From assembly GCA_000171835.1 (NCBI GenBank), contig ABHC01000003.1, positions 248,001 through 312,000 on the forward strand: a stretch of 64,000 nt of DNA, written 5' to 3'. Under the pieces are notes generated by a model. That model saw only the letters and a program-made list of their open reading frames with translations. It had not been told where the DNA came from and did not search any database. Position numbers and translations under genes: made by a program. Positions 1-64,000 of this stretch are shown here, piece after piece; the stretch's first letter is position 1, and each line of letters starts with the position of its first letter. Source of the stretch: an alpha proteobacterium BAL199. GTDB taxonomy: Bacteria; Pseudomonadota; Alphaproteobacteria; Thalassobaculales; Thalassobaculaceae.

Positions 1-447
1 GACGTGGTCGATCGTGTCGTCGTCCGACGCCAGCGGCAGCAGCAGCCGCTCGGCCACCTGGGTTTCCATCTCCGACAGGCGCTCCGTCGCCGACCCGTAG
101 TGCAGCAGCGGCACGGTCAGCAACTGCGTCCAACGATTCATCATGACGGGATGATCCGCCGGCCCGACAATCTCGCGGAGCGTCATGCCCTTGATGCTGC
201 GTCCCCAGGCGGTGTTGATGTCCTCACCAGCCAGCTTGCAGACAAAATCGCCGAGATCGGGGTCGAACCGATAGATCCAGACGTACCTCAGCAGCGTCGG
301 GATCTCCAACGGCTCGAAATCCGAGCGCAACGGGACCAGACTCCTGCGACGCGCCGATCGCCAGGCATGGAAGAACTCGAAGATCCGCGGATCCGCCCCC
401 AGCAGGCGAGACTCTACGGTGGACTTTGGCGGCGTCGCGTCGGTCAT
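1..447 (-). CDS. PAS_5 domain protein, C-terminus cut by window edge
   Basis: The minus strand is open from an ATG at 447 to the window edge (149 codons, no stop), preceded by a GAGGGGGA ribosome site. An alternative in-frame ATG lies 12 bases upstream. The protein has the layout of the alphaproteobacterial PAS_5 family: a helix with a conserved Trp (FFHAWRSAR), then a 'DFEPLEIPTLLRYVWIY' block, then a PAS-like core (DPDLGDFVCKLAGEDINTAWGRS). The same layout recurs in the protein at 10784-11248. PAS_5 proteins are small and usually stand-alone; ligand and partner are unknown. No signal peptide or membrane segment is seen. Confidence 0.8.
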   Translation of the reverse strand, partial: MTDATPPKSTVESRLLGADPRIFEFFHAWRSARRRSLVPLRSDFEPLEIPTLLRYVWIYRFDPDLGDFVCKLAGEDINTAWGRSIKGMTLREIVGPADHPVMMNRWTQLLTVPLLHYGSATERLSEMETQVAERLLLPLASDDDTIDHV

Positions 448-679
448 CGTCCCCCTCATCGAGCCGCAGGCTCTTAGCCCGGAAACGCCGGTTTCCCGCA
501 CTCTACCGTGATCACGGAACGACGGCCATCGCCAATGCCCGGCGGCAGTGGGTCGCCGGATGGACGGATTGATCTCCGCCTCGGTCCGGTCGCCTTGAAA
601 AACACCACCGTGCTCTGCGTGTCGGCTACTCCCGTCCAACGCATCGTGGTATGAGCCGGCGCCCGTCTGGAGATCCCGC

Positions 680-1567
680 ATGACCGCCGCTGCCGCCCTC
701 GCGGGACCGAACCGCGGGATCATCCTGATCCTGCTGGCCCATATCGCGTTCACCACCATGGACGCCACCAACAAGACCCTGTCAGAGACCTATCCGGTCA
801 CCCAGATCATCTGGGCGTTCTACGTCGGCTTTGCTGCCGCGGCACTGGCCTGGGCCGTTTTCGGCGGCGGCGTTCGCAACGCGCTGCACACCCGGCGCCC
901 GACATTGCAACTGGCTCGGGCCGCCCTGTTGCCGTTGAACATGGCCGCTGTAGTGCTGGCGCTCAGCCTGATGTCGATGGCCGAGGTGATCGCGGTCGGC
1001 ATCTCCTACCCGCTGATGATCACGGTGCTGTCGGCGCTGGTGCTGAAGGAGGACGTCGGCCCGCGTCGGTGGGCGGCCGTGGTGGTCGGCTTTCTCGGCG
1101 TGCTGCTGATCGTGCGTCCGGGCCTGGCAGTGTTCAACCCGGCCAGCCTGATCATCCTGGGCGCCGCCGCGCTGTTTGCTGTCTACCAGATCATGACCAA
1201 GATCCTGGGCCGGACCGACCGTCCGATTACCCTGACCCTGTACACCGCTCTGGTCGGCGCTGTGCTGACCAGCTTCTTCGCGCCGCTGGACTGGCATACG
1301 CCGGACGCCACCGGCTGGGCGCTGCTGGCCCTCACGGCCGCCGCCGGCACCGTCGGTCACTCGCTGGTCATCCAGGCACTTGAGTCGACACCGGCCAGCG
1401 TGTTGCAGCCGTTCAACTACGTGCAACTGGTGTGGACCACCGTGGTCGGGTTCGTCGTGTTCGGCGATCTGCCCGACGCCATGACCGTGCTCGGCACCAG
1501 CATCGTGGTGGCCAGCGGTCTGTATGTCTGGTGGCGCGAACGGGTCCGGGCGGGTGCCGTTCGATGA
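680..1567 (+). CDS. EamA/DMT-family permease, first of a tandem pair
   Basis: A 295-residue polytopic membrane protein with about ten hydrophobic segments arranged as two EamA repeats, typical of drug/metabolite transporters. The motif GIILILLAHIAFTTMDATNK opens TM1. The second half contains the family's 'STPASVLQPFNYVQLVWTTVVGFVVFGD' region. Family members are exporters or permeases for small metabolites; the substrate cannot be told from sequence. The stop codon overlaps the next gene's start (ATGA), so the two are probably translated together. They are clear paralogues, pointing to a tandem duplication or a heteromeric pair. Confidence 0.88.
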   Translation: MTAAAALAGPNRGIILILLAHIAFTTMDATNKTLSETYPVTQIIWAFYVGFAAAALAWAVFGGGVRNALHTRRPTLQLARAALLPLNMAAVVLALSLMSMAEVIAVGISYPLMITVLSALVLKEDVGPRRWAAVVVGFLGVLLIVRPGLAVFNPASLIILGAAALFAVYQIMTKILGRTDRPITLTLYTALVGAVLTSFFAPLDWHTPDATGWALLALTAAAGTVGHSLVIQALESTPASVLQPFNYVQLVWTTVVGFVVFGDLPDAMTVLGTSIVVASGLYVWWRERVRAGAVR

Positions 1568-2451
1568 GCATCACCGCCTCCGATGCCGCGGCACCCAGTC
1601 GCGGGATAATCCTGATCCTGATCGCCAATCTCGGCTTTGCTGGGATGGACGCCGTGTCGAAGACCTTGATTGTCGACTACCCGGTCGCGCAGATCCTGTG
1701 GGTGCGCTACGCGTTCTTCGCGGCGTTCGCGACCGCGCTGTCGCTGCGCTCGGGCGGCCCGTTCGCCGGGTTCCGCTCGCAGCGCCCGGCCCTCAATGTG
1801 CTGCGGGCCGTCATCCTGCTGGCCGAGATCGCCTGCTTCGTGGTCGCCTTCCGATATCTGCCGCTGGCCGAGACGCATTCGATTGCGGCCGTGTATCCGC
1901 TGATCATCACGGCCCTGTCCGCCCTGGTGCTGGGCGAGTTCGTCGGTCCGCGACGCTGGGCGGCGGTGGCGGTCGGCTTTGTCGGCGTGGTGGTGATCCT
2001 GCGGCCCGGCCTCGGGGTGTTCAACCCGGCGGCCTTGATCCCGCTGGCCGGCGCGGCGCTGTTCGCGGTCTACCAGATCATGACCAAGGTGGTGGCCCGC
2101 CGGGACAGCATGGTGACGATCCTGCTGTACACCGGGTGGATCGGATTCGCGCTGACCAGCATCACCGGCCCGTTCTACTGGACGCCTCCGGATCTCAAAG
2201 GCTGGATCCTGCTGCCGATCGCCGGATTCATGGGCGTGGTCGGCCATCTGCTGCTGATCAAGGCGCTGGAACTGGCGCCGGCCAGTGTGCTGCAACCGTT
2301 CAACTACACCCTGCTGATCTGGGCAACGGCAGTCGGATTCCTGGTGTTCGGCGACCTGCCCGACACCGTGACGGTGCTGGGCGCCGGCATCGTGGTCGCC
2401 TCGGGCCTGTACACCTGGTGGCGCGAGCGGGTGCGGGCCAAACGTCGTTAA
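1564..2451 (+). CDS. EamA/DMT-family permease, second of a tandem pair
   Basis: A 295-residue DMT permease of the same length as the preceding gene and alignable end to end with it (GIILILIANLGFAGMDAVSK; ELAPASVLQPFNYTLLIWATAVGF; YTWWRERVRA at the C-terminus). The reading frame continues upstream inside the first gene, but the ATG at 1564 overlapping the upstream TGA gives equal-length paralogues and is preferred. Two EamA domains and about ten TM segments are visible. Substrate unknown. Overlapping translation suggests a fixed 1:1 output, as in heterodimeric small transporters, although each is already full DMT length. Confidence 0.87.
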   Translation: MSITASDAAAPSRGIILILIANLGFAGMDAVSKTLIVDYPVAQILWVRYAFFAAFATALSLRSGGPFAGFRSQRPALNVLRAVILLAEIACFVVAFRYLPLAETHSIAAVYPLIITALSALVLGEFVGPRRWAAVAVGFVGVVVILRPGLGVFNPAALIPLAGAALFAVYQIMTKVVARRDSMVTILLYTGWIGFALTSITGPFYWTPPDLKGWILLPIAGFMGVVGHLLLIKALELAPASVLQPFNYTLLIWATAVGFLVFGDLPDTVTVLGAGIVVASGLYTWWRERVRAKRR

Positions 2452-2553
2452 CGCCCCCCTCTCGACAGGGCTCGCCCGGCTGGGCTTAAATCCGCGTCAA
2501 CGATCCTCACGCCGCCAACCGGCGATATCAGAACATCCAAGGGAGTACGACCG

Positions 2554-3612
2554 ATGCGCAGCTATTCGCTGATGGAGCCCGGCAAGCCGTTCCAGGCGAT
2601 CGACAAGCCGGATCCGGTGCCGACCGGCACCGAGGTGCTGCTTAAGGTCACCCGCGCCGGGGTCTGCCACTCCGACATCCACATCTCCGACGGCTATTTC
2701 GACCTCGGCGGCGGCAAGGTCCTGAACATTGTCGACCGCGGCCAGAAGTTCCCGATCACCCTCGGCCACGAGGTCCTCGGCGAGGTGATCGCCGCCGGTC
2801 CGGATGCCAAGGACGCGCCGATCGGCAAGACCATGCTGGTCCATCCCTGGCTCGGCTGCGGCGAGTGCTCGGCCTGCAAGGCGGAGCAGGAGAACCACTG
2901 CCCGACCATGCGCTCGATCGGCGTCTTTCGCGACGGCGGCTACGCCACCCACTGCGTGGTTCCGCACCCGAAGTATCTGGTGGACATCGGCAACGTCGAC
3001 CCGAGCATCGCCACGCCCTACTCCTGCTCCGGCGTCACCGTGTACTCGGCGCTCAAGAAGGCCCTGCCGATCCGCGATGACGAATGGCTTGCGATCATGG
3101 GGGCCGGCGGCCTCGGCCTGTCGGCGGTAGCCATCGCCAAGGCGATGGGCGTGAAGAACATCATCTCGGTCGACATCGACGACTCCCACCTGACGGCCGC
3201 CAAGGACATGGGCGCCACCGCCACGCTGAATCCCAAGTCGACCGATAGCGCGGTCGCGGCACTGCAGAAGTTGGCGGGCGGGGAACTGCGCGCGGTGGTC
3301 GACACGGTCGGCGGCGAGGCCACCGCCAACCTCGGCATCGCGGCGGTCCGCAAGGGCGGGCGCTACGTGATCGTCGGGCTGTACGGCGGGCAGATCAGCA
3401 TCTCGCTGCCGACGATCCCGATGCGCGCGGTGTCAATCCTCGGCTCGTATGTCGGCTCGCTTGACGAGCTGAAGGAACTGATGGAACTTGTGAAGACTGG
3501 AACCGTCAAGCCGATCCCGATCTCGACCCGTCCGGTCGAGACCGCCTATGACACCCTGCAGGACCTCAAGGCCGGCAAGATCGTCGGCCGGGTGGTGCTG
3601 ACCAACGACTGA
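2554..3612 (+). CDS. Zinc-dependent alcohol dehydrogenase (MDR family)
   Basis: A 352-residue medium-chain dehydrogenase. Catalytic zinc ligands sit in GVCHSDIH and the GHE motif of 'ITLGHEVLGEV'. The structural zinc is held by four cysteines in CGECSACKAEQENHC. The Rossmann glycine motif GAGGLGL is followed by an acidic residue in 'ISVDIDD', which favours NAD(H). A GGGKVLNIVDRGQKFPI insertion after the first zinc ligand is typical of one alcohol dehydrogenase subgroup. Family members interconvert alcohols and aldehydes or ketones in the cytoplasm; the substrate is not predictable. An AAGGGAG ribosome site precedes the ATG. It converges with the next gene, 3 bases apart. Confidence 0.88.
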   Translation: MRSYSLMEPGKPFQAIDKPDPVPTGTEVLLKVTRAGVCHSDIHISDGYFDLGGGKVLNIVDRGQKFPITLGHEVLGEVIAAGPDAKDAPIGKTMLVHPWLGCGECSACKAEQENHCPTMRSIGVFRDGGYATHCVVPHPKYLVDIGNVDPSIATPYSCSGVTVYSALKKALPIRDDEWLAIMGAGGLGLSAVAIAKAMGVKNIISVDIDDSHLTAAKDMGATATLNPKSTDSAVAALQKLAGGELRAVVDTVGGEATANLGIAAVRKGGRYVIVGLYGGQISISLPTIPMRAVSILGSYVGSLDELKELMELVKTGTVKPIPISTRPVETAYDTLQDLKAGKIVGRVVLTND

Positions 3613-3615
3613 GGC

Positions 3616-4392
3616 TCAGCCGACTGTCAGGTCCGCCGTGATCCGGCCGGTGGCGTTGGTTGTGACCAACCGGCACCACCGGCCGTCATGCCCTTTTTGA
3701 CCCAGCAAGCACATGGCGTCATCCCAGAACACCGGGCGCCGGAACCGGCAGCGCACCGTCAGCGGCGCCACCGGACCAAGGGCATCGACCATCCAGGTCA
3801 TGGTCTGCAGGCCCTGTGCAAGCGGCGCCCGGTAGCCGAGGCTCTGCGCGAATTCCGGGTCGAAGTGAATGAGGTTGCCGACCTCGCGCGAGAACGTCGT
3901 GACCCGATCCGGCGTTAGGGTCTGCTCGGCAATCGGCTCCAGGCCGCCGAGGTCGTCTGGGTCTCCGGACCCGGCGCGGCCGCGGTCCGGTGCCGTCATC
4001 GCGGCGGGATCCGGCAGCAGGCCGATATGGGTCAAGGTCGCGGCCACCTCGCCATTGTCCCGGACAACATCGAAACGCTGGGTCACCATTCGCCCCTTGC
4101 GAACCGGTTCAACGCTTTCGGTCAGCCCGCGAAACCGGATCTCCTCGCCGATCGCGGCATGGGCGCCGACCGTCATGACCTGCTGGACGTGGACGTAGCC
4201 GTTCGGTTGCTGGCGAACCAGCTTCATGCCGCGAAAGCCGTCATTGCCCCACAGCGTCGGCTCGGCGATGCCGGCCCAAATTTCGGGATCAGCACCGGCG
4301 GCAGCCAGCCACCGTGCCTGATCCTCCGCGGTTCGGATGATGCGCCGCTCCGGAAAAACGAAGCCGGCCTCAAGCGACGCATTCTCCCGCAT
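3616..4392 (-). CDS. MaoC-like / FAS1-like hotdog dehydratase
   Basis: A 258-residue protein with two hotdog-like halves. The N-terminal half resembles the FAS1-like dehydratase domain. The C-terminal half carries a hydratase-2-like motif, NLIHFDPEFAQSLGYRAPLAQG, with the His/Asp pair expected for hydration or dehydration of acyl-CoA thioesters. Relatives act on mesaconyl-CoA or (R)-3-hydroxyacyl-CoA type substrates. The start is only 4 bases after the stop of the molybdo-enzyme gene upstream, so it is the last gene of that leftward operon. The link to redox genes is unexplained, and the substrate is unknown. Confidence 0.78.
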   Translation of the reverse strand: MRENASLEAGFVFPERRIIRTAEDQARWLAAAGADPEIWAGIAEPTLWGNDGFRGMKLVRQQPNGYVHVQQVMTVGAHAAIGEEIRFRGLTESVEPVRKGRMVTQRFDVVRDNGEVAATLTHIGLLPDPAAMTAPDRGRAGSGDPDDLGGLEPIAEQTLTPDRVTTFSREVGNLIHFDPEFAQSLGYRAPLAQGLQTMTWMVDALGPVAPLTVRCRFRRPVFWDDAMCLLGQKGHDGRWCRLVTTNATGRITADLTVG

Positions 4393-4396
4393 GGTC

Positions 4397-6721
4397 TCAG
4401 TTCTCGATAATCTCAGGCGGTCGATGGGCCGTGACCGCCGGGATCGCGCCGTCGACCCGCGCCACCTCGACCAGACAGGAGTGCGCCGCCGGGCCTTGGC
4501 CCAGGCGCGACGTGCCGCGGTCGCGGGTCAGGACGTTCGGGTTGCCGTGCTTCTCCAGCCCCTCGGTCTGGCCGGGCGTCTGCGGGTCGTACCAAGCGCC
4601 AGTCGACAGCTGGACGATCCCCGGCATTACCGCGTCGGAGACGATCACCCCGGCAAGGCACGATCCGCGGTTGTTCCACACCCGCACCACGTCACCGGAC
4701 TTGATGCCGCGGGACGCCGCATCGTCGGGATGGATGGTCATCGGCTCGCGATCGGCGATCTTAGAGCCCATGCTGACCGAACCCGGATCGAGCTGGCTGT
4801 GCAGCCGGGTGCGCGGCTGGTTCGACATCAGATGCAGTGGGTAGGTCTGCGCCAGCTTGCCGCCCAGCCACTCGTCCGGCTCACGCCACACCGGATGGCC
4901 CGGGCAGTCGTCATAGCCGAAACCGTCGATCGTCTCGGAGAAGATCTCGATCTTGCCGGACGGGGTCGGCAACGGGTTCGCCTCGGGATCGGTCCGGAAA
5001 CCCTCGAGCAGGATGGTCGGCTTGTCGGCCGCCGGTAGTTCGAAGGTCTCCTGCTCCCAAAATGTCTCGAAATCGGGTAGCTCGAACCCGGCCTCGGCGG
5101 CGCGCTGGCGCGACTGGTCCCAGAGATGGCGCAGCCAGTCCATCTCGTCGCGGCCTTCGGTATATCGCTCGGCGAAACCAAGGTTCCGGGCGAGGCCGCT
5201 GAAGATCTCGTAGTCCGGGCGGCTGTCGCCGACCCGCGGGATCGCCTGCTTCATCGCAACGCTGAGCGGCTCCCAATGGGTGATCGACAGGTCGTTGCGC
5301 TCCAGCGCGGTGGTCGACGGGAACACAATGTCGGCGTGCCGGGCCATGCCGGTCCACCAGATCTCGTTGACGATGATCGTCTCCGGGCGGCGGAACGCCT
5401 CGACCAGCTTGTGCAGGTCCTGGTGGTGGTGGAACGGATTGCCGCCGGCCCAGTAGACCATCCGGATGTCCGGGTAGGTCAGGTCCTTGCCGTCGAACTG
5501 GAACGGCTGGCCCGGATTCAGCAGCATGTCGGAGATCCGGGCGACCGGGATCACGTCCTTGACGTTGTTGATGCCCTGGGACACCGACGGCCAGTGGAAG
5601 AACTTGACGGGATTGCCGACACCGTTCTCGGAGCTGTAGCCGATCCCGAAACCGCCGCCCGGCGTGCCGATCTGGCCCAGCATTGCCGCCAGCACCACCG
5701 TCAGCCAAACCGGCTGCTCACCGTATTCCGCGCGCTGCATCGACCAGGTGGCGTTGATCATGGTGCGGCTGGACGCCATGCGGCGCGCCAGGTCGCGAAT
5801 GGTGTCGGCCGGAACCGTCGTGATCCGCTCTGCCCATTCCGGCGTCTTCGGCTGCCCGTCGCTCTCGCCCATCACGTAGGCGCGGAAGCGGTCGAAGCCG
5901 ACGGTGTAACGGCCCAGGAATGCGTTGTCCTGGAGGTTCTCGGCAATCAGGGTGTGGGCGATCGCCAGCATCAGCGCGGCGTCGGAGCCCGGACGGATCG
6001 GGATCCACTCGGCCCCGAGATCCGGCGGCATGTCGATGCGGATCGGGCTCAGATAGACGATTTCGCAGCCGTTGTCGGCGCAGGCCTTCAGGCCGTGGTA
6101 GCAAGTGTGCTGGCCAACCCCGCCCGACGTCACCTGGGCGTTCTTGACCGGCATGCCGCCGAACGACACCAGCATCTCGCAATGCTCGGCCAGCACCGGC
6201 CAGGTGGTGTGGGTGTCCAGGATCGGTTTGATCGGCCCGACCACGTGCGGAAGGATCTGCTGGGCGGCGGCATAGGAGTAAGTGCCCTCATGTCGGACGT
6301 AGCCGCCGATCTGGTTGAAGAACCGGTGGATGTGCGAGTTGGCGTGGTGGAACCGGCCCGCGCTGGCCCAGCCGTAGGAGCCGGCGTAGAACGCGGTGTT
6401 GCCATGGGCATCCTTGATCCGCTTGATCTCGGCCGCTGCCATCTCCAGCGCCTCGTCCCACGGCACGGCCACGAACGGCTCGCGCCCGCGCCCGGTGCGG
6501 TCGCTGTGCTCGCGCTTGTCCAGCCAGCCCTTGCGGATCATCGGCCGCCCGATCCGGCTTTCGTGTGTGACCGCATCGACGATGCCCGGCCCAATGATCG
6601 CCGGTGCGGGGTCCTTGGCGTAGTCGTGGACGGCGATCAACCGGTCGCCCTCGACTTCCGCGTAGTAGGTGCCCCAGTGGGTCGACGTCGGGATCAGGCG
6701 GCGGGTGACGGCGGTGCTCAT
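4397..6721 (-). CDS. Molybdopterin oxidoreductase, biotin sulfoxide/TMAO reductase type
   Basis: A 774-residue DMSO-reductase-family enzyme. It has no N-terminal CxxC cluster motif and no twin-arginine signal, matching the cytoplasmic BisC-like branch that lacks the 4Fe-4S cluster. The serine of GTYSYAAAQ (about residue 149) is the expected molybdenum ligand. Further family blocks are AGSYGWASAGR, NEIWWTGMARHADIVFPSTT and, near the C-terminus, SNQPRTRLHSQLD and YDPQTPGQTEGLEKHGNPN. Family members reduce S- or N-oxides (biotin or methionine sulfoxide, TMAO). The ATG at 6721 overlaps the upstream stop (ATGA), indicating coupling. The frame extends upstream, but only this start gives the normal length. 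No dedicated electron donor is next to it. Confidence 0.87.
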   Translation of the reverse strand: MSTAVTRRLIPTSTHWGTYYAEVEGDRLIAVHDYAKDPAPAIIGPGIVDAVTHESRIGRPMIRKGWLDKREHSDRTGRGREPFVAVPWDEALEMAAAEIKRIKDAHGNTAFYAGSYGWASAGRFHHANSHIHRFFNQIGGYVRHEGTYSYAAAQQILPHVVGPIKPILDTHTTWPVLAEHCEMLVSFGGMPVKNAQVTSGGVGQHTCYHGLKACADNGCEIVYLSPIRIDMPPDLGAEWIPIRPGSDAALMLAIAHTLIAENLQDNAFLGRYTVGFDRFRAYVMGESDGQPKTPEWAERITTVPADTIRDLARRMASSRTMINATWSMQRAEYGEQPVWLTVVLAAMLGQIGTPGGGFGIGYSSENGVGNPVKFFHWPSVSQGINNVKDVIPVARISDMLLNPGQPFQFDGKDLTYPDIRMVYWAGGNPFHHHQDLHKLVEAFRRPETIIVNEIWWTGMARHADIVFPSTTALERNDLSITHWEPLSVAMKQAIPRVGDSRPDYEIFSGLARNLGFAERYTEGRDEMDWLRHLWDQSRQRAAEAGFELPDFETFWEQETFELPAADKPTILLEGFRTDPEANPLPTPSGKIEIFSETIDGFGYDDCPGHPVWREPDEWLGGKLAQTYPLHLMSNQPRTRLHSQLDPGSVSMGSKIADREPMTIHPDDAASRGIKSGDVVRVWNNRGSCLAGVIVSDAVMPGIVQLSTGAWYDPQTPGQTEGLEKHGNPNVLTRDRGTSRLGQGPAAHSCLVEVARVDGAIPAVTAHRPPEIIEN

Positions 6722-9489
6722 GACGCTCTCCTGCGACGGGCCGCGACCGGCGCGAATGCCCCGTCGAGAACCGCCGCGTGCTCGGCCTTGTGCCACGCGC
6801 CCCAACCGACAGCCGGCGACGGTGCCGCTGGGCGCCCGCAATAGGTGGCACGGCTCTCGGACCCGCGCAAGGAAGCCAGATGCGGCTCGATGTAGCGCCA
6901 AGCGCCCATGTTCTCGGGTTCCTCCTGAGCCCACACCAGTTCGGCCCCGGGATGCTTGGCAAGCACAGCGCGCAGCTCGGCTTCCGGAAACGGATACAGC
7001 TCCTCGACCCGTATCAGAGCAACGTCATCCATCCCGCGCTCACGCCGAGCCGAGGCCAGGTCAAAGAACAGCTTGCCGGCCACCAGAACCACTTTCCGGG
7101 CGCCGGTCGTCCGGTCGGGGTCGTCGATCACCGGACGGAACGCGGTGCCCGGCCCGAACTCGTCGAGCGACGACACCGCCTCGGCGTGCCGCAACCCGGA
7201 TTTTGGGGTCAGCGCGACCAGCGGAACCCGGTACGGCCGCAGCATTTGGCGCCGCAGTGCGTGAAACAGGTTGGCCGGCGAGGCGCAGGCCAGCACCGAC
7301 AGGTTGTTGCCGGCCGCCAGTTGCAGGAACCGCTCCGGCCGGGCCGAGGAGTGTTCAGGCCCGCCGCCCTCCATGCCGTGCGGCAGCAGCAGCACCAGGC
7401 CGGACTGGCGCAGCCACTTGTCATCGCCGGACGTAATGAACTGGTCAATGACCGCCTGGGCGCCGTTCACGAAATCGCCGAACTGCGCCTCCCAGGCGAC
7501 CAGCATGTCCGGATCGGTGATGCTGAGGCCGTACTCAAAAGCCAGACAGGCTTCTTCGGTCAGCGGGCTGTCCGACACGGTCACTCGGGACGGCGCCGAT
7601 GCCAACGCAGCCAGGGGCGTATGTTCATCTCCGGTGGTCTGGTCGAACACCACGGCGTGGCGCTGCGAGAAGGTGCCGCGCCGGCTGTCCTGCCCGGTCA
7701 GCCGAACGCCGTAGCCATCGTCTATCAGACTGGCAAATGCCAACGCCTCGGCGGTGGCGAAGCCGATGCCGTCGCCGCGCTCCAGACTGTCGCTACGCTC
7801 ACCCCACTGCCTGGCGATCTTGGCGTTCAGGTCGAAGCCGTCGGGCACCCGCACCGTCGCGGCGCCGAGCCGCCGCAGCCGGTCGAGCGGCACTCCGGTC
7901 GGTTTCGCGGTGCCTTCGCCACGCGGCTTCAACCCGGACCAGCGGTGGGCAAGCCGGTCGGCGGTGTTCGGCCGATAGCCCTTGGCCGCGTCGTGCGCCT
8001 GACCCAGTGCCACCCAGTGCCGGTCCACGATCGACTGCACGCCGTCCCGATCGATCACCCCCGCGGCCACGCAATCCTCGGCGTAGGCGATTGGCGACGA
8101 CGGACGGGCGGCGATGTGGGTGTACCGCACCGGCTCAGTGAACATCGGCTCCTCGAGCTCGTTGTGGCCGCGCCGCCGGTAACCGACGACGTCGACCACG
8201 ATGTCGCGGCGGAACCGGGCGCGAAACGCCATGGCAATTCGTCCGGCCCGCACCACCTGGTCGACCGCATCGGCCTGCACGTGCAGCACCGGCGCGCCGA
8301 TCGCCTTGGCCGCATCGCTGGGGTGCCGCGAGGTGCGACCGTGCTCAGGCTTCACCGTGAAGGCCAACTGGTTGTTGGAGATCACATGGACCGAACCGCC
8401 GACCGAATAGGCCGGAAGATCGGCCAGCTGCAGCATCTCCCCCACCACGCCCTGGCCGGAGAACGCGCCATCGGTGTGCAGCAGCAGCGGCAGCACCTTG
8501 CCCTCGGGGTCCACTTCTCCCTTCGCGCGTAACAAATCCTGCTTGGCCCGGGCCTTGCCCAGGGCGACGGCGGCGACGAGCTCCACATGGCTCGGGTTCG
8601 ACGGCATGGTGATCCGCAGCGTGCGGCCACCGATGCTGCGCTCGGTCGAGATCCCCAAGTGATACGGAACATCCGAAGACGCCGCGAAGCCCTTCGGCAC
8701 CTGCGGCGTGCCCAGCAGTTCCGAGAAAGCTGCCGTGAACGACTTGCCGACGATCCGGGTGATCAGAGTCAGACGGCCGCGGTGCATCGGCGCCATAACC
8801 ACGTCGCTGACGCCCGCCGATGCCGCGTCGGCCAGCATGGCCTCCCACATGGGCGCCATCGCCTCCAGCCCCTCCAGACCGAACCGCTTGTTGGTCGGGA
8901 AGCGCTTGTTCATGAACTGCTCGACCGATTCGGCTGCCAGCATGCCGTCCAGTCGGGTCAGCCGTTCATCGTTCGACGGGGACGCGAACCGATCGCCCTC
9001 GATCGCTGAAATCAACCAGTCGCGGGCCTCGACATCCTCCAGATGCGCCACCTCGGCGGTGAACGCTCCGCCCCAGGTCGCGAGCAGCCGGTCCAGAATC
9101 GATGACGGAGTTGCCGCAGAGGCACCCAACGGCGCCGTGACGGCAACCGGGGCGCCCATGTCGTCCGGGGTCAGACCATGCGTCAACGGATCAAGCTCGG
9201 GATGTCCGGCCGGCTGGCGCAACCCGATCGGATCCAGGGACGCCGCCAAATGGCCGTGCATCCGCCAGGCGGCGATCAGCCGTTCGGTCGCCACGCTGCG
9301 ACGGACCAGATTGGCATCCGCAGTCCCGGATTCCACGCGTGGCCGCCTTACTGGATGCACCGTGGCACGGCTGTCCGGCCAAGCCGCGAACACTGGCCAG
9401 AGGCTGGGGTCGACGGACAGCGGGTCATCGAGGAAACGGGAATAAAGATCTTCGAGATAGGCGGCGTCGGCGGCCGGAGGAGTCAGCAT
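6718..9489 (-). CDS. 2-oxoglutarate dehydrogenase E1-like TPP enzyme
   Basis: A 923-residue protein co-linear with SucA. It has the short N-terminal 'YLEDLYSRFLDDPLSVDPSLWPVF' segment, NKRFPTNKRFGLEG, HRGRLTLI, the PSNPSHVE block, a thiamine diphosphate region (HTDGAFSGQGVV followed by VISNNQLAFT) and the C-terminal 'VWAQEEPENMGAW' signature. E1 decarboxylates 2-oxoacids for transfer to lipoyl-E2. The sequence deviates from standard SucA in several conserved places (HTDG instead of HGDA; SNNQLAF instead of VNNQIGF), and no sucB or lpd is adjacent; instead a molybdo-enzyme overlaps its stop. It is probably a divergent paralogue. The gene symbol is left blank for that reason. Confidence 0.82.
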   Translation of the reverse strand: MLTPPAADAAYLEDLYSRFLDDPLSVDPSLWPVFAAWPDSRATVHPVRRPRVESGTADANLVRRSVATERLIAAWRMHGHLAASLDPIGLRQPAGHPELDPLTHGLTPDDMGAPVAVTAPLGASAATPSSILDRLLATWGGAFTAEVAHLEDVEARDWLISAIEGDRFASPSNDERLTRLDGMLAAESVEQFMNKRFPTNKRFGLEGLEAMAPMWEAMLADAASAGVSDVVMAPMHRGRLTLITRIVGKSFTAAFSELLGTPQVPKGFAASSDVPYHLGISTERSIGGRTLRITMPSNPSHVELVAAVALGKARAKQDLLRAKGEVDPEGKVLPLLLHTDGAFSGQGVVGEMLQLADLPAYSVGGSVHVISNNQLAFTVKPEHGRTSRHPSDAAKAIGAPVLHVQADAVDQVVRAGRIAMAFRARFRRDIVVDVVGYRRRGHNELEEPMFTEPVRYTHIAARPSSPIAYAEDCVAAGVIDRDGVQSIVDRHWVALGQAHDAAKGYRPNTADRLAHRWSGLKPRGEGTAKPTGVPLDRLRRLGAATVRVPDGFDLNAKIARQWGERSDSLERGDGIGFATAEALAFASLIDDGYGVRLTGQDSRRGTFSQRHAVVFDQTTGDEHTPLAALASAPSRVTVSDSPLTEEACLAFEYGLSITDPDMLVAWEAQFGDFVNGAQAVIDQFITSGDDKWLRQSGLVLLLPHGMEGGGPEHSSARPERFLQLAAGNNLSVLACASPANLFHALRRQMLRPYRVPLVALTPKSGLRHAEAVSSLDEFGPGTAFRPVIDDPDRTTGARKVVLVAGKLFFDLASARRERGMDDVALIRVEELYPFPEAELRAVLAKHPGAELVWAQEEPENMGAWRYIEPHLASLRGSESRATYCGRPAAPSPAVGWGAWHKAEHAAVLDGAFAPVAARRRRAS

Positions 9490-9541
9490 TGGGATCGGTC
9501 GGGCTGGTTGAGGCGCATGCCTGAGCGGCGCTACTACGCTT

Positions 9542-9553
9542 ATTGTATGCAAT
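9542..9553. promoter_or_regulatory. Near-palindrome, possible operator
   Basis: ATTGTATGCAAT lies in the 135-bp gap between the OGDH-E1-like gene and the divergent decarboxylase genes. The outer arms ATTG/CAAT are perfect, with a near-symmetric centre. It resembles GntR/FadR-type TTGTATACAA operators, but no regulator gene is adjacent, so this is a weak inference. Confidence 0.25.
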
Positions 9554-9624
9554 GCGTCTTTACAAACGGATACCGGCGAACCTAGCTTCGCCTCTCCTTT
9601 TTGCGGCACGGAGAGCCCCCTGGA

Positions 9625-10164
9625 ATGGACGAGCATTGGAGCGTGGACGGCCACCGCCATTTCAAGGCGGCCGGCATCCGCCAGGTCGCCTATGTGCCGG
9701 ACGCCGGGCTGACCAAGCTGATCGAGCGGTGCCGCGAGGACAACGAGATCGAGACGGTGATGTGCGCCACCGAGGAGGAAGGCATCGGCCTTGCCGCCGG
9801 GGCGTGGCTGGCCGGCCAGAAGTCGGCCGTGCTGATGCAGTCCAGCGGTGTCGGCAACACCATCAACGCCATCGCGTCGCTGATCACCTCTGCCCACTTT
9901 CCGCTGTTCACCATTGTCACCATGCGTGGCCAGTGGGGTGAAGGAAATCCTTGGCAGGTGCCGATGGGCCAGGCGGTAGCACCGGTGCTGGAAGCCATCG
10001 GCGTGAAAACGTTCCAGGCCGACACCGCGGCCGATGTCAGTCCGATGATCGAGGCGGGGCTGCGAATGGCCTACAGCACCGATCAGGCGATCGCCGTGCT
10101 GGTGTCGCAACGGGTGATCGGCTCCAAGGTCTGGGTCGCGGGTTCGTCGGAGGGCAAGCCATGA
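9625..10164 (+). CDS. TPP-dependent decarboxylase, alpha (N-terminal) subunit
   Basis: A 179-residue protein equal to the pyrimidine-binding domain of TPP enzymes. It carries the activating glutamate in the CATEEEGIGLAAGAWLAG block (about residue 51) and the QSSGVGNTINAIASL helix. This split architecture is known for sulfopyruvate decarboxylase (ComD/ComE), and single-chain phosphonopyruvate decarboxylases are related. Such enzymes decarboxylate sulfo-, phosphono- or similar pyruvates. The ATG at 9625 follows a GGAG site; the frame upstream offers only a TTG. The stop overlaps the beta-subunit start (ATGA), so the subunits are made together. Confidence 0.82.
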   Translation: MDEHWSVDGHRHFKAAGIRQVAYVPDAGLTKLIERCREDNEIETVMCATEEEGIGLAAGAWLAGQKSAVLMQSSGVGNTINAIASLITSAHFPLFTIVTMRGQWGEGNPWQVPMGQAVAPVLEAIGVKTFQADTAADVSPMIEAGLRMAYSTDQAIAVLVSQRVIGSKVWVAGSSEGKP

Positions 10165-10757
10165 CCGACTTCATCCTGCGCCGCCGCGAGATCCTCAAGA
10201 CCGCCCTCGTCGACCGTGGCGACGCGCTGTTCGTCACCGGCCTCGGCTCGGCCACCTGGGATCTGGCTTCGCTCGGCGACCGGCCGGAGAATTTCTATCT
10301 CTGGGGTGCCATGGGCAACGCCGCGATGATCGGCCTCGGCCTGGCCATCGCGCGACCCGATCGCCGGGTGGTGGTGATCACCGGCGACGGCGAGATGTTG
10401 ATGGGTCTGACATCGTTGACCACCATCGGCGCGCGCCGACCGGAGAACCTGGCGATCTGCGTGCTTGACAACGAACGCTACACCGAGACCGGCCGGCAGC
10501 CGACCGCCACCGGCCTAGGAACCGACCTCGCCGCAGTGGCTGCAGCGTGCGGATTCCCGCAGACCGCAACCCTGCGGACCGAGTCCGACGCGGCCAGGCT
10601 CGGGGACTTGCTGCTACGCACGCCAGGTCCGGTGATGGCCGTCGCCAAAGTGGTCGACGAAACACTCCCGATGGCGGTCCCGCCGCGTGACGGCGGGTAC
10701 CTCAAGACCCGGTTCAGGACGAACCTACTCGGCGAAAAGGCTGCGACCTTGCCATAG
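10161..10757 (+). CDS. TPP-dependent decarboxylase, beta (C-terminal) subunit
   Basis: A 198-residue protein equal to the diphosphate-binding domain. The TPP/Mg motif starts with GDG at residues 75-77 and ends with the Asn of CVLDNERY at about 104. GAMGNAAMIGLGLA is the usual preceding block. With the upstream subunit it makes a complete ComDE-like decarboxylase. No sulfolactate, phosphonate or PEP-mutase gene is nearby, so the substrate (sulfopyruvate, phosphonopyruvate or another 2-oxoacid) is open. Translation is coupled by the ATGA overlap. A PAS_5 gene follows 26 bases later and may be cotranscribed. Confidence 0.82.
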   Translation: MTDFILRRREILKTALVDRGDALFVTGLGSATWDLASLGDRPENFYLWGAMGNAAMIGLGLAIARPDRRVVVITGDGEMLMGLTSLTTIGARRPENLAICVLDNERYTETGRQPTATGLGTDLAAVAAACGFPQTATLRTESDAARLGDLLLRTPGPVMAVAKVVDETLPMAVPPRDGGYLKTRFRTNLLGEKAATLP

Positions 10758-10783
10758 GCCGGGGGCAAGCCGGAGGGATTGAT

Positions 10784-11248
10784 TTGGACCGGGAGAGGGA
10801 TTGGCAGACCACGCTCCCGGTGCAGGTCGACCCGAAGATCCGAGCGCTTTACGAGTACTGGAACGCCAAACGAGGCAATTCCTCATACCCGAAGCGAGCG
10901 GATCTCGATCCGCTCGAGATCCCGAAGCTGATCGAGCACCTGTCACTGGTCGAGATCAGGTCAACCGATCCCCGGTTCGTGTACCGGCTTGTTGGAACAT
11001 CGGTAGCTCGTGCGCTCCGTCACGATCCGACCGGAAGGCCTGTGGGAGAAAACGCTCGGTTGTCCGAACGGGAGGCGGTCTTGGCCCGGTACAATTTTGT
11101 AGCAGACAATGGCTGCTTGATATTTCACTCAGCCGTGCTTCAGGAACAAACCAACGACTTCACGACGGTCCAGCGGCTGATGCTGCCGCTGGGCCCGCCG
11201 GCCGGACCACCGAACATGATCCTCAGCCTGGTGATCAAGATAGGCTGA
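10784..11248 (+). CDS. PAS_5 domain protein
   Basis: A 154-residue PAS_5-family protein: IRALYEYWNAKRGNSSYPKRADLDPLEIPKLIEHLSLVEI, a continuous motif given here in two overlapping pieces (IRALYEYWNAKRGN and DLDPLEIPKLIEHLSLVEI), followed by a PAS-like core, DPRFVYRLVGTSVARALRHD. No ATG is available early in the frame. The TTG at 10784 is supported by a strong GGAGGG site 7-8 bases upstream. It is homologous in layout to the partial protein at 1-447. It lies just downstream of the TPP decarboxylase pair and converges with the oxidase gene. Role unknown; PAS_5 proteins are assumed to sense small ligands. Confidence 0.78.
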   Translation: MDRERDWQTTLPVQVDPKIRALYEYWNAKRGNSSYPKRADLDPLEIPKLIEHLSLVEIRSTDPRFVYRLVGTSVARALRHDPTGRPVGENARLSEREAVLARYNFVADNGCLIFHSAVLQEQTNDFTTVQRLMLPLGPPAGPPNMILSLVIKIG

Positions 11249-11256
11249 CCTTGTGA

Positions 11257-12618
11257 TTATCCTTCCTTAAGGTCCCGGGCGTCGTGCCAGCGGCTCAGCG
11301 GCAGCCAGAGCGAGAAGGCCAGCGATGCAAGGGACGGCACCAGCACAGGATCGGGACGGGTCACCGGAACCGGCAGGCCCTCGTTCGAGCCGCCACTCAG
11401 CCAGAACGATAGCGCCCGTCCAAGTGCGGTGGTCATCGTCATCCCGCGGCCGTTGCAAGCCACGGCCGACCAGGCGTTCGGGCCCAACTCCATCAAGCGA
11501 GGCATGAAATCCCGGGCCGCTGCCAACCGGCCCTGCCAGGCGTAGTCGACCCGCAGTTCCGGAAGTTGCGGCAGCAACTTCTGCAGGCGTCCGATGTGAT
11601 GGGTCCGCCCTCGCTCGGCCGAGCCCAACGGATTGGCCAGCAACCCGCCGGTCACCAGCCGGTTGTCCCAGGTCCAGCGATAGGCGATCAGATCCTTGCG
11701 GGTGTCGGCCGAGCAGCGGTCGTTCGGCAGCACCGACTTGCGCAGTTCCGGATCCAGCGGTTCGGTCGCAACCTGGAACAGGGTTATCGGAAACTGCGTG
11801 CCTTCCGCCTCAGGGGCGAGCCCGCCGCCGGTCGCGTTGGTCGTCAGCAGAACCCGGTCGGCGATCAGAACGCCATGCTCGGTCTCAATCCGCCAGACAT
11901 CGCCAATCCTTTCCAGCCGCGTTGCCCGGCTGCCGCTGAACACCTTTGCGCCATGCCGGATCGCGGCTGCCGCCAATCCCCGAACATAGGCAAGCGGATT
12001 CAAGTGACCGCCAGTCGGGTCCAGGAACGCGCCGTGGTACTGGTTCGAGCCGGTCTCGTACACCGCCTCGTCGCGCGACAGGCGCTGAACCGGCCGGCCC
12101 AACGCCTTCCACTGTTCGATCCGGTCGTCCAGCCACGCCGCCTTCTTCGCGGTGTGGATCGGCTGCATCCATCCGGTCTGACGGGCCTGACAGTCGATGC
12201 CGTGGCGTCGGATCAGTTCGAACACCAACTCGCCGCCCTCACCCAGCATCCGGCACAGCAGATTACCCCGCTCCTCGCCGAAATGCTCACGCACCACGCG
12301 TGGATCCAGACCGGTCAGCAGGTTCGGCACTGCGAACCCGGTGTTTCGGCCTGACGCACCGAAACCCGCCTCGTCCGCTTCCAACAACGTGACCTCGTGA
12401 CCCGCTTCGGCAAGATGCAGCGCGGTCGAGAATCCCAGGTAGCCGCCCCCGATCACCGCCAGCGGCGTACGAACCTCGCCCTCAAGCCGCTCGGTCACCG
12501 GTGCCGGCGGCGCCGACGCGTGCCAGAACGATGACTGGAAGCTCACCGAAGGATGTGGGGCGTCGGCCAATCGCTCCCACAAGGTCGGGCGATAGCCGGT
12601 GTGCGCGGGTTGCACCAT
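11257..12618 (-). CDS. FAD-dependent amine/amino-acid oxidoreductase (DAO family)
   Basis: A 453-residue protein with an N-terminal FAD-binding Rossmann motif, VIGGGYLGFSTALHLAEAGHEVTLLEA (seen as VIGGGYLGFSTALHLAEAG then HEVTLLEAD), and the FGASGRNTGF segment typical of PuuB/OrdL-type oxidases. The C-terminal block 'WSAVACNGRGMTMTTALGRALS' closes the FAD site. The N-terminal RPTLWERLADAPHPS leader matches the gamma-glutamylputrescine oxidase-like subgroup. Such enzymes oxidise secondary or primary amines in the cytoplasm, giving aldehyde and peroxide. No puu genes are adjacent, so the substrate is unknown. Confidence 0.85.
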   Translation of the reverse strand: MVQPAHTGYRPTLWERLADAPHPSVSFQSSFWHASAPPAPVTERLEGEVRTPLAVIGGGYLGFSTALHLAEAGHEVTLLEADEAGFGASGRNTGFAVPNLLTGLDPRVVREHFGEERGNLLCRMLGEGGELVFELIRRHGIDCQARQTGWMQPIHTAKKAAWLDDRIEQWKALGRPVQRLSRDEAVYETGSNQYHGAFLDPTGGHLNPLAYVRGLAAAAIRHGAKVFSGSRATRLERIGDVWRIETEHGVLIADRVLLTTNATGGGLAPEAEGTQFPITLFQVATEPLDPELRKSVLPNDRCSADTRKDLIAYRWTWDNRLVTGGLLANPLGSAERGRTHHIGRLQKLLPQLPELRVDYAWQGRLAAARDFMPRLMELGPNAWSAVACNGRGMTMTTALGRALSFWLSGGSNEGLPVPVTRPDPVLVPSLASLAFSLWLPLSRWHDARDLKEG

Positions 12619-12725
12619 TGCGAGAACTCAGATCGGTTGCGGGCGCCCGAGTGTAGAGCGGCCCGCTGGCATTCGACAGCCCAAAGCCGAGCCCTCGTGC
12701 ACCATTCGACGACCGAGAGCCGGAC

Positions 12726-13085
12726 CTAATCCGATCCGCCCACCGAGGTCGCGACTCGCGCCGCCATCGCCGCCGATGCAAGCGGGTTGCTTCGTCGGAT
12801 CAATGGCATGGGCATGGGCTCAGCTGTCGATGCCCGCTGCTCCCAGTAGGCCCGCATGGTCTCGACCAGGGCCATCTGACTGTCGGCGTAGCGGCGCATG
12901 CCATCCTGGCGCGTCACTGCCGCCCGCAGGACATCACGCGCCATCGCGTCTTGGCCGATTTCGGGGTGCTCGACATTCAACTTGGCCAGCGCCTGCTGAG
13001 TCCGCTGAGCCGCGTCCCGCTGGGCCGTGTAAATGGCATCTAACGCCTCCCATAGGAGGCGGTTGGTTTCCGGTACCGTCACCAT
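12726..13085 (-). CDS. Hypothetical small helical protein
   Basis: A 119-residue, mainly alpha-helical, Gln/Ala-rich protein (ALDAIYTAQRDAAQRTQQALAK). It has no signal peptide and no membrane segment. An AAGGA site lies about 9 bases before the ATG at 13085. The composition is phasin-like or coiled-coil-like, but no family is recognised. It stands alone between the oxidase and the DUF3179 gene, both also leftward. Confidence 0.55.
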   Translation of the reverse strand: MVTVPETNRLLWEALDAIYTAQRDAAQRTQQALAKLNVEHPEIGQDAMARDVLRAAVTRQDGMRRYADSQMALVETMRAYWEQRASTAEPMPMPLIRRSNPLASAAMAARVATSVGGSD

Positions 13086-13179
13086 GACCTGTTCCTTAGC
13101 ACCTCGCCCGACTTTAGAGGCGGGGAGCGACGTCAGACAAGAAGCATTTTATCCAAATTGCTTGATCGGGGCCGGCCGG

Positions 13180-14148
13180 TCAGTCCAGCGTGATCGACGC
13201 GCCTGGGTTAAAAGCCACAAATGCAAAGGCGAATTCGACCGAGTAGGGGACATCCCCCCATACTCCATCCCGGAGTTGGCGAACCACCACGTTGCCGACA
13301 TCCCGACCGTCCGCAATGTGCTTGGCATCCAACGCCGAACTTTGCCCGGGTGTCCAGGTAATCCTGAGATCGCCGGTCTCGATGCGGCCGCGCGTCTCGA
13401 CGAGCGACATGCTCCATGCCCGTTCGCCGACGGTGAGCACCCGGGCCAGAGGCGCAATTCCGTCTGGCATCGGGCCTTCGTACAGATATGGCGACGGCAT
13501 GCTGTCGTACCCGGTGTACGGGTTGCGTCCATAGGGACGGACCGTGGCATCGGTCGGGACCAGAACACGACCGGCGGGATAGCGCTCGGCGAACCGCTGC
13601 ATCGACTCCAGCCGCGCCGGGAGAGGCTGCAAGCGCATACCGACCGACGAGCCGACAATCGCCTCACCCTCGTACTGCTGCCACCAGCTCTCGGTCTGGC
13701 GATCGTACATAACGAGGTCGGAATACCGCAGCAGGCCGGTGGTTCCAAAGTCGAACACCTCGGCACCAACCTGCCGGCTGTAAACAAGAGCCGCATTGCA
13801 CAACGGGCTGAACGTGACCACGACCGGCTTACCGCCGACCTGATCATTGACGATCTGGTGCCAGATCAGAACCCGCAGCGGGTAGGCCCGCGCATCATCG
13901 CCGACCGCGATCGACACCACCGGCTCGATGCCCGGCACGGCTGCCTGCTCAATCGATGCGAACCGGGGCTGGTCAATCGGGGGAATGTCGTCCCGGGCTG
14001 GTCCGCCCGGCCGGATCGCGCTGAGGGGAACAGCCGCGCGGGAAAAGTCAGTCACCGGCCAATCGGCCATCCAATGGCGCTGCCCCGCGCCAGCTGACTG
14101 GGCGGCAGATGCCAGAAACAGAACAAGGACGAACCGAACCAACTGCAT
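13180..14148 (-). CDS. DUF3179 domain protein, exported
   Basis: A 322-residue protein starting with a hydrophobic signal peptide (MQLVRFVLVLFLASAAQSAGAG). The rest matches the DUF3179 layout: DIPPIDQPRFASIEQA, then 'GDDARAYPLRVLIWHQIVND', 'VVVTFSPLCNAALVY' with its conserved Cys, FGTTGLLRYSDLVMYDR and TESWWQQYEGEAIVG. The C-terminus 'FAFVAFNP' is also typical. The function of DUF3179 is unknown; it is expected in the periplasm or at the envelope. It is probably transcribed alone. Confidence 0.85.
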   Translation of the reverse strand: MQLVRFVLVLFLASAAQSAGAGQRHWMADWPVTDFSRAAVPLSAIRPGGPARDDIPPIDQPRFASIEQAAVPGIEPVVSIAVGDDARAYPLRVLIWHQIVNDQVGGKPVVVTFSPLCNAALVYSRQVGAEVFDFGTTGLLRYSDLVMYDRQTESWWQQYEGEAIVGSSVGMRLQPLPARLESMQRFAERYPAGRVLVPTDATVRPYGRNPYTGYDSMPSPYLYEGPMPDGIAPLARVLTVGERAWSMSLVETRGRIETGDLRITWTPGQSSALDAKHIADGRDVGNVVVRQLRDGVWGDVPYSVEFAFAFVAFNPGASITLD

Positions 14149-14266
14149 GGAGACGACATTGCAGGAGCCCGCCGGCCGCTTGAACTCACGATCCGGTCAA
14201 CGGCACTCTTCGCACATCACGCTCCCGCGATCTGCCTGCTGCCGGTGTCGAGGGCTTTCGAGGCGA

Positions 14267-14581
14267 TCACCCGGTGCCGAGCTTGGCCGACCGGCTGCGA
14301 ATATCGCGCAGACGCGGATCCGGCGCCACTTCACTGGTCGGATCCTCATAGTCGCCGAACTGATGGTACAACTCGGCAGACTCGATTGCCGTCGACTTGA
14401 CCTTGAGTGTCTCGCGGGGGTTGAGCATGCGGAACGCCTTGTCCGCCTGCCGGTAGTCGTGGGCAGCAAGCGTATGCGCCGCCTTCAGGACCGCAGCGTG
14501 CACGAAGCCGGTGCCAACCGTCCGATCGACGGCCTCGGCCAGGATCTGAAGCGCCTTTTTTTCCAGTGCTACGTCGAACAT
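14267..14581 (-). CDS. Hypothetical protein, 104 residues
   Basis: A small soluble protein beginning MFDVALEKKALQILAEAVDR and ending with a charged tail. A helical N-terminal half and a 'KVKSTAIESAELYHQFGDYED' segment are visible. The frame also opens at an upstream TTG, but the ATG at 14581 is the first ATG and gives a sensible N-terminus. No family recognised. The coding call rests on codon bias and length only. Confidence 0.5.
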   Translation of the reverse strand: MFDVALEKKALQILAEAVDRTVGTGFVHAAVLKAAHTLAAHDYRQADKAFRMLNPRETLKVKSTAIESAELYHQFGDYEDPTSEVAPDPRLRDIRSRSAKLGTG

Positions 14582-14786
14582 CGTCGCGCCATCCGCTGGA
14601 GGGTGCAAACACCACTCTTGCCAATCTTAACTTAAGATCGGTGATTCGACCGATTCGTTCAAGCCCATTCATCGATTCTATATCGGAATGGCTCAATCAT
14701 CGGTTCTATACGAATCGAATGGAAAGCCGGAAGAGACAACAGCGATGCCGTTGCCGACCGGTCGGTGCAGCGCTACGATTCCGCCC

Positions 14787-15209
14787 ATGAGCACCCTTGG
14801 AATCATTCTTGCGCTTGGCGGCCTGGTTTGGCTGGCGGTCCGCCTGACGCGCCGACAAATTGCGTTGAGCACACTCACCGATTCCCTGCCGCTCGACCGG
14901 CGCGGCCTTGTTGCGGTCGACCAAGCCACCGGCCGGGTGCTTGACGCCAGCAGCGAGTTGGCAGCGGTCGAAGCCAGTTGGCATCCAGTTCGTTTTCCGC
15001 AAGGCTGGGAGTCGCGCAGTGCCGGCTACCCAACGGAACGGGCGTTCTTCGACCGGACACTCGGCGGCCGGCGCGAGTGGTGCGAGAAGCGATGCCGTGG
15101 CGCCTGGCGGGTGGAGCGCCCAGACTCGGCGAGCCCGACGTTCTGGTTCGCAGACCGTCGTGACGCCACGGATTTCACGCTGCAATGGTATCCGTTCAAG
15201 TGCACATGA
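14787..15209 (+). CDS. Hypothetical membrane-anchored protein
   Basis: A 140-residue protein with one N-terminal transmembrane helix (MSTLGIILALGGLVWLAVRL) and a soluble domain containing two close cysteines (REWCEKRCRGAW) and a C-terminal 'WFADRRDATDFTLQWYPFKC'. The upstream in-frame ATG at 14688 would add 33 residues of poor composition; the ATG at 14787 places the helix at the start. No strong ribosome site. No family recognised. Confidence 0.5.
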   Translation: MSTLGIILALGGLVWLAVRLTRRQIALSTLTDSLPLDRRGLVAVDQATGRVLDASSELAAVEASWHPVRFPQGWESRSAGYPTERAFFDRTLGGRREWCEKRCRGAWRVERPDSASPTFWFADRRDATDFTLQWYPFKCT

Positions 15210-15489
15210 CCCACTGGACTTACCAAACTCACTAACGCACCACGTGCGCTTTAAACCTGGATAGGCGCACACCGCGTATCGTGGCGCTTGTTTCTTTCAC
15301 TCGTCGCGGCAGCGACGCAGGCTATCAGCTTCATCAACGTCGCCGAGGCAGTGGCTCCCACGGCTCGCCCAGTTGCATCTGGCACGCGGGATCGCGTGGG
15401 AGCATTTGCGAATCCTGAACCGAGCCGCCCGCCCGGCTGTCCGCGCCAAGGTGACGGCCTTCATCTACAAGAAACAGCCGCCAGAAGGA
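15210..15489. other. Intergenic, no gene seen
   Basis: 280 bases between the convergent membrane protein and nuclease genes. A short plus-strand frame (15288-15533) runs into the nuclease 3' end and has no credible start site or family features, so it is not called. No hairpin with a T tract was found. Confidence 0.5.
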
Positions 15490-15972
15490 TCAGGGGTTCT
15501 TCTTGCGCCACTCGGCCGGGTCCAGGAACTTGAGCGCCCAGATCCCGGCGCGTTCGTTCCGCGCGAGGGTTTCCAAAGAGGCGAAGTCCGGCTGCTCCGC
15601 CGGGCGGGCAACCGCCCAGCCGGTGCGAACCATGCGGCTGTTCAGATTCATATCTCCTGCGTAGCACACCGCCAGAAGCTGGCCCTCGGCGCTCCGCTGG
15701 TCACCGACGCAAGTCACCGACCGTCGGTCGATCAACGCCGACAGGGCATCGAGCGCCTGTATGCCGCATTCGAACGGCCGGCCGTACTCGTTCTCGCAGT
15801 ACTGCCCTTCCTCTGGCGCGTCGATGCCGTGAAGCCGCACGGTCTCCTTGCCGATCTTGAGAGTGTCGCCCGACAGGATTCTGGGACGGCCACTAAGGTC
15901 GGCCGCCGCGTCGCGCGCGCCGACGAAAAGGACCGCCGAGCACAGGATCATCAATAGGAAAGCGGATCGCAT
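15490..15972 (-). CDS. Secreted thermonuclease-like (SNase) protein
   Basis: A 160-residue protein with a signal peptide (MRSAFLLMILCSAVLFVGARDAAA) and a compact SNase/OB-fold domain: 'ILSGDTLKIGKETVRLHGIDAPEEGQ' is the strand pair with the catalytic Arg and Asp region. The second conserved Arg/Glu block is LLAVCYAGDMNLNSRMVRTGWA. Cysteines (CENEYGRPFEC, VTCVGDQ, AVCYAG) could form disulfides, as in alphaproteobacterial exported SNases. The ATG at 15972 follows a TGGAG site; an upstream extension would bury the signal peptide. Predicted to cut nucleic acids outside the cytoplasm. Confidence 0.82.
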   Translation of the reverse strand: MRSAFLLMILCSAVLFVGARDAAADLSGRPRILSGDTLKIGKETVRLHGIDAPEEGQYCENEYGRPFECGIQALDALSALIDRRSVTCVGDQRSAEGQLLAVCYAGDMNLNSRMVRTGWAVARPAEQPDFASLETLARNERAGIWALKFLDPAEWRKKNP

Positions 15973-16044
15973 TCTGGTTCTCCAGTTTCCCCCGCCGCTG
16001 TTGTGAAACCTGCCGGCTTCCGCCGTCAACCAGCGTTGCCCGAT

Positions 16045-16878
16045 CTACAGGATCTCCAACGGCCGTTTGACCGAAGGCGGCGGGAATGCGTGATCAAGCG
16101 CTGTCCGATCCTCGGACGTCAAGCGAATGCCCAGGGCGGCATGGTTCTGGCGCACGTGATCGAGGCGACCAGCCTTCGGGATGACGATGACCCCATCCCG
16201 GTCGAGAACCCAGGCGAGCGCAATCTGCAGCTCGGTCACTCCGTGCCGGCCCGCCACCTCGGCAAGCGCCTTGTTGCCGCTCAGGCGCCCCTGCTCGAGC
16301 GGCGAATACGCCATCACCGGCATCGATCGCGCCACGCACCACGGCAGCAGGTCGAACTCGATGCCACGGCGCGCCAGATTGTACAGCACCTGATTGGTGA
16401 CGCAGGCCGACCCGCCGGGCTCGATTGCCAGGGCCTTCATCTCCGAGGTGTCGAAGTTACTGACACCCCAATGACGGATCTTGCCGTCGCGCTGCAGATC
16501 CTCGAACCCGGCCAGGGTCTCCTCCAACGGGCTCGGTCCCGGCCAGTGCAGCAGGTAAAGGTCGATCGCTTCGACCCCAAGGCGGGCGAGGCTGGCCTCG
16601 CAGGCCTCGACCGTGCCGTTCCGGCTGGCGTTGAACGGCAGGACCTTCGAGATCAGGAACACCTTGTCCCGCCGATCACGGATAGCGGCGCCGACCACTT
16701 CCTCGGCGCCACCAGTTCCGTACATCTCTGCGGTGTCGATCAGCGTCATGCCAAGGTCGATACCGCAACGCAGCGCGTCGGCCTCAGCGGCTCGATCCGA
16801 TCCCCGCTCGCCCATGTGCCAGGTGCCGAGGCCCAGCGCCGGAACACTTTCGCCGCCCGGCAGTGTCACCATTCTCAT
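16045..16878 (-). CDS. Aldo/keto reductase
   Basis: A 277-residue AKR with the catalytic tetrad in place: Asp48 (LIDTAEMYG), Tyr53, Lys78 (LISKVL) and His111 (LLHWPG). The NADPH-binding C-terminal segment is 'VIVIPKAGRLDHVRQN'. AKRs reduce aldehydes and ketones with NADPH in the cytoplasm. The start codon overlaps the upstream hydratase stop (ATGA), placing it last in a three-gene coupled operon whose other members act on an acyl-CoA and a hydroxyacid. Substrate unknown. Confidence 0.88.
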   Translation of the reverse strand: MRMVTLPGGESVPALGLGTWHMGERGSDRAAEADALRCGIDLGMTLIDTAEMYGTGGAEEVVGAAIRDRRDKVFLISKVLPFNASRNGTVEACEASLARLGVEAIDLYLLHWPGPSPLEETLAGFEDLQRDGKIRHWGVSNFDTSEMKALAIEPGGSACVTNQVLYNLARRGIEFDLLPWCVARSMPVMAYSPLEQGRLSGNKALAEVAGRHGVTELQIALAWVLDRDGVIVIPKAGRLDHVRQNHAALGIRLTSEDRTALDHAFPPPSVKRPLEIL

Positions 16879-17624
16879 CGCTTGCCTCCTTCGGCCTTCC
16901 TGTCTTGAAGGGACGCCACATAGGACGTGATCCGGGCTTTCAGCCCCGGTCGGGCCGCCGACAGGGCCAGGTTCGCCAGGTCGGCCTCCCGTGTGTCGGG
17001 CACCGTCAGTGCATGAATCCGCGCGATCGTCGGTGCGTCCAACGCATAGTGCCGTGAAGCCGCCGCCAGTTCGGCGTCAACGGCATCCGGCTCGACGATC
17101 CGTCGGATCAATCCGAGCGACACGGCTTCCGACGCATCGATCCGTCGGCCGGAGCCGACCAGATCGCGCGCCGCCTCCGACCCGATCCGCAAGGCCAGGC
17201 GCCGGGTGCCCAAGGCCAGACCAAATCCGGCGCCAGGAAACGCGAACCGGGTACCGGGCAGAGCCCAGCGCATCTGACAGGCCGCCACCAGATCGGCCCC
17301 TGCGCCCATGGTGGCGCCATGGGCGATGGCAACCGTCGGGACCGGTGCGTGGTGCACCGCCTGCAACAGCGTCTCGATTCGGACCACCCGCAGCAGCAGA
17401 TCGCCGTCGGACAGATCCGCCAAGTCGGAAAGATCGAAGCCGGTACAGAAATGCTTGCCGGCGCCCCGCAACACGATCATCCGGGCGCCATCCGTCACCA
17501 CCCGGTCCACCGCCTCAAGGGTCGCTTCCACCAGGTCCGGCCCGAGCGCGTTGCCACGTTCCGGGCGGGACAGCGTCAGATGGGCCACGCCATCAGACAC
17601 TCGGACGTCAATCGCAGGCGTCAC
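16875..17624 (-). CDS. Enoyl-CoA hydratase/isomerase family protein
   Basis: A 249-residue crotonase-fold protein: LTLSRPERGNALGPDLVEA, the oxyanion-hole segments GAGKHFCTGFDLSDL and 'VAIAHGATMGAGADLVAAC', and the 'RFAFPGAGFGLALGTRRLA' block. The standard catalytic glutamates of enoyl-CoA hydratase are not obvious (Gly or Ala at those places), so it may be an isomerase, a hydrolase or a divergent member. It begins with GTG overlapping the upstream gene's stop (GTGA), and its own stop overlaps the next start (ATGA). Confidence 0.82.
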   Translation of the reverse strand: MTPAIDVRVSDGVAHLTLSRPERGNALGPDLVEATLEAVDRVVTDGARMIVLRGAGKHFCTGFDLSDLADLSDGDLLLRVVRIETLLQAVHHAPVPTVAIAHGATMGAGADLVAACQMRWALPGTRFAFPGAGFGLALGTRRLALRIGSEAARDLVGSGRRIDASEAVSLGLIRRIVEPDAVDAELAAASRHYALDAPTIARIHALTVPDTREADLANLALSAARPGLKARITSYVASLQDRKAEGGKR

Positions 17625-18691
17625 GCCGTACCCCGCAGAACTGCCGCGATTGCATTGCCGGCTTCGGCCGTAGTCGCGGAGCCGCCGAGGTCGATCGTGC
17701 GGCCGGCCGCCTGACCGAGAGCGGCATCGACCGCTGCCTCGAGGCGGACGGCGGCGTCGATCACCGCCTCGTCGCCGTCGCGTCGGCCGAGCCAGCCCAT
17801 CAGCATCGCCGTCGAGAGAACCAGCGCCGCCGGGTTGGCGACGTTGCGGCCAGCGAGGGTCGGTGCCGACCCGTGCGACGCCTGGGCGATGGCGCAGGTG
17901 TCGCCGGCATTCAGCGAACCCGCCACGCCAAGTCCACCCGACAATTCGGCTGCCAGATTGGACAGAATATCGCCGAACATGTTGGTGGTGACGATCACGT
18001 CGAACCGCTCGGGCTCTCGGACCAGCAGGGACGCCATCGCATCGACCAGAACTTCCTCGATCTCCAGCCCGGCCTCGTCGCGGGCCGCCGACTGAACGGC
18101 ATTGCGGAACAGCCCGTCGGTGATCTTCAGAACATTGCTCTTGGTGACAATCGCCAGCTTGCTGCGCCGTCCGGCGGCCAAGGCTGCAGCCGAACGACCG
18201 ATCCGCTCCGAACCCTGACGGGTGATCTTGCGCATGGCGAGCGCCAGATCGGGCGTCGGCATGAACTCGCCGGGTCCCATGTGCATGGTCCGGTCGGCGT
18301 AGAAGCCCTCGGTGTTCTCGCGCACGATCACCAGATCCATCGATGCGGCCATCGACTTAACCCCGGGGCGCGTGCGCGATGGCCGGATGTTGGCGTACAG
18401 GTCCAGCCGCTTGCGGAACTCCGCGGACGGATTGAGCCCTCCTTGGGCCGGCGTCGGGTAGTCGGCCGTCGACACCGGGCCGAGGATCACGCCGTCGGCC
18501 GCGGACGCTCGCCCGAAGGTGGCTTCGCTGAGCGTGATCCCGTCGGTACGCAGCGACTCCAGGCCGATCAGGTCCCGTTCAACCGACAGGCCGATCTGGT
18601 GGGTACGCTCCAGCGTCTCCAGCACATGCTCGACCGCGTCGGCGATCTCCGGCCCGATCCCGTCTCCGGGCAACAGCAGCAACTTCATCAT
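17621..18691 (-). CDS. Isocitrate/isopropylmalate dehydrogenase family protein
   Basis: A 356-residue beta-decarboxylating dehydrogenase: LLPGDGIGPEI at the N-terminus, the substrate-binding Arg cluster in 'LYANIRPSRTRPG', VRENTEGFY, the Lys of TKSNVLKITDGLF, and the metal-binding 'FDVIVTTNMFGDILSNLAAEL'. The family oxidises and decarboxylates 3-substituted malates (isopropylmalate, isocitrate, tartrate, homoisocitrate). The absence of leuCD and its pairing with crotonase and AKR genes argue against LeuB proper; a tartrate- or substituted-malate role is an inference. GAGGGAGGA precedes two adjacent ATGs (18691 and 18688). Confidence 0.85.
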   Translation of the reverse strand: MMKLLLLPGDGIGPEIADAVEHVLETLERTHQIGLSVERDLIGLESLRTDGITLSEATFGRASAADGVILGPVSTADYPTPAQGGLNPSAEFRKRLDLYANIRPSRTRPGVKSMAASMDLVIVRENTEGFYADRTMHMGPGEFMPTPDLALAMRKITRQGSERIGRSAAALAAGRRSKLAIVTKSNVLKITDGLFRNAVQSAARDEAGLEIEEVLVDAMASLLVREPERFDVIVTTNMFGDILSNLAAELSGGLGVAGSLNAGDTCAIAQASHGSAPTLAGRNVANPAALVLSTAMLMGWLGRRDGDEAVIDAAVRLEAAVDAALGQAAGRTIDLGGSATTAEAGNAIAAVLRGTA

Positions 18692-19060
18692 TCCTCCCTC
18701 GGGCGCAGCGGATCATCCGACCGTTCGCCCGGTCTCGACACGATTTCGCATAAGGTAGCGGCAAAGCAACGGACACGGCAGCTAGCCTCAACGGGTTGGC
18801 GTCGCTCCAGATCGCCCGGAACCCAAGGAACCTCCGAGATGCGCGGCTCCGCCCCACATCTTGATCGGCGGGAGAATGCCACGCAATGCCGGGACGCGCA
18901 GCATCGGCACGTCGATCCTGGTGCATTCAAGGCCTGTTGTGGATCGGTTCACCGATCAAGGATCAAGATCGGCGGCAAGATTGCTATGTGATCGACGCTG
19001 TTCCACCATGCTCCGCGGGGCAGCCTTCGGGCCGCCCTCTTCGCCTCCGGGAGCGTCGTT
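18692..19060. other. Intergenic region of 369 bases, no gene seen
   Basis: The gap between the divergent dehydrogenase operon and the VOC gene. It should carry both promoters. Short frames here lack ribosome sites or recognisable protein features. No strong inverted repeat or known operator was identified. Confidence 0.5.
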
Positions 19061-19561
19061 ATGGATACGGACTTGGGAACGGTCCCAATCGGAGGCTTCG
19101 CCCGGATGGTTCCGGAATTGATCGTCACCGATCTCGGAGCGAGTCAGGCGTTCTGGTGCGACATCCTCGGTTTCAACGTCGCCTATCAGCGGCCGTCGGA
19201 GCGCTTCGTGTACCTGGAACACGCCGGCGCGCAGATGATGCTGCGGCAGCGCGATGGCAAGTGGGAAACCGGGTCGATGGACCTGCCGCTGGGCCGCGGC
19301 GTGATGTTCCAGATCGAGGTATCGGATCTCGAAGCGGTGCTGAAACGGATAAACGTCTTCGGATGCCGAATCCATTCCGGTCCGCACGAGGTTTGGCGGC
19401 AGATCGGCGATCACGAAGGCGGCCAGCGCGAGGTATTCCTGCAGGATCCGGACGGCTACCTGGTGATGATGAACCAGAGCCTGGGGCAACGGCCCTTGCC
19501 GGATCCGGCGTGGGTGTCAGCCGCGGGCCGGGACGGTCAGCGACACGACGAAAAGCGCTAA
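19061..19561 (+). CDS. VOC (glyoxalase/bleomycin resistance) family protein
   Basis: A 166-residue protein with the VOC fold pattern: 'MVPELIVTDLGASQAFWCDILGF' opens the first module, FVYLEHAGAQMMLRQRDG follows, and the second half has VMFQIEVSDLEAVLKRI and 'REVFLQDPDGYLVMM'. The metal-ligand Glu at the end of a strand in VFLQDPDGY is replaced, so the metal chemistry is uncertain; it resembles bleomycin-binding-like members. GGGAG lies before the ATG. Its 3' end overlaps the convergent znuB 3' end by 45 bases. Confidence 0.8.
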   Translation: MDTDLGTVPIGGFARMVPELIVTDLGASQAFWCDILGFNVAYQRPSERFVYLEHAGAQMMLRQRDGKWETGSMDLPLGRGVMFQIEVSDLEAVLKRINVFGCRIHSGPHEVWRQIGDHEGGQREVFLQDPDGYLVMMNQSLGQRPLPDPAWVSAAGRDGQRHDEKR

Positions 19562-20305
19562 CGCAGCCACGACGATCGACGGTCCCGATGGGGTGTCGGC
19601 ACCAATCGACAGCGCCAACCCGCCAAGCACCGCCACCACCCCGACACCGGCCGCCGCCACCGCCATGCCCTCCGGCGACCGCGCGCTGCGCCGCGCCGTA
19701 GCCGCCGGGATGATCAGCAGCGCCGTGATCAGCAACACCCCGACGATCTTCATGGCGATCGCAATGGTCCCGGCGATCAGCAGCGCGAACACCACTTGCA
19801 CCCAGGGTGCCGAGGCCCGTTCGGCCAGTGCCAGGTCGGGATCGACGGTGGCGGCCAGCAGCGGACGCCACACGGCCGCCAGCCCTGCGAGCACGACCGC
19901 GCTGCCGCCCCAGATCCACAGCAGATCGCGGGCCGACACCGCCAGGATGTCACCGAACAGGTAGGCCATCAGGTCGAGGCGGACCGTTTCCATGAAGGCG
20001 ACGGCGACCAGACCGATCGACAACGCGCCATGGGCCAGGATGCCCAGCAGCGTATCGCTGCCGACCAGGCGCTGACCCTGCAGCGCCGCCAGCAGCAGCG
20101 CCACCGTGACGGTCACCGCCAGCACCCCGACCCCGAGGTCGAGCCCGAGGATCAGGCCAAGCGCGATGCCCAGCAGCGAGGCGTGCGCCATGGTGTCGCC
20201 GACGTAGGCCATGCGCCGCCACACCACGAAGCAACCCAGCGGCCCGGCGATCAGCGCCACGCCGACCCCGGCGACCAGGGCCCGCACCAGAAAATCGTCA
20301 AGCAT
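19517..20305 (-). CDS. znuB: Zinc ABC transporter permease
   Basis: A 262-residue polytopic permease of the ABC-3 family: 'GPLGCFVVWRRMAYVGDTMAHASLLGIALG' is the family's signature loop (cytoplasmic coupling region), followed by repeated hydrophobic segments and 'IVGVLLITALLIIPAATAR'. It moves zinc across the inner membrane with ZnuC and ZnuA. The chosen ATG at 20305 overlaps the znuC stop by 8 bases; an ATG at 20323 would add six residues. The whole znuCB unit diverges from znuA across a Zur box. Confidence 0.9.
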   Translation of the reverse strand: MLDDFLVRALVAGVGVALIAGPLGCFVVWRRMAYVGDTMAHASLLGIALGLILGLDLGVGVLAVTVTVALLLAALQGQRLVGSDTLLGILAHGALSIGLVAVAFMETVRLDLMAYLFGDILAVSARDLLWIWGGSAVVLAGLAAVWRPLLAATVDPDLALAERASAPWVQVVFALLIAGTIAIAMKIVGVLLITALLIIPAATARRSARSPEGMAVAAAGVGVVAVLGGLALSIGADTPSGPSIVVAALALFVVSLTVPARG

Positions 20306-21116
20306 GGTGATGCCCGTCGCCATGATGATGGTGATGGGCGTGCTCGCCGTCCGGCAGCGCCTCGCCCGACAGGTCGTGATCGTGGTCGTGGTGGTGGTGA
20401 TACAGGGCGAACACCTCCGCCTGCGGCCCGAACAGCCGACGGAACTCGGTGTTGCCCGACACCTCATGCGGCGTGCCGGTACAGCAGACATGGCCGTTGA
20501 CGCACAGCACCCGGTCGGTCGCCGCCATCACGACGTGCAGGTCGTGGCTGACCATCAGCACGCCGCAGCCGTGCCGGTCGCGGATCGCGGCGATCAACTC
20601 ATAAAGCGCCGCTTCGCCGGCGTAGTCGACGGCCTGGACCGGTTCGTCCAGCACCAGCAGGTCCGGCTCGCGTACCAGCGCACGGGCCAGCAGAACCCGC
20701 TGCATCTCGCCGCCCGACAGGGTGTGGATCGACGCACTGATCAGATGCGCCGTCCCGGTTTCGGCCAGCGACCGTTCGATGGCGGCGCGCGACGGCCGGG
20801 CGGTGAGCCGCATCAGCCGTTCCACCGTCATCGGCAGGATCCGGTCGACCGGAAAGCGCTGCGGCACGTAGCCGACTGTGACGCCATCAGCGACGCCGGC
20901 ACGACCGGCACTGGGTGCCACCAGCCCCAGAACCGCGCGCAGCAGCGTGGTCTTGCCGCCGCCGTTCGGCCCGATCACCGTGACGATCTCGCCGCGCCGC
21001 ACTGCCAGGTCGACATGGTGCAGGATGTCGCGTCCGCCGAGACGAACCGCGAGCCCCTGGGCTTCCAGGAGCAGCCTGCCCTCAGTTTGCGTCTGCGGAT
21101 GCGTCGACACGGCCAT
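20298..21116 (-). CDS. znuC: Zinc ABC transporter ATP-binding protein
   Basis: A 272-residue ABC ATPase: Walker A GPNGGGKT (about residues 49-56), signature LSGGEMQRVLLARAL, Walker B 'LLVLDEPVQAVD' and the H-loop in MVSHDLHVVM. The C-terminus carries His-rich runs (YHHHHDHDHD, then HAHHHHHGDGHHHA), as in many ZnuC proteins, where they may buffer zinc. It powers zinc uptake with ZnuB and ZnuA. The start is 24 bases from a Zur box, so it is expected to be repressed when zinc is plentiful. Confidence 0.93.
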   Translation of the reverse strand: MAVSTHPQTQTEGRLLLEAQGLAVRLGGRDILHHVDLAVRRGEIVTVIGPNGGGKTTLLRAVLGLVAPSAGRAGVADGVTVGYVPQRFPVDRILPMTVERLMRLTARPSRAAIERSLAETGTAHLISASIHTLSGGEMQRVLLARALVREPDLLVLDEPVQAVDYAGEAALYELIAAIRDRHGCGVLMVSHDLHVVMAATDRVLCVNGHVCCTGTPHEVSGNTEFRRLFGPQAEVFALYHHHHDHDHDLSGEALPDGEHAHHHHHGDGHHHA

Positions 21117-21137
21117 CGCTGAGCCTGCTTGCGGAAT

Positions 21138-21160
21138 GAAATGTTATACTATTACATAAA
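21138..21160. promoter_or_regulatory. Zur box between znuC and znuA
   Basis: ATGTTATA-C-TATTACAT (21141-21157) is an inverted repeat with one mismatch, flanked by GAA on the left and AAA on the right. It closely follows the alphaproteobacterial Zur consensus (TGTTATA-n-TATAACA). It sits between the divergent znuC and znuA starts, where one bound Zur dimer could repress both. The Zur gene is not in this window. Confidence 0.85.
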
Positions 21161-21186
21161 CGCGTTCCGGCAATGTGGATACAGCG

Positions 21187-22143
21187 ATGCGTTCCCTCTC
21201 ACAAGCCCTCTCTGTCCTGGCTTTGGCAGCCGTCCTGACAGCATCGCCGGCACAGGCCGCCGAATCACCGCGCGTCGTCGCCTCGATCGCGCCGCTCGGC
21301 AGCCTGGCGGCGGCGGTCATGCGCGGCGTGGCGGAGCCTACGGTCCTGCTGCCGGCTGGCGCGTCGCCGCACGCCTACGCCCTGCGGCCGTCGGAAGCAC
21401 GCGCCCTGGCCTCGGCCGATCTGGTGCTGTGGATCGGTGAGGCGCTGGAGACTTTCCTGGAGGAGCCGCTGGCCGCCCTCGCCCGCCCCGGCGCCGTGGT
21501 CGAATTGATCGACACCGAAGGCCTGATCCTGCACCCGACCCGGACCGGCGGGATCTGGGAATCCGATCACGGCCACGCTCGCGAGGCGCCACAAGGCTCG
21601 GCGCATGCTCACGACCACGGATCGACCGACGCGCATCTCTGGCTCGACCCGCGCAACGCCGCGATCCTGGTCGACCGGATCGCGTCGGCCCTTGCGGAAC
21701 GCGACCCGGACCGCGCCGCCGCCTATCGCAACAACGCCGACGCCGCCAAGGCGGAGTTGAACGCCCTCGACACGGAACTGGCAGCAGCACTGTCGGCGAT
21801 CGGCGACCGTCCGTATGTCGTGTTCCACGACGCCTACCAGTACTTGGAGCAGCGCTACGACCTGTTCCCGATCGGGGCGGTCACGGTCGGGCCGGAGCGT
21901 GGACCCGGCGCCCAGCGCCTGTCTCGGCTGCGCGACGAGATCGCTGGGCGCGGTGCGACCTGCGCGTTCCGCGAGCCGCAGTTCACCCCGAAGGTGCTGG
22001 AGAGCCTGGCAAGCGACACCCAGATCCGCATCGGCGTGCTGGACCCGCTGGGCACCGACACGAAACCGGGCCCGGACGGCTACCCCCGCCTGATGCGCGC
22101 CTTGGCGGCATCGCTGACCGGCTGCCTGGCGGCCGGCGACTGA
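21187..22143 (+). CDS. znuA: Zinc ABC transporter substrate-binding protein
   Basis: A 318-residue periplasmic protein: signal peptide (MRSLSQALSVLALAAVLTASPAQAA), then the cluster A-I fold. The expected zinc-ligand histidines lie in GASPHAYALRPSEA, STDAHLWLDPRNA and 'VVFHDAYQYLEQRY'; the last ligand acidic residue is in 'IGVLDPLGTD'. A His/Asp-rich flexible loop (DHGHAREAPQGSAHAHDHG) lies before the second ligand, as in ZnuA. The ATG at 21187 puts the signal peptide first; a GTG at 21175 is an alternative. It captures zinc for ZnuBC. Confidence 0.93.
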   Translation: MRSLSQALSVLALAAVLTASPAQAAESPRVVASIAPLGSLAAAVMRGVAEPTVLLPAGASPHAYALRPSEARALASADLVLWIGEALETFLEEPLAALARPGAVVELIDTEGLILHPTRTGGIWESDHGHAREAPQGSAHAHDHGSTDAHLWLDPRNAAILVDRIASALAERDPDRAAAYRNNADAAKAELNALDTELAAALSAIGDRPYVVFHDAYQYLEQRYDLFPIGAVTVGPERGPGAQRLSRLRDEIAGRGATCAFREPQFTPKVLESLASDTQIRIGVLDPLGTDTKPGPDGYPRLMRALAASLTGCLAAGD

Positions 22144-22145
22144 AC

Positions 22146-22997
22146 TCAATCGGCGGCGAGGAAGCGCAGCAGCGTCTCGTTGAAACGCGGCGCGTCCTCG
22201 TACTGGACCCAATGGCCGACCCCGTCGAGCATCGTGATCTGGGCGTCCGGTTGCAGCGCCCGCACCATTTCGTGCCGGGGCTCGAAATAGCCGATCGCGG
22301 TGACGTCGCGGTCGCCCCAAATCAGGTTGATGCGACCTTTGATCGACGGCAGCGTGACCGACAGCTTGTCAGTCAGCGAGATCGGCCGAGAACGGATGCG
22401 GTTGCGCTCGGAATTGCTGCGCTGGATCAGCATCGCCAGGTCGTCGACGTTGGCCGGATCCGCCACCATCAGGATCGCCATGTTGCGCCGGTAGGCGGCG
22501 TCCTGTTCGTTGCGGGGCATGTCCGGGGTGATCCGGGTCATGTCCTCGGTCACCCGGCCGCGCTTGCCGAAGCCGGCCGCACCCACACCGGTGAAGCTCT
22601 TGACCCGCTCGCCCAGCAGGGCCGCCGCAACGCTGCCGATCACCCCGCCGAACGAGAAGCAGACCAACCGGACCTGTTCGCTTTCGGTAGTTAGCTGTCG
22701 GATGCCGTCCGCCACGATCGCGGCCAGATTGTCGGCGTCGTAGGGAAATGGCGGGTCGTCGCTGTCGCCCTGCCCCGGCATGTCGGCGGCGATCACCCGG
22801 TAGCCTGCCGCCGCCAACGCATCGATGTTGCGGACCCAATGGTTCCAGGACCCGAAGCCGCCGTGCAGCAGCACCACCGGCTCGCCCGCGCCCCAGACCC
22901 GCCACACCATAGAGCCGTCGCCACAGGGCGTGCGGACAATCAGGGCGCGGGCGTCGAGCGCCACAAGGGGCGCCGCCGGGTCAGTGCTGTCGGTCAT
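22146..22997 (-). CDS. Alpha/beta hydrolase
   Basis: A 283-residue alpha/beta-hydrolase: oxyanion motif VVLLHGGFGSWNHW, 'VIAADMPGQGDSDDP', nucleophile elbow VCFSFGGVIGS (Cys in place of the usual first Gly), acid in 'LIWGDRDVT' and catalytic His in 'LDGVGHWVQYEDAPRFNE'. Resembles meta-cleavage product hydrolases or esterases; the substrate is unknown. Three in-frame starts (22997, 23003, GTG 23039) lie close together with no clear ribosome site. It converges with znuA, 2 bases apart. Confidence 0.82.
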   Translation of the reverse strand: MTDSTDPAAPLVALDARALIVRTPCGDGSMVWRVWGAGEPVVLLHGGFGSWNHWVRNIDALAAAGYRVIAADMPGQGDSDDPPFPYDADNLAAIVADGIRQLTTESEQVRLVCFSFGGVIGSVAAALLGERVKSFTGVGAAGFGKRGRVTEDMTRITPDMPRNEQDAAYRRNMAILMVADPANVDDLAMLIQRSNSERNRIRSRPISLTDKLSVTLPSIKGRINLIWGDRDVTAIGYFEPRHEMVRALQPDAQITMLDGVGHWVQYEDAPRFNETLLRFLAAD

Positions 22998-23215
22998 TAC
23001 CATCTGAAATCTGGTGACGGGGTGGGATCGGCAGAACACACCGCGCGCTGAACGCTGTCAACGTGGACGGACGCGGCATCGTGCCACAATTAATTCCTAA
23101 ACCGAACGACAGAGCGCCAATATCAACCGTTTTAACTCATATCAAGACCAATCATCTGCTGCCCAGTCGCCTCGCGCATCACGATGCGAGCAAAACGCCG
23201 AAAGGATGTTCAGCC

Positions 23216-23485
23216 ATGACCACGGCAGTTCAGAATTCGAACCCCTGCCTGCAGGCCGTACTGGCCGCACCGCAGGTCGGACAATCCGCATCGCCTTTCC
23301 AGACGCTCTCATCCCGCGTCCAAGCCCTGTGGCGGTCGGTTGGCTGCCTGCTCCGTCAGGCGCAGGCCTATGCTGTGCTGCAGGGGCTCGACGACCGGAC
23401 CCTCAAGGACATCGGGATCCACCGCACCGAGCTCAACTCGATGCTGCACCACGATCTTCGCGATCCGTCGCGGCGGGTACGCTGA
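23216..23485 (+). CDS. DUF1127 small protein
   Basis: An 89-residue basic protein ending with the DUF1127 signature: 'LDDRTLKDIGIHRTELNSML', followed by an Arg-rich tail. A good AAAGGA site precedes the ATG. DUF1127 proteins are common in alpha- and gammaproteobacteria; some affect phosphate, arginine or RNA metabolism, but the general role is unresolved. The 3' end overlaps the convergent MFS gene by 53 bases. The 176-bp upstream gap is relatively AT-rich and probably holds its promoter. Confidence 0.85.
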   Translation: MTTAVQNSNPCLQAVLAAPQVGQSASPFQTLSSRVQALWRSVGCLLRQAQAYAVLQGLDDRTLKDIGIHRTELNSMLHHDLRDPSRRVR

Positions 23486-24737
23486 AGGCCGGTGATCCGG
23501 GTCGGCGCAGTTCCGGGATGACGGCCAGCAGAACCGCCATCACGACCAGTCCCTCGGTCGCGATGACGGTCAGTGCCAGCGAACCGCCGATCCGGTCGGC
23601 CAGCCAGCCGACGTGCAGGACGCCGAGTGGACCGGCCCCGATGCAGACCGACAGCACGCCCATCAGCCGCGACCGGATCGCCACTGGGGCCTCGCCGAAC
23701 ATGATGGCACTCTGCATCGACGCGAAGCCGGCAATGCCGAAACCGCCGATCGTCAGGATGACCAATGCCACCGGGTAGCTGGTGGTGAACGAGAAGGCGA
23801 GCACGGCGGCCATGAACAGCGCGCTGCCGCAGACATAGATCCGTCGAAACCAGGCAGGCGTCGCCAGAAAGGCGATGGCGACGGCACCGGCAAACGCGCC
23901 GATCCCTTCGACCGTCAGCAACAGCCCGATCTGGACCGCGTCGACACCGAAGGTCTCGCGGCCGACCACCGGCGCCATCGCGGCGTAAGGGAAGGCGAAC
24001 AAATTGACGGTAACCGTGACACCGAGGTGCCCCAGCAGCGCCCGGGTCCGGCGCAGGAACGCCAGGCCCTCGCGGATCTCCGCGATCAGGGCGAACGGCC
24101 GCGGCTCCTGTGGCACCGGGGTGAAGCGGATCGATAGGGCCACCAGAGCCGAAGCCGCATAGAACACTGCTGCCACCGCGTAGGCGCCGCTCAACCCGAC
24201 CGCCGCGTACAACGCGCCGCCGGCCAGCGGTCCTACCATCCGTGTAGCGTTGTTCGATGCCGAATCCATCGACATCGCCGGGCCGATCCGGTCGGCGCCG
24301 ACGCTCTCACCCAGGATGGTGCGGCGCACCGGCAAATCGGTTGACCAGCACAGCCCGTTGACGAACGCGCCGACACCGACATGCCACAACTCAATGGCGC
24401 CGGTGGCGACCAGCAACGCCAGCAATGAAGACGTCACGGCCATGATGGTCTGGCTGGCCACCAGGATCGCCTTGCGGTCCAGCCGTTCCGCCACTGCTCC
24501 GATGATAGTCCCGAACAGTGCCATCGGCAGCATGCGCAGGATCGTCATCATCGCGACCGCGACCGGCGATTCGGTCAGCGCGTAGGTCCACACGCCGATC
24601 GCCAGCAGTTCCAGCCAACGCATGGCGCCCATCAGGACGCCGACACTCCACAGCTTGCGGAACTCAGCTTCGGCGATCAGGGAAAGCGGGCCGCGTCCCC
24701 GCCTTCCCCGATCGCCGTCGCCGACGACCGAGGTCAA
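23433..24737 (-). CDS. MFS transporter
   Basis: A polytopic protein of about 434 residues with twelve hydrophobic segments and the MFS loop motif in 'GAVAERLDRKAILVASQ' after TM2. The half-repeat 'SSNNATRMVGPLAGGALYAAVG' (as DSASNNATRMVGPLAGG) matches the DHA3/enterobactin-exporter-like branch. The start is uncertain: a TTG at 24737, 10 bases after the aminotransferase stop, is chosen; the next ATG would delete part of TM1. Last gene of a leftward group with an aminotransferase and a flavin enzyme. Probable exporter of unknown substrate. Confidence 0.78.
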   Translation of the reverse strand: MTSVVGDGDRGRRGRGPLSLIAEAEFRKLWSVGVLMGAMRWLELLAIGVWTYALTESPVAVAMMTILRMLPMALFGTIIGAVAERLDRKAILVASQTIMAVTSSLLALLVATGAIELWHVGVGAFVNGLCWSTDLPVRRTILGESVGADRIGPAMSMDSASNNATRMVGPLAGGALYAAVGLSGAYAVAAVFYAASALVALSIRFTPVPQEPRPFALIAEIREGLAFLRRTRALLGHLGVTVTVNLFAFPYAAMAPVVGRETFGVDAVQIGLLLTVEGIGAFAGAVAIAFLATPAWFRRIYVCGSALFMAAVLAFSFTTSYPVALVILTIGGFGIAGFASMQSAIMFGEAPVAIRSRLMGVLSVCIGAGPLGVLHVGWLADRIGGSLALTVIATEGLVVMAVLLAVIPELRRPGSPAFSVPAATDREDRGAASS

Positions 24738-24747
24738 GGCCGTATTC

Positions 24748-26142
24748 TCATGCGATTTCGCCGGCCCGGCGCAGCATTGCCAGCGATTCCGTGAACGCCG
24801 CGACCGTCGCATCGATCTCGGCCGGGCCGTGGGTGGCCGACAGCAGGCCGCCACAGGCCGGGTTCAGGTCGACACCGTTGACTAACATGGCCAGCCGCAA
24901 CTGCCGGATCAGTTCCTTCGGCCGGTCCTTCATGATCACCGCCGGAAGCGCCGACGGGTCGAAGGCGAACGGGTCCGCAACCGGCCTGTCCGCTTGGACG
25001 AACAGGTGGAAGATCGAGTACGCGCCGTAGAACGCCCACGGCACGCGCTGATCCTTCAGCACTGCGTTCAGCCGCTCGCGCAGCACCGCCCCAGTCTCGT
25101 TGGCGCGGTCGCACGCCCCGGTCTCCGCCAGCACCCGCAGCGCCGTGGTCCCGGCCGCCGCGGACACCGGGTTGGCGTTGAACGTCCCGGGATGGCCAAT
25201 CTTCTCGCGCTTGCGCTGTTCGGCCGCGTCGAAATCCAGGCCGTCGAGAATGTCCTTGCGCCCACCGACCGCCCCGCCCGGCATACCACCGGCCAGGATC
25301 TTCGCGAACGCCGACAGGTCCGGCGTGATTCCGAACACCGACTGCGCGCCGCCCGGCGCCAGCCGGAACCCGGTCACCACCTCGTCCAGGATCAACAGGA
25401 TGCCGTGTTTCGCCGTCTCCTCACGCAAGGCCCTCAGGAAATCGGGATTGAGGGCCGTGTAGCCGGTCGACCCACCGATCGGCTCGATGATCGCGGCCGC
25501 GATGTCGTCATGGGCGCCGAGCAGGGTACGTAGGCCCTCCAGGTCGTTCGGGTCGGCCAGCAGGATGTTCTCGGCCACGCCGGCCAGCACCCCCGGCGAC
25601 GCCGAGCCGTCGAACTGCGACGCCACCCCGTGGGTCATGTGGTCGTGCCAGCCGTGGAAATGGGTGCGGAAGCGGACGACCTTCGACTTCCCGGTGAAGT
25701 CGCGGGCCAGGCGCAGCGCCATGTGCGTCGCCTCGGTGCCGGACGAAGTGAAGCGCACCCGCTCCACCGACGGCACCAGCCGCTTCACCGCATTGGCCCA
25801 GCCGATCTCCAGCGGGTGGTTGGCGCCGAACTGGGTCCCTGTCGCCATCGCCTCCGTGGCGGCGCGCGTCACCTCGGGGTGGGCGTGGCCCAGCAGCAGG
25901 GCACCATGACCGCCGAAGTAATCGACATACTCGTTGCCGTCGACGTCCCATTTGCGCGGCCCAACACCACGCTCGATATAGACGCCGTAGGGTTTCAGGT
26001 GCCGGGCGTCATGGGTGATGCCGCTGGGGAAATGAGTTTTGGCCTCGGCCGCCAGGGCGGCGGACCCCGGCGTGTGCTCGCGGAACGCCGCCTCGATCGG
26101 CGAATTCGAGAGCGCGGAATCGGCAGAACGGGAATCGGGCAT
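24748..26142 (-). CDS. Class III aminotransferase, glutamate-1-semialdehyde mutase-like
   Basis: A 464-residue PLP enzyme: 'GNEYVDYFGGHGALLLGHAHPEV', the phosphate-binding SSGTEATHMALRLAR, the cofactor Asp of LLILDEVVTGFR, and the Schiff-base Lys in FAKILAGGMPGGAVGG. The overall look is close to HemL-like aspartate aminotransferase-family proteins rather than true HemL. GAGGAG lies before the ATG at 26142. The upstream flavin oxidoreductase ends 10 bases earlier, so the two are likely cotranscribed. Substrate unknown. Confidence 0.87.
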   Translation of the reverse strand: MPDSRSADSALSNSPIEAAFREHTPGSAALAAEAKTHFPSGITHDARHLKPYGVYIERGVGPRKWDVDGNEYVDYFGGHGALLLGHAHPEVTRAATEAMATGTQFGANHPLEIGWANAVKRLVPSVERVRFTSSGTEATHMALRLARDFTGKSKVVRFRTHFHGWHDHMTHGVASQFDGSASPGVLAGVAENILLADPNDLEGLRTLLGAHDDIAAAIIEPIGGSTGYTALNPDFLRALREETAKHGILLILDEVVTGFRLAPGGAQSVFGITPDLSAFAKILAGGMPGGAVGGRKDILDGLDFDAAEQRKREKIGHPGTFNANPVSAAAGTTALRVLAETGACDRANETGAVLRERLNAVLKDQRVPWAFYGAYSIFHLFVQADRPVADPFAFDPSALPAVIMKDRPKELIRQLRLAMLVNGVDLNPACGGLLSATHGPAEIDATVAAFTESLAMLRRAGEIA

Positions 26143-26152
26143 AACGAACTCC

Positions 26153-27277
26153 TCAATCGGCAGCGGCGGATGACGGCCGAAGGCGTCGGTCGTCCATGTA
26201 GCGGGAAAGCTTCGGGCCGACATCTTCGGCCATTGCAGTGAAGGAACGCACCCACTGATCGTGCATGCCTTCCATGTCATGACCGGTGATCATCAGCGTA
26301 CCGAAATCGCCGATCTCGTCGCGGAATGCGATCAACTGGTCCAGCACAGTCTTCGCCGACCCGGCGATCACCACGGACCGGGTCATCGCCTCGGCGTCGA
26401 CGCGCGCTTTCGCCCAGTCGATGTCCTTGGACAGATCGCCACCGGCCATCCGGCCGTGAACGCCGAGATAAGTGTAGTAGCGGGTAAAGACGCCATCGGG
26501 ATCGGCGATGATATCCTCGGCCTCGGCGTCGCTCTCGGTGATCAGCACGCTGCGCCCGACCCGCCACAACGACGGATCGGCCTGCCGACCGGCCTCCTCG
26601 GCACCTGTCACATAGGTTGGCCAATGAGTCGCGACGTCGGCCGCCGGAATGAAGTTGCCGGACACCGGGATCCAGCCGCGCATGCCAGCCTGCTTGGCGG
26701 TGTAGGAGTTGGCGCTGCGCAGCGACACCGCGATCGGCGGATGCGGCTTCTGGTAAGGCCGGATCAGACGGCCGACACCCAGTTCCGGGATGATCCGATC
26801 TTCCAGGCTGGCCTTGAAATAGGTGCCGTCGTGCCGGAACGGCGGATCCTCGGTCCACAGTTTCAGGATCAGCTCGATCGACTCGACCATCGCCATGCCG
26901 CGCGCCCGGCCGTCGAGGTTCCCGAACACTTCCCAGTCGCAGGACAACCCACCGGAACCGATGCCGAAGATCGTGCGGCCGCGCGCTAGGTGATCGAACA
27001 GCGCCACGTGCCCGGCCACCACCACCGGGTGCTGCTGCGGCAACGAGATCACCCCGGTGCCGAACACGATCTTCTCAGTCTCGGAGATCAGCGAGGCGTT
27101 GAACAACAGCGGCGACGTCACCGGCTCACCGGTCGAGGTGAAATGCTCACCCATCCAGGCCTCGGCATAGCCCAGCCGGTCGGCGAGCTTCACCAGTTCC
27201 CGGTCTTCCTCCAGGACGGTCGTCAGATCCCGCGCCGGCGGGTGCAGCGGCATCAGGAACAGGCCGAGCGAAACCAT
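26153..27277 (-). CDS. LLM-class flavin-dependent oxidoreductase
   Basis: A 374-residue bacterial-luciferase-like (LLM) monooxygenase: 'LADRLGYAEAWMGEHF', the 'IVFGTGVISLPQQHPVVVAGHVALFDHLARGR' region and FGIGSGGLSCDWEVFG. These enzymes use FMN supplied by a reductase. Three consecutive ATGs open the frame; the GGGAG site directly touches the first, so the third (27277) has the proper spacing and is chosen. Followed by the aminotransferase (10 bases) and MFS gene. Substrate unknown. Confidence 0.85.
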   Translation of the reverse strand: MVSLGLFLMPLHPPARDLTTVLEEDRELVKLADRLGYAEAWMGEHFTSTGEPVTSPLLFNASLISETEKIVFGTGVISLPQQHPVVVAGHVALFDHLARGRTIFGIGSGGLSCDWEVFGNLDGRARGMAMVESIELILKLWTEDPPFRHDGTYFKASLEDRIIPELGVGRLIRPYQKPHPPIAVSLRSANSYTAKQAGMRGWIPVSGNFIPAADVATHWPTYVTGAEEAGRQADPSLWRVGRSVLITESDAEAEDIIADPDGVFTRYYTYLGVHGRMAGGDLSKDIDWAKARVDAEAMTRSVVIAGSAKTVLDQLIAFRDEIGDFGTLMITGHDMEGMHDQWVRSFTAMAEDVGPKLSRYMDDRRLRPSSAAAD

Positions 27278-27372
27278 CATCATCTCCCGAAATTTCGACG
27301 CGAGGCTATCACCCGATCACGACTGCCAGAAAGCCGGCCTACGCCATCACACCGGTGCCGATTTCGGCAGCG

Positions 27373-28131
27373 TTACCCAAGTGCGGCCCGCATCCGCGTT
27401 GGGGCGATCAGGATCTCGTGCACGCTGGTCCCCGCACTCATGCGGGCGACGAACAGCGCCGCTTCGGCGATGTCGGCAGGTTGGATCACCTGCTCCAGCT
27501 CCTGGGCGGTGAGCTTGACCGGGCGCCGGTCGAGGATCGGCGTCGCCACCTCGCCCGGACAGATCGCACAGGACCGGATGCCGTTGGCGCCTTCCTGCAT
27601 GTTCACCTGGGCGCTGAGCGACATGACCGCGTGCTTGGACGCGCCATAGGCCACGCCTGCGACTTTCGAGTAGAACCGCCCGGCCCAGGATGAGGTGATG
27701 ACGATCAACCCGTCAGCCTGCCGGCGCATCGCCGGCAGCACGGCCGTCACGCCGTTATAGACACCCTTCAGATTGGCATCGATCACGGTGTCCCACCCGT
27801 CCAGCACCGACGGGTCATCGACCGCGTCGCTCCAGTTGCGCGGAGTCAGGTTGGTCCCGGCGTTGGCGAACAGCATGTCGATGCGGCCATGGATCCGGTC
27901 GATGGTCGCCGCCGCGTCGAAGACCGCCGCTCGGTCGGCGACGTCCAATGCGATCACCTCGGCCTGGCCACCGGTCTCGCGGATCGAGGCAGCGGTCTGC
28001 TCCAGAGGGTCCGCCCGGCGGCCCGACAGCACGACGGTCATGCCGGCAAGGGCGAGCATTCTCGCCGAGGCTTCGCCGATGCCGGTCCCGGCTCCGGTGA
28101 TCCAGACAACCTTTCCGTCGAGTGCCCGCAT
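27373..28131 (-). CDS. Short-chain dehydrogenase/reductase
   Basis: A 252-residue classical SDR: cofactor motif ITGAGTGIGEA (TGxxxGIG), NAGTN, the catalytic Ser in 'LIVITSSWAGRF' and the Tyr/Lys of VAYGASKHAVM. Arg residues after beta-2 (SGRRAD) suggest NADP(H). It is 95 bases upstream of the flavin oxidoreductase, in the same direction, and may belong to that operon. Substrate unknown. Confidence 0.87.
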   Translation of the reverse strand: MRALDGKVVWITGAGTGIGEASARMLALAGMTVVLSGRRADPLEQTAASIRETGGQAEVIALDVADRAAVFDAAATIDRIHGRIDMLFANAGTNLTPRNWSDAVDDPSVLDGWDTVIDANLKGVYNGVTAVLPAMRRQADGLIVITSSWAGRFYSKVAGVAYGASKHAVMSLSAQVNMQEGANGIRSCAICPGEVATPILDRRPVKLTAQELEQVIQPADIAEAALFVARMSAGTSVHEILIAPTRMRAALG

Positions 28132-28187
28132 GGACGTAGCTCCTTCCCTGTTCGATACTGATGGCCCTGCGGCCCCAGCTTAAGCCC

Positions 28188-29141
28188 ATGTCATTGCCCA
28201 CCGACACCCTGTCAGACAGGTTCAGTGCCCGCCTCGTCGTTTTTCGCGCCGCGTGGTCCGATCTTCCCGGAAACGTGCGCGGTTCCGTCTGGATGGTGCT
28301 GTGCTCCATCGCCTTCGCGGTGATGGCAACCTGCATCAAGCTGCTGGGCCGCGACCTGCCGGTGATCGAGATCCTGTTCTTCCGGCAGATGTTCGTGATC
28401 GTCGTGGTGTCGCCGGCAATCTGCCGCGGGTTCCCCTCCATCTTCCGGACAACCCGCCTGCCGCTGCACGTTCTACGCGCCCTGCTGGCGGTGGTCGCGA
28501 TGGTCACCGGCTTCACCGCCCTGGTGCACCTGCCGCTCGCCGAAGCCACCGCTATCAGCTTCGCCCGCACCTTGTTCACCACGATGCTGGCGGTGGTCAT
28601 CCTGAAGGAAATCGTTGGCTGGCGCCGCTGGAGCGCCACCCTGGTCGGGTTCGTCGGCATCCTGATCATCGTCCGGCCATCGCCGGAGCATTTCAACGAG
28701 TATGCCCTGCTGTCACTGATCTCCGCCTGCTTCGTGGCCGGCGTACAGATCGTGTTGCGCACCGTGTCCCGGCTCGATCGGCCGGCCACCATCATCGCCT
28801 ATCAGTCGGTGTTCCTGAGCATCTTGCTGGCCGGGCCGACCGTCTATCTGTGGGTCACGCCGACATGGGAGCAATTGGCCTTCATGGCAGCCATCGGCTG
28901 CGTCATGTCGGTCGTACAATGGACCATGATCAAGGCCTACGCCGCCGGAGAAGCCTCGGCGATCGCACCGATGGAGTACGGCCGCCTGTTGTTTGCCACC
29001 GCTGCCGGCATCCTGATCTTCGCGGAGATACCGACGGTCTACACCCTGATCGGCTCAGCCCTGGTCATTGCCAGCACACTCTACACCGTCCACCGCAACT
29101 CGATCCGCCTGAAGCCGGGCGACCCACCCGCCACCACGTGA
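28188..29141 (+). CDS. EamA/DMT-family permease
   Basis: A 317-residue DMT permease with two EamA repeats and about ten TM segments: 'VWMVLCSIAFAVMATCIKLLG' is TM1, and 'PLAEATAISFARTLFTTMLAVVILKE' closes the first repeat with the typical 'GWRRWSATLVGFVGILIIVRP' block. The start at 28188 is chosen over an ATG at 28161; neither has a clear ribosome site. Convergent with the acyl-CoA ligase gene (3 bases apart). Substrate unknown. Confidence 0.87.
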   Translation: MSLPTDTLSDRFSARLVVFRAAWSDLPGNVRGSVWMVLCSIAFAVMATCIKLLGRDLPVIEILFFRQMFVIVVVSPAICRGFPSIFRTTRLPLHVLRALLAVVAMVTGFTALVHLPLAEATAISFARTLFTTMLAVVILKEIVGWRRWSATLVGFVGILIIVRPSPEHFNEYALLSLISACFVAGVQIVLRTVSRLDRPATIIAYQSVFLSILLAGPTVYLWVTPTWEQLAFMAAIGCVMSVVQWTMIKAYAAGEASAIAPMEYGRLLFATAAGILIFAEIPTVYTLIGSALVIASTLYTVHRNSIRLKPGDPPATT

Positions 29142-29144
29142 CGC

Positions 29145-30473
29145 TCAGCGGACCCGCCGAGACTTCCTGAACAGCGCGCGCAGCATCCCGCGATCGGCCT
29201 TGCCGGTTCGCCCGACCGGCAGCGCCGGCACCACCAGGATCTTGCTGGGAGCTTTGTACTTCTCGATCCGCTCCGCGACCCAACCGCGCAGCGCGGCCGG
29301 ATCGACCTCCATGCCGGATCGCGCAACGACGGCGGCGGCGACGGCTTCACCCGTGTCCGGGTCGGGGATGCCCGTTACCAGCACCGCAGCCACCGCCGGG
29401 TGGGCAGCCAGAACATCCTCAACCTCCCGCGGTGCGACCTTCAAGCCGCCCTTGTTGATCATGTCGGAGGCACGGCCGACCAGCACCGGACGGCCATCGG
29501 GGCGGTAGGACACGAGATCGCCGGTCCGAAAGAACCCGTCGGCGTCGAACGCTTCCGCCGTGCGACCCGGATCGTCCAGATAGCCGGCCATGGCCCAGGG
29601 CGAGCGGATCCGCAACTCACCGTCGTCGGCCACCCTGATATCGATGCCGGAGGCCGGTCGCCCGAGCGACCCTGCCGCCTGGTCATACACGTCAGGATCC
29701 ACGAAGAAATCCGAAGTACCGGTCTCGGTCAGCCCGTAGATATCGCCCAGCCTTGCCTCGGGCCACGCGTGCCGCAGCCGCGCGCCAAGCCCGACCGGCA
29801 GGCTCTCTCCGCCGGCCAGAACGGTTCCGCCGAACACCGACGCATTGTCCAGCAGACCGCGCAACAGCGTCGGAACCGCCGGCAGACAGTCGATTCCACC
29901 AGCCGAGAGTCGCTGCACGACCGCGTCGCGGGTCAACCGCTCCGGAAACACCACCGTGCCCTGGCGCAGCAACGTGAGCCAGGTCACCCACTGCCCAAAA
30001 CTGAAGGTAAGCTGGAGGGCCAGAAGGGTGCGCCGTCCCTCGGGCCACTTGGTTTCGTCGCCGATTGCCGCCAACTTGCCGGCCTGCCGATCACCCAGCA
30101 GCACCACCCCCTTGGGCGTGCCCGTGGACCCGGACGTGAACACGATGGTCGATGCCCCATCGAGCACCAGCGACGGTCGCAGACGGTCCAGCATCTCCCG
30201 CCGCCGCACCTCGGGCGTCGCCCGGTGGATTGGCACCGCAACACCACCCGCGCGATAGACCGCCAGCATATCGATGACATCGGTCGGGCGACCGTCAATG
30301 TCGACCGGAACCGGCGCGAACCGCCGCAACCCCTCGGAAAGCAGCGTGCGGGCACCCAGTTCAGCCGCCGAAATCACCTCGCCACAGGTGATCGGCCCGT
30401 CAGGCCCGTCAATCGCCACGCCGGCCGGTCGTCGGGCAAGTGCGTCAAAAAGAGCGTCGGCCAACGGTGTCAT
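29145..30473 (-). CDS. Short AMP-forming acyl-CoA ligase
   Basis: A 442-residue ANL-superfamily adenylating enzyme: P-loop TSGSTGTPKG, 'LGDIYGLTETGTSDFF', the hinge block 'GRASDMINKGGLKVAPREVEDVL' (seen as ASDMINKGGLKVAPREVE) and the catalytic Lys in PVGRTGKADR. It activates a carboxylic acid as acyl-AMP and then normally acyl-CoA. It is about 80-100 residues shorter than usual (500-550), with a reduced N-terminal subdomain. The ATG at 30473 follows an AGGA site. It diverges from an enoyl-CoA hydratase gene 80 bases away, suggesting a shared acid-degradation role. Confidence 0.85.
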   Translation of the reverse strand: MTPLADALFDALARRPAGVAIDGPDGPITCGEVISAAELGARTLLSEGLRRFAPVPVDIDGRPTDVIDMLAVYRAGGVAVPIHRATPEVRRREMLDRLRPSLVLDGASTIVFTSGSTGTPKGVVLLGDRQAGKLAAIGDETKWPEGRRTLLALQLTFSFGQWVTWLTLLRQGTVVFPERLTRDAVVQRLSAGGIDCLPAVPTLLRGLLDNASVFGGTVLAGGESLPVGLGARLRHAWPEARLGDIYGLTETGTSDFFVDPDVYDQAAGSLGRPASGIDIRVADDGELRIRSPWAMAGYLDDPGRTAEAFDADGFFRTGDLVSYRPDGRPVLVGRASDMINKGGLKVAPREVEDVLAAHPAVAAVLVTGIPDPDTGEAVAAAVVARSGMEVDPAALRGWVAERIEKYKAPSKILVVPALPVGRTGKADRGMLRALFRKSRRVR

Positions 30474-30553
30474 GCGGAAGATCCTAAGGAGACAACGCCC
30501 ATCATACAGCGCTACCGTTAGGCTATGGGCGGAAGAAACCGGGACACAAGAGC

Positions 30554-31411
30554 GTGACGGCAATCAAGTCGATCCTCTACGAGACGCGGGGTCCAGTCGC
30601 CCTGATCACGCTCAACCGTCCGGAGCGGCTGAACGCGCTCGACCAGCCGATGCTCGACGCCTTGCAGGCCGCGTGCGACCAGGCCGAGGCCGACGATGCC
30701 GTCGGCGCAGTCGTCCTAACCGGAGCCGGCAAGGCATTCTCCTCCGGTTTCGACCTGCAGGCCCAGGCGGCGGCCACTCCCCAGGGTGTGGCTGAGTGGC
30801 GGCCGGTGCTGCGCCGGGACTTCGACGCCGCGATGCGGTTCTGGCACCTGTCGAAGCCGACTGTCGCTGCCGTTCACGGCCCGGCCCTGGCAGGCGCTTG
30901 CGAGATGGCGATGGCCTGCGACATCACGGTGGCGACCGAGGATGCAGTGTTCGGCGAGCCCGAGTTGAAGTTCGGTGCCGGCATCGTGGTGATGCTGCTG
31001 CCGTGGATTGTCGGCCCGAAGCGCGCCAAGGAGATCATCCTGCTCGGCCTCGACCGGGTCACCGCCGCCGAGGCCAGGGAGATGGGGTTGATCAACCGCG
31101 TCGTGCCGAACGGCCATGACGTGGACGAGGCCCTCGGTCTGGCACGGCGCATGGCTGGGATGGATCGAACCTTGGTCAAAGAGACCAAACGGGCGATCAA
31201 TCGGACCTATGATCTTATGGGAATGAGTGCCGCCCTCGAGGCAGCACTGGACATTGACACCCTGATCGAGGGAGAAGGCATGCCGACGAAGCGGCGCTTC
31301 CTCGAGATCACTCGCTCGGATGGGCTGCGCGCAGCCCTCGCCTGGCGGGACGGACGCGCCGCTGGCGCTGAACAAAGAGGGGGCAGTGCCCCTGGAACCG
31401 ACGACCGGTGA
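30554..31411 (+). CDS. Enoyl-CoA hydratase/isomerase family protein
   Basis: A 285-residue crotonase-family protein: 'ALITLNRPERLNALDQPML', the oxyanion segments GAGKAFSSGFDLQAQ and 'VAAVHGPALAGACEMAMACD', and TEDAVFGEPELKFGAG with a Glu at the first catalytic region. Starts with GTG. It is divergently paired with the acyl-CoA ligase, and is followed by msrA 42 bases later. Likely hydrates or isomerises an enoyl-CoA; the substrate is not known. The C-terminal tail (GAEQRGGSAPGTDDR) is low-complexity. Confidence 0.85.
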   Translation: MTAIKSILYETRGPVALITLNRPERLNALDQPMLDALQAACDQAEADDAVGAVVLTGAGKAFSSGFDLQAQAAATPQGVAEWRPVLRRDFDAAMRFWHLSKPTVAAVHGPALAGACEMAMACDITVATEDAVFGEPELKFGAGIVVMLLPWIVGPKRAKEIILLGLDRVTAAEAREMGLINRVVPNGHDVDEALGLARRMAGMDRTLVKETKRAINRTYDLMGMSAALEAALDIDTLIEGEGMPTKRRFLEITRSDGLRAALAWRDGRAAGAEQRGGSAPGTDDR

Positions 31412-31453
31412 AACACATTTACCGGACGCTACGTAAGTGAGGAGACGCCGACG

Positions 31454-31933
31454 ATGGCCAAGGCGATGTTCGCGGCCGGATGCTTCTGGAGTGTGGAAGA
31501 GACTTTCCGGAACGTGACCGGCGTCTCTGACGTCGCCGTCGGCTACAGCGGCGGTGTCGTCGCGGATCCCACCTATGAGCAGGTCTGCTCGGGAACGACC
31601 GGCCATGCCGAGGTCGTGCTGATCGAGTTCGACCAGCGCAAGGTCGACTACGATGAGCTGCTGGAGGTGTTCTGGGACGCCCACGACCCGACGCAGGTGA
31701 ACCGGCAGGGCGCCGATATCGGCAGCCAATACCGTTCCGCCATCTTCACCTTCGACAGCGACCAGGAAGCCGTAGCGCGGGAGTCCAAGCACGGACACGA
31801 CGCGTCCGGCCGGTTTGCCCGTCCGATCGCGACCGAGATCACCCCGGCGGGCCCGTTCTGGCGCGCCGAGGAACGCCATCAGCGCTACCTCGCCAAACGC
31901 AGCGGGGCACTGGCCGAAAAGGTCGCTCACTGA
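31454..31933 (+). CDS. msrA: Peptide methionine sulfoxide reductase A
   Basis: A 159-residue MsrA with the active-site motif [12 protein letters not shown] (Cys10), [26 protein letters not shown] and '[26 protein letters not shown]'. It reduces methionine-S-sulfoxide in proteins using thioredoxin. The usual C-terminal resolving cysteines are absent, so recycling must use the Cys at the 'EQVCSG' position or an external thiol. GGAG precedes the ATG. The next SDR gene starts 16 bases downstream. Confidence 0.94.
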
Positions 31934-31949
31934 ACATCGGGAGAATGCC

Positions 31950-32687
31950 GTGACCAAAGTTGCACTAGTAACGGGAGGTTCCCGCGGGATCGGTGCGGCA
32001 GCGTGCCGGCTTCTGGCGCGGGACGGCTGGGACGTCGCGGTCAACTATCGCGCCGATGCTCCGGCGGCCGAGGCGGTGGTCGCCGACATCGTCGCCATGG
32101 GGCGCCGGGCGGTTGCAGTCCAAGGCGATGTCGGCAGCGAGACCGACGTGCTGGCCATGTTCGAGACGACCGAGCGCGCGCTCGGTCCGATCACCGGACT
32201 GGTCAACAGCGCCGGCATCAGCAGCCCGAATGGCCGGGTCGAGGCCCTGACCGTCGATGCGATCGATACCGTGCTGCGGGTGAACGTGGTCGGCTCGATC
32301 CTGACCTGCCGCGAAGCGGTCAAGCGGATGTCCACCAAGCACGGCGGCAAGGGCGGGGCGATCGTCAACGTATCCTCCGGCTCCGCCTACATCGGCAACC
32401 CGGGCAGCGGCGTGCTGTACGCGATCTCCAAGGGTGCGGTGAACTCGCTGCACGCCGGACTCAGCCAGGAAGTCGCTGGTGAAGGCATCCGGGTCAACGC
32501 GGTGTCGCCGGGCATGACCGCCACCGACATGGTCAGTGCCGAGGCAATCGAGAAGAACCTGCCGAACATCCCGATGGGACGGGCCGGCAAGGCCGAAGAG
32601 ATTGCCGAGGCCATCGTCTGGCTGATGAGCGAGAAGGCCGGCTACGTCGCCGGGGCTAACATCCGGGTGGCCGGCGGACGGTTGTAG
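31950..32687 (+). CDS. Short-chain dehydrogenase/reductase (FabG-like)
   Basis: A 245-residue SDR: VALVTGGSRGIGAAA, 'LVNSAGISSPNGRVE', Ser in IVNVSSGSAYIGNP, and Tyr-Lys in VLYAISKGAV. The C-terminus 'GRAGKAEEIAEAIVWLMSEKAGYVAGANIRVAGGRL' is FabG-like. GTG start at 31950 behind a GGGAGA site; the frame upstream lies inside msrA. Probably cotranscribed with msrA. It likely reduces a 3-oxo- or similar carbonyl with NAD(P)H; substrate unknown. Confidence 0.87.
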   Translation: MTKVALVTGGSRGIGAAACRLLARDGWDVAVNYRADAPAAEAVVADIVAMGRRAVAVQGDVGSETDVLAMFETTERALGPITGLVNSAGISSPNGRVEALTVDAIDTVLRVNVVGSILTCREAVKRMSTKHGGKGGAIVNVSSGSAYIGNPGSGVLYAISKGAVNSLHAGLSQEVAGEGIRVNAVSPGMTATDMVSAEAIEKNLPNIPMGRAGKAEEIAEAIVWLMSEKAGYVAGANIRVAGGRL

Positions 32688-32851
32688 GCGCCAGCGCTCG
32701 CATCCGCGCCCGCCACGTCGCTGCAATTCCGTTCAAGACCAGATGCGTCCGGATCGGCTTCGATGCGTCGGTCCCCTGACGGGACTTGCGCATCGACGGC
32801 CCTGGGCAGCGTGTCGTTGTTCTTTGGTGACCGAGACAGCGAGGTCGTCCC

Positions 32852-33542
32852 ATGCAGTTCAGCCATTCGCACGACATCTGGACCTGTTTCCGGAACTCAG
32901 GCCGGGTGTGGTTTTCGCCCGAGGCCTCTCGTCCGAAGCATCGGTCGCCCCAGACGTAGCCCGGTTCTACGCGAAAGCCCGAACCGGTTAACGCGCAGTT
33001 CCGAAGGCGAGTTCCCGGAGATACAGGCTTGGCGACGGGCGTTCTCCCGGATGGGCCTCAAGCCGACCCAGTATCGTTGCGCATCGGAGTCACTCCTGCG
33101 CCGGTTCAGGAAGGAGGATGCGCTGCCGCAAATCCATCCGCTGATCGACCTGTGCAACGCAGTCTCGCTGGCCTTTGCCATCCCGATCGCGGTGTCCGAC
33201 GTGTCCAGGATCACCGGCCATCTCCAGGTCCGGCCTGCGACCGGCGACGAGACGTATCGAGCCTTCTCGGGCGAGATCGAGCGCCCGGAGGTTGATGAGG
33301 TGATCTTCGCCGACGCTACTAACCAGGCTCACGCCCGGCGCTGGACGCACCGGCAGAGTGCCCACTCGGCCGTCGGTGAGCAGACCAAAGACGTCCTGAT
33401 CGTCGCCGAAGCCATGCACGAATCCGCGGCCGACGACATGGCCGTCCTGACGGAAACTATCGCTGGCGAACTCGCTGCCGTCTGGTCGGTCGCGGCGACG
33501 ACCGCGCTCCTGACCTCCACCACACCCTGGTTTGAGTTCTGA
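32852..33542 (+). pseudogene. B3/B4 domain protein, broken by two frameshifts
   Basis: A B3/B4 (phenylalanyl-tRNA synthetase beta-like) domain protein spread over three frames. The start MQFSHSHDIW (ATG 32852, GAGGT site) is in one frame. 'LFPELRPGVVFARGLSSEAS...RFYAKAR' follows in the next, after a shift at about 32876-32890. 'RLTRSSEGEFPEIQAWRRAF', 'MGLKPTQYRCASESLLRRF', PLIDLCNAVSLAFAIPIAV and 'HARRWTHRQSAHSAV' follow in the third, after a shift at about 32975-32990. Each shift equals one missing base. The family may edit or bind misacylated aminoacyl groups. Either a recent pseudogene or two sequence errors. Confidence 0.7.
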
Positions 33543-33627
33543 GGCTCCAGAGGTGGTAGTATTCCAGGCTGGCGCGGACGCCCGCCCTCAGTTTGATTGC
33601 AGATCCACAGCATCAGGAACGACTGCC

Positions 33628-34149
33628 TTGTCCGAGAAACTGTCCGCCGGCGCCATCATCCCCGGGATTGCCTTGCCGACCATTGCCGGAGAACCGGCCC
33701 GCATCGGTGGAGCAGCGTCGCGCTGGCGGATCGTATTCGTCTACCGGGGCCTGCATTGCGGCGTGTGCAAAAGCTATCTCGCGCGGCTCGATGACCGCAG
33801 AGCCGAGTTCGAGGCCGAGGGCATCGATCTGGTCGCCGTCTCAGGCGACACCCGCGAGCAAGCGACCGAGTTCGCGGAGGCTGCGAACCTGACGATCCCG
33901 GTCGCCTATGGTCTGTCGGTCGATCAGATGAAGGCCCTCGGGTTGTACATCTCGGCCCCGTTCATCAACACCGACGCGGTCCGGCCGTTTCCCGAACCTG
34001 GGCTGTTCATCGTCAGTCCCGAAGGCCGAGCGCACATGATCGAGATCGCCAGTTCGCCGTTCATGCGGCCGGATCTGGATCTCGTGCTGCGCGGCGCCAA
34101 GATGGCCAAGAACGACGGATACCCGGTTCGCGGCACGATGGAACCCTGA
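33628..34149 (+). CDS. AhpC/TSA-type peroxiredoxin-like protein
   Basis: A 173-residue thioredoxin-fold protein: 'WRIVFVYRGLHCGVCKSYLARL' holds a CxxC at the peroxidatic position, followed by 'IDLVAVSGDTREQATEFAEAANLTIPVAYGLS', the standard AhpC/TSA order. The TTG at 33628 has an AGGA site 8-9 bases upstream and gives a normal N-terminus; a TTG at 33532 would overlap the upstream gene. Predicted to reduce peroxides or act as a thiol oxidoreductase in the cytoplasm. Confidence 0.82.
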   Translation: MSEKLSAGAIIPGIALPTIAGEPARIGGAASRWRIVFVYRGLHCGVCKSYLARLDDRRAEFEAEGIDLVAVSGDTREQATEFAEAANLTIPVAYGLSVDQMKALGLYISAPFINTDAVRPFPEPGLFIVSPEGRAHMIEIASSPFMRPDLDLVLRGAKMAKNDGYPVRGTMEP

Positions 34150-34250
34150 GAGTCAGACCAGCCGCACCGACGTTCCCGTTCCGGGATATTGCGGCTCGCG
34201 TTTCGCCTTAGGGCGGGCAATGATCGCCATCCCGCCGCGAAAGCGATCCA

Positions 34251-35126
34251 ATGCCCCTTGATCTCGCCCCGCTGATCTACGCGCTGGTCGCCGCGCTCCT
34301 GTTCGCCCTCGGCGACCAGTGCCAGTACCTCGGGGTGCGCACGCTCGACTCGCGCAGCGGGACGATGATCTCCATCGTCACCTCGACCGCCTGTTTCTGG
34401 TTTCTGGCGCCGTTCCTGCTCGACTGGAGCTACCTGGGCGCCACCGGAATCTGGATCTTTGCCCTGATCGGCCTGTTCCGACCGGCGTTGAGCGCCAACC
34501 TGTCGGTCGCCGGTGTTCGCTACCTGGGGCCGACACTCTCCAGCACCCTCAGTTCGACATCGCCGCTGTTCGGTACCGCCCTCGGTGTGCTCTGGCTTGG
34601 CGAATTGCTCACCTGGCCGGTGGCGGTGGGCACCGCCGGCATCATCGGCTCGATCGTGCTGCTGTCGCGCCGTGGCAAAACCGGCAGCGTCAACGACTGG
34701 CCGCTGTGGGCGCTCGGATTTCCGATCGGTGCCGCCGCCATCCGCTCGCTGGCGCATGTTCTGTCGAAGGTCGGCATGGTCACGGTCCCCGATGCCTATG
34801 TGGCCGGCCTGATGTCGTTCACCGTCTCGTCGGTGCTGCTGCTGTCCATGCAGGCGGTCCGCCGGGAACGGCCTCGGATCGTCCTGGGCAGTCCATCGCT
34901 GTGGTTCGTCGGCAGCGGTGTGTCGATGGCGCTGGCGATCACCGCCCTCAACCAGGCACTGCTGACCGGCCAGATCATCGTGGTGGTGCCGGTCGTCTCA
35001 GCCGCCCCGGTGTTCACCTTGCTGCTCAGCATCTTGGTGTTCCGGCGTGAGCGGTTGACGGCTCGACTGATCGCCGCGGTCGCCGTGGTGGTGCCGTCGG
35101 TGATCCTGATCGCGCTCGGCCGATAA
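34251..35126 (+). CDS. EamA/DMT-family permease
   Basis: A 291-residue DMT permease starting directly with TM1 (MPLDLAPLIYALVAALLFALGDQCQYLGVR). Two EamA repeats are visible ('LSSTLSSTSPLFGTALGVLWLGELLTWPVA'; 'LTGQIIVVVPVVSAAPVFTLLLSILVFRRERL'). It is more distant from the other three DMT proteins in the window than those are from each other. It appears to be transcribed alone; substrate unknown. Confidence 0.86.
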   Translation: MPLDLAPLIYALVAALLFALGDQCQYLGVRTLDSRSGTMISIVTSTACFWFLAPFLLDWSYLGATGIWIFALIGLFRPALSANLSVAGVRYLGPTLSSTLSSTSPLFGTALGVLWLGELLTWPVAVGTAGIIGSIVLLSRRGKTGSVNDWPLWALGFPIGAAAIRSLAHVLSKVGMVTVPDAYVAGLMSFTVSSVLLLSMQAVRRERPRIVLGSPSLWFVGSGVSMALAITALNQALLTGQIIVVVPVVSAAPVFTLLLSILVFRRERLTARLIAAVAVVVPSVILIALGR

Positions 35127-35212
35127 GCCACCGACCCGCGAACCGTCGGTTGATCAGGCCTTCGCGACCAGGATTCAGCGTAGTACGCTCCCGCCGCTCC
35201 ACAGGGTCCGCC

Positions 35213-36001
35213 ATGCAAAACGCTGAACGTCGCCTCTCCGCGATCCTTTGTGCCGATGTGGTCGGCTATTCCCGGCTCGTACGGATGGACGAGGTCGCGA
35301 CCCTTGCCCGATTGAACGAGGCTCGAACGATCCTGCAAACCGCGATCGACGAGAATGGCGGGCGGGTATTCAACCTGGCGGGCGATGGTCTGCTCGCCGA
35401 ATTTCCCAGTGCCGTCGCCGCCGTGCAGGCCGCCGCTGCGAGCCAGGACCGGCTGGCTCCCTGGGCCGCGAGCCAGCCGGACGACCGCCGCATGCATCTG
35501 CGGATCGGCGTCAACCTTGCCGACGTCGTGGTCGACGGCAATGACCTGCTCGGCGACGGCGTCAATGTCGCAGCGCGGCTGCAGGCGCTGGCAGAGCCAG
35601 GAGGCGTCTGCATCTCAGGAGCCGTCTACGAACAGACCCGCGGCCGCCTTGCACTGCCGTTCGTGGAACTCGATCAGCAGCCGATGAAGAACATCGCCGA
35701 CCCTATGCGCGTCTATGCGCTGCAGAACGGCGTCACCCCGTCATCAGTCGACAAAACCGTGCCTCCCGGACCACTGACGGTCGGCCGCATTCTTGGCAAT
35801 CCGCGACGTGCGCGCGTTCTGCGTCGCCTCGCCGGTATTGTCATCATCCTGAGTCTCCTGCTGGTCATCAACCTGATGACGACCCCGCACCGGATCTGGG
35901 TCCATTGGCCGGCACTCGGGATGGGCGCCGCCTTGGTCTTGTCCGAACTGCGCAGATGGCTTTGGAGTCATCCGTGGCTCAGCAACCGGCTGCCGGATTA
36001 G
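35213..36001 (+). CDS. Class III adenylate/guanylate cyclase with 2TM tail
   Basis: A 262-residue protein. Residues 5-170 form a class III nucleotidyl cyclase domain: metal-binding Asp15 in LCADVVGYSRL and Asp58 in LAGDGLLAEFPS, 'IGVNLADVVVDGNDLLGDGVNVAARLQALAEPGG' with the transition-state Asn/Arg. The C-terminus has two hydrophobic helices (IVIILSLLLVINLM and 'IWVHWPALGMGAALVL') as in the small 2TM domain. It probably makes cAMP at the membrane. The ATG at 35213 follows an AGGGT site. Convergent with the transsulfuration operon. Confidence 0.87.
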   Translation: MQNAERRLSAILCADVVGYSRLVRMDEVATLARLNEARTILQTAIDENGGRVFNLAGDGLLAEFPSAVAAVQAAAASQDRLAPWAASQPDDRRMHLRIGVNLADVVVDGNDLLGDGVNVAARLQALAEPGGVCISGAVYEQTRGRLALPFVELDQQPMKNIADPMRVYALQNGVTPSSVDKTVPPGPLTVGRILGNPRRARVLRRLAGIVIILSLLLVINLMTTPHRIWVHWPALGMGAALVLSELRRWLWSHPWLSNRLPD

Positions 36002-36032
36002 CCGCGGCACACCGATTCACCTGCAACTGAGA

Positions 36033-37199
36033 TCAGGCCAGCGCCGTCTCCAGTTCCGCCAGCAGATCCTCGCAGTCCTCGATGCCAACCGACAGTCGGA
36101 CAAGCCCGTCCGAGATGCCGAGCGCCTCGCGAATCTCCCGCGGTACGCTGGCATGGGTCATGATCGCCGGGTGCTCGATCAGACTCTCCACCCCGCCCAG
36201 CGACTCCGCCAGGGCGAACAACTCACAACGCTCCAGGAACCGGCGGGCGTCGTCCAAGCCCCCCTTCAGGATTGCCGTGACCATGCCGCCGAAGCCGCTC
36301 ATCTGCCGTTTGGCGAGTTCGTGCTGCGGATGGCTCTCCAACCCCGGATAGAACACCTTCTCGATCTTCGGGTGCGCCTCCAGGAATTCGGCGATCCGCT
36401 GGGCGTTGGCGCAGTGCCGCTCCATCCGCACCGGCAGGGTCTTCAGCGCCCGCAGCACCAGGAAGCTGTCGAATGGCCCCGCGATCGATCCGATCGCGTT
36501 TTGCAGGAAGGCGAGCTTGTCGCGGATCATGTCGCGACCTTCGGCCACCACGGCGATGCCGCCGACCACGTCGGAGTGTCCGTTCAGATACTTAGTGGTC
36601 GAGTGCATCACGATGTCGAACCCGTGGTCGAGCGGGCGCTGGACGTAGGGCGAGCAGAAGGTGTTGTCGCACACGCTGAACAGGTTGTGCTGCTTCGCGA
36701 TCTTGGCGATGGCGTCGAGGTCGACCAGCTTCAGCAACGGGTTGGTCGGGCTCTCGACCCAGACCATCTTGGTGTTCTCCTGGATTGCCGCCTCGAACGC
36801 CGCCGGATCCGACAGGTCGACGAAACTGAACTGCAGCCCCGAGGAGCGCCGCCGCACATTCTCGAACAACCGGTAGGAACCGCCGTACAGATCGTCCATG
36901 GCGATCACGTGGTCACCGGAATCCAGCAGTTCCAGCAAAGTGCCGATGGCGGCCAAGCCGCTGGCGAACGCGAAGCCGGCGCCGCCGTTCTCCAGGTCGG
37001 CGACACAGGCCTCCAACGCGAACCGCGTCGGATTCTGGCTGCGCGAATACTCGAACCCCTTGTGCACGCCCGGGCTTTGCTGGACGTAGGTCGAGGTGGC
37101 GTAGATCGGCGTCATGATGGCGCCGGTCGTCGGGTCCGGCGTCTGGCCGGCGTGGATCGCCCGGGTTGCGAATCCGGTCCGGTTGCGGGTGTTCGCCAT
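36033..37199 (-). CDS. Cystathionine gamma-synthase/gamma-lyase (Cys/Met PLP family)
   Basis: A 388-residue Cys/Met-metabolism PLP enzyme: 'YSRSQNPTRFALEACVADLE', the phosphate-site FASGLAAIGT, 'VWVESPTNPLLKLVDLDAI', and the cofactor Lys in 'MHSTTKYLNGHSDVVGG'. The C-terminal 'SLGGVESLIEHPAIMTHASVP' is typical. Following cystathionine beta-synthase 16 bases upstream, a gamma-lyase role in homocysteine-to-cysteine conversion is the most likely; gamma-synthase activity cannot be excluded. GGAG precedes the ATG. Confidence 0.9.
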   Translation of the reverse strand: MANTRNRTGFATRAIHAGQTPDPTTGAIMTPIYATSTYVQQSPGVHKGFEYSRSQNPTRFALEACVADLENGGAGFAFASGLAAIGTLLELLDSGDHVIAMDDLYGGSYRLFENVRRRSSGLQFSFVDLSDPAAFEAAIQENTKMVWVESPTNPLLKLVDLDAIAKIAKQHNLFSVCDNTFCSPYVQRPLDHGFDIVMHSTTKYLNGHSDVVGGIAVVAEGRDMIRDKLAFLQNAIGSIAGPFDSFLVLRALKTLPVRMERHCANAQRIAEFLEAHPKIEKVFYPGLESHPQHELAKRQMSGFGGMVTAILKGGLDDARRFLERCELFALAESLGGVESLIEHPAIMTHASVPREIREALGISDGLVRLSVGIEDCEDLLAELETALA

Positions 37200-37215
37200 A
37201 CGACTCTCCGATGTG

Positions 37216-38589
37216 TCAGCCGAGCTTTCGGCGCAGATGGTTGATGAGATCGACCTTGGTCACCATGCCGAGGAAGGTACCCTTGTCATCCTCGACGATC
37301 GCCACCTTGTCGGCCTTGAACAGCGGCAACAGCGCCGAGGTATCGGCGCCGGCCGCCAGAGTATCCAGTTTGCTGGTCATGTGGGTGTCGACGGCGTCTT
37401 GGAAGCAGTCGGCGCATTCGTGGACCGCCATCAGCAGGTCCTCTTCGTCGAGCAGGCCGACAATCTTCGTCCCGTCGATCACCGGCAACTGCGATACGTC
37501 GTTGGCCCGCATCCGGTTGTAGGCGGTGTTGATGGTGTCCTTGGGCCCAACCGATACGATCCGGCCTTCGTCGGCCCGGCGCGTGATCAGGTCGCGCAGG
37601 TCGCCGGCGGCCGGCCGGTCGAGCAGCCCCTGGTCGGCCAGCCAGGCGTCATCGTAAGCCTTGGACAGGTACTTGTTGCCGGTGTCGCACACGAAGGTAA
37701 CGACCCGCAGCGGCTCGGTCTGCCGCCGGCACCAGCGCAGCGCGCCGGCCAGCAGGGTCCCGGTCGATGTCCCGCCGAGAATGCCTTCGGTGCGCAGCAG
37801 TTCGTTAACGGCCGCGAAGGCCTCCTTGTCGCTGACGGTGACGCCGTCGTCGATGACCGACAGGTCCAGGTTCGGCGGGATGAAGTCCTCGCCGATGCCC
37901 TCGACCAGCCAGGATCCGCCCTCGTACTTGACCCGGCCGGTCTCAACCGCGCCGGCAACGACGGAGCCGGCCGGATCGGCCACTACAACCCGCAGCTTGG
38001 GGTTCTTCGATTTCAGGTACCGCCCGGTGCCGGAGATGGTGCCGCCGGAGCCGACGCCCGCGACCAGCGCGTCCACCCGGCCGTCCATCTGCTCCCAAAT
38101 TTCGGGGCCAGTCGTGGTCTCGTGCGCCAGGGGGTTCGCCGGATTGTCAAACTGGCTCGCCCAGAACGCGCCCGGCGTCTCGGCCACGATCCGCTCCGCC
38201 ATGTCCTGGTAGTATTCGGGATGCCCTTTCGGAACGTCGGAGCGGGTCAGCCGGACCTCGGCGCCGAGTGCGCGCAGATGGCGAATCTTATCCGCACTCA
38301 TCTTGTCCGGGATCACCAGGATCAGCCGGTAGCCCTTCTGGGCCGCCACCAGGGCGAGCCCCAGGCCGGTGTTCCCAGCGGTCGCCTCGACGATGATCCC
38401 GCCCGGCTTCAACCGGCCGTCCCGTTCCGCCGCCTCGATCATCGCCAGTCCGATGCGGTCCTTGATCGATCCAGCCGGGTTCTGGTTCTCCAGCTTGATG
38501 AACAACCGGCACGGCCCGGTGTCCAGGCGGGTCAATTCCAGCATCGGCGTGTTGCCGATCATCTCGAGTACGGATCTGGGAGGCGCCAT
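37216..38589 (-). CDS. Cystathionine beta-synthase with CBS domains
   Basis: A 457-residue PLP enzyme. The fold-II catalytic domain has the cofactor Lys in 'NQNPAGSIKDRIGLAMI', EATAGNTGLGLALVAAQKG and the glycine loop GSGGTISGTGRYLK. Residues about 335-455 hold a CBS-domain pair ('IVSVGPKDTINTAYNRMRANDVSQLPVIDGTKIVGLL'). It joins serine and homocysteine to cystathionine; the CBS pair suggests control by an adenosyl ligand. No haem domain. ATG 38589 follows GGAG. First gene of the transsulfuration operon; an IS630 copy sits 63 bases upstream, close to its promoter. Confidence 0.92.
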   Translation of the reverse strand: MAPPRSVLEMIGNTPMLELTRLDTGPCRLFIKLENQNPAGSIKDRIGLAMIEAAERDGRLKPGGIIVEATAGNTGLGLALVAAQKGYRLILVIPDKMSADKIRHLRALGAEVRLTRSDVPKGHPEYYQDMAERIVAETPGAFWASQFDNPANPLAHETTTGPEIWEQMDGRVDALVAGVGSGGTISGTGRYLKSKNPKLRVVVADPAGSVVAGAVETGRVKYEGGSWLVEGIGEDFIPPNLDLSVIDDGVTVSDKEAFAAVNELLRTEGILGGTSTGTLLAGALRWCRRQTEPLRVVTFVCDTGNKYLSKAYDDAWLADQGLLDRPAAGDLRDLITRRADEGRIVSVGPKDTINTAYNRMRANDVSQLPVIDGTKIVGLLDEEDLLMAVHECADCFQDAVDTHMTSKLDTLAAGADTSALLPLFKADKVAIVEDDKGTFLGMVTKVDLINHLRRKLG

Positions 38590-38652
38590 GGCCGTCTCCA
38601 ACGCGCGGCTGTGTCGGGACCGGGTATATGGCAACGCTGGACGGCGTCGCTA

Positions 38653-39801
38653 GTGGATAAAATCCGACATTAGAATCCCGCTCAGAATTCCCGCGGGTTC
38701 GGTGGCGTGCGAGTCTGGGGCATGCGCACCGGGATCAGCTTCACCGTCAGTACCGCCGATCGCGCCCGCCTGGAGGCGATCGTGGCGGACCGCAACAGCC
38801 CGCAAAAGCACGTCTGGCGCTGCCGGATCGTGCTGCTCACCGCCGCGGGCCTGGGCACCAACGCGATCATGCGCGAGGCCGGGGTCGCCAAGACGGCGGT
38901 CTGGCGCTGGCAGGAGCGCTTCGCCGCCGAAGGCGTGGACGGGCTGCTGCGGGACAAGACGCGCCCGTCGCGGATCCCGCCGCTGGACCCCTCGGTGGCC
39001 GAGCGCGTCGTCGCCCTGACCCTGACCGATCCGCCCGGCGAGACGACCCACTGGACCGCCGCAACGATGGCGGCACAGACCGGCATCTCGGTTAGTTCGG
39101 TGCAGCGGATCTGGCGTGCTCACGGTTTGGCCCCGCATCGGATCCGGCAGTTCAAGCTCTCGAACGACCCGGAGTTCGTGACCAAGCTGCGCGACGTGGT
39201 CGGGCTCTATGTCGACCCGCCGGCCCACGCCATCGTGCTCAGCGTCGACGAGAAGAGCCAGATCCAGGCGCTCGACCGCACCCAGCCCGGCCTGCCGCTG
39301 AAGAAGGGCCGCGCCGGCACCATGACCCACGACTACAAGCGCCATGGCACCACCACCTTGTTCGCTGCCCTCAACGTGCTCGACGGCACCGTCATCGGCC
39401 GCAACATGCAGCGTCACCGCCACCAGGAGTTCATCCGCTTCCTCAACCACATCGAGGCCCAGGTTCCGGCCGGCAAGGTGATCCACGCCGTCCTCGACAA
39501 CTACGCCGCCCACAAGCACCCCAAGGTCCGCGCCTGGCTGCACCGCCATCCCCGCTGGACCTTCCACTTCGTGCCGACCTCATGTTCCTGGCTCAACGCC
39601 GTCGAAGGCTTCTTCGCCAGGCTCGCCAAGCGCCGCCTCAAGCGCGGCGTCTTCCGCTCTGTCGCCGACCTCCAGGCCGCCATCAACCGCTTCCTCGACG
39701 AGCACAACGCCTCAGATCCGAAGCCCTTCAACTGGACAGCCGATCCCGACAAAATCATCGCCGCCGTCAGGCGTGGGCACCAAGTGTTGGATTCTATCCA
39801 C
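38653..39801 (+). mobile_element. IS630-family insertion sequence, copy 1
   Basis: A 1149-bp element with terminal inverted repeats: left GTGGATAAAATCCGACA, right (complement) GTGGATAGAATCCAACA. A TA duplication flanks it (38651-38652 and 39802-39803), inside a CTAG target. It carries one transposase gene. It lies between the cystathionine beta-synthase start and the unrecognised gene. It differs from copies 2 and 3 by at least one base in the left non-coding end (CAGAATTC against CAGGATTC). Confidence 0.95.
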
Positions 39802-39804
39802 TAG
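38707..39804 (+). CDS. IS630-family transposase, copy 1
   Basis: A 365-residue Tc1/mariner-superfamily transposase: N-terminal helix-turn-helix ('AGLGTNAIMREAGVAKTAVWRWQERFA'), a second HTH around 'TGISVSSVQRIWRAHGLAPHRI', and the DDE triad in VLSVDEKSQIQ, AVLDNYAAHKHP and WLNAVEGFFAR. The GTG at 38707 opens the frame; an inner ATG (MRTGISFTVS) five codons later is equally possible. The last in-element codon is CAC, and the TAG stop is formed by the target-site TA plus the flanking G. Confidence 0.93.
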   Translation: MRVWGMRTGISFTVSTADRARLEAIVADRNSPQKHVWRCRIVLLTAAGLGTNAIMREAGVAKTAVWRWQERFAAEGVDGLLRDKTRPSRIPPLDPSVAERVVALTLTDPPGETTHWTAATMAAQTGISVSSVQRIWRAHGLAPHRIRQFKLSNDPEFVTKLRDVVGLYVDPPAHAIVLSVDEKSQIQALDRTQPGLPLKKGRAGTMTHDYKRHGTTTLFAALNVLDGTVIGRNMQRHRHQEFIRFLNHIEAQVPAGKVIHAVLDNYAAHKHPKVRAWLHRHPRWTFHFVPTSCSWLNAVEGFFARLAKRRLKRGVFRSVADLQAAINRFLDEHNASDPKPFNWTADPDKIIAAVRRGHQVLDSIH

Positions 39805-39846
39805 GGACGCCGCCGCGTTACAGCCGTTCCAAGGCGCGAATTCCGG

Positions 39847-40983
39847 CTATGCGAGGATCTGGTAGGTCAGCGACAGCAAATGATGCAACGGTTCGTACTT
39901 CAACCGCTTGGTGCCGTGGCGGTCGGTCACCGCGCGCCAGACCTCGTTGGCGTGGTCGAGCCGTGACTGGGAGTCGCCAAGTTCCGCGAACACGTCGGAC
40001 GCGTTGCCGAGAAAGGCGATGAACGGACCCGGACTCTTCTTGTCGACGAACAGCGCCCGATAGGCGGCGTTGTACTCGTCCAGGCGAACCTTCGCCTTGC
40101 GCCAGCGCTCGCGCAGCGCGGTGCGGGTGGCGTCGCGGACCTCGCCGACGATCTTGCGATTGGCCGATGGGATCAGGTCGATCGGCTCGGCTTCGCTGCC
40201 GAGCCATTGCGCGAACCGTCGAATGTTGGCCTCAAGCGCCACCATTCGGTAGTCGTAGTAGATGACCCCCTTCCAGGCGTGCAGGGAGGCAGGCGCCTCC
40301 TCCGGATCCAGTTCCATCGCCTGGATGACCGGGCCGAGGGCTTCCATGTCCTTGGCATCCCAAATCTTCTCGACCAGCATCCGCAACCGCGCCTGGGCAC
40401 GGGCGGCATCCAGGCCAGCAAACGCGAACTCCACGATCGGCCGGAATTTCAACATCACGTGGTCGCGGATCTTGCTCCACTCGTCCTGGGAGATCTCGAA
40501 ATAGGCGGGATGCGGCGTGATGCCCTCCGCCAGCAGGCGATCCTTCAGGAGAAACGGATCGAGCGAGGGAAGCTGATCGAAGATCTTAATGATGTCGCGA
40601 TCACGGATGTAGTCCTCGACGCCGCGCTTTCGGTCGAAACCGGCCTGGAACGCCAACGCGTCGTCGAAGTTCTGGGCGCCGACAAAAATCGACTTACCGC
40701 CCTCATAGGCGTTCGTCTCGTTGAACGCGAAATACAGTTTGGTGCCGATCCGATTGAATCGACCCGGCAGATCCCGGCTGTCCTGCAGAACCTGCTTGAT
40801 GAAGATGATTCGGTGCAGTTCCGGATGCCGGAACATGAAGTCGTCGGGAGCGCCGCCACCGTCCTGCGCCAACCGGTGCAACCGGTCGACATGATAGACC
40901 CGCGACGAACCGGCGTTCAGTTCGGTCGCGAGGTGCAGTGCTGAGAGTTTGTCGGAATCGACGAGCTTGGAAGAGTCGAGCAT
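39847..40983 (-). CDS. Unrecognised protein between two IS630 copies
   Basis: A 378-residue soluble protein with no signal peptide or membrane helix and no family I recognise. Visible segments: a start rich in hydrophilic helices, 'PELHRIIFIKQVLQDSRDLPGRFNRIGTK', 'IRDHVMLKFRPIVEFAFAGLDAARAQARLRMLVEKIWDA' and a C-terminal 'RLKYEPLHHLLSLTYQILA'. Codon use matches the genome. Two ATGs are possible (40983 and 41022); neither has a clear ribosome site, and the upstream one is only 18 bases from the end of IS copy 2, so the native promoter is probably displaced. Flanked on both sides by IS630 in direct orientation. Confidence 0.7.
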   Translation of the reverse strand: MLDSSKLVDSDKLSALHLATELNAGSSRVYHVDRLHRLAQDGGGAPDDFMFRHPELHRIIFIKQVLQDSRDLPGRFNRIGTKLYFAFNETNAYEGGKSIFVGAQNFDDALAFQAGFDRKRGVEDYIRDRDIIKIFDQLPSLDPFLLKDRLLAEGITPHPAYFEISQDEWSKIRDHVMLKFRPIVEFAFAGLDAARAQARLRMLVEKIWDAKDMEALGPVIQAMELDPEEAPASLHAWKGVIYYDYRMVALEANIRRFAQWLGSEAEPIDLIPSANRKIVGEVRDATRTALRERWRKAKVRLDEYNAAYRALFVDKKSPGPFIAFLGNASDVFAELGDSQSRLDHANEVWRAVTDRHGTKRLKYEPLHHLLSLTYQILA

Positions 40984-41040
40984 GGTCAGTCGCGTCGGTG
41001 GTGGGCCGAGCGACTCTAGCATACGACGGTAGCGTACCTA

Positions 41041-42189
41041 GTGGATAAAATCCGACATTAGAATCCCGCTCAGGATTCCCGCGGGTTCGGTGGCGTGCGA
41101 GTCTGGGGCATGCGCACCGGGATCAGCTTCACCGTCAGTACCGCCGATCGCGCCCGCCTGGAGGCGATCGTGGCGGACCGCAACAGCCCGCAAAAGCACG
41201 TCTGGCGCTGCCGGATCGTGCTGCTCACCGCCGCGGGCCTGGGCACCAACGCGATCATGCGCGAGGCCGGGGTCGCCAAGACGGCGGTCTGGCGCTGGCA
41301 GGAGCGCTTCGCCGCCGAAGGCGTGGACGGGCTGCTGCGGGACAAGACGCGCCCGTCGCGGATCCCGCCGCTGGACCCCTCGGTGGCCGAGCGCGTCGTC
41401 GCCCTGACCCTGACCGATCCGCCCGGCGAGACGACCCACTGGACCGCCGCAACGATGGCGGCACAGACCGGCATCTCGGTTAGTTCGGTGCAGCGGATCT
41501 GGCGTGCTCACGGTTTGGCCCCGCATCGGATCCGGCAGTTCAAGCTCTCGAACGACCCGGAGTTCGTGACCAAGCTGCGCGACGTGGTCGGGCTCTATGT
41601 CGACCCGCCGGCCCACGCCATCGTGCTCAGCGTCGACGAGAAGAGCCAGATCCAGGCGCTCGACCGCACCCAGCCCGGCCTGCCGCTGAAGAAGGGCCGC
41701 GCCGGCACCATGACCCACGACTACAAGCGCCATGGCACCACCACCTTGTTCGCTGCCCTCAACGTGCTCGACGGCACCGTCATCGGCCGCAACATGCAGC
41801 GTCACCGCCACCAGGAGTTCATCCGCTTCCTCAACCACATCGAGGCCCAGGTTCCGGCCGGCAAGGTGATCCACGCCGTCCTCGACAACTACGCCGCCCA
41901 CAAGCACCCCAAGGTCCGCGCCTGGCTGCACCGCCATCCCCGCTGGACCTTCCACTTCGTGCCGACCTCATGTTCCTGGCTCAACGCCGTCGAAGGCTTC
42001 TTCGCCAGGCTCGCCAAGCGCCGCCTCAAGCGCGGCGTCTTCCGCTCTGTCGCCGACCTCCAGGCCGCCATCAACCGCTTCCTCGACGAGCACAACGCCT
42101 CAGATCCGAAGCCCTTCAACTGGACAGCCGATCCCGACAAAATCATCGCCGCCGTCAGGCGTGGGCACCAAGTGTTGGATTCTATCCAC
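41041..42189 (+). mobile_element. IS630-family insertion sequence, copy 2
   Basis: A 1149-bp copy with the same inverted repeats and TA duplication (41039-41040 and 42190-42191), again in a CTAG target. It lies immediately upstream of the unrecognised gene and downstream of the first histidine kinase gene, in the same orientation as copies 1 and 3. Confidence 0.95.
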
Positions 42190-42192
42190 TAG
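41095..42192 (+). CDS. IS630-family transposase, copy 2
   Basis: A 365-residue transposase with the same protein sequence as copy 1. The DDE residues (VDEKSQ, LDNYAAH, AVEGFF) and both helix-turn-helix segments are intact, so it is probably active. As in copy 1, the TAG stop codon lies outside the element: TA from the target duplication and G from the flanking CTAG. Confidence 0.93.
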   Translation: MRVWGMRTGISFTVSTADRARLEAIVADRNSPQKHVWRCRIVLLTAAGLGTNAIMREAGVAKTAVWRWQERFAAEGVDGLLRDKTRPSRIPPLDPSVAERVVALTLTDPPGETTHWTAATMAAQTGISVSSVQRIWRAHGLAPHRIRQFKLSNDPEFVTKLRDVVGLYVDPPAHAIVLSVDEKSQIQALDRTQPGLPLKKGRAGTMTHDYKRHGTTTLFAALNVLDGTVIGRNMQRHRHQEFIRFLNHIEAQVPAGKVIHAVLDNYAAHKHPKVRAWLHRHPRWTFHFVPTSCSWLNAVEGFFARLAKRRLKRGVFRSVADLQAAINRFLDEHNASDPKPFNWTADPDKIIAAVRRGHQVLDSIH

Positions 42193-42221
42193 CCGGAAAC
42201 CTCAGGCTGCAGGGCAGACCG

Positions 42222-43766
42222 CTAAGCTCTGACGGCCACGTTATCTTCGGGGTTTCGAAGTTGCCGCCACGGCCCGCCAAACGGAACCCTTTCAGCCGGA
42301 AACACCAGCCGAACCGTCGTGCCCTCGCCCACGCGACTGTTGATCGACATCGCGCCGCCATGGCGTTTGATCAGCCCCTTGGTGATGGCAAGCCCGAGCC
42401 CGGTGCCTCCCTGACGGCTGACGCTGATATCCTCGTCGAGATTGAACGGCTCGGTGACCAGGGCCAAGCGCTCACGTGGAATTCCTTCACCGGAATCCCG
42501 CACCGTCAGGACCAGTTCTCCCTCGTTTCCAGCCTCGGCCGTCAGGGTGATCCGCCCGCCTGGCGGCGTATGCTTGATTGCGTTCGACAACAGGTTGAGC
42601 AGCATCTGCCGTACCGACCGGCGATCGGCGACGAGAACCAACGGTCCCTTTGCCTGTAACTCACACGTCAAACCGCCTTCATCCAACAAGCGCTGCACAG
42701 TTCTGCGCGATTGGTCAAGAACACCAACCACATCAACTTGATCGTCGTGCAATGTGACCTTATCCATTTCAATACGAGAGTAGTCCAGAATGGCATTTAT
42801 GACATCCAGAAGATGAAGACCGCTGTCATTTATATCAGTTGCGTACTCACGATATTTTGGATTGCCGATCCCCCCCCACATTTCATCCCGTATGATTTCT
42901 GACATACCAATGATCGCATTGAGGGGCGTGCGCAGTTCGTGGCTGACATTGGCAAGAAACCGAGTCTTGCTCTCGCTTCCTTCCTTGGCGGCAAGCTGAG
43001 CTTCAACGAGCTCTTCCTCTCGTGCCTTATGCGGCGTGATGTCGCGAAAGAACCCCACCAAGGTCGGCGCTCCATCAATCTGCGTCATGCCGGATGTGAT
43101 TTCCACCGGCACCAGTTGGCCGTCCCGACGCCGAATCGTCGCGTTCGGGGTATGCACCCGCCCGGCAGCCTGGGTGCGCTCCACGCACCAACCATCCCGG
43201 TTGTCCTGATCCCACGCGCAAAGCTCGTCTTTGTGGATCCCGATCAGCGCTGAACCGTCGCATCCGAACAGCGCACCGGCCTGATCATTGGCGTCCAGGA
43301 TAGCCCCGGTGACCGCATCTGCCAGCAGCACCGCGTCTGCACAGGTCTCCAGAATCACACGATGCCGCGCCTCAAGCGCGCGCAGACGAGCATCAGCACG
43401 CGCCCGCTCGGTCACGTCCCGAACAAGGGCCAGAAGAATCTGCCCGCCATCGAATGATATCTTGGAGATCGAAACCTCGGCATCAAACTGATTGCCGTCC
43501 TTACGTCGACCGGTCACACCCCCGCGTTCTTGCATCATCCGGCTCGATTGCGCCGACTGGCGAAATTTCTCGACGTCGGACTCATGCCGGTCACGATGGT
43601 TTTCCGGGATCAGCACGTCGAGCGATTGCCCGAGCATCTCGGCCGCGGAGTACCCGAACATCCGCTCCGCAGAAGCGTTGACGAATACAATCGTCGACGC
43701 GTCATTAACCCCGACGACCCCTTCGTCCAGGGAATGAAGAAACACCAGATCGCGATTCTGCTGCAT
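42222..43766 (-). CDS. PAS-PAS sensor histidine kinase
   Basis: A 514-residue kinase with no transmembrane segment. PAS1 (about 1-125: 'LHSLDEGVVGVNDASTIVFVNASAERMFGYSAAEMLG'), PAS2 (about 130-255: 'ILETCADAVLLADAVTGAILDANDQAGALF'), HisKA with the phospho-acceptor His in FLANVSHELRTPLNAIIGMSE, then HATPase with 'LLNLLSNAIKHTPPGG', DSGEGIP and GGTGLGLAITKGLIKRHGG. No response regulator is adjacent. GGAGG precedes the ATG at 43766. It is a clear paralogue of the kinase at 45389-46564 beyond IS copy 3. Signal unknown; cytoplasmic PAS domains suggest a redox or small-molecule input. Confidence 0.9.
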   Translation of the reverse strand: MQQNRDLVFLHSLDEGVVGVNDASTIVFVNASAERMFGYSAAEMLGQSLDVLIPENHRDRHESDVEKFRQSAQSSRMMQERGGVTGRRKDGNQFDAEVSISKISFDGGQILLALVRDVTERARADARLRALEARHRVILETCADAVLLADAVTGAILDANDQAGALFGCDGSALIGIHKDELCAWDQDNRDGWCVERTQAAGRVHTPNATIRRRDGQLVPVEITSGMTQIDGAPTLVGFFRDITPHKAREEELVEAQLAAKEGSESKTRFLANVSHELRTPLNAIIGMSEIIRDEMWGGIGNPKYREYATDINDSGLHLLDVINAILDYSRIEMDKVTLHDDQVDVVGVLDQSRRTVQRLLDEGGLTCELQAKGPLVLVADRRSVRQMLLNLLSNAIKHTPPGGRITLTAEAGNEGELVLTVRDSGEGIPRERLALVTEPFNLDEDISVSRQGGTGLGLAITKGLIKRHGGAMSINSRVGEGTTVRLVFPAERVPFGGPWRQLRNPEDNVAVRA

Positions 43767-44052
43767 TATCGGCCTCCGTCGCCTAGAGCGTGCGCTTTGA
43801 CGGCACACTGCCATCCGATGGCCAACGAGCCCTTTGACAGGGAACGTCAGAATTTTTGATCTTGCTCGAACAATCAAATATAAATATTCAATTTACCAAC
43901 AATTAGAAAAATAACTCACATCACAACAAACAATAATGTTGATAATATTTTTGATATTTATTGAAAACAACCTATTCATCAATTCAAGATGCCATTCTAT
44001 TAACGCTTTATCAACCAAACTTTCCTAGGTAATTCTACGTACGAAGTTCCTA
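43767..44052. other. AT-rich intergenic region upstream of histidine kinase
   Basis: About 286 bases, with a very AT-rich core at roughly 43860-44035, in strong contrast to the GC-rich surroundings. It should contain the kinase promoter. No gene is seen. It ends in the CTAG site that holds the MITE-like element. Confidence 0.6.
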
Positions 44053-44146
44053 GTGGTGGGAATCAGACAGATGAAACCCGTGCATCAGCAAACGCATGGC
44101 GGAAATCTGCCGATCCAGACGGACTCACCCGTTTGATTTTCACCAC
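44053..44146. mobile_element. 94-bp MITE-like element, IS630/Tc1-type ends
   Basis: The left end GTGGTGGGAATCAGAC and the right end (complement) GTGGTGAAAATCAAAC form a 16-bp inverted repeat with 13 matches. TA flanks both sides (44051-44052, 44147-44148), within CTAG. There is no gene inside. The ends begin GTGG like the IS630 copies but then differ, so it likely depends on a different IS630-family transposase. IS copy 3 is inserted at its right-hand CTAG. Confidence 0.7.
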
Positions 44147-44148
44147 TA

Positions 44149-45297
44149 GTGGATAAAATCCGACATTAGAATCCCGCTCAGGATTCCCGCGGGTTCGGTG
44201 GCGTGCGAGTCTGGGGCATGCGCACCGGGATCAGCTTCACCGTCAGTACCGCCGATCGCGCCCGCCTGGAGGCGATCGTGGCGGACCGCAACAGCCCGCA
44301 AAAGCACGTCTGGCGCTGCCGGATCGTGCTGCTCACCGCCGCGGGCCTGGGCACCAACGCGATCATGCGCGAGGCCGGGGTCGCCAAGACGGCGGTCTGG
44401 CGCTGGCAGGAGCGCTTCGCCGCCGAAGGCGTGGACGGGCTGCTGCGGGACAAGACGCGCCCGTCGCGGATCCCGCCGCTGGACCCCTCGGTGGCCGAGC
44501 GCGTCGTCGCCCTGACCCTGACCGATCCGCCCGGCGAGACGACCCACTGGACCGCCGCAACGATGGCGGCACAGACCGGCATCTCGGTTAGTTCGGTGCA
44601 GCGGATCTGGCGTGCTCACGGTTTGGCCCCGCATCGGATCCGGCAGTTCAAGCTCTCGAACGACCCGGAGTTCGTGACCAAGCTGCGCGACGTGGTCGGG
44701 CTCTATGTCGACCCGCCGGCCCACGCCATCGTGCTCAGCGTCGACGAGAAGAGCCAGATCCAGGCGCTCGACCGCACCCAGCCCGGCCTGCCGCTGAAGA
44801 AGGGCCGCGCCGGCACCATGACCCACGACTACAAGCGCCATGGCACCACCACCTTGTTCGCTGCCCTCAACGTGCTCGACGGCACCGTCATCGGCCGCAA
44901 CATGCAGCGTCACCGCCACCAGGAGTTCATCCGCTTCCTCAACCACATCGAGGCCCAGGTTCCGGCCGGCAAGGTGATCCACGCCGTCCTCGACAACTAC
45001 GCCGCCCACAAGCACCCCAAGGTCCGCGCCTGGCTGCACCGCCATCCCCGCTGGACCTTCCACTTCGTGCCGACCTCATGTTCCTGGCTCAACGCCGTCG
45101 AAGGCTTGTTCGCCAGGCTCGCCAAGCGCCGCCTCAAGCGCGGCGTCTTCCGCTCTGTCGCCGACCTCCAGGCCGCCATCAACCGCTTCCTCGACGAGCA
45201 CAACGCCTCAGATCCGAAGCCCTTCAACTGGACAGCCGATCCCGACAAAATCATCGCCGCCGTCAGGCGTGGGCACCAAGTGTTGGATTCTATCCAC
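44149..45297 (+). mobile_element. IS630-family insertion sequence, copy 3
   Basis: A 1149-bp copy with the same inverted repeats; TA duplication at 44147-44148 and 45298-45299 in CTAG. It is inserted exactly at the end of the 94-bp MITE-like element, between two paralogous histidine kinase genes. It has one coding change relative to copies 1 and 2. Confidence 0.95.
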
Positions 45298-45300
45298 TAG
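44203..45300 (+). CDS. IS630-family transposase, copy 3
   Basis: A 365-residue transposase identical to the other two except for Phe to Leu next to the last catalytic Glu (AVEGLFARL instead of AVEGFFARL). The DDE triad itself is intact. The stop TAG is again completed by the flanking target bases. Confidence 0.93.
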   Translation: MRVWGMRTGISFTVSTADRARLEAIVADRNSPQKHVWRCRIVLLTAAGLGTNAIMREAGVAKTAVWRWQERFAAEGVDGLLRDKTRPSRIPPLDPSVAERVVALTLTDPPGETTHWTAATMAAQTGISVSSVQRIWRAHGLAPHRIRQFKLSNDPEFVTKLRDVVGLYVDPPAHAIVLSVDEKSQIQALDRTQPGLPLKKGRAGTMTHDYKRHGTTTLFAALNVLDGTVIGRNMQRHRHQEFIRFLNHIEAQVPAGKVIHAVLDNYAAHKHPKVRAWLHRHPRWTFHFVPTSCSWLNAVEGLFARLAKRRLKRGVFRSVADLQAAINRFLDEHNASDPKPFNWTADPDKIIAAVRRGHQVLDSIH

Positions 45301-45388
45301 ACATCGGCCTTCACCGATACCTGACTTGAAACACGGCAAGCACGACGGTCATACGGGGAGGAGGCGTTAAGCAAGCCCACGGCGACCG

Positions 45389-46564
45389 TTAGCTGAATGA
45401 CACTCGCCCAGGGGGGAATGACAGCCGAACCGAGGTGCCAAAGCCTTCGCTGCTGTCGATTGAAATCTGACCGCCGTGGCGTTCGACAAGCCGCTTGGTG
45501 ATCGCCAGGCCGAGGCCGGCCCCACCCTGCCGCGTCACGCTGATCTCCTCGTCGACGTTGAACGGTTCTGTGATCCACTCAAGCCGTTCGGCCGGGATAC
45601 CGCGGCCCGTGTCCTCGACGACGATCGCCAACCCGCCCTGCCCATCTACGTCGGAGGTTATCGTGACCCGCCCACCCGGTGGCGTGTGCTTGACGGCGTT
45701 CGACAGCAAGTTCAGCAGCATTTGGCGCATTGCTCGACGGTCGGCGGTCAAGATGGGAGAACCGCTGACCCGTACGACGCAGGTCAGATCGCGCTCCTCC
45801 AGCAGTCCCGCGATGGTGCGTCGGCTCTGCTCCAACAGGTCGGTGACGTCGATGTCTTCATCGTGGAGTGTCACCTTGCCCATCTCGACCCGGGAAAAAT
45901 CCAGGATGTCGTTGATGAGGTCCAGCAGATGCAGACCGCTGTCGTTGATGTCGGTCGCGTACTCGGCGTATTTCGGGTGGCCGACCGCGCCCCACAGTTC
46001 GCTGCGGATCAGTTCCGACATTCCGATGATCGCGTTCAGCGGGGTGCGCAACTCATGGCTCATATTGGCGAGGAAGCGGGTCTTGCTGTCGCTCGCGGCC
46101 CGTGCGGCTTCCCGGGCCGCTATCAGTTCGTACTCGCGCGCCTTGCGGTGGCTGATGTCCCGGTAGAATCCGACCAGCGTAAGAACGCCATCGATCTCGA
46201 TCGTCCTTGCGGTAATCTCAACCGACGACACCGTGCCGTCCCGCCGCTGAATCGTCACATCCGGAAGCAGCATCCGACCGGCGTTGCGCGCGTTGCGGAA
46301 ATCCCAGCGATAGCGGTCGCGCTGTTCAGACGGATGCAGTTCGCTTTGATGCATACCGACCAGTTCCGAGGCATCGCAGGCAAACAACACCCCCGCCCGA
46401 TCGTTGGCTTCGACGATGAGGCCGGTCTCGGCGTTCGCCAACACAATGGCATCACCGCTGGTCTCCAGGATCGCGCGGTGCTTCTCTTCGGCGACGCGGA
46501 CGGGTCCCGCCCGGTCGTCGCCCTTAAGCAAAAACCCACGTGCCTCGTTCACCGGGAGAGCCAT
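45389..46564 (-). CDS. PAS sensor histidine kinase
   Basis: A kinase of about 391 residues with one PAS domain ('ILETSGDAIVLANAETGLIVEANDRAGVLF'), HisKA with FLANMSHELRTPLNAIIGMSE, and HATPase with 'LLNLLSNAVKHTPPGGRV', DTGRGIP and GGAGLGLAITKRLVERHGG. It aligns with the second PAS and kinase core of the protein at 42222-43766, including the unusual 'YATDINDSGLHLLDLIN' segment, so the two are paralogues. The start is uncertain: ATG 46564 is used; GTG 46651 would add 29 residues of poor composition. No response regulator is adjacent; a chemoreceptor lies upstream. Confidence 0.87.
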   Translation of the reverse strand: MALPVNEARGFLLKGDDRAGPVRVAEEKHRAILETSGDAIVLANAETGLIVEANDRAGVLFACDASELVGMHQSELHPSEQRDRYRWDFRNARNAGRMLLPDVTIQRRDGTVSSVEITARTIEIDGVLTLVGFYRDISHRKAREYELIAAREAARAASDSKTRFLANMSHELRTPLNAIIGMSELIRSELWGAVGHPKYAEYATDINDSGLHLLDLINDILDFSRVEMGKVTLHDEDIDVTDLLEQSRRTIAGLLEERDLTCVVRVSGSPILTADRRAMRQMLLNLLSNAVKHTPPGGRVTITSDVDGQGGLAIVVEDTGRGIPAERLEWITEPFNVDEEISVTRQGGAGLGLAITKRLVERHGGQISIDSSEGFGTSVRLSFPPGRVSFS

Positions 46565-46795
46565 CCAACTGCCGGTGCCGTGGCAAGCAAAACCAACACC
46601 AAGCTCGGCATTGTGTCGATCGATCCGCCACACTGCATCTCGCCCGCGCACGCGATCCGAGAGCCGTGCACCGGACGAACGCGATTGGCCATGCCTCTCT
46701 CAACCACTTGGTGGTTCTCCATTACGAGCTTCCGACATCCGCGGACGCGCCACTTTGGTGGAAAGAACTTAACATTCACTTCAAAAACACGTGCA

Positions 46796-48898
46796 TCACG
46801 CTGATCGCACCCGAGCGATGAACGCCTCCACTTCATCCGCCAACTTTTGAGCGTCACGGGCCAGACCGCCCGATGCCTGCAGGACCTGCGCCGCCGCCGC
46901 CCCGGTCTCGCGCGACGCCGCGCTGAGCCCTGTGGTGTTGCGGGACACTTCCTCCGTTCCCGTCGATGCTTCCTGAACGTTCCGAGAAATCTCGTTGGTC
47001 GCGGCGTTCTGTTGCTCGACCGCAGCGGCGATCGACGCGGTGGTCTCGTTCACCTCACTGATCGTCTGCGCGATCGCCCGGATCGATCCGGCCGCATCGC
47101 CGGTTGCAATCTGAATGCCCGTGATCTGCTCGGATATCTCGCTGGTAGCCTTCGCAACCTGTCCGGCCAACGATTTCACCTCGCCCGCGACAACGGCGAA
47201 GCCCTTCCCGGCATCGCCGGCGCGGGCTGCTTCGATGGTGGCGTTCAGCGCCAGAAGGTTGGTTTGCGCCGCGATATCCTGGATCATCGAGATCACGTCC
47301 CCGATCTTCGGCGCGGCCTCAACCAGCCCTTCGACCTGGACGTTGGTCGCTTGAGCCTTTTCTACCGCCTCGGTCGCGATCCGCCGGGACTCGCTTGCCT
47401 GCCGGCCGATCTCCGAGATCGACGCCGACAACTCCTCTGAAGCCGTCGCGACGGTCTGGACGTTGCTGGACGCCTCGCTCGCGGCAGCGGCAACCGCGGC
47501 CGCCTGATTGTTGGTTTGCTCCGCCGTCGACGACATCGTGCCGGCGGTCGACTGCAGTTCGTCGACAGCCCGTGCAACAGCGCCGACGACCGCCTTGACG
47601 CTGGCCTCAAAGCCATCGGCCAGTTCGCTCATCGCGCGCCGCTTGTCCGCCTCGGCTTGCTGTGCCGCAGCCTGCTGCTGGCCCTCCAACCGGCGTACCT
47701 CGCGTGCGTTTTCGCGGAACACCAGGACGGCGCGGGACATCTCGGCGATCTCGTCGGCACCTTTGCCGTCCGGCAGGTCGACGTCCAGATCACCGTCCAG
47801 CAACGCGCGCATGCCATCCGTCAGCCGATGAACCGGCCCGACCACTCGACCAAGCACGATCCAGAACGCCAGCGCCGTCAAACCCAGCGCGGCAACCAGA
47901 ATTGAGCCGTTCACCACCATCGACGAGACGCCGTCGCCTTGCGACTGGCGAGCAAGGCGGGCGGTCGCATCGCTTGCGGCCCCGACCAAAGCCAGCAGGC
48001 TGTCACCGGCCGCCTTCGCCTCCTGTATCCAGGCAGGGCCTTTTATCGGATAGATCGGCCCTTTGCGGCCCGCGGCGTACACCTGCTCACGGACGGCCTG
48101 GAACTGTCCAAAGTAGACCGCCTTGACCTTGTCGGCAGCAGCGACAATCTCCGGTGCGGCGAACTCCTTGGCGAGATAGGTCTCAACCCCGGACCAGGCG
48201 GATTCGGCGCTGCTGCGCAGTTCGGCGAGCCGCTGCAGGACCTGCGGCGACATGGCCGTGCCGGCAGCAACCAACTCGCCGACGATCACCCGCTCGCGCC
48301 CGGCAGACTCGCTGATCGCCCAGACCGCCTGCTTGACCTCCTGCGCCAGCAGAATCCGGGTGTGAATCGTGGGCGGCAGATACTGGGCGGCCGAACGTAG
48401 AGCTTGTGCGTCCATGATGACCGCCGTGGCGGTCGGTACCCACAGCTTTCCACCGTCGGCGCTGCGGGCAATCTTTGGCTTGGTGAAGTCGTCGTCGACT
48501 TTCGCCCGGAGTTCGACAAGTTTCGCGTGAGACGACCGGACAGCGGCAATCAACTCGCTGCGGTTCCGGAAGTCCGCACCGGCTTCGATGCTGGCCAGCG
48601 CATTTTCGAAGGTTGCGTCGGTGGCGAGTCGTTGTTCGGTAATCGCCGACCGCGCGGCATCGTCCGGCGAGTTCCAGCCGGCCAACGCGGTGTTGGTCGC
48701 GTCGCGCTCCACCGCCCAACCGCCGGCCGCTGACTGCAACAGATCAGCTACCTGATTGCTTTCCACGATCTGGACCGACTGCTGCATGTCGTTCCACGAC
48801 CGGAAGCTGCCGACACCAGCCAGCGCGATTACCCCGACCGACAACAGCCCGGTTACGGCCAACAGACTGGTCCGGATTGTTACATTGATAGCAACCAT
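46796..48898 (-). CDS. Methyl-accepting chemotaxis protein
   Basis: A 700-residue chemoreceptor: TM1 near the N-terminus ('[19 protein letters not shown]'), a long helical periplasmic domain (about 32-330), TM2 ('[20 protein letters not shown]'), HAMP ('[25 protein letters not shown]'), and a cytoplasmic signalling domain with the hairpin tip '[26 protein letters not shown]'. The tip contacts CheA/CheW. The ligand is unknown; the all-helical sensor is not Cache-like. Of two ATGs, 48898 has GGGGGA at good spacing and is chosen. No che genes in the window. Confidence 0.93.
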
Positions 48899-49099
48899 GC
48901 TGCACATCCCCCGCAGACGTTGTTTTGCAACAAACCGGGCGATGGTGGCAGTGCTTTCTTAATATTTTATTCCGAAAAATAGGTCGCTTTCGTCATTCCT
49001 TAATCGATCCAGATCAATTCCGGCAATATTCGATGCATCCGTTCTTCTGGGTCACCGGAATGCATCATCTGCCATTTCAGATCCGCCGCTGCCGCCCGA
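48899..49099. other. Intergenic, upstream of chemoreceptor
   Basis: 201 bases with an AT-rich patch (about 48955-49035). It should hold the chemoreceptor promoter. A short imperfect inverted repeat (TTGTT-TTGC-AACAA) lies near 48920. No gene and no recognised sigma-28 or sigma-54 element was found. Confidence 0.4.
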
Positions 49100-50647
49100 T
49101 CAAGCCATCCACGCCTCGATCAGGTGCGGTCCTGGCTCAGCGATCGCCCGGGCAAGCGCATCGTTGAACGCCTCGGCCGTATCGACCCGCACGCCGGCAA
49201 CTCCCATTCCCTTGGCAAGGGCGACCCAATCCAGCTCCGGCCGATCCAGGGTCAGCATGTCGATGGCCTTGCGTCCCGGATTCTGCGCGCCGACATTGGT
49301 CAACTCATGCCGAAGAATGGCATACGAACGGTTGGCGAAGATGATGTTGACCACGTCGCAACCCTCGCGCGCCTGAGTCCACAGCGCTTGCAGCGTGTAC
49401 ATGCCGGAACCGTCGCCTTCCGTGCAGATCACCTTACGGTCAGGGCAGGCGATTGCGGCGCCCGTGGCGTATGGCAGGCCCAGGCCGATCGCCCCCCCGG
49501 TCAGGGACAGCCAGTCATGAGGTGCAGAGCCCGCCGTATAGGGCATGAAACCACGGCCGGACGTCACGCTCTCGTCCGCAATGATAGCGTTCTCCGGCAT
49601 CAATCGTCCGAGAGCGGCCGCAACAGCCTCCGGCGTGAGGGCGCCGGTCGCCAACTCCGGCCGCTCGGCCTGCTGCAGCACCGGCTTGGCGTTCCAGGCA
49701 TCCAGTTCGTCGCACAGCGCCGTCAGCACCGCGAGATGGTCGTCGCCGATTTCGGCCAGTGTGTGGACGGCACAGCCTTCGGGCGTCAGCAGGCTTGGCT
49801 TGTTCGGATAGGCGAAGAACGCCACCGGCGCCTTGGTCCCGAGCAGAACCAGCTGCTCTACGCTGGCGAGCTGCTTCAATGCGATATCGACCGGGTACTG
49901 GATGCGTTCGATCGAGACCCGTCCGGCGCCGCGCTGCCAGCGGCCGTTCGAGGTCTGACATGACAGTCGGCAACCGGTCTTGGCGGCAATCCGTCCGGCA
50001 ATCTCCAGCGTATCCGCCCGTAGCGAGCGCCCGGTCATGTGCAACAGCGCCTTGCCGCCGGCCTTCAAGGCTTTGGCCGCTTCACGAACCGCGTCGGCGT
50101 CGGGGCCTGGAAGCGGCGTCGGCGCAACCGGTGCTGCCGGGCCGTTGGACTCGTCCCACGCCGTGTTGGCGGGCAGGATCAGCGTTGCGATCTGGCCCGG
50201 AGGCCCCATGGATGCAGCGACCGCGGCCGCACCGTCGCCGGCGACGTCCTTGGCATCGGTCGATGTCTTGACCCACCCGGATACCGGTCGTGCGATCCCC
50301 TCGATATCAGAGGTCAGAGGTGCGTCGTATTTGATGTGATAGGTCGCGTGCTCGCCGACGATATTGACGATCGGCGTGAACCCCTTCTTGGCGTTGTGCA
50401 GGTTCGCGATCCCGTTTCCGAGCCCCGGACCGAGATGCAGCAGGGTCGACGCCGGTTTGTCGGCCATCCGGCCGTAACCATCGGCCATACCGGTGACAAC
50501 GCCCTCGAACAGGCCCAGCACGCAGCGCATGCCGTCGACCCGGTCGAGTGCGGCAACGAAGTGCATCTCTGAGGTGCCGGGGTTGGTGAAGCAGACGTCG
50601 ACGCCGGATGCCACCAGCGTGCGCACAAGGGATTCCGCGCCGTTCAT
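49100..50647 (-). CDS. TPP-dependent enzyme, acetolactate synthase-like family
   Basis: A 515-residue ThDP enzyme: activating Glu48 in 'GLFEGVVTGMADGYGRMADK', 'LHLGPGLGNGIANLHNAKK', a central domain, and the C-terminal TPP/Mg motif 'CTEGDGSGMYTLQALWTQAREGCDVVNIIFANRSY'. The overall look is nearer benzoylformate/2-oxoacid decarboxylases than true IlvB: there is no regulatory ilvH partner. It diverges from an amidohydrolase 133 bases away, next to a TRAP transporter. Likely a carboligase or decarboxylase in a catabolic pathway; substrate unknown. Confidence 0.85.
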   Translation of the reverse strand: MNGAESLVRTLVASGVDVCFTNPGTSEMHFVAALDRVDGMRCVLGLFEGVVTGMADGYGRMADKPASTLLHLGPGLGNGIANLHNAKKGFTPIVNIVGEHATYHIKYDAPLTSDIEGIARPVSGWVKTSTDAKDVAGDGAAAVAASMGPPGQIATLILPANTAWDESNGPAAPVAPTPLPGPDADAVREAAKALKAGGKALLHMTGRSLRADTLEIAGRIAAKTGCRLSCQTSNGRWQRGAGRVSIERIQYPVDIALKQLASVEQLVLLGTKAPVAFFAYPNKPSLLTPEGCAVHTLAEIGDDHLAVLTALCDELDAWNAKPVLQQAERPELATGALTPEAVAAALGRLMPENAIIADESVTSGRGFMPYTAGSAPHDWLSLTGGAIGLGLPYATGAAIACPDRKVICTEGDGSGMYTLQALWTQAREGCDVVNIIFANRSYAILRHELTNVGAQNPGRKAIDMLTLDRPELDWVALAKGMGVAGVRVDTAEAFNDALARAIAEPGPHLIEAWMA

Positions 50648-50780
50648 GAGGATCGCCTTAGAGGATGAAACCGAAGACGTCGGATCATGGCCGTTGATCG
50701 CGGACAGAACAAGACCGCGTGCTTGCCAAACGACCGCGCAGGCGTGCTTCAATCGACCGTGACCATACCCGGAGGATACC

Positions 50781-51686
50781 GTGACCGACGACGAACTACC
50801 GATCATTGATGCGCACCATCACTTCTGGGAACTCGGGCACGGTCGGCATCCGTGGCTTGAGGATCACGTCGTCCCGTTCCGGTACGGCGACTATTCGGCG
50901 ATCCGCAAGAGCTACCTGATTGACGATTTCCGGCGGGACCATGGGGCCCACAACGTCGTCAAATCGGTCCACATGGAGGCTGAATGGGATCCTCGGGACC
51001 CAGTCGCCGAAACCCGCTGGCTTCACGAGTTGCATGACAGGACCGGCTGGCCGCACGCCGTGGTCGGTCAGGCGTGGTTCACGCGCCCAGACATTGCGAC
51101 AGTGCTGGCCGGTCATGCCGCCTTTCCGTTGATCCGCTCGGTCCGCCAGAAACCGACCGCCGCGCCGTCACCCGACGCGGCCCTCGCCGGTGCCCCCGGA
51201 TCGATGGCCGATCCGGCGTTCCGGGCCGGCTACCGACTGTTGGCCAAGCATGGGCTGCACTACGATCTGCAGACACCATGGTGGCATCTCGGCGAAGCCG
51301 CTGACCTCGCCCGCGACTTCCCGGATACCCTGATCGTCCTGAACCACACCGGATTGCCGTCTGACCGGTCGACCGCCGGACTGGCCGGTTGGCGCGCCGG
51401 AATGGCGGCGTTTGCCGACCAACCGAATACGGCGGTCAAGATCTCCGGCATTGGCGTGCCCGGCCGAGCCTGGACCCCCGACCTGCAGGGAGGCGTGGTG
51501 CTGGAAACCATCCGGCTGTTCGGTGCCGATCGGTGCATGGTCGCCAGCAATTTTCCGGTCGACTCGATCTGTGCCAGCTACGACGAGATTTTTTCCGGTC
51601 TAAAGGCAATTACCGCCATGCTGCCGCTGTCCGAACGGCAGGCGATCTTCCACGACACGGCCATGCGGATCTACCGGCCGGTCTGA
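50781..51686 (+). CDS. Amidohydrolase family 2 / lactonase-like protein
   Basis: A 301-residue TIM-barrel hydrolase: metal-binding HxH in 'IIDAHHHFWELGHGRHPWL', 'NVVKSVHMEAEW', the barrel His of 'LIVLNHTGLPSD' and the late 'CMVASNFPVDSICASYDEIF' Asp motif. This pattern matches L-fuconolactonase-like and 2-pyrone-4,6-dicarboxylate hydrolase-like members. GTG start with a GGAGG site. It diverges from the TPP enzyme and converges with the TRAP operon, so a role in breakdown of a lactone or cyclic acid is an inference. Confidence 0.85.
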   Translation: MTDDELPIIDAHHHFWELGHGRHPWLEDHVVPFRYGDYSAIRKSYLIDDFRRDHGAHNVVKSVHMEAEWDPRDPVAETRWLHELHDRTGWPHAVVGQAWFTRPDIATVLAGHAAFPLIRSVRQKPTAAPSPDAALAGAPGSMADPAFRAGYRLLAKHGLHYDLQTPWWHLGEAADLARDFPDTLIVLNHTGLPSDRSTAGLAGWRAGMAAFADQPNTAVKISGIGVPGRAWTPDLQGGVVLETIRLFGADRCMVASNFPVDSICASYDEIFSGLKAITAMLPLSERQAIFHDTAMRIYRPV

Positions 51687-51705
51687 CCGTTCTGCCGAAG
51701 CGCCG

Positions 51706-51738
51706 CACTGCGGGCCGGCTTTGCACCGACCCGCAGTG
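51706..51738. terminator. Hairpin between convergent genes
   Basis: CACTGCGGG (51706-51714) and CCCGCAGTG (51730-51738) form a perfect 9-bp stem with a 15-base loop, between the convergent amidohydrolase and dctM genes. No T tract follows on either strand, so it is at best a weak bidirectional terminator or an RNA-stabilising 3' hairpin. Confidence 0.4.
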
Positions 51739-51749
51739 ACGCCCCCACG

Positions 51750-53060
51750 TCAGTTCAGCAACGTCTTCGGCAGCCAGGTGATGATTTCCGGCCAGATCAT
51801 GAACACCGCCACCGTGATGAAGTCGGCAATCACGAACGGCCCGACACCGCGGAACACGGTCGACACCGGAATGTCCGGCCGGACCGCAGCCACCACGAAA
51901 CAGTTCAGGCCGATAGGCGGTGTAACCAGGCAGACCTCGGCCATCTTCACGACGATGATGCCGAACCAGATCGAGTCATAGCCGAGCGCCATCACCGCCG
52001 GATACACCACTGGCAGCGTGAGCAGCAGCATGCCGATCGCGTCCATGAACATGCCGAGGATCGCGTAGGCGATCAGGATGCAGACCATCACCACCCACGG
52101 CTCGAACGGCAGCGAGACGATGAAGTTGCTGAACTGCTCCGGCAACCCGGCGAAGCCGAGGAACCGCACGAACACCAGCACACCCCAGATCAGGCTGAAA
52201 ATCATGACCGTCAGCTTGGCGGTGTCGAGCAGGGTCTCCCTCAGCGCCGGCCACCGCATGCCCTTGGCGAACGCCATCAGGAACACCACGAACGCGCCGA
52301 GCGCACCGGCCTCGGTCGGCGTCGCCCAGCCGTAGTACATTGCGCTGAAGATGATGATGACGACGGCAAGCACCGGAAACGTGCCGGGAACCGCCTTGAC
52401 CCGGTCCGTCCAGGTGTAGCCGCGGATCGCCGGCCCGACCTTCGGGTCGATCTTGGCCCAGATCAGGATGATCGCCACGTAGATCAACGCCGAGACCAGT
52501 CCAGGAATGAACCCGGCAAGCAGCAATTGCCCGACCGACTCCTCCACGATGATCGCGTAGATTACTAGGATGGCGCTTGGTGGAATCAGAGTCGCCAGGG
52601 TTCCACCGGCCGCGACCACGCCAGCGGCCATGCTTCGGGAATAGCCAGCCGCCAGCATCTCCGGGATCGCGACCCGCGCGAACACCGCGGCCGTTGCGGT
52701 CGACGCGCCCGACACGGCGGCAAACCCGGCCGTCGCCATAACCGATGCCACCGCCAGTCCACCGGGAAGCCAGCCGAGCCACTTGCGTGCAGCGTCGAAC
52801 AACGCCGCGGTGATACCGGCGTGGAAGGCGAGGTAGCCGATGAGGATGAACATCGGCAGCACCGATAAGGTGTAAGTGACCGATTTCGAGTGCGGGATCG
52901 TTCCGACGATCCCGGCGCCGGCTTCCCAGCCGATGATCGCGACCAGTCCGAAGAGACCCACAAGCGACGCTGCCAGATAGACGCGAACCCCGATCAGAAT
53001 CAGGGTCAGCAGGGCGGCAACGCCGATCAGCCCGATGGTGTCGTTGCTGAGTTCGGTCAC
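51750..53060 (-). CDS. TRAP transporter large permease
   Basis: A 436-residue DctM-type protein with about twelve hydrophobic segments and the family's 'SGASTATAAVFARVAIPEMLAAGYSRSMAAGVVAAGGTLATLIPPSAILVIYAI' region (seen as GGTLATLIPPSAILVIYAI). The C-terminal half ends 'LITVAVFMIWPEIITWLP' (as DFITVAVFMIWPEI). It is the sodium-coupled transport subunit. Starts with GTG overlapping the dctQ stop (GTGA), so the two subunits are translationally coupled. Confidence 0.92.
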   Translation of the reverse strand: MTELSNDTIGLIGVAALLTLILIGVRVYLAASLVGLFGLVAIIGWEAGAGIVGTIPHSKSVTYTLSVLPMFILIGYLAFHAGITAALFDAARKWLGWLPGGLAVASVMATAGFAAVSGASTATAAVFARVAIPEMLAAGYSRSMAAGVVAAGGTLATLIPPSAILVIYAIIVEESVGQLLLAGFIPGLVSALIYVAIILIWAKIDPKVGPAIRGYTWTDRVKAVPGTFPVLAVVIIIFSAMYYGWATPTEAGALGAFVVFLMAFAKGMRWPALRETLLDTAKLTVMIFSLIWGVLVFVRFLGFAGLPEQFSNFIVSLPFEPWVVMVCILIAYAILGMFMDAIGMLLLTLPVVYPAVMALGYDSIWFGIIVVKMAEVCLVTPPIGLNCFVVAAVRPDIPVSTVFRGVGPFVIADFITVAVFMIWPEIITWLPKTLLN

Positions 53061-53719
53061 GCGCCGGTCCTCCGTTCGGTTCCGTCGTCGTCAACGGCAA
53101 TGACGCCGGCCTCGGCCGCCTCCCCCTTCGCCAATTCACGAACATCGGCGATCAGCGGAACCGCAACGGGTGTCGCGTTCGAATTGAGGAACAACCGGAC
53201 ATATCCGACGAGGTTGACGACCAGTCGCAGGAACAGCATTGCAAACGCGAACGGAATCAGCATCTTCGACGGCCACCACGGGATCTGAGCGTCGATCGTG
53301 GAGTCGCCGTATTCGTAGGCCCGCATGGCGTGATCCCAGCCGAAGTAGATCAGCACAGCGATCACGAACAGGCCGAGCACCTGACCGGCTGCCTCCGCCA
53401 ACCACAGCGGCTTGCCCTTCAATTTGCCGACGAACAACTCCATGCGAACGTGGCCGTTGACCCGCTCGCAATAGGCGATCGCCAGGAAGGCAAAGACCGC
53501 AATCGACATCTCGACGGCGTCGATGTAGCCGAAGATCGGCATGTTGAAGAGTTTGCGACCGAGGATCTGGCTGACGCCGACCAGCATCAACACGAAGATG
53601 AAGATGCCGGACGCGATGGCCGTGAAGCGTTCGACCGATGCAAGGATGCGGTCGATGCGGTCGATCGTACGGCCGCCGCCGACTTCCATCTCGGGAGTCC
53701 AGGCCATGGGCTGGGTCAT
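53057..53719 (-). CDS. TRAP transporter small permease
   Basis: A 220-residue DctQ-type protein with four TM segments ('IASGIFIFVLMLVGVSQILGR'; 'AVEMSIAVFAFLAIAYCERV'; 'AGQVLGLFVIAVLIYFGW'; 'MLIPFAFAMLFLRLVVNLVG') and long hydrophilic ends. Together with DctM it forms the membrane part. It is separated from dctP by a strong hairpin, which should lower its expression relative to the binding protein. Confidence 0.9.
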   Translation of the reverse strand: MTQPMAWTPEMEVGGGRTIDRIDRILASVERFTAIASGIFIFVLMLVGVSQILGRKLFNMPIFGYIDAVEMSIAVFAFLAIAYCERVNGHVRMELFVGKLKGKPLWLAEAAGQVLGLFVIAVLIYFGWDHAMRAYEYGDSTIDAQIPWWPSKMLIPFAFAMLFLRLVVNLVGYVRLFLNSNATPVAVPLIADVRELAKGEAAEAGVIAVDDDGTERRTGA

Positions 53720-53770
53720 GTCCTAAGCCCTTTCAGTTGCCATTGGATGCGTGGTGCCGGATCGGATGCA

Positions 53771-53803
53771 AAGAAGGGCCGTGCGGTCGGCACGGCCCTT
53801 CTT
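53771..53803 (-). terminator. Hairpin between dctP and dctQ
   Basis: AAGAAGGGCCGTGC (53771-53784) and GCACGGCCCTTCTT (53790-53803) form a perfect 14-bp stem with a 5-base loop. Read leftward (the operon direction), the stem is followed by TTTGC, a weak T tract. It fits a partial terminator or mRNA-protecting hairpin directly after the binding-protein gene, so that dctP is made in excess of the permease subunits. Confidence 0.8.
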
Positions 53804-53821
53804 CCAATCACAGCCGCGAGA

Positions 53822-54868
53822 TTACTTCTTGGCGGCGATGGCCTTGTCGGCTTCCGCAACGATGAAATCAAGAAGCGCCTGGGCGTCGAACTTGTCCTTG
53901 TTCTCCGCAACCCACTGGTCCCAAACCGGCTGGCCGGCGACCTTACGGAACTCCTTGAGCTGGTCGTCGGTATAGACGATTTCCTTCAGCTTGGCCTTGA
54001 ACATCGGCAGGTTCTTCTCGTCGATGTCGTGGTAGGCCTTGATCTGGACCTTATAGGCGGACGGCTTCAGGTCCATCAGCAGCTTCTGGTACTGCGGCGG
54101 CAGCTTGGCGTAGGCGTCCTTGTTGAGGACGGCCGCACACTCCGCCGTGCCCGGCGACATGTTCGCGGTGAACCAGTCGCTGATTTCGTGAATTTTGTAC
54201 GCAGCGTGCGAATAGGTGTACGGGAACGACGCTGCATCCATCGTGCCGCGCTCCATACCGGTATAGACCTCGGTCGCCGGCACGGTGGTCAGGGTCGAGC
54301 CCAGCTTCTCCATCGCGGTACCGATACCGCCGCCGGCCCGGACCCGCTTGCCCGACCAACCCGCCAGGGTCGTCGGCGCATCGCCCTTGCCGAGGAACTC
54401 GTACTGCGGCAGCAGCGCCGAGAAGTACGGCATGGCGTTCCAGTTCGCCATGTCGGCCACGAACGTCGGATGGGCCATCGCGGCCTCACGCACCTTCATG
54501 GAGACTTCGAGGTCGCCGAGCGGCAGGAACGGCATGGTCATGACCATCCACGCCGGGTTCTTGCCCGGGTGGTAGAAATTGCAGAACTGGGCGGCCTGGA
54601 AGGCGCCGATCTTGATCCCGTCAAGATTTTCCCGCGCCTTCGACAGCGCTTCACCGTAATGAATCTTCATGGTGAAGTTGCCGCCGGTCTTCTCGGCGAG
54701 TTGAGCCGCGATGTACTCGACACCGACCGTAAACGCGCGCTCCTTACCCCAGGTTGAGAGGTTCCAGTAGACCTTCGGGCCCTCAACCTCGGCAGCCTGC
54801 ACGGTGGCGAGGCTGAAGGTGCAAGCTCCGGCAATCATAGCGACGCGAGCAAGCGTCTTGAATGTCAT
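53822..54868 (-). CDS. TRAP transporter substrate-binding protein (DctP)
   Basis: A 348-residue periplasmic protein with a signal peptide (MTFKTLARVAMIAGACTFSLATVQAA). The mature part follows the DctP fold: 'NFTMKIHYGEALSKARENLDGIKIGAFQAAQFCNFYHPGKNP', 'LAGWSGKRVRAGGGIGTAMEKLGSTLTTVPATEVYTGMERGTMDAASFPYTYSHA', where the Arg of GKRVRAGG contacts the ligand carboxylate. GCGGAGG precedes the ATG at 54868. Ligand: an organic acid, exact nature unknown. It is the first gene of the transporter operon. Confidence 0.92.
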   Translation of the reverse strand: MTFKTLARVAMIAGACTFSLATVQAAEVEGPKVYWNLSTWGKERAFTVGVEYIAAQLAEKTGGNFTMKIHYGEALSKARENLDGIKIGAFQAAQFCNFYHPGKNPAWMVMTMPFLPLGDLEVSMKVREAAMAHPTFVADMANWNAMPYFSALLPQYEFLGKGDAPTTLAGWSGKRVRAGGGIGTAMEKLGSTLTTVPATEVYTGMERGTMDAASFPYTYSHAAYKIHEISDWFTANMSPGTAECAAVLNKDAYAKLPPQYQKLLMDLKPSAYKVQIKAYHDIDEKNLPMFKAKLKEIVYTDDQLKEFRKVAGQPVWDQWVAENKDKFDAQALLDFIVAEADKAIAAKK

Positions 54869-55082
54869 AATGTCCTCCGCTGTAACTTTTCTTGTGCATC
54901 CCGACACTCGCCAAGGCGAGCGGGCTCGATCAATATGCAGATCCGTCGCGCCCCACCGCGACCTCCCATCGTGCCACTGAATGGCACCCCCTGCCGACGG
55001 CACACCGCCGGAGAGCTTTCCGAAGTGTGACCGGCTCAGCCAGGAACGACAAGACACCAAGCTGAACCGTGCCGGTTACCTG

Positions 55083-55092
55083 TGTATACAAT
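55083..55092. promoter_or_regulatory. TGTATACA palindrome upstream of dctP
   Basis: TGTATACA followed by AT lies between the TRAP operon and the upstream dehydrogenase gene. It resembles the TTGTATACAA type of GntR/FCD operators that often control organic-acid TRAP operons. No regulator gene is adjacent. Confidence 0.35.
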
Positions 55093-55120
55093 CATATCGC
55101 CGCAAGGCAAACGCCACCTG

Positions 55121-55993
55121 TCACATCGGTTCGCCGGTGAATAACTTGAGAACCGCGATCCCGTCCAGGTCCTCATGCCCGCGCGCCGCCATCAGGCGGA
55201 ACAGTTCAGCGGCCTGCGTCGACATCGGAATCGCCGCCTTCACGTCATGCGCAAGATCATGAACCATGTCGAGGTCTTTGAGGACCTGACGGAGATAGCC
55301 GGCCGGCGCGTAGTCCCGCGCGATCATCCGCGGCCACATCGCCCGCATGAGGTTGGAGCCGGCGTAGCCACTGCCCAGTGCGTCGACCAGTTTCCCGGTG
55401 TCGACGCCGCCGCGTTCCGCAAGGTTCAAAGCCTCTGCCAAGACCACGAAGTTGGTCAGCACGCACACCTGGTTGACCATTTTGGTCACCTGCCCGGCAC
55501 CGACCGGGCCCACATGAACCAGGCTGGCGGCAAGCCCGTCCAGCACCGGACGGGCCCGAGCCATGTCGGCATCGCCGGCACCAGCCATGATCGCGAGCTT
55601 GCCTGCCGTGGCGGCCGGCGGTCCGCCGGACACCGGCGCATCGACCCATCCGGCACCAGTCGCTGTCTTCAATCGCTCAGCCATTGCGGTGGTGCGCGCC
55701 ACCACGGTCGTCGAGAAATCCACCAGCACGGCGTCGCGACCAATCGTCTCCGCAGCACCGCTTGCGCCGAAGATCGCCTGCTCGAGATTGTCGGTAGTGG
55801 TCACGCAGGTCAGGATGAGATCGGCGCCATCGGCAGCCCGTGCCGGGGAGTCCGCAGGCGAAACGCCCCATTCGGACGCCGCCAGACGCCGCTCCTGACG
55901 CGGGTCGAAGCCGGCCACCTCATGCTCGAGTTCGATCAGTCGGCGCGTAAAGCCCTCACCCATCAAGCCAAGGCCGAGAAATCCGATGCGCAT
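55121..55993 (-). CDS. Beta-hydroxyacid dehydrogenase (3-HIBADH-like)
   Basis: A 290-residue NAD(P)-binding protein: 'MRIGFLGLGLMGEGFTRRL' (GxGxxG), the substrate motif 'WVDAPVSGGPPAATAGKLAIM', and the catalytic Lys in 'GAGQVTKMVNQVCVLTNFVVLAEAL'. This is the 3-hydroxyisobutyrate dehydrogenase / tartronate semialdehyde reductase family. It lies upstream of the TRAP operon in the same direction, separated by about 250 bases. Substrate may be the acid imported by the transporter (inference). Confidence 0.9.
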   Translation of the reverse strand: MRIGFLGLGLMGEGFTRRLIELEHEVAGFDPRQERRLAASEWGVSPADSPARAADGADLILTCVTTTDNLEQAIFGASGAAETIGRDAVLVDFSTTVVARTTAMAERLKTATGAGWVDAPVSGGPPAATAGKLAIMAGAGDADMARARPVLDGLAASLVHVGPVGAGQVTKMVNQVCVLTNFVVLAEALNLAERGGVDTGKLVDALGSGYAGSNLMRAMWPRMIARDYAPAGYLRQVLKDLDMVHDLAHDVKAAIPMSTQAAELFRLMAARGHEDLDGIAVLKLFTGEPM

Positions 55994-56061
55994 CGTCCAC
56001 TCCCTGAGAGGTTTACCCGGGAGCCTACGACGATGCGCCGTGCTGCATAAGTCGGCGATGT

Positions 56062-57012
56062 TCAGTGAAGCTTGGGGCCTTTCAACAGATCGCGGCGGGC
56101 GATCGACTCGATGGTCAGCTCCAGCAGCTCGCCGTCGCGCGCCACGGTCAGCGGAACCGACACGCCCGCTGGACCGACTGCCCAGACCTGGCGCAGAAAA
56201 TCGGCAAGGCTGGCAACCGGCCGACCGTCGACCTTGGCGATGCCATCACCGACCTGGACGTCGGCCTGATCGGCTGGCCCGCCGTCGGTGAGGCCCGCAA
56301 CCACCAGCCGGTTCTCCACTTCGGTACCGTACAAGCCAAGCCACGGTCGGGCCGGGCGGCTCGAGCGTCCGTAGGTCGTTAGGTCGTCGTAGATCGGCTT
56401 CAGCAGGTCGATCGGCACCACCATGTTGCCGTCCACCGGCTGGCCACCGCCTTGCGACTGCTGGATGAACAGCGAGCCAATACCGAGCAGCCGGCCGTCG
56501 GCGCCGATCATTGCGCTGCCGCCCCAGTTCGAATGGGCCGGTGCGGTGAAGATCGCCTCGTCGATCAGGTACTCCCAGTAACCGGCGAACTCGCGCACAC
56601 CGATAACCTGGGCCTTGACGGTCGATCGCCGACCGCCGTGGCCCGCCAGCACCACCGCGTCACCTTCCCGGACTGCGGATGAATCACCCAGTTCCATCGC
56701 CGGAAGATCCAGCGGACCGAGCGCCTGGACCAACCCGAAGCCGGTTTCCTGGTCGTAGCCAAGCACCGTGCCCGACACTGCGCGGCCGCGGTTGTCGGTA
56801 ATCCAGATCGTCTCGGCCTCGGTCACCAGATAGCCGATCGTCAGGACCAGCCCGTCTTCGCGAATGACCACGCCATTGCCTGACCGCTCTGTGCCAAGCA
56901 GCGAAGCGGTGAACGCATCGTCAGGAATGAGAGTCTTGAGCCCAACGACCGACGAAAGCACCTTATTGAGGTCGTAGGCCAAATGCTCCTGCCGCGGATC
57001 ATGTTCCGACAT
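56062..57012 (-). CDS. HtrA-like trypsin-fold protein with PDZ, catalytic triad lost
   Basis: A 316-residue protein with the order of HtrA: trypsin-like core (about 20-200) and a PDZ domain (about 225-310; 'VVAGLTDGGPADQADVQVGDGIAKVDGRPVASL'). All three catalytic positions are changed: the His site reads TIGYLV (58-63) rather than TNxHVV, the Asp site reads TGFGLVQ (Gly91), and the Ser site reads SNWGGSA (Trp163) rather than GNSGGP. No signal peptide is seen, so it is probably cytoplasmic. ATG 57012 follows GGGAAG. It sits downstream of the NAGGN genes. Likely a non-proteolytic chaperone or scaffold. Confidence 0.8.
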   Translation of the reverse strand: MSEHDPRQEHLAYDLNKVLSSVVGLKTLIPDDAFTASLLGTERSGNGVVIREDGLVLTIGYLVTEAETIWITDNRGRAVSGTVLGYDQETGFGLVQALGPLDLPAMELGDSSAVREGDAVVLAGHGGRRSTVKAQVIGVREFAGYWEYLIDEAIFTAPAHSNWGGSAMIGADGRLLGIGSLFIQQSQGGGQPVDGNMVVPIDLLKPIYDDLTTYGRSSRPARPWLGLYGTEVENRLVVAGLTDGGPADQADVQVGDGIAKVDGRPVASLADFLRQVWAVGPAGVSVPLTVARDGELLELTIESIARRDLLKGPKLH

Positions 57013-57154
57013 GGCTTCCCGTCTGTTGTCGGTTTCGGTCCAAAAATGCGCTGAGGGACGTCCGGACCGCGCCGCCCCCAAACGCCGGAACCAGTTTAGC
57101 ACGCCCGCCGGGCTTGCGCGCGATATCTAGAACTACCTTGCTGGGAGGACCACG

Positions 57155-58321
57155 CTACTCCTGCGCATCCGGGAAACCGTCGATCGGACCGATTTCGATT
57201 TCGTCGCGCGCAACGACCGGAGGGCTCATCACGTACACCGCAACCAATCGCGCCAATGCGGTTAATGAATCGATGTGCACCCGCTCCCAGCCGTGGCTCG
57301 CGTCCAGCCCGAAGGCCACCAGGGCGGTGCGGATGTCATTGCCGGCCTCGATCGCCGACGCCGCATCGCATCGGTAGTGCTTGAACACATCCCGCTTGTG
57401 ATCGATGCCGTACCGGCGCGCCAGGTCGATCAAGCCGTGGGTCAGGTGGTAGTCGAACGGGCCGGTCATGTCGCCCATGGCGACGGTGACGCCGTACTCC
57501 GACGAATTCTGCCCCGGCGCGACCGTGGCGTTGTCGACAGCCAGCAGTTCTGCCACGTCGCCGTGCAGCACGGCTGACGCGCCGGACCCGGTCTCTTCGG
57601 AGATCGTGAACAGGAAATGACAGTCGACCGGCAGTTTGGCATCGGTTTCCGTCAGCGCCGACAGCACCTCCATCATGGCCGCCACGCCGGCCTTGTCGTC
57701 CAGGTGCCGGGCGTTGATGAAGCCGGTGTCGGTCACCTCCGGCTGTGGGTCGATCGCAACGATATCGCCGACATGGAAGGCCCGGGCGACCAGGTCCTCT
57801 TCACTGGACACTCGGTCGTCGACCCGGATCTCCAGGTTGTCCCAGTGGGACGGCTGGGTCTCGATCTCGTCGTCGTAGACGTGGCCGGACGCCTTCAGCG
57901 GCAGGATCGTGCCGCGGCGCGGCCCGGCCTCAGTGAAGACCGAGACGCGGGCACCTTCGGCAAACCGTGCGGCCCAGGTACCGATCGGCCGGACGGACAG
58001 CCGGCCGTTCGGCTTCAACCGAGTTACCTGCGCGCCGAGCGTGTCGACATGGCCGACCACCGCCCGATCAGGGCTGCTGACCTCGCCCTTCAGATTGGCT
58101 CGGATTGCGCCTCGCCGGGTCAACTCGTAGTCGATGCCGCGATCGTGCAGCCAGCCGCACAGGTAGCGCACGATGCTGTCGGTGTAGCCGGACGGACTCG
58201 GGATCGCCTCCAGGTTCAGCAGATGGTCGAGAATCCGCCGACCCTCAATGGCCGACAGGGTGCGGGAGGCATCACCATAGGCGCGCAGTCGCTCCTCGGC
58301 AGACCTATCGAGCGGCGGCAT
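57155..58321 (-). CDS. NAGGN-system M42-type peptidase
   Basis: A 388-residue zinc aminopeptidase-like protein. Metal ligands: His/Asp in VVGHVDTLGAQ, 'ARHLDDKAGVAAMMEVLSAL', the base Glu pair in 'FTISEETGSGA', Asp in 'LLAVDNATVAPGQ' and a C-terminal His. It follows the two NAGGN synthesis genes and overlaps the upstream one by 17 bases; its GAGGAG site lies inside that gene. In other bacteria this gene belongs to the NAGGN operon and is presumed to hydrolyse the dipeptide or a precursor. Confidence 0.88.
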   Translation of the reverse strand: MPPLDRSAEERLRAYGDASRTLSAIEGRRILDHLLNLEAIPSPSGYTDSIVRYLCGWLHDRGIDYELTRRGAIRANLKGEVSSPDRAVVGHVDTLGAQVTRLKPNGRLSVRPIGTWAARFAEGARVSVFTEAGPRRGTILPLKASGHVYDDEIETQPSHWDNLEIRVDDRVSSEEDLVARAFHVGDIVAIDPQPEVTDTGFINARHLDDKAGVAAMMEVLSALTETDAKLPVDCHFLFTISEETGSGASAVLHGDVAELLAVDNATVAPGQNSSEYGVTVAMGDMTGPFDYHLTHGLIDLARRYGIDHKRDVFKHYRCDAASAIEAGNDIRTALVAFGLDASHGWERVHIDSLTALARLVAVYVMSPPVVARDEIEIGPIDGFPDAQE

Positions 58322-60113
58322 GTCTGGTCTCCTCGGTCATTCGTTGGCCTCCAGGACGCGCGGCCCGGTCGATCGTATGCGGGAACAGCATGTCGACGAA
58401 GCGCTCGGCGGTCGGCTGCGGCTCATGATTGGCAAGGCCAGGCCGTTCATTAGCCTCGACGATCACATAGTCGTCGGCTGCCGGGTCCGGCACCAGGAAG
58501 TCGAACCCGACCAGCGGGATGCTGAGCGCACGCGATGCCTCTTCGGCGGCCAACGCTAGGCGCGGCGAGAGGATCGGCGTGACGTCGTGGATGGTCCCGC
58601 CGGTGTGAAGGTTAGCCGTCTTGCGAACTGCCAAGTGCTGCCCGGCGGGCAGGACGGAGTCGTAGCCATATCCAGCGAGCGAAATGCATCGTTCGGTCTC
58701 GGCATCGACCGGAATGCGGCTTTCACCGCCGGTCGCGGCGGCACGCCGACGGCTCTGCTTTTCGATCAGCGTTCGTACCGTCGACGTACCGTCGCCAACC
58801 AGGCTGGCCGGCTTGCGGATGGCCGCCGCCACCAGCTTGTGGTCAATCACGATCAGCCGCAGATCGTCGCCGGTGCAGAACTCCTCCAGAAGAACCCGGT
58901 CGGAAACCCCGTACGCGGCGTCGATCGCCCGGCGCATATCGTCGACGTCGCTGATGTCGACGGCAATACCGCGGCCTTGCTCGCCCTTGGCCGGCTTCAC
59001 CACAATCCGGCCATAGGTCTCCAGGAACGCTTCGTCATCCTCGTCGTCGGTGACCTCGCGCTGTTCCGGGACCCGGAATCCCTGGCGCTTCAGCAATCTG
59101 GAGGTGATCGCCTTGTCATCACACCGACTGAACGCGACCGCGCTGGTCAGTTCCGACAGCGATTCTCGGCAGGCAACCCGGCGACCGCCGTGGACCAGCG
59201 TGAACAGACCGGCGTCCTCGTCCTCGATCTCCACCCCGATGCCACGCCGCCGGGCCTCGTTGATGATGATGCGGGCGTAGGGATTGAGCTGCGCCTCCGG
59301 CGCCGGGGCCGAATAGAGCTTCTCGTTGATCGGATTCTTGTACTTCACGCTGAACAACGGCACCCGCTCAAAGCCGAGCTTTTCGTACAACGCAATCGCT
59401 TGCTCGTTGTCGTGCATCACCGACAGATCGATCTGGGCCAGACCTCGCGTCTGGAAGGTCTCAATCAGATGCCGGACCAGCACTTCGCCGATTCCGGGCA
59501 GACTGGCCTGCGGATCCACGGCGAGGCACCACAAGCTCGATCCACGCTCCGGGTCGCCGAACGACAATGCGTGATCGATGCCCGTGACGGTGCCGACCAC
59601 CGCGCCCGAAGCCTCGTCGATCGCCACCAAATGCACGATCCGCCGCGACACCCGATGGTTCAGGAAGAATGCACGGCTCACCTGGATCATCCCGCACTTG
59701 GCGTAGATCTGATTGACAGCCGCCGCGTCATCGCTGGATCGAACGCGCCGGACGAACAATCCTGGCACCCGGTCGCGGCGCGGCCGATAGCGCTGGAAAT
59801 CGAGCCTGAAGGTGTGTGACGGGTCCAGGAACAGCGCCTCGGGCGCCTGGGCCAGCAGAACGTGCGGATCGTTCAGATACACCGCGATGTCACGCTCATC
59901 CGCAGCCTCAGCCCGGATCGCCTCGGTCAACGTCTCTGCGGAGTCGAACGTGTGGCCGAACAGCAGCCGGCCCCAGCCGCAATGCACCACCGCGTTGTCA
60001 TCTGGCGGATCGAGATCCCCCTGCTCGGAATGGCCCGGGTTCCAGGACCGCCGGACCCAGTCGCGAGCCCGCGACCGGCGCTGGCGAAAGGCGGTTTGGT
60101 TGCGATCAGTCAT
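58305..60113 (-). CDS. ngg: N-acetylglutaminylglutamine synthetase
   Basis: A 602-residue fusion. The N-terminal part (about 95-270) is a GNAT acetyltransferase ('SLWCLAVDPQASLPGIGEVLVRHLIETF', 'DNEQAIALYEKLGFERVPLF'). The C-terminal part (about 290-585) is an ATP-grasp ligase ('GRIVVKPAKGEQGRGIAVDI', 'LVGFDFLVPDP', 'YVIVEANERPGLANHEPQP'). The domain order is that of Ngg, which acetylates and joins two glutamines. GGGAG touches an ATG at 60122, so the ATG at 60113 has the better spacing. The start follows the amidotransferase stop by 18 bases. Confidence 0.93.
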   Translation of the reverse strand: MTDRNQTAFRQRRSRARDWVRRSWNPGHSEQGDLDPPDDNAVVHCGWGRLLFGHTFDSAETLTEAIRAEAADERDIAVYLNDPHVLLAQAPEALFLDPSHTFRLDFQRYRPRRDRVPGLFVRRVRSSDDAAAVNQIYAKCGMIQVSRAFFLNHRVSRRIVHLVAIDEASGAVVGTVTGIDHALSFGDPERGSSLWCLAVDPQASLPGIGEVLVRHLIETFQTRGLAQIDLSVMHDNEQAIALYEKLGFERVPLFSVKYKNPINEKLYSAPAPEAQLNPYARIIINEARRRGIGVEIEDEDAGLFTLVHGGRRVACRESLSELTSAVAFSRCDDKAITSRLLKRQGFRVPEQREVTDDEDDEAFLETYGRIVVKPAKGEQGRGIAVDISDVDDMRRAIDAAYGVSDRVLLEEFCTGDDLRLIVIDHKLVAAAIRKPASLVGDGTSTVRTLIEKQSRRRAAATGGESRIPVDAETERCISLAGYGYDSVLPAGQHLAVRKTANLHTGGTIHDVTPILSPRLALAAEEASRALSIPLVGFDFLVPDPAADDYVIVEANERPGLANHEPQPTAERFVDMLFPHTIDRAARPGGQRMTEETRHAAAR

Positions 60114-60131
60114 GGTTTTCATTCTCCCGTG

Positions 60132-61907
60132 TCAGACCGCGTGAGCCTGCAGCCACGCCTCTAACAACGCCGCCTGCCACAGTTCGGATCCCCCGAGCGG
60201 AGTGATAAAGGCCTCTGGATCCTGCAACCGGCTGTCGAGCCAGATCCGATCGAACAGCCCGCGTTCCTGCGCCCGACGATCGTTCAGGATGTCTCGGACA
60301 TGCTCGAGGGTATGGCCGCGGATGTACTTCAGCGCCGGCACCGGGAAGTAACCCTTGGGCCGGTCGATTACTGACGACGGCACAACCCGGCGGGCCGCCT
60401 GCTTCAGCACATGCTTGCCGCCCTCGCCGACCTTGAACTCCGCCGGAATGCGCGCTGCCAGTTCCACCAGGTCATGGTCGAGGAATGGCACCCGTGCCTC
60501 CAATCCCCAGGCCATCGTCATGTTGTCGACCCGCTTCACCGGGTCATCGACCAGCATGACGTTGGTGTCGAGCCGCAGCGCCTTGTCGACGGTGCGGTCA
60601 GCACCGGGTGCATTGAACATACGCTCCAGGAATTCGCCTGCGTGATCGCCGTCACGCATCGCGGGCCCGGCGGCGGCCAGAAAGGCGTCATGGTCCCGGT
60701 CACGGAACAGTCGGGCGTAGTCGGCCGTACCGGTCCCATTCTCCAGCAATGGCGGATACCAGTGATAGCCGCCGAACACCTCGTCGGCCCCCTGCCCGGA
60801 CTGCACCACCTTGACCCGATTGGAGACTTCCTCGGACAACAGGTAAAACCCGATGCAGTCGTGGCTCACCATCGGCTCGGACATCGCGGCGATGCAGGCC
60901 GGAAGGGACGGTAGCAGCCGCTGTTGGCTGTCGACCCGGATCTGGTGGTGAATAGTGTCGAACTGCTTGGCGATGATGTCGGAGTAACGGAACTCGTCGC
61001 CGACCTCGTCCCCGACCGATTCGAATCCGACGGAGAACGTCTCCAGCGGTGCATCGCTCTGCTCGGCGATCAGGCCGGTGATCAGCGACGAATCAACGCC
61101 GCCGGACAGCAGGACCCCGACCGGCACGTCGGCGACCAGACGCCGCCGCACCGCCATGCGCAGCGATTCCAGAACTCGGTCGGCCCAATCCTCGACGCCC
61201 AGCCCGCGTTCGTCGTCGCGCGTCTCATAGGCTGGCGCCCAATAGACCCGTTCACGGCGCTTTCCGTCGGCCTCGATCGTCAGCACCGTTGCCGGCGGCA
61301 ACTTGCGCACGCCCTTGACGATGGTGTGCGGCGCCGGGACGACGGCATGGAAGTTCATGTAGTAGTTGAAGGCGACCGGATCGATTTCGGTCGAGACGTC
61401 ACCAGCCTTCAGCAACGCCGGCAAGCTTGAGGCGAAGCGCAGGCCGCCCGGAACATCAGCCAGATACATCGGCTTGATGCCCAGCCGGTCGCGCGCCAGA
61501 GTCACCGTGCCGCTGGCCCGTTCCCAGATGGCGAACGCGAACATGCCGGCAAACCGTTCCACGCAGGCAGCGCCCCACTTGTGGAAGGCCTTAAGGATCA
61601 CCTCGGTGTCGCCGTCGGAGAAGAATCGGTATCCCGCGCTCTCCAACTCGGCCTTCAGTTCGCGGTAGTTGTAGATTGCGCCGTTGTAGGCAATCGTCAG
61701 GCCGAGTTCGGCGTCGACCATGGGCTGCTGGGCGCGATCGGACAGGTCGATGATCGACAGGCGTCGATGAGCAAGTCCCATGCTGCTCTGCATGAACAGG
61801 CCCTCAGCGTCAGGACCTCGGGACACCATGGCGTTCGCCATGACAGCAAGCCGATCGGGCGATGCGGAACGCCCGTCGAACCGGACCTCGCCGGCCAAAC
61901 CACACAT
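60132..61907 (-). CDS. asnO: N-acetylglutaminylglutamine amidotransferase
   Basis: A 591-residue asparagine-synthetase-like protein. The N-terminal glutaminase begins MCGLAGEVRF with Cys2 as nucleophile. The synthetase domain has the pyrophosphatase motif in 'VGVLLSGGVDSSLITGLIAEQS' and the 'FGGYHWYPPLLENG' and 'VDNMTMAWGLEARVPFLDHDLVELAARIP' blocks. Next to ngg, this is the AsnO-type enzyme that amidates the dipeptide to N-acetylglutaminylglutamine amide, an osmoprotectant. It is first in the leftward operon asnO-ngg-peptidase. The ATG at 61907 gives the required Cys2. Confidence 0.93.
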   Translation of the reverse strand: MCGLAGEVRFDGRSASPDRLAVMANAMVSRGPDAEGLFMQSSMGLAHRRLSIIDLSDRAQQPMVDAELGLTIAYNGAIYNYRELKAELESAGYRFFSDGDTEVILKAFHKWGAACVERFAGMFAFAIWERASGTVTLARDRLGIKPMYLADVPGGLRFASSLPALLKAGDVSTEIDPVAFNYYMNFHAVVPAPHTIVKGVRKLPPATVLTIEADGKRRERVYWAPAYETRDDERGLGVEDWADRVLESLRMAVRRRLVADVPVGVLLSGGVDSSLITGLIAEQSDAPLETFSVGFESVGDEVGDEFRYSDIIAKQFDTIHHQIRVDSQQRLLPSLPACIAAMSEPMVSHDCIGFYLLSEEVSNRVKVVQSGQGADEVFGGYHWYPPLLENGTGTADYARLFRDRDHDAFLAAAGPAMRDGDHAGEFLERMFNAPGADRTVDKALRLDTNVMLVDDPVKRVDNMTMAWGLEARVPFLDHDLVELAARIPAEFKVGEGGKHVLKQAARRVVPSSVIDRPKGYFPVPALKYIRGHTLEHVRDILNDRRAQERGLFDRIWLDSRLQDPEAFITPLGGSELWQAALLEAWLQAHAV

Positions 61908-62187
61908 GAGACTGTTACCATTCAGTGAAAGATGCCGAATATATAGCACCTCTGCGCAAAAATTGAACCCACAGTCAATATTACTCAGTATTTATCAAAT
62001 CAATTTCATCAATTTTGATGTAACGAAATGTAATTCCAAATATTGAATAGAAATCATCAATATACTGCACATCTTATCAAATTTATTATTTCACAACAAC
62101 ATATATCACTTAAAATCAACTTGGGTATATTTGAAGTTTTCCATCACAAAACCCACAGGAGACTGACAGCGCCGCTTCGTTCGGACC
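61908..62187. promoter_or_regulatory. AT-rich leader of the NAGGN operon
   Basis: About 280 bases, mostly A and T between 61930 and 62155, in contrast to the GC-rich genome. It lies upstream of asnO and downstream of the GGDEF-like gene. It contains the inverted repeat CATCAA-TT-TTGATG (62007-62020). No gene is seen. It should hold the asnO promoter; binding by a nucleoid-associated silencer is an inference. Confidence 0.5.
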
Positions 62188-63459
62188 TCAGTTTGGTGTC
62201 ACCAAAGAGCATGCGACTCCACCCGACATACCGGCGACGACGTCGCCCGCGCCAAGGACAATCGGGGTCAACCCGGCCTCCCGCGCGATCCTGCGAAAGC
62301 GTGCCACCATGTCTTCCGGCTTCTCGAAACGTCGCTCCGGCCCGTCCAGGATGACCGTCGTCGCCCCGCCTGCCGCAGCGGCGGCGATATCGACCGCCGG
62401 ATCGGTTACTCGTACCGCGATGGCAAGCACGCGGGACCGGAGCAGTTCGCGAGCACGCGGCAGATGCGTTCGCCCCGCACCGTCGCCCGGATCGATCACG
62501 GGGACCAGCCGCTGGCGAAGAATTGGCGGCATCGAGTCGAGAGCTGAGCGGATGTTGTCGAAGTACAGCGGGTTGACCAGGCTGGTCAGCCGGATCGGCA
62601 CGTAGATCGGCTTTGCCGCCTCGCCAAGCACCGGCTGAGCAAGCGCCGTCAGCTTCTCCAGGACCACGCAGTCCGTCTCCGCCCCGAGCGCCGGCTGGGC
62701 CACCGAGAAGCTCTCGTCCCGCAAGGTGGCGGCATCGCCTTTGCCGTGACGCCGAAACACCGCCATCTCATAGCCGATCAGGTCGAAACCGTTGGCGGCC
62801 ATGACCGGGCGGCGAACCACGCTCACCCCCTGCTCCAGTTCACGGGCAACGCCACGTTGCTTGGCCACATACCCCCGGTGCGCGATGTGAACGAAGCGAA
62901 TCAGGTCCTCGACCGAATCGATCAGCGCACCATCCATCACCTCGTCGAGCTCGTAGCCGAATCCCTCTGCAAGGTACCGGCCGCCGGCCCCGACCTCACC
63001 GAGGGCAGCCACCGTCGCGTCGGCAATTCGCTGGCTGCGGGCTTCAGCCTCTTCACGGCTGATGCCGTCGAACAGAATCGCCACACCGTCAGGGTCCATC
63101 CGCACAAGGATGTCGGAGGGCCGAATCATCTGGCGGGCAACCTCCTCCGCGACCTTCAGCGCTTTAACCGGCGACAGGCCGGCACTCGTACTGCCTTCGA
63201 TCATCGCGCCAACATCGATGAGCTGGACATGACCAGCGGTCAGTCGTCCGGCCTGTTCGCGTTGCCGCTTCACAGCATCTCGGAGCCGGTCGCCGACCGA
63301 TGCATCCGGCGATAGTGCAGGCGCCGCCGGCGTCCTGCGGCGTTCGACCGCGGGAACTTCGGTAACAGGTTCCGATCCGCGTCGGTTGCCACGCCATGCG
63401 AATATGACAGCGCCGAGCGCTGTCGCGAGCACCAACCCCAAGGCGCCGAGCCAGATCAT
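62188..63459 (-). CDS. Membrane protein with degenerate GGDEF/EAL-like domains
   Basis: A 423-residue protein with one N-terminal TM helix (MIWLGALGLVLATALGAVIF). Residues about 55-170 resemble a GGDEF domain ('ALKVAEEVARQMIRPSDILVRMDPDGVAILFDG') but the GGDEF motif is replaced. Residues about 215-415 resemble an EAL domain ('VPIRLTSLVNPLYFDNIRSALDSMPPILRQRLVPVID') without an EAL motif or its catalytic Glu. It is probably an enzymatically inactive c-di-GMP-related or signalling protein. Divergent from the sensory gene at 63588. Confidence 0.6.
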   Translation of the reverse strand: MIWLGALGLVLATALGAVIFAWRGNRRGSEPVTEVPAVERRRTPAAPALSPDASVGDRLRDAVKRQREQAGRLTAGHVQLIDVGAMIEGSTSAGLSPVKALKVAEEVARQMIRPSDILVRMDPDGVAILFDGISREEAEARSQRIADATVAALGEVGAGGRYLAEGFGYELDEVMDGALIDSVEDLIRFVHIAHRGYVAKQRGVARELEQGVSVVRRPVMAANGFDLIGYEMAVFRRHGKGDAATLRDESFSVAQPALGAETDCVVLEKLTALAQPVLGEAAKPIYVPIRLTSLVNPLYFDNIRSALDSMPPILRQRLVPVIDPGDGAGRTHLPRARELLRSRVLAIAVRVTDPAVDIAAAAAGGATTVILDGPERRFEKPEDMVARFRRIAREAGLTPIVLGAGDVVAGMSGGVACSLVTPN

Positions 63460-63587
63460 CGACGCGTCCCCACTATTTGCCCCACGCGCAGCGGCAGTGC
63501 GCCGCCTCGACTTTTACCATGCCTCAGGGCAGTTTAGCGCCACCTTGGTTGAGAAGACACGCCTGACGGTCGTAGGAGTAGTGCGCG

Positions 63588-64000
63588 ATGCGCATGTCGG
63601 TTCGCGTACCCCTATTGGTTGTCGGCGTCGCACTCGCGACGGTGGCTCTGCTGACCGTCTCCAACGGCTTTCGCATCGTCGATACGATCTATGAGGAAAA
63701 TCAGGAGAAACTCGTCGCTTTGCGCGCATCGCGGGCAGAGACCGTCGAGCGGTATGCCAACCAGCTTGAAAACCGCGTCCGCACCATCACCAATTCGGAG
63801 ACCACCCATCATGCGCTGGCCGCCTTCGTGGCCGCTGCAGATCGCGTAACCTTTGTCGGTGGAGATCTCGCCGCGTGGGTCCGCGACACACAAGTCAATC
63901 GTGGGTCGTCCGATCAATCCAAGACACGGCCGATGTCCTCCAACGATCCAATGGCGCAGTACTACGCCACCCACGAACGCTTCCATCTGTGGCTGACGGC
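63588..64000 (+). CDS. Membrane sensory / chemoreceptor protein, N-terminal part
   Basis: Open to the window edge (137 codons). TM1 is 'VPLLVVGVALATVALLTV', followed by a periplasmic helical segment and the motif 'YYATHERFHLWLT', which is typical of Cache-type sensor domains in alphaproteobacterial methyl-accepting chemotaxis proteins. The C-terminal signalling domain lies outside the window, so chemoreceptor, cyclase or kinase cannot be separated. The ATG at 63588 has TAGGAG 9 bases upstream. Confidence 0.75.
   Translation, partial: MRMSVRVPLLVVGVALATVALLTVSNGFRIVDTIYEENQEKLVALRASRAETVERYANQLENRVRTITNSETTHHALAAFVAAADRVTFVGGDLAAWVRDTQVNRGSSDQSKTRPMSSNDPMAQYYATHERFHLWLT

Follow-up and report, generated by a model that had tools for sequence, protein, structure and literature searches.

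An orphan E1 of the 2-oxoglutarate dehydrogenase type linked to a BisC-type reductase gene in Thalassobaculales

SucA and OdhA, the E1 components of 2-oxoglutarate dehydrogenase (OGDH), are the closest described relatives of P0001, a ThDP enzyme encoded in the stretch of DNA analysed here (the window, 64,000 nt of the alphaproteobacterium BAL199). The order of the four domains, the catalytic His/Asp/Asn/Glu and a pocket of the OGDH type are common to all. P0001 differs in its position outside the SucA tree, in the lack of a sucB neighbour, and in T339, G341 and other changes in the ThDP region; its identity to the canonical SucA is about 44%. Short stretches such as GHNEL and EEPxNMG also resemble human DHTKD1 (E1a, 2-oxoadipate dehydrogenase), and suggested an enzyme of that type. 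This was ruled out by four pocket residues, as none of the DHTKD1 substitutions Tyr190, Ser263, Tyr370 and Asp707 is found in P0001, which features F203, Y276, F377 and E707 instead. The alignment scores are 622 bits against DHTKD1 and 640 bits against E. coli E1o. Other orphan SucA-like E1s, found on plasmids of Azospirillum and Pseudorhizobium and in the genomes G014, G019 and G020, have HTD in place of HGD in five cases out of five, as P0001 does, but sit on tree branches separate from the P0001 clade. Those on plasmids similarly have no sucB nearby in the gene table, which is incomplete, and their neighbours are genes for acyl-CoA dehydrogenase and CoA transferase instead of bisC.

The neighbours of P0001 also recall known systems. 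The protein P0002 resembles BisC, DorA and MtsZ in scoring above the cut-off of the TIGR00509 bisC_fam model (1025.7 bits, cut-off 1017.55), which bears out its description as a BisC/TMAO-type molybdoenzyme in the first-pass annotation. Its residues Y116, W118 and S149 align with Y114, W116 and S147 of the DMSO reductase 1eu1, and according to PMC5122715 the Y114/W116 equivalents are common to S-oxide reductases. The GSYGW motif is found in 18 of the 20 BisC sequences of the order examined, including all seven associated with this E1; G033 and G035 are off-pattern. No twin-arginine leader was seen by eye in P0002, which is therefore presumably cytoplasmic. Where this family departs from BisC, DorA and MtsZ is in its genomic partner, a ComDE-like TPP decarboxylase pair lying no more than 5 kb from bisC in 26 of the 29 BisC-bearing genomes of the order; the gene caller missed the alpha subunit in G029 and G025, and both were recovered by tblastn. 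The divergent ComDE-like pair is the older partner of BisC, and had been passed over by the first-pass annotation. It shares the two-subunit alpha/beta layout of sulfopyruvate and phosphonopyruvate decarboxylases (ComDE, Ppd), but both subunits fail the equivalog criterion for ComDE (sulfopyruvate decarboxylase), alpha reaching 129 bits against TIGR03845 (cut-off 147.95) and beta 132.9 bits against TIGR03846 (cut-off 221.5). Literature searches combining DMSO reductase with sulfopyruvate decarboxylase, or biotin sulfoxide reductase with phosphonopyruvate decarboxylase, returned no report of such a pair. None of the matches listed for biotin sulfoxide reductase and OGDH E1 or gene cluster dealt with the linkage, and titles and opening lines of abstracts retrieved for SucA paralogues held nothing relevant. 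The association of BisC with a ComDE-like pair in most genomes of the order may denote an uncharacterised route joining S- or N-oxide reduction with 2-oxoacid decarboxylation.

The organization of the locus is given in Table 1. The TGA stop of the E1 gene (6720-6718) shares the sequence ATGA with the P0002 start codon (6721-6719), and the P0002 stop is separated by 4 nt from the P0003 ATG (4392), so that both the overlap of a SucA-sized TPP protein gene onto a molybdoenzyme gene and the hotdog-type gene 4 bases further on are found as first described. The E1 gene lies between the bisC gene and the ComDE-like pair (9625-10757, + strand), whose alpha subunit gene is divergently oriented relative to it, and is probably co-transcribed with bisC. 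A promoter scan of the locus found none, and terminators were found in the number expected by chance. Alcohol- and aldehyde-handling genes (Zn-ADH, SDR, AKR) belong to the island, and some related genomes also have a homologue of the Zn-dependent alcohol dehydrogenase P0004 in theirs. The FAD oxidoreductase scores 293.8 bits against the AmaA model, below the cut-off of 600, and in all seven genomes hosting the E1 clade its gene is no more than 6 kb away from that of the E1; this count is based on 17 close orthologues (identity at least 67%), weaker matches (41% at most) being excluded.

Table 1. Features of the E1-BisC locus (window coordinates)
Feature	Coordinates	Strand	Remarks
E1o-like ThDP enzyme P0001, 923 aa	6718..9489	-	ATG 9489, stop 6718
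BisC-type molybdopterin S/N-oxide reductase P0002, 774 aa	4397..6721	-	TIGR00509, above cut-off
MaoC-like P0003, 258 aa; probable double-hotdog hydratase/dehydratase	3616..4392	-	PF01575, HtdX profile match
ComD-like TPP decarboxylase alpha subunit	9625..10164	+	TIGR03845 match; start as given by the gene caller
ComE-like TPP decarboxylase beta subunit	10161..10757	+	TIGR03846 match
DAO-family FAD oxidoreductase	11257..12618	-	best curated model is L-pipecolate oxidase AmaA
Zn-dependent alcohol dehydrogenase P0004	2554..3612	+	convergent with the MaoC gene

A canonical SucA is encoded elsewhere in the genome (C69:85033-87615), in a cluster reading mdh-sucC-sucD-sucA-sucB-lpd, with names assigned partly by eye. 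The canonical sucAB-lpd set that the first-pass annotation proposed to look for thus exists, and P0001 is an orphan paralogue, since the canonical sucA, with sucB and lpd, is found at another site. The genome has three E2 matches (PF00198), on C68, C69 and C55, none at the P0001 locus, and inspection of the window's gene calls by eye revealed no E3-like gene, in agreement with the reported lack of sucB and lpd beside the E1-like gene. P0001 exceeds the cut-off of the curated model NF006914 (2-oxoglutarate dehydrogenase E1; 978.6 bits, cut-off 764), and for this reason would probably be annotated automatically as 2-oxoglutarate dehydrogenase E1, in a genome that has another such gene.

Close relatives of P0001 (66-80% identity) form a clade present in 7 of the 36 genomes of the order, all seven being among the 20 with a completeness of 90% or more; gene absences in 16 of the 36 are soft, because these genomes are less than 90% complete or more than 5% contaminated. 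At E <= 1e-255, 2 of 385 genomes drawn class-wide matched P0001, both from within the order, and 1 of 398 drawn phylum-wide, the window genome itself. All 71 plasmid records matching P0001 are less than 60% identical to it, and hence no clade member is found among them. In a scan of genome contigs, the best 80 loci were 36-45% identical to P0001, and HTD was found in none of the 80. The E1 clade branches on a very long branch outside all the canonical SucA proteins sampled. Its grouping with alphaproteobacterial SucA was rejected by an AU test (p = 0.006) carried out after a quick tree had been seen, and the trees found also place it outside both the SucA of E. coli and the Kgd of actinobacteria. 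All trees are unrooted, with a midpoint used only for display, and the depth of the clade is uncertain because of long branches (second E1s, Azospirillum); the careful tree was built without L085, without the clade members L047 and L049, and without further second E1s and some of the SucA rows. Two outcomes had been named beforehand as speaking against a distinct enzyme, a sole SucA placed within the canonical group or a gene order private to this strain. Neither was observed: a second SucA exists, the clade lies outside the canonical proteins, and the E1-BisC order is kept in all seven genomes.

The catalytic residues H236, H277, D340, N373, E645, H704 and H713 are retained in all seven clade members, as are the OGDH-type pocket residues. 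Part of the catalytic assignment and the pocket positions are taken from PMC7340257. Changes specific to the clade lie in the ThDP region (T339, G341, A376, M/L706, G709) and could underlie a different reaction. The clade deviates at 33 alignment columns in which 28 or more of the 29 canonical SucA rows agree. In the TPP-region motif HTDGAFSGQ pointed out in the first-pass annotation T339 and G341 are invariant (7/7), but the serine is variable, and three of the seven members read HTDGAFAGQ. The domain order in P0001 is PF16078-PF00676-PF02779-PF16870, all four domains scoring above the Pfam cut-off, PF16078 barely. This domain reaches 28.1 bits in P0001 (cut-off 27); it is above cut-off in three of the four clade members scanned (28.1, 28.7 and 28.8 bits), below it in G010 (22.7 bits), and scores 58.7 bits in the canonical SucA of the same genome. 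On account of these values, docking of P0001 to an E2 may be weak or lost. The C-terminal domain OxoGdeHyase_C is retained in all four. The N-terminus YLEDL...FLDDPLSVDPSLWPVF is similar to peptides of human E1o for which E2o binding has been reported (PMC8146983), and the E2-docking region of P0001 is, as judged from these similarities, recognisable but weakened. An in-frame TGA had been indicated for three clade members, but recoding was rejected, since the only TGA to appear on re-alignment, that of L047, proved to be the terminal stop, and the other six members show no stop inside the alignments. The clade is under purifying selection, with dN/dS values of 0.12-0.38 (21 pairs; own Nei-Gojobori script) at moderate dS (0.34-0.99).

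The E1 gene adjoins the bisC gene in all seven genomes, a recurrence beyond chance; gene orders in relatives rest on a simple codon-usage gene caller of our own, according to which the junction is an ATGA overlap in two genomes and a gap of 25-60 nt in five. Linkage and order are retained across three genera although some flanking genes changed. What does not hold is the conservation of the whole E1-BisC-MaoC trio: among the 36 genomes only two have it, that of the window and that of a single congener. BisC without this E1 is found in 22 of 29 genomes. In a tree of 20 BisC sequences of the order, each taken from a different genome among the 29 that have a match, those associated with the E1 form one clade (SH-aLRT 94), the sister of which, G014, lacks this E1. 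Since 19 of the 26 genomes bearing the BisC/TPP pair lack it, the E1 is an accessory. The simplest history would be a single insertion between the two halves of the older divergent BisC/ComDE-like pair, in an ancestor of the three genera.

P0001 is tentatively regarded as a diverged orphan E1 of the E1o type, which may act on a dicarboxylate-like 2-oxoacid of the island with SucB and Lpd borrowed in trans. It would decarboxylate, with ThDP, a substrate supplied by this catabolic-looking island; the acyl group would pass to SucB, the E2 of the TCA cycle, on its lipoyl arm, yielding acyl-CoA and, through Lpd, NADH, and the BisC enzyme would reduce an S-oxide (or N-oxide) compound belonging to this pathway. 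We infer the substrate class, the docking to SucB and the metabolic tie to sulfoxide reduction. The 2-oxoacids of methionine sulfoxide and S-methylcysteine sulfoxide were considered as hypothetical substrates. Of the specialised 2-oxoacid decarboxylase in a redox pathway earlier envisaged, the distinct paralogue and its link to BisC stand, but the special substrate is conjectural, the pocket residues being OGDH-type. If it uses SucB in trans, P0001 would parallel human DHTKD1 in a bacterium, and SucA annotations could then conceal other 2-oxoacid dehydrogenases. Kgd-type enzymes are capable of semialdehyde release and carboligation, and P0001 might likewise work without E2 as a stand-alone decarboxylase or carboligase, releasing a semialdehyde or joining an acyl anion to an aldehyde, and feeding the neighbouring dehydrogenases. 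The missing E2, the weak docking domain, the altered ThDP-region residues, the Zn-ADH, SDR and AKR genes and a neighbouring pair of a non-oxidative TPP decarboxylase family would all fit, but the persistence of PF16078 in three of four members scanned and of the C-terminal domain in all four makes this somewhat unlikely.

That P0001 is a backup 2-oxoglutarate dehydrogenase E1, serving when the BisC cluster is expressed, would agree with its pocket, its catalytic residues and the NF006914 score; it is nevertheless doubtful given the very long branch, the 33 deviating columns and the constant tie to BisC. Electrons could instead flow from the E1, through SucB lipoyl and Lpd, to the adjacent S-oxide reductase. 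Mycobacteria have a peroxidase linked to lipoyl and Lpd, a precedent compatible with the tight E1-BisC coupling and with a BisC enzyme lacking a visible leader; yet such lipoyl-linked sulfoxide reduction is highly improbable, as most BisC genes do without this E1 and nothing in the sequences hints at BisC-lipoyl contact. Mere hitch-hiking of the paralogue in a functionally unrelated locus would suit an E1 that apparently arrived late, and once, in a pre-existing pair, but is hardly credible when linkage and order survive flank changes in three genera, the genes overlap or lie 25-60 nt apart, and the E1 is under purifying selection. More far-reaching than the preferred E1o-type reading, and distinctly unlikely, is a third functional class of OGDH-type E1s besides E1o and E1a, either forming a hybrid complex with SucB on a dicarboxylate-like 2-oxoacid that bears a sulfoxide or derives from one, or sending lipoyl electrons to the S-oxide reductase; if true, TCA-cycle dehydrogenase machinery would be joined to sulfoxide metabolism.

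P0003 falls just below the gathering score of the MaoC family PF01575 (26.9 bits against 27), and the predicted fold of the protein alone had a mean pLDDT of 41, too low for use. A profile of six homologues matched HtdX and hydratase-2 structures at E values of 1.1e-4 to 5.5e-3, the best being HtdX 3wew (E 1.1e-4). The catalytic residues of MaoC and hydratase-2 are an Asp/His pair. The His of the GNxxH motif is invariant in the 20 aligned P0003 homologues, and the preceding acidic position is not constant, being E in P0003 and D, P or K elsewhere. P0003 is a probable double-hotdog hydratase/dehydratase and an accessory member of the island. Of the 21 genomes with a MaoC match, 9 have it no more than 3 kb from bisC, and seven of these nine lack this E1; in the congener hosting the trio, an SDR gene is found between bisC and the MaoC gene.

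The three-gene layout proposed by the first-pass annotation was borne out, and the genes are listed below together with other features of the window. By family resemblance P0001, the E1-like protein, is related to known E1o enzymes. It scores 978.6 bits against the OGDH-E1 equivalog model NF006914 (cut-off 764). P0002, the molybdoenzyme, is above the cut-off of the bisC_fam model, and P0003 reaches 26.9 bits with the MaoC Pfam model, slightly below the cut-off of 27.

Coordinates and strand of genes in the window
Feature	Position	Strand	Remark
P0001, E1o-type ThDP protein, 923 aa	9489-6718	-	
P0002, molybdopterin enzyme, 774 aa	6721-4397	-	start overlapped by P0001 stop
P0003, MaoC-like, 258 aa	4392-3616	-	begins 4 nt after P0002
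ComD-like and ComE-like TPP decarboxylase subunits (alpha, beta)	9625-10757	+	divergent pair with P0002 gene, widespread in the order
FAD oxidoreductase, DAO family	11257-12618	-	
DUF3179 protein	13180-14148	-	homologue in 7/7 E1-holding neighbourhoods
MsrA-like gene	31454-31933	+	named by eye
Cystathionine-type sulfur amino-acid genes	36033-38562	-	named by eye
360-aa ORF, copy 1	38722-39804	+	transposase-like by eye
360-aa ORF, copy 2	41110-42192	+	transposase-like by eye
360-aa ORF, copy 3	44218-45300	+	transposase-like by eye

P0001 is not the SucA of the cell. Seven E1_dh matches are found in the genome, and two are of SucA type (P0001 as query, E <= 1e-80). The second maps at C69:85033-87615, in a canonical mdh, sucC, sucD, sucA, sucB, lpd cluster (SucA named from alignment, E2 from Pfam, the rest by eye from sequence starts). 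The three E2 matches of the genome are on contigs C68, C69 and C55, none close to the window cluster. P0001 belongs to a clade present in 7 of the 36 genomes of the order (G000, the window genome; G029, its congener; G010, G025, G026, G027 and G028), all among the 20 that are at least 90% complete. Clade members are 66-80% identical to P0001, canonical SucA about 44%. In wider draws a member was found in 2/385 genomes of the class, in the same order only, and in 1/398 genomes of the phylum, the window genome itself. In unrooted trees of 44 and 26 rows, in which long branches leave the depth of the clade uncertain, a long, fully supported branch separates it from the canonical SucA/Kgd rows of alphaproteobacteria, gammaproteobacteria and actinobacteria, which lie together on the far side. 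A topology constrained to group it with SucA of alphaproteobacteria is worse by 23.9 log units (AU test, p = 0.006). The E1 is a maintained protein, because dN/dS is 0.12-0.38 over 21 pairs. The idea of a specialised paralogue is supported: P0001 is a real, conserved, divergent orphan E1, set in an uncharacterised S-oxide-reductase/TPP-decarboxylase island.

Residues corresponding to E. coli SucA His 260, 298, 720 and 729, Asp357, Asn390 and Glu661 (H236, H277, H704, H713, D340, N373 and E645 in P0001) are aligned and kept in 7/7 clade members. Four pocket positions distinguish human DHTKD1, acting on 2-oxoadipate, from OGDH according to PMC7340257. At these P0001, unlike DHTKD1, has the OGDH-like F203, Y276, F377 and E707, which predict as substrate a dicarboxylate-like 2-oxoacid roughly as large as 2-oxoglutarate. 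Of the specialised 2-oxoacid decarboxylase initially proposed, the paralogue status stands, and a special substrate is hypothetical. Clade-specific changes crowd in the ThDP region, where HTDG replaces the HGDA of SucA, NNQLAF replaces NNQVGF or NNQIGF, PHG(M/L)EGGG replaces PHGYEGQG and APMH replaces GMAH; they may tune substrate or reaction. Additional orphan SucA-like E1s (loci L187, L198, L188, L086, L087 and L085) reside on Azospirillum and Pseudorhizobium plasmids or are second E1s in G020, G019 and G014. The five compared all have T for G in HxD, HTDA replacing HGDA. Those on plasmids adjoin acyl-CoA dehydrogenase and CoA transferase genes, sucB being absent from the gene listing.

P0001 may dock to SucB in trans. 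According to PMC8146983, human E1o most probably contacts E2o and E3 through its N-terminal peptides YVEEM and LENPKSVHKSWDIF; P0001 carries YLEDL and FLDDPLSVDPSLWPVF in the same layout. The docking segment of the clade is recognisable but weaker: of the four members (out of seven) scanned with PF16078, whose cut-off is 27, three score 28.1, 28.7 and 28.8 bits and G010 scores 22.7, versus 58.7 for the genome's own SucA. A stand-alone decarboxylase is a serious rival to docking in trans.

The closest PDB match of P0002 is the DMSO reductase 1eu1 (728.7 bits), and Y116, W118 and S149 align with its Y114, W116 and S147, the last of which is the Mo ligand. No twin-arginine leader was seen by eye, and the N-terminus MSTAVTRRLIPTSTHWGTYY begins directly at the domain. 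In PMC5122715, Tyr114 and Trp116 equivalents are found in all the S-oxide reductases aligned; the N-oxide reductase TorA lacks Tyr114. Cytoplasmic S-oxide reduction is the likely activity predicted from the Tyr/Trp equivalents and the missing leader.

BisC matches (E <= 1e-80) occur in 29/36 genomes of the order, and in 26 of these 29 the TPP beta gene is located within 5 kb. BisC and TPP beta are 737-1751 nt apart where E1 is missing, but 3406-3447 nt where it is present (match coordinates). It follows that the divergent BisC/TPP alpha-beta pair is older, with E1 sitting between its halves. No report of this pair was found in the literature searched. E1 adjoins BisC in all seven holders, with an ATGA overlap in G000 and G029 and 25-60 nt in the other five (gene calls). 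A single E1 gain is the simplest history, because the BisC sequences of the holders group together as a single clade (SH-aLRT 94). G014, which adjoins this clade, lacks this E1 but may have lost it; its layout is ADH ... SDR-BisC / TPP alpha, TPP beta ... FAD oxidase, MFS.

The trio of E1, BisC and MaoC did not hold as a conserved unit. Of the 21 genomes having a MaoC match, 9 carry it no more than 3 kb from BisC; among the seven E1 holders only G000 and G029 do so. In G025, G027 and G028 the homologue lies elsewhere, beside an SDR gene; in G010 and G026 none was detected at E <= 1e-10. MaoC is an accessory island member and not a constant companion of E1. Genes for a Zn-alcohol dehydrogenase, an SDR, an MFS transporter and a CoA ligase recur in the islands of some of the genomes, as does an isocitrate/isopropylmalate-dehydrogenase-like gene.

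The FAD oxidoreductase, in turn, is found within 6 kb of E1 in 7/7 holders. Its best match is L-pipecolate oxidase AmaA (293.8 bits, far under the cut-off of 600). In five genomes of one genus (g9) lacking such an E1, the orthologue is 3.1 kb from canonical sucA (5/5); being closely related, they count as one event. In the only g9 locus inspected (L199 of G016, 11288-12655, minus strand) it lies directly downstream of sucA-sucB-lpd. Overall, a close orthologue exists in 17 genomes, and in 12 of these it is near an OGDH-type E1 gene; it is near BisC without E1 in G014 and G015 and, according to the match tables used, near neither in G009, G021 and G022. This distribution is compatible with a possible role of the oxidase in supplying a 2-oxoacid. 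Farther along the window, the first two 360-aa ORFs are identical in DNA and the third has one difference; they are copies of an element that has recently multiplied within 7 kb.
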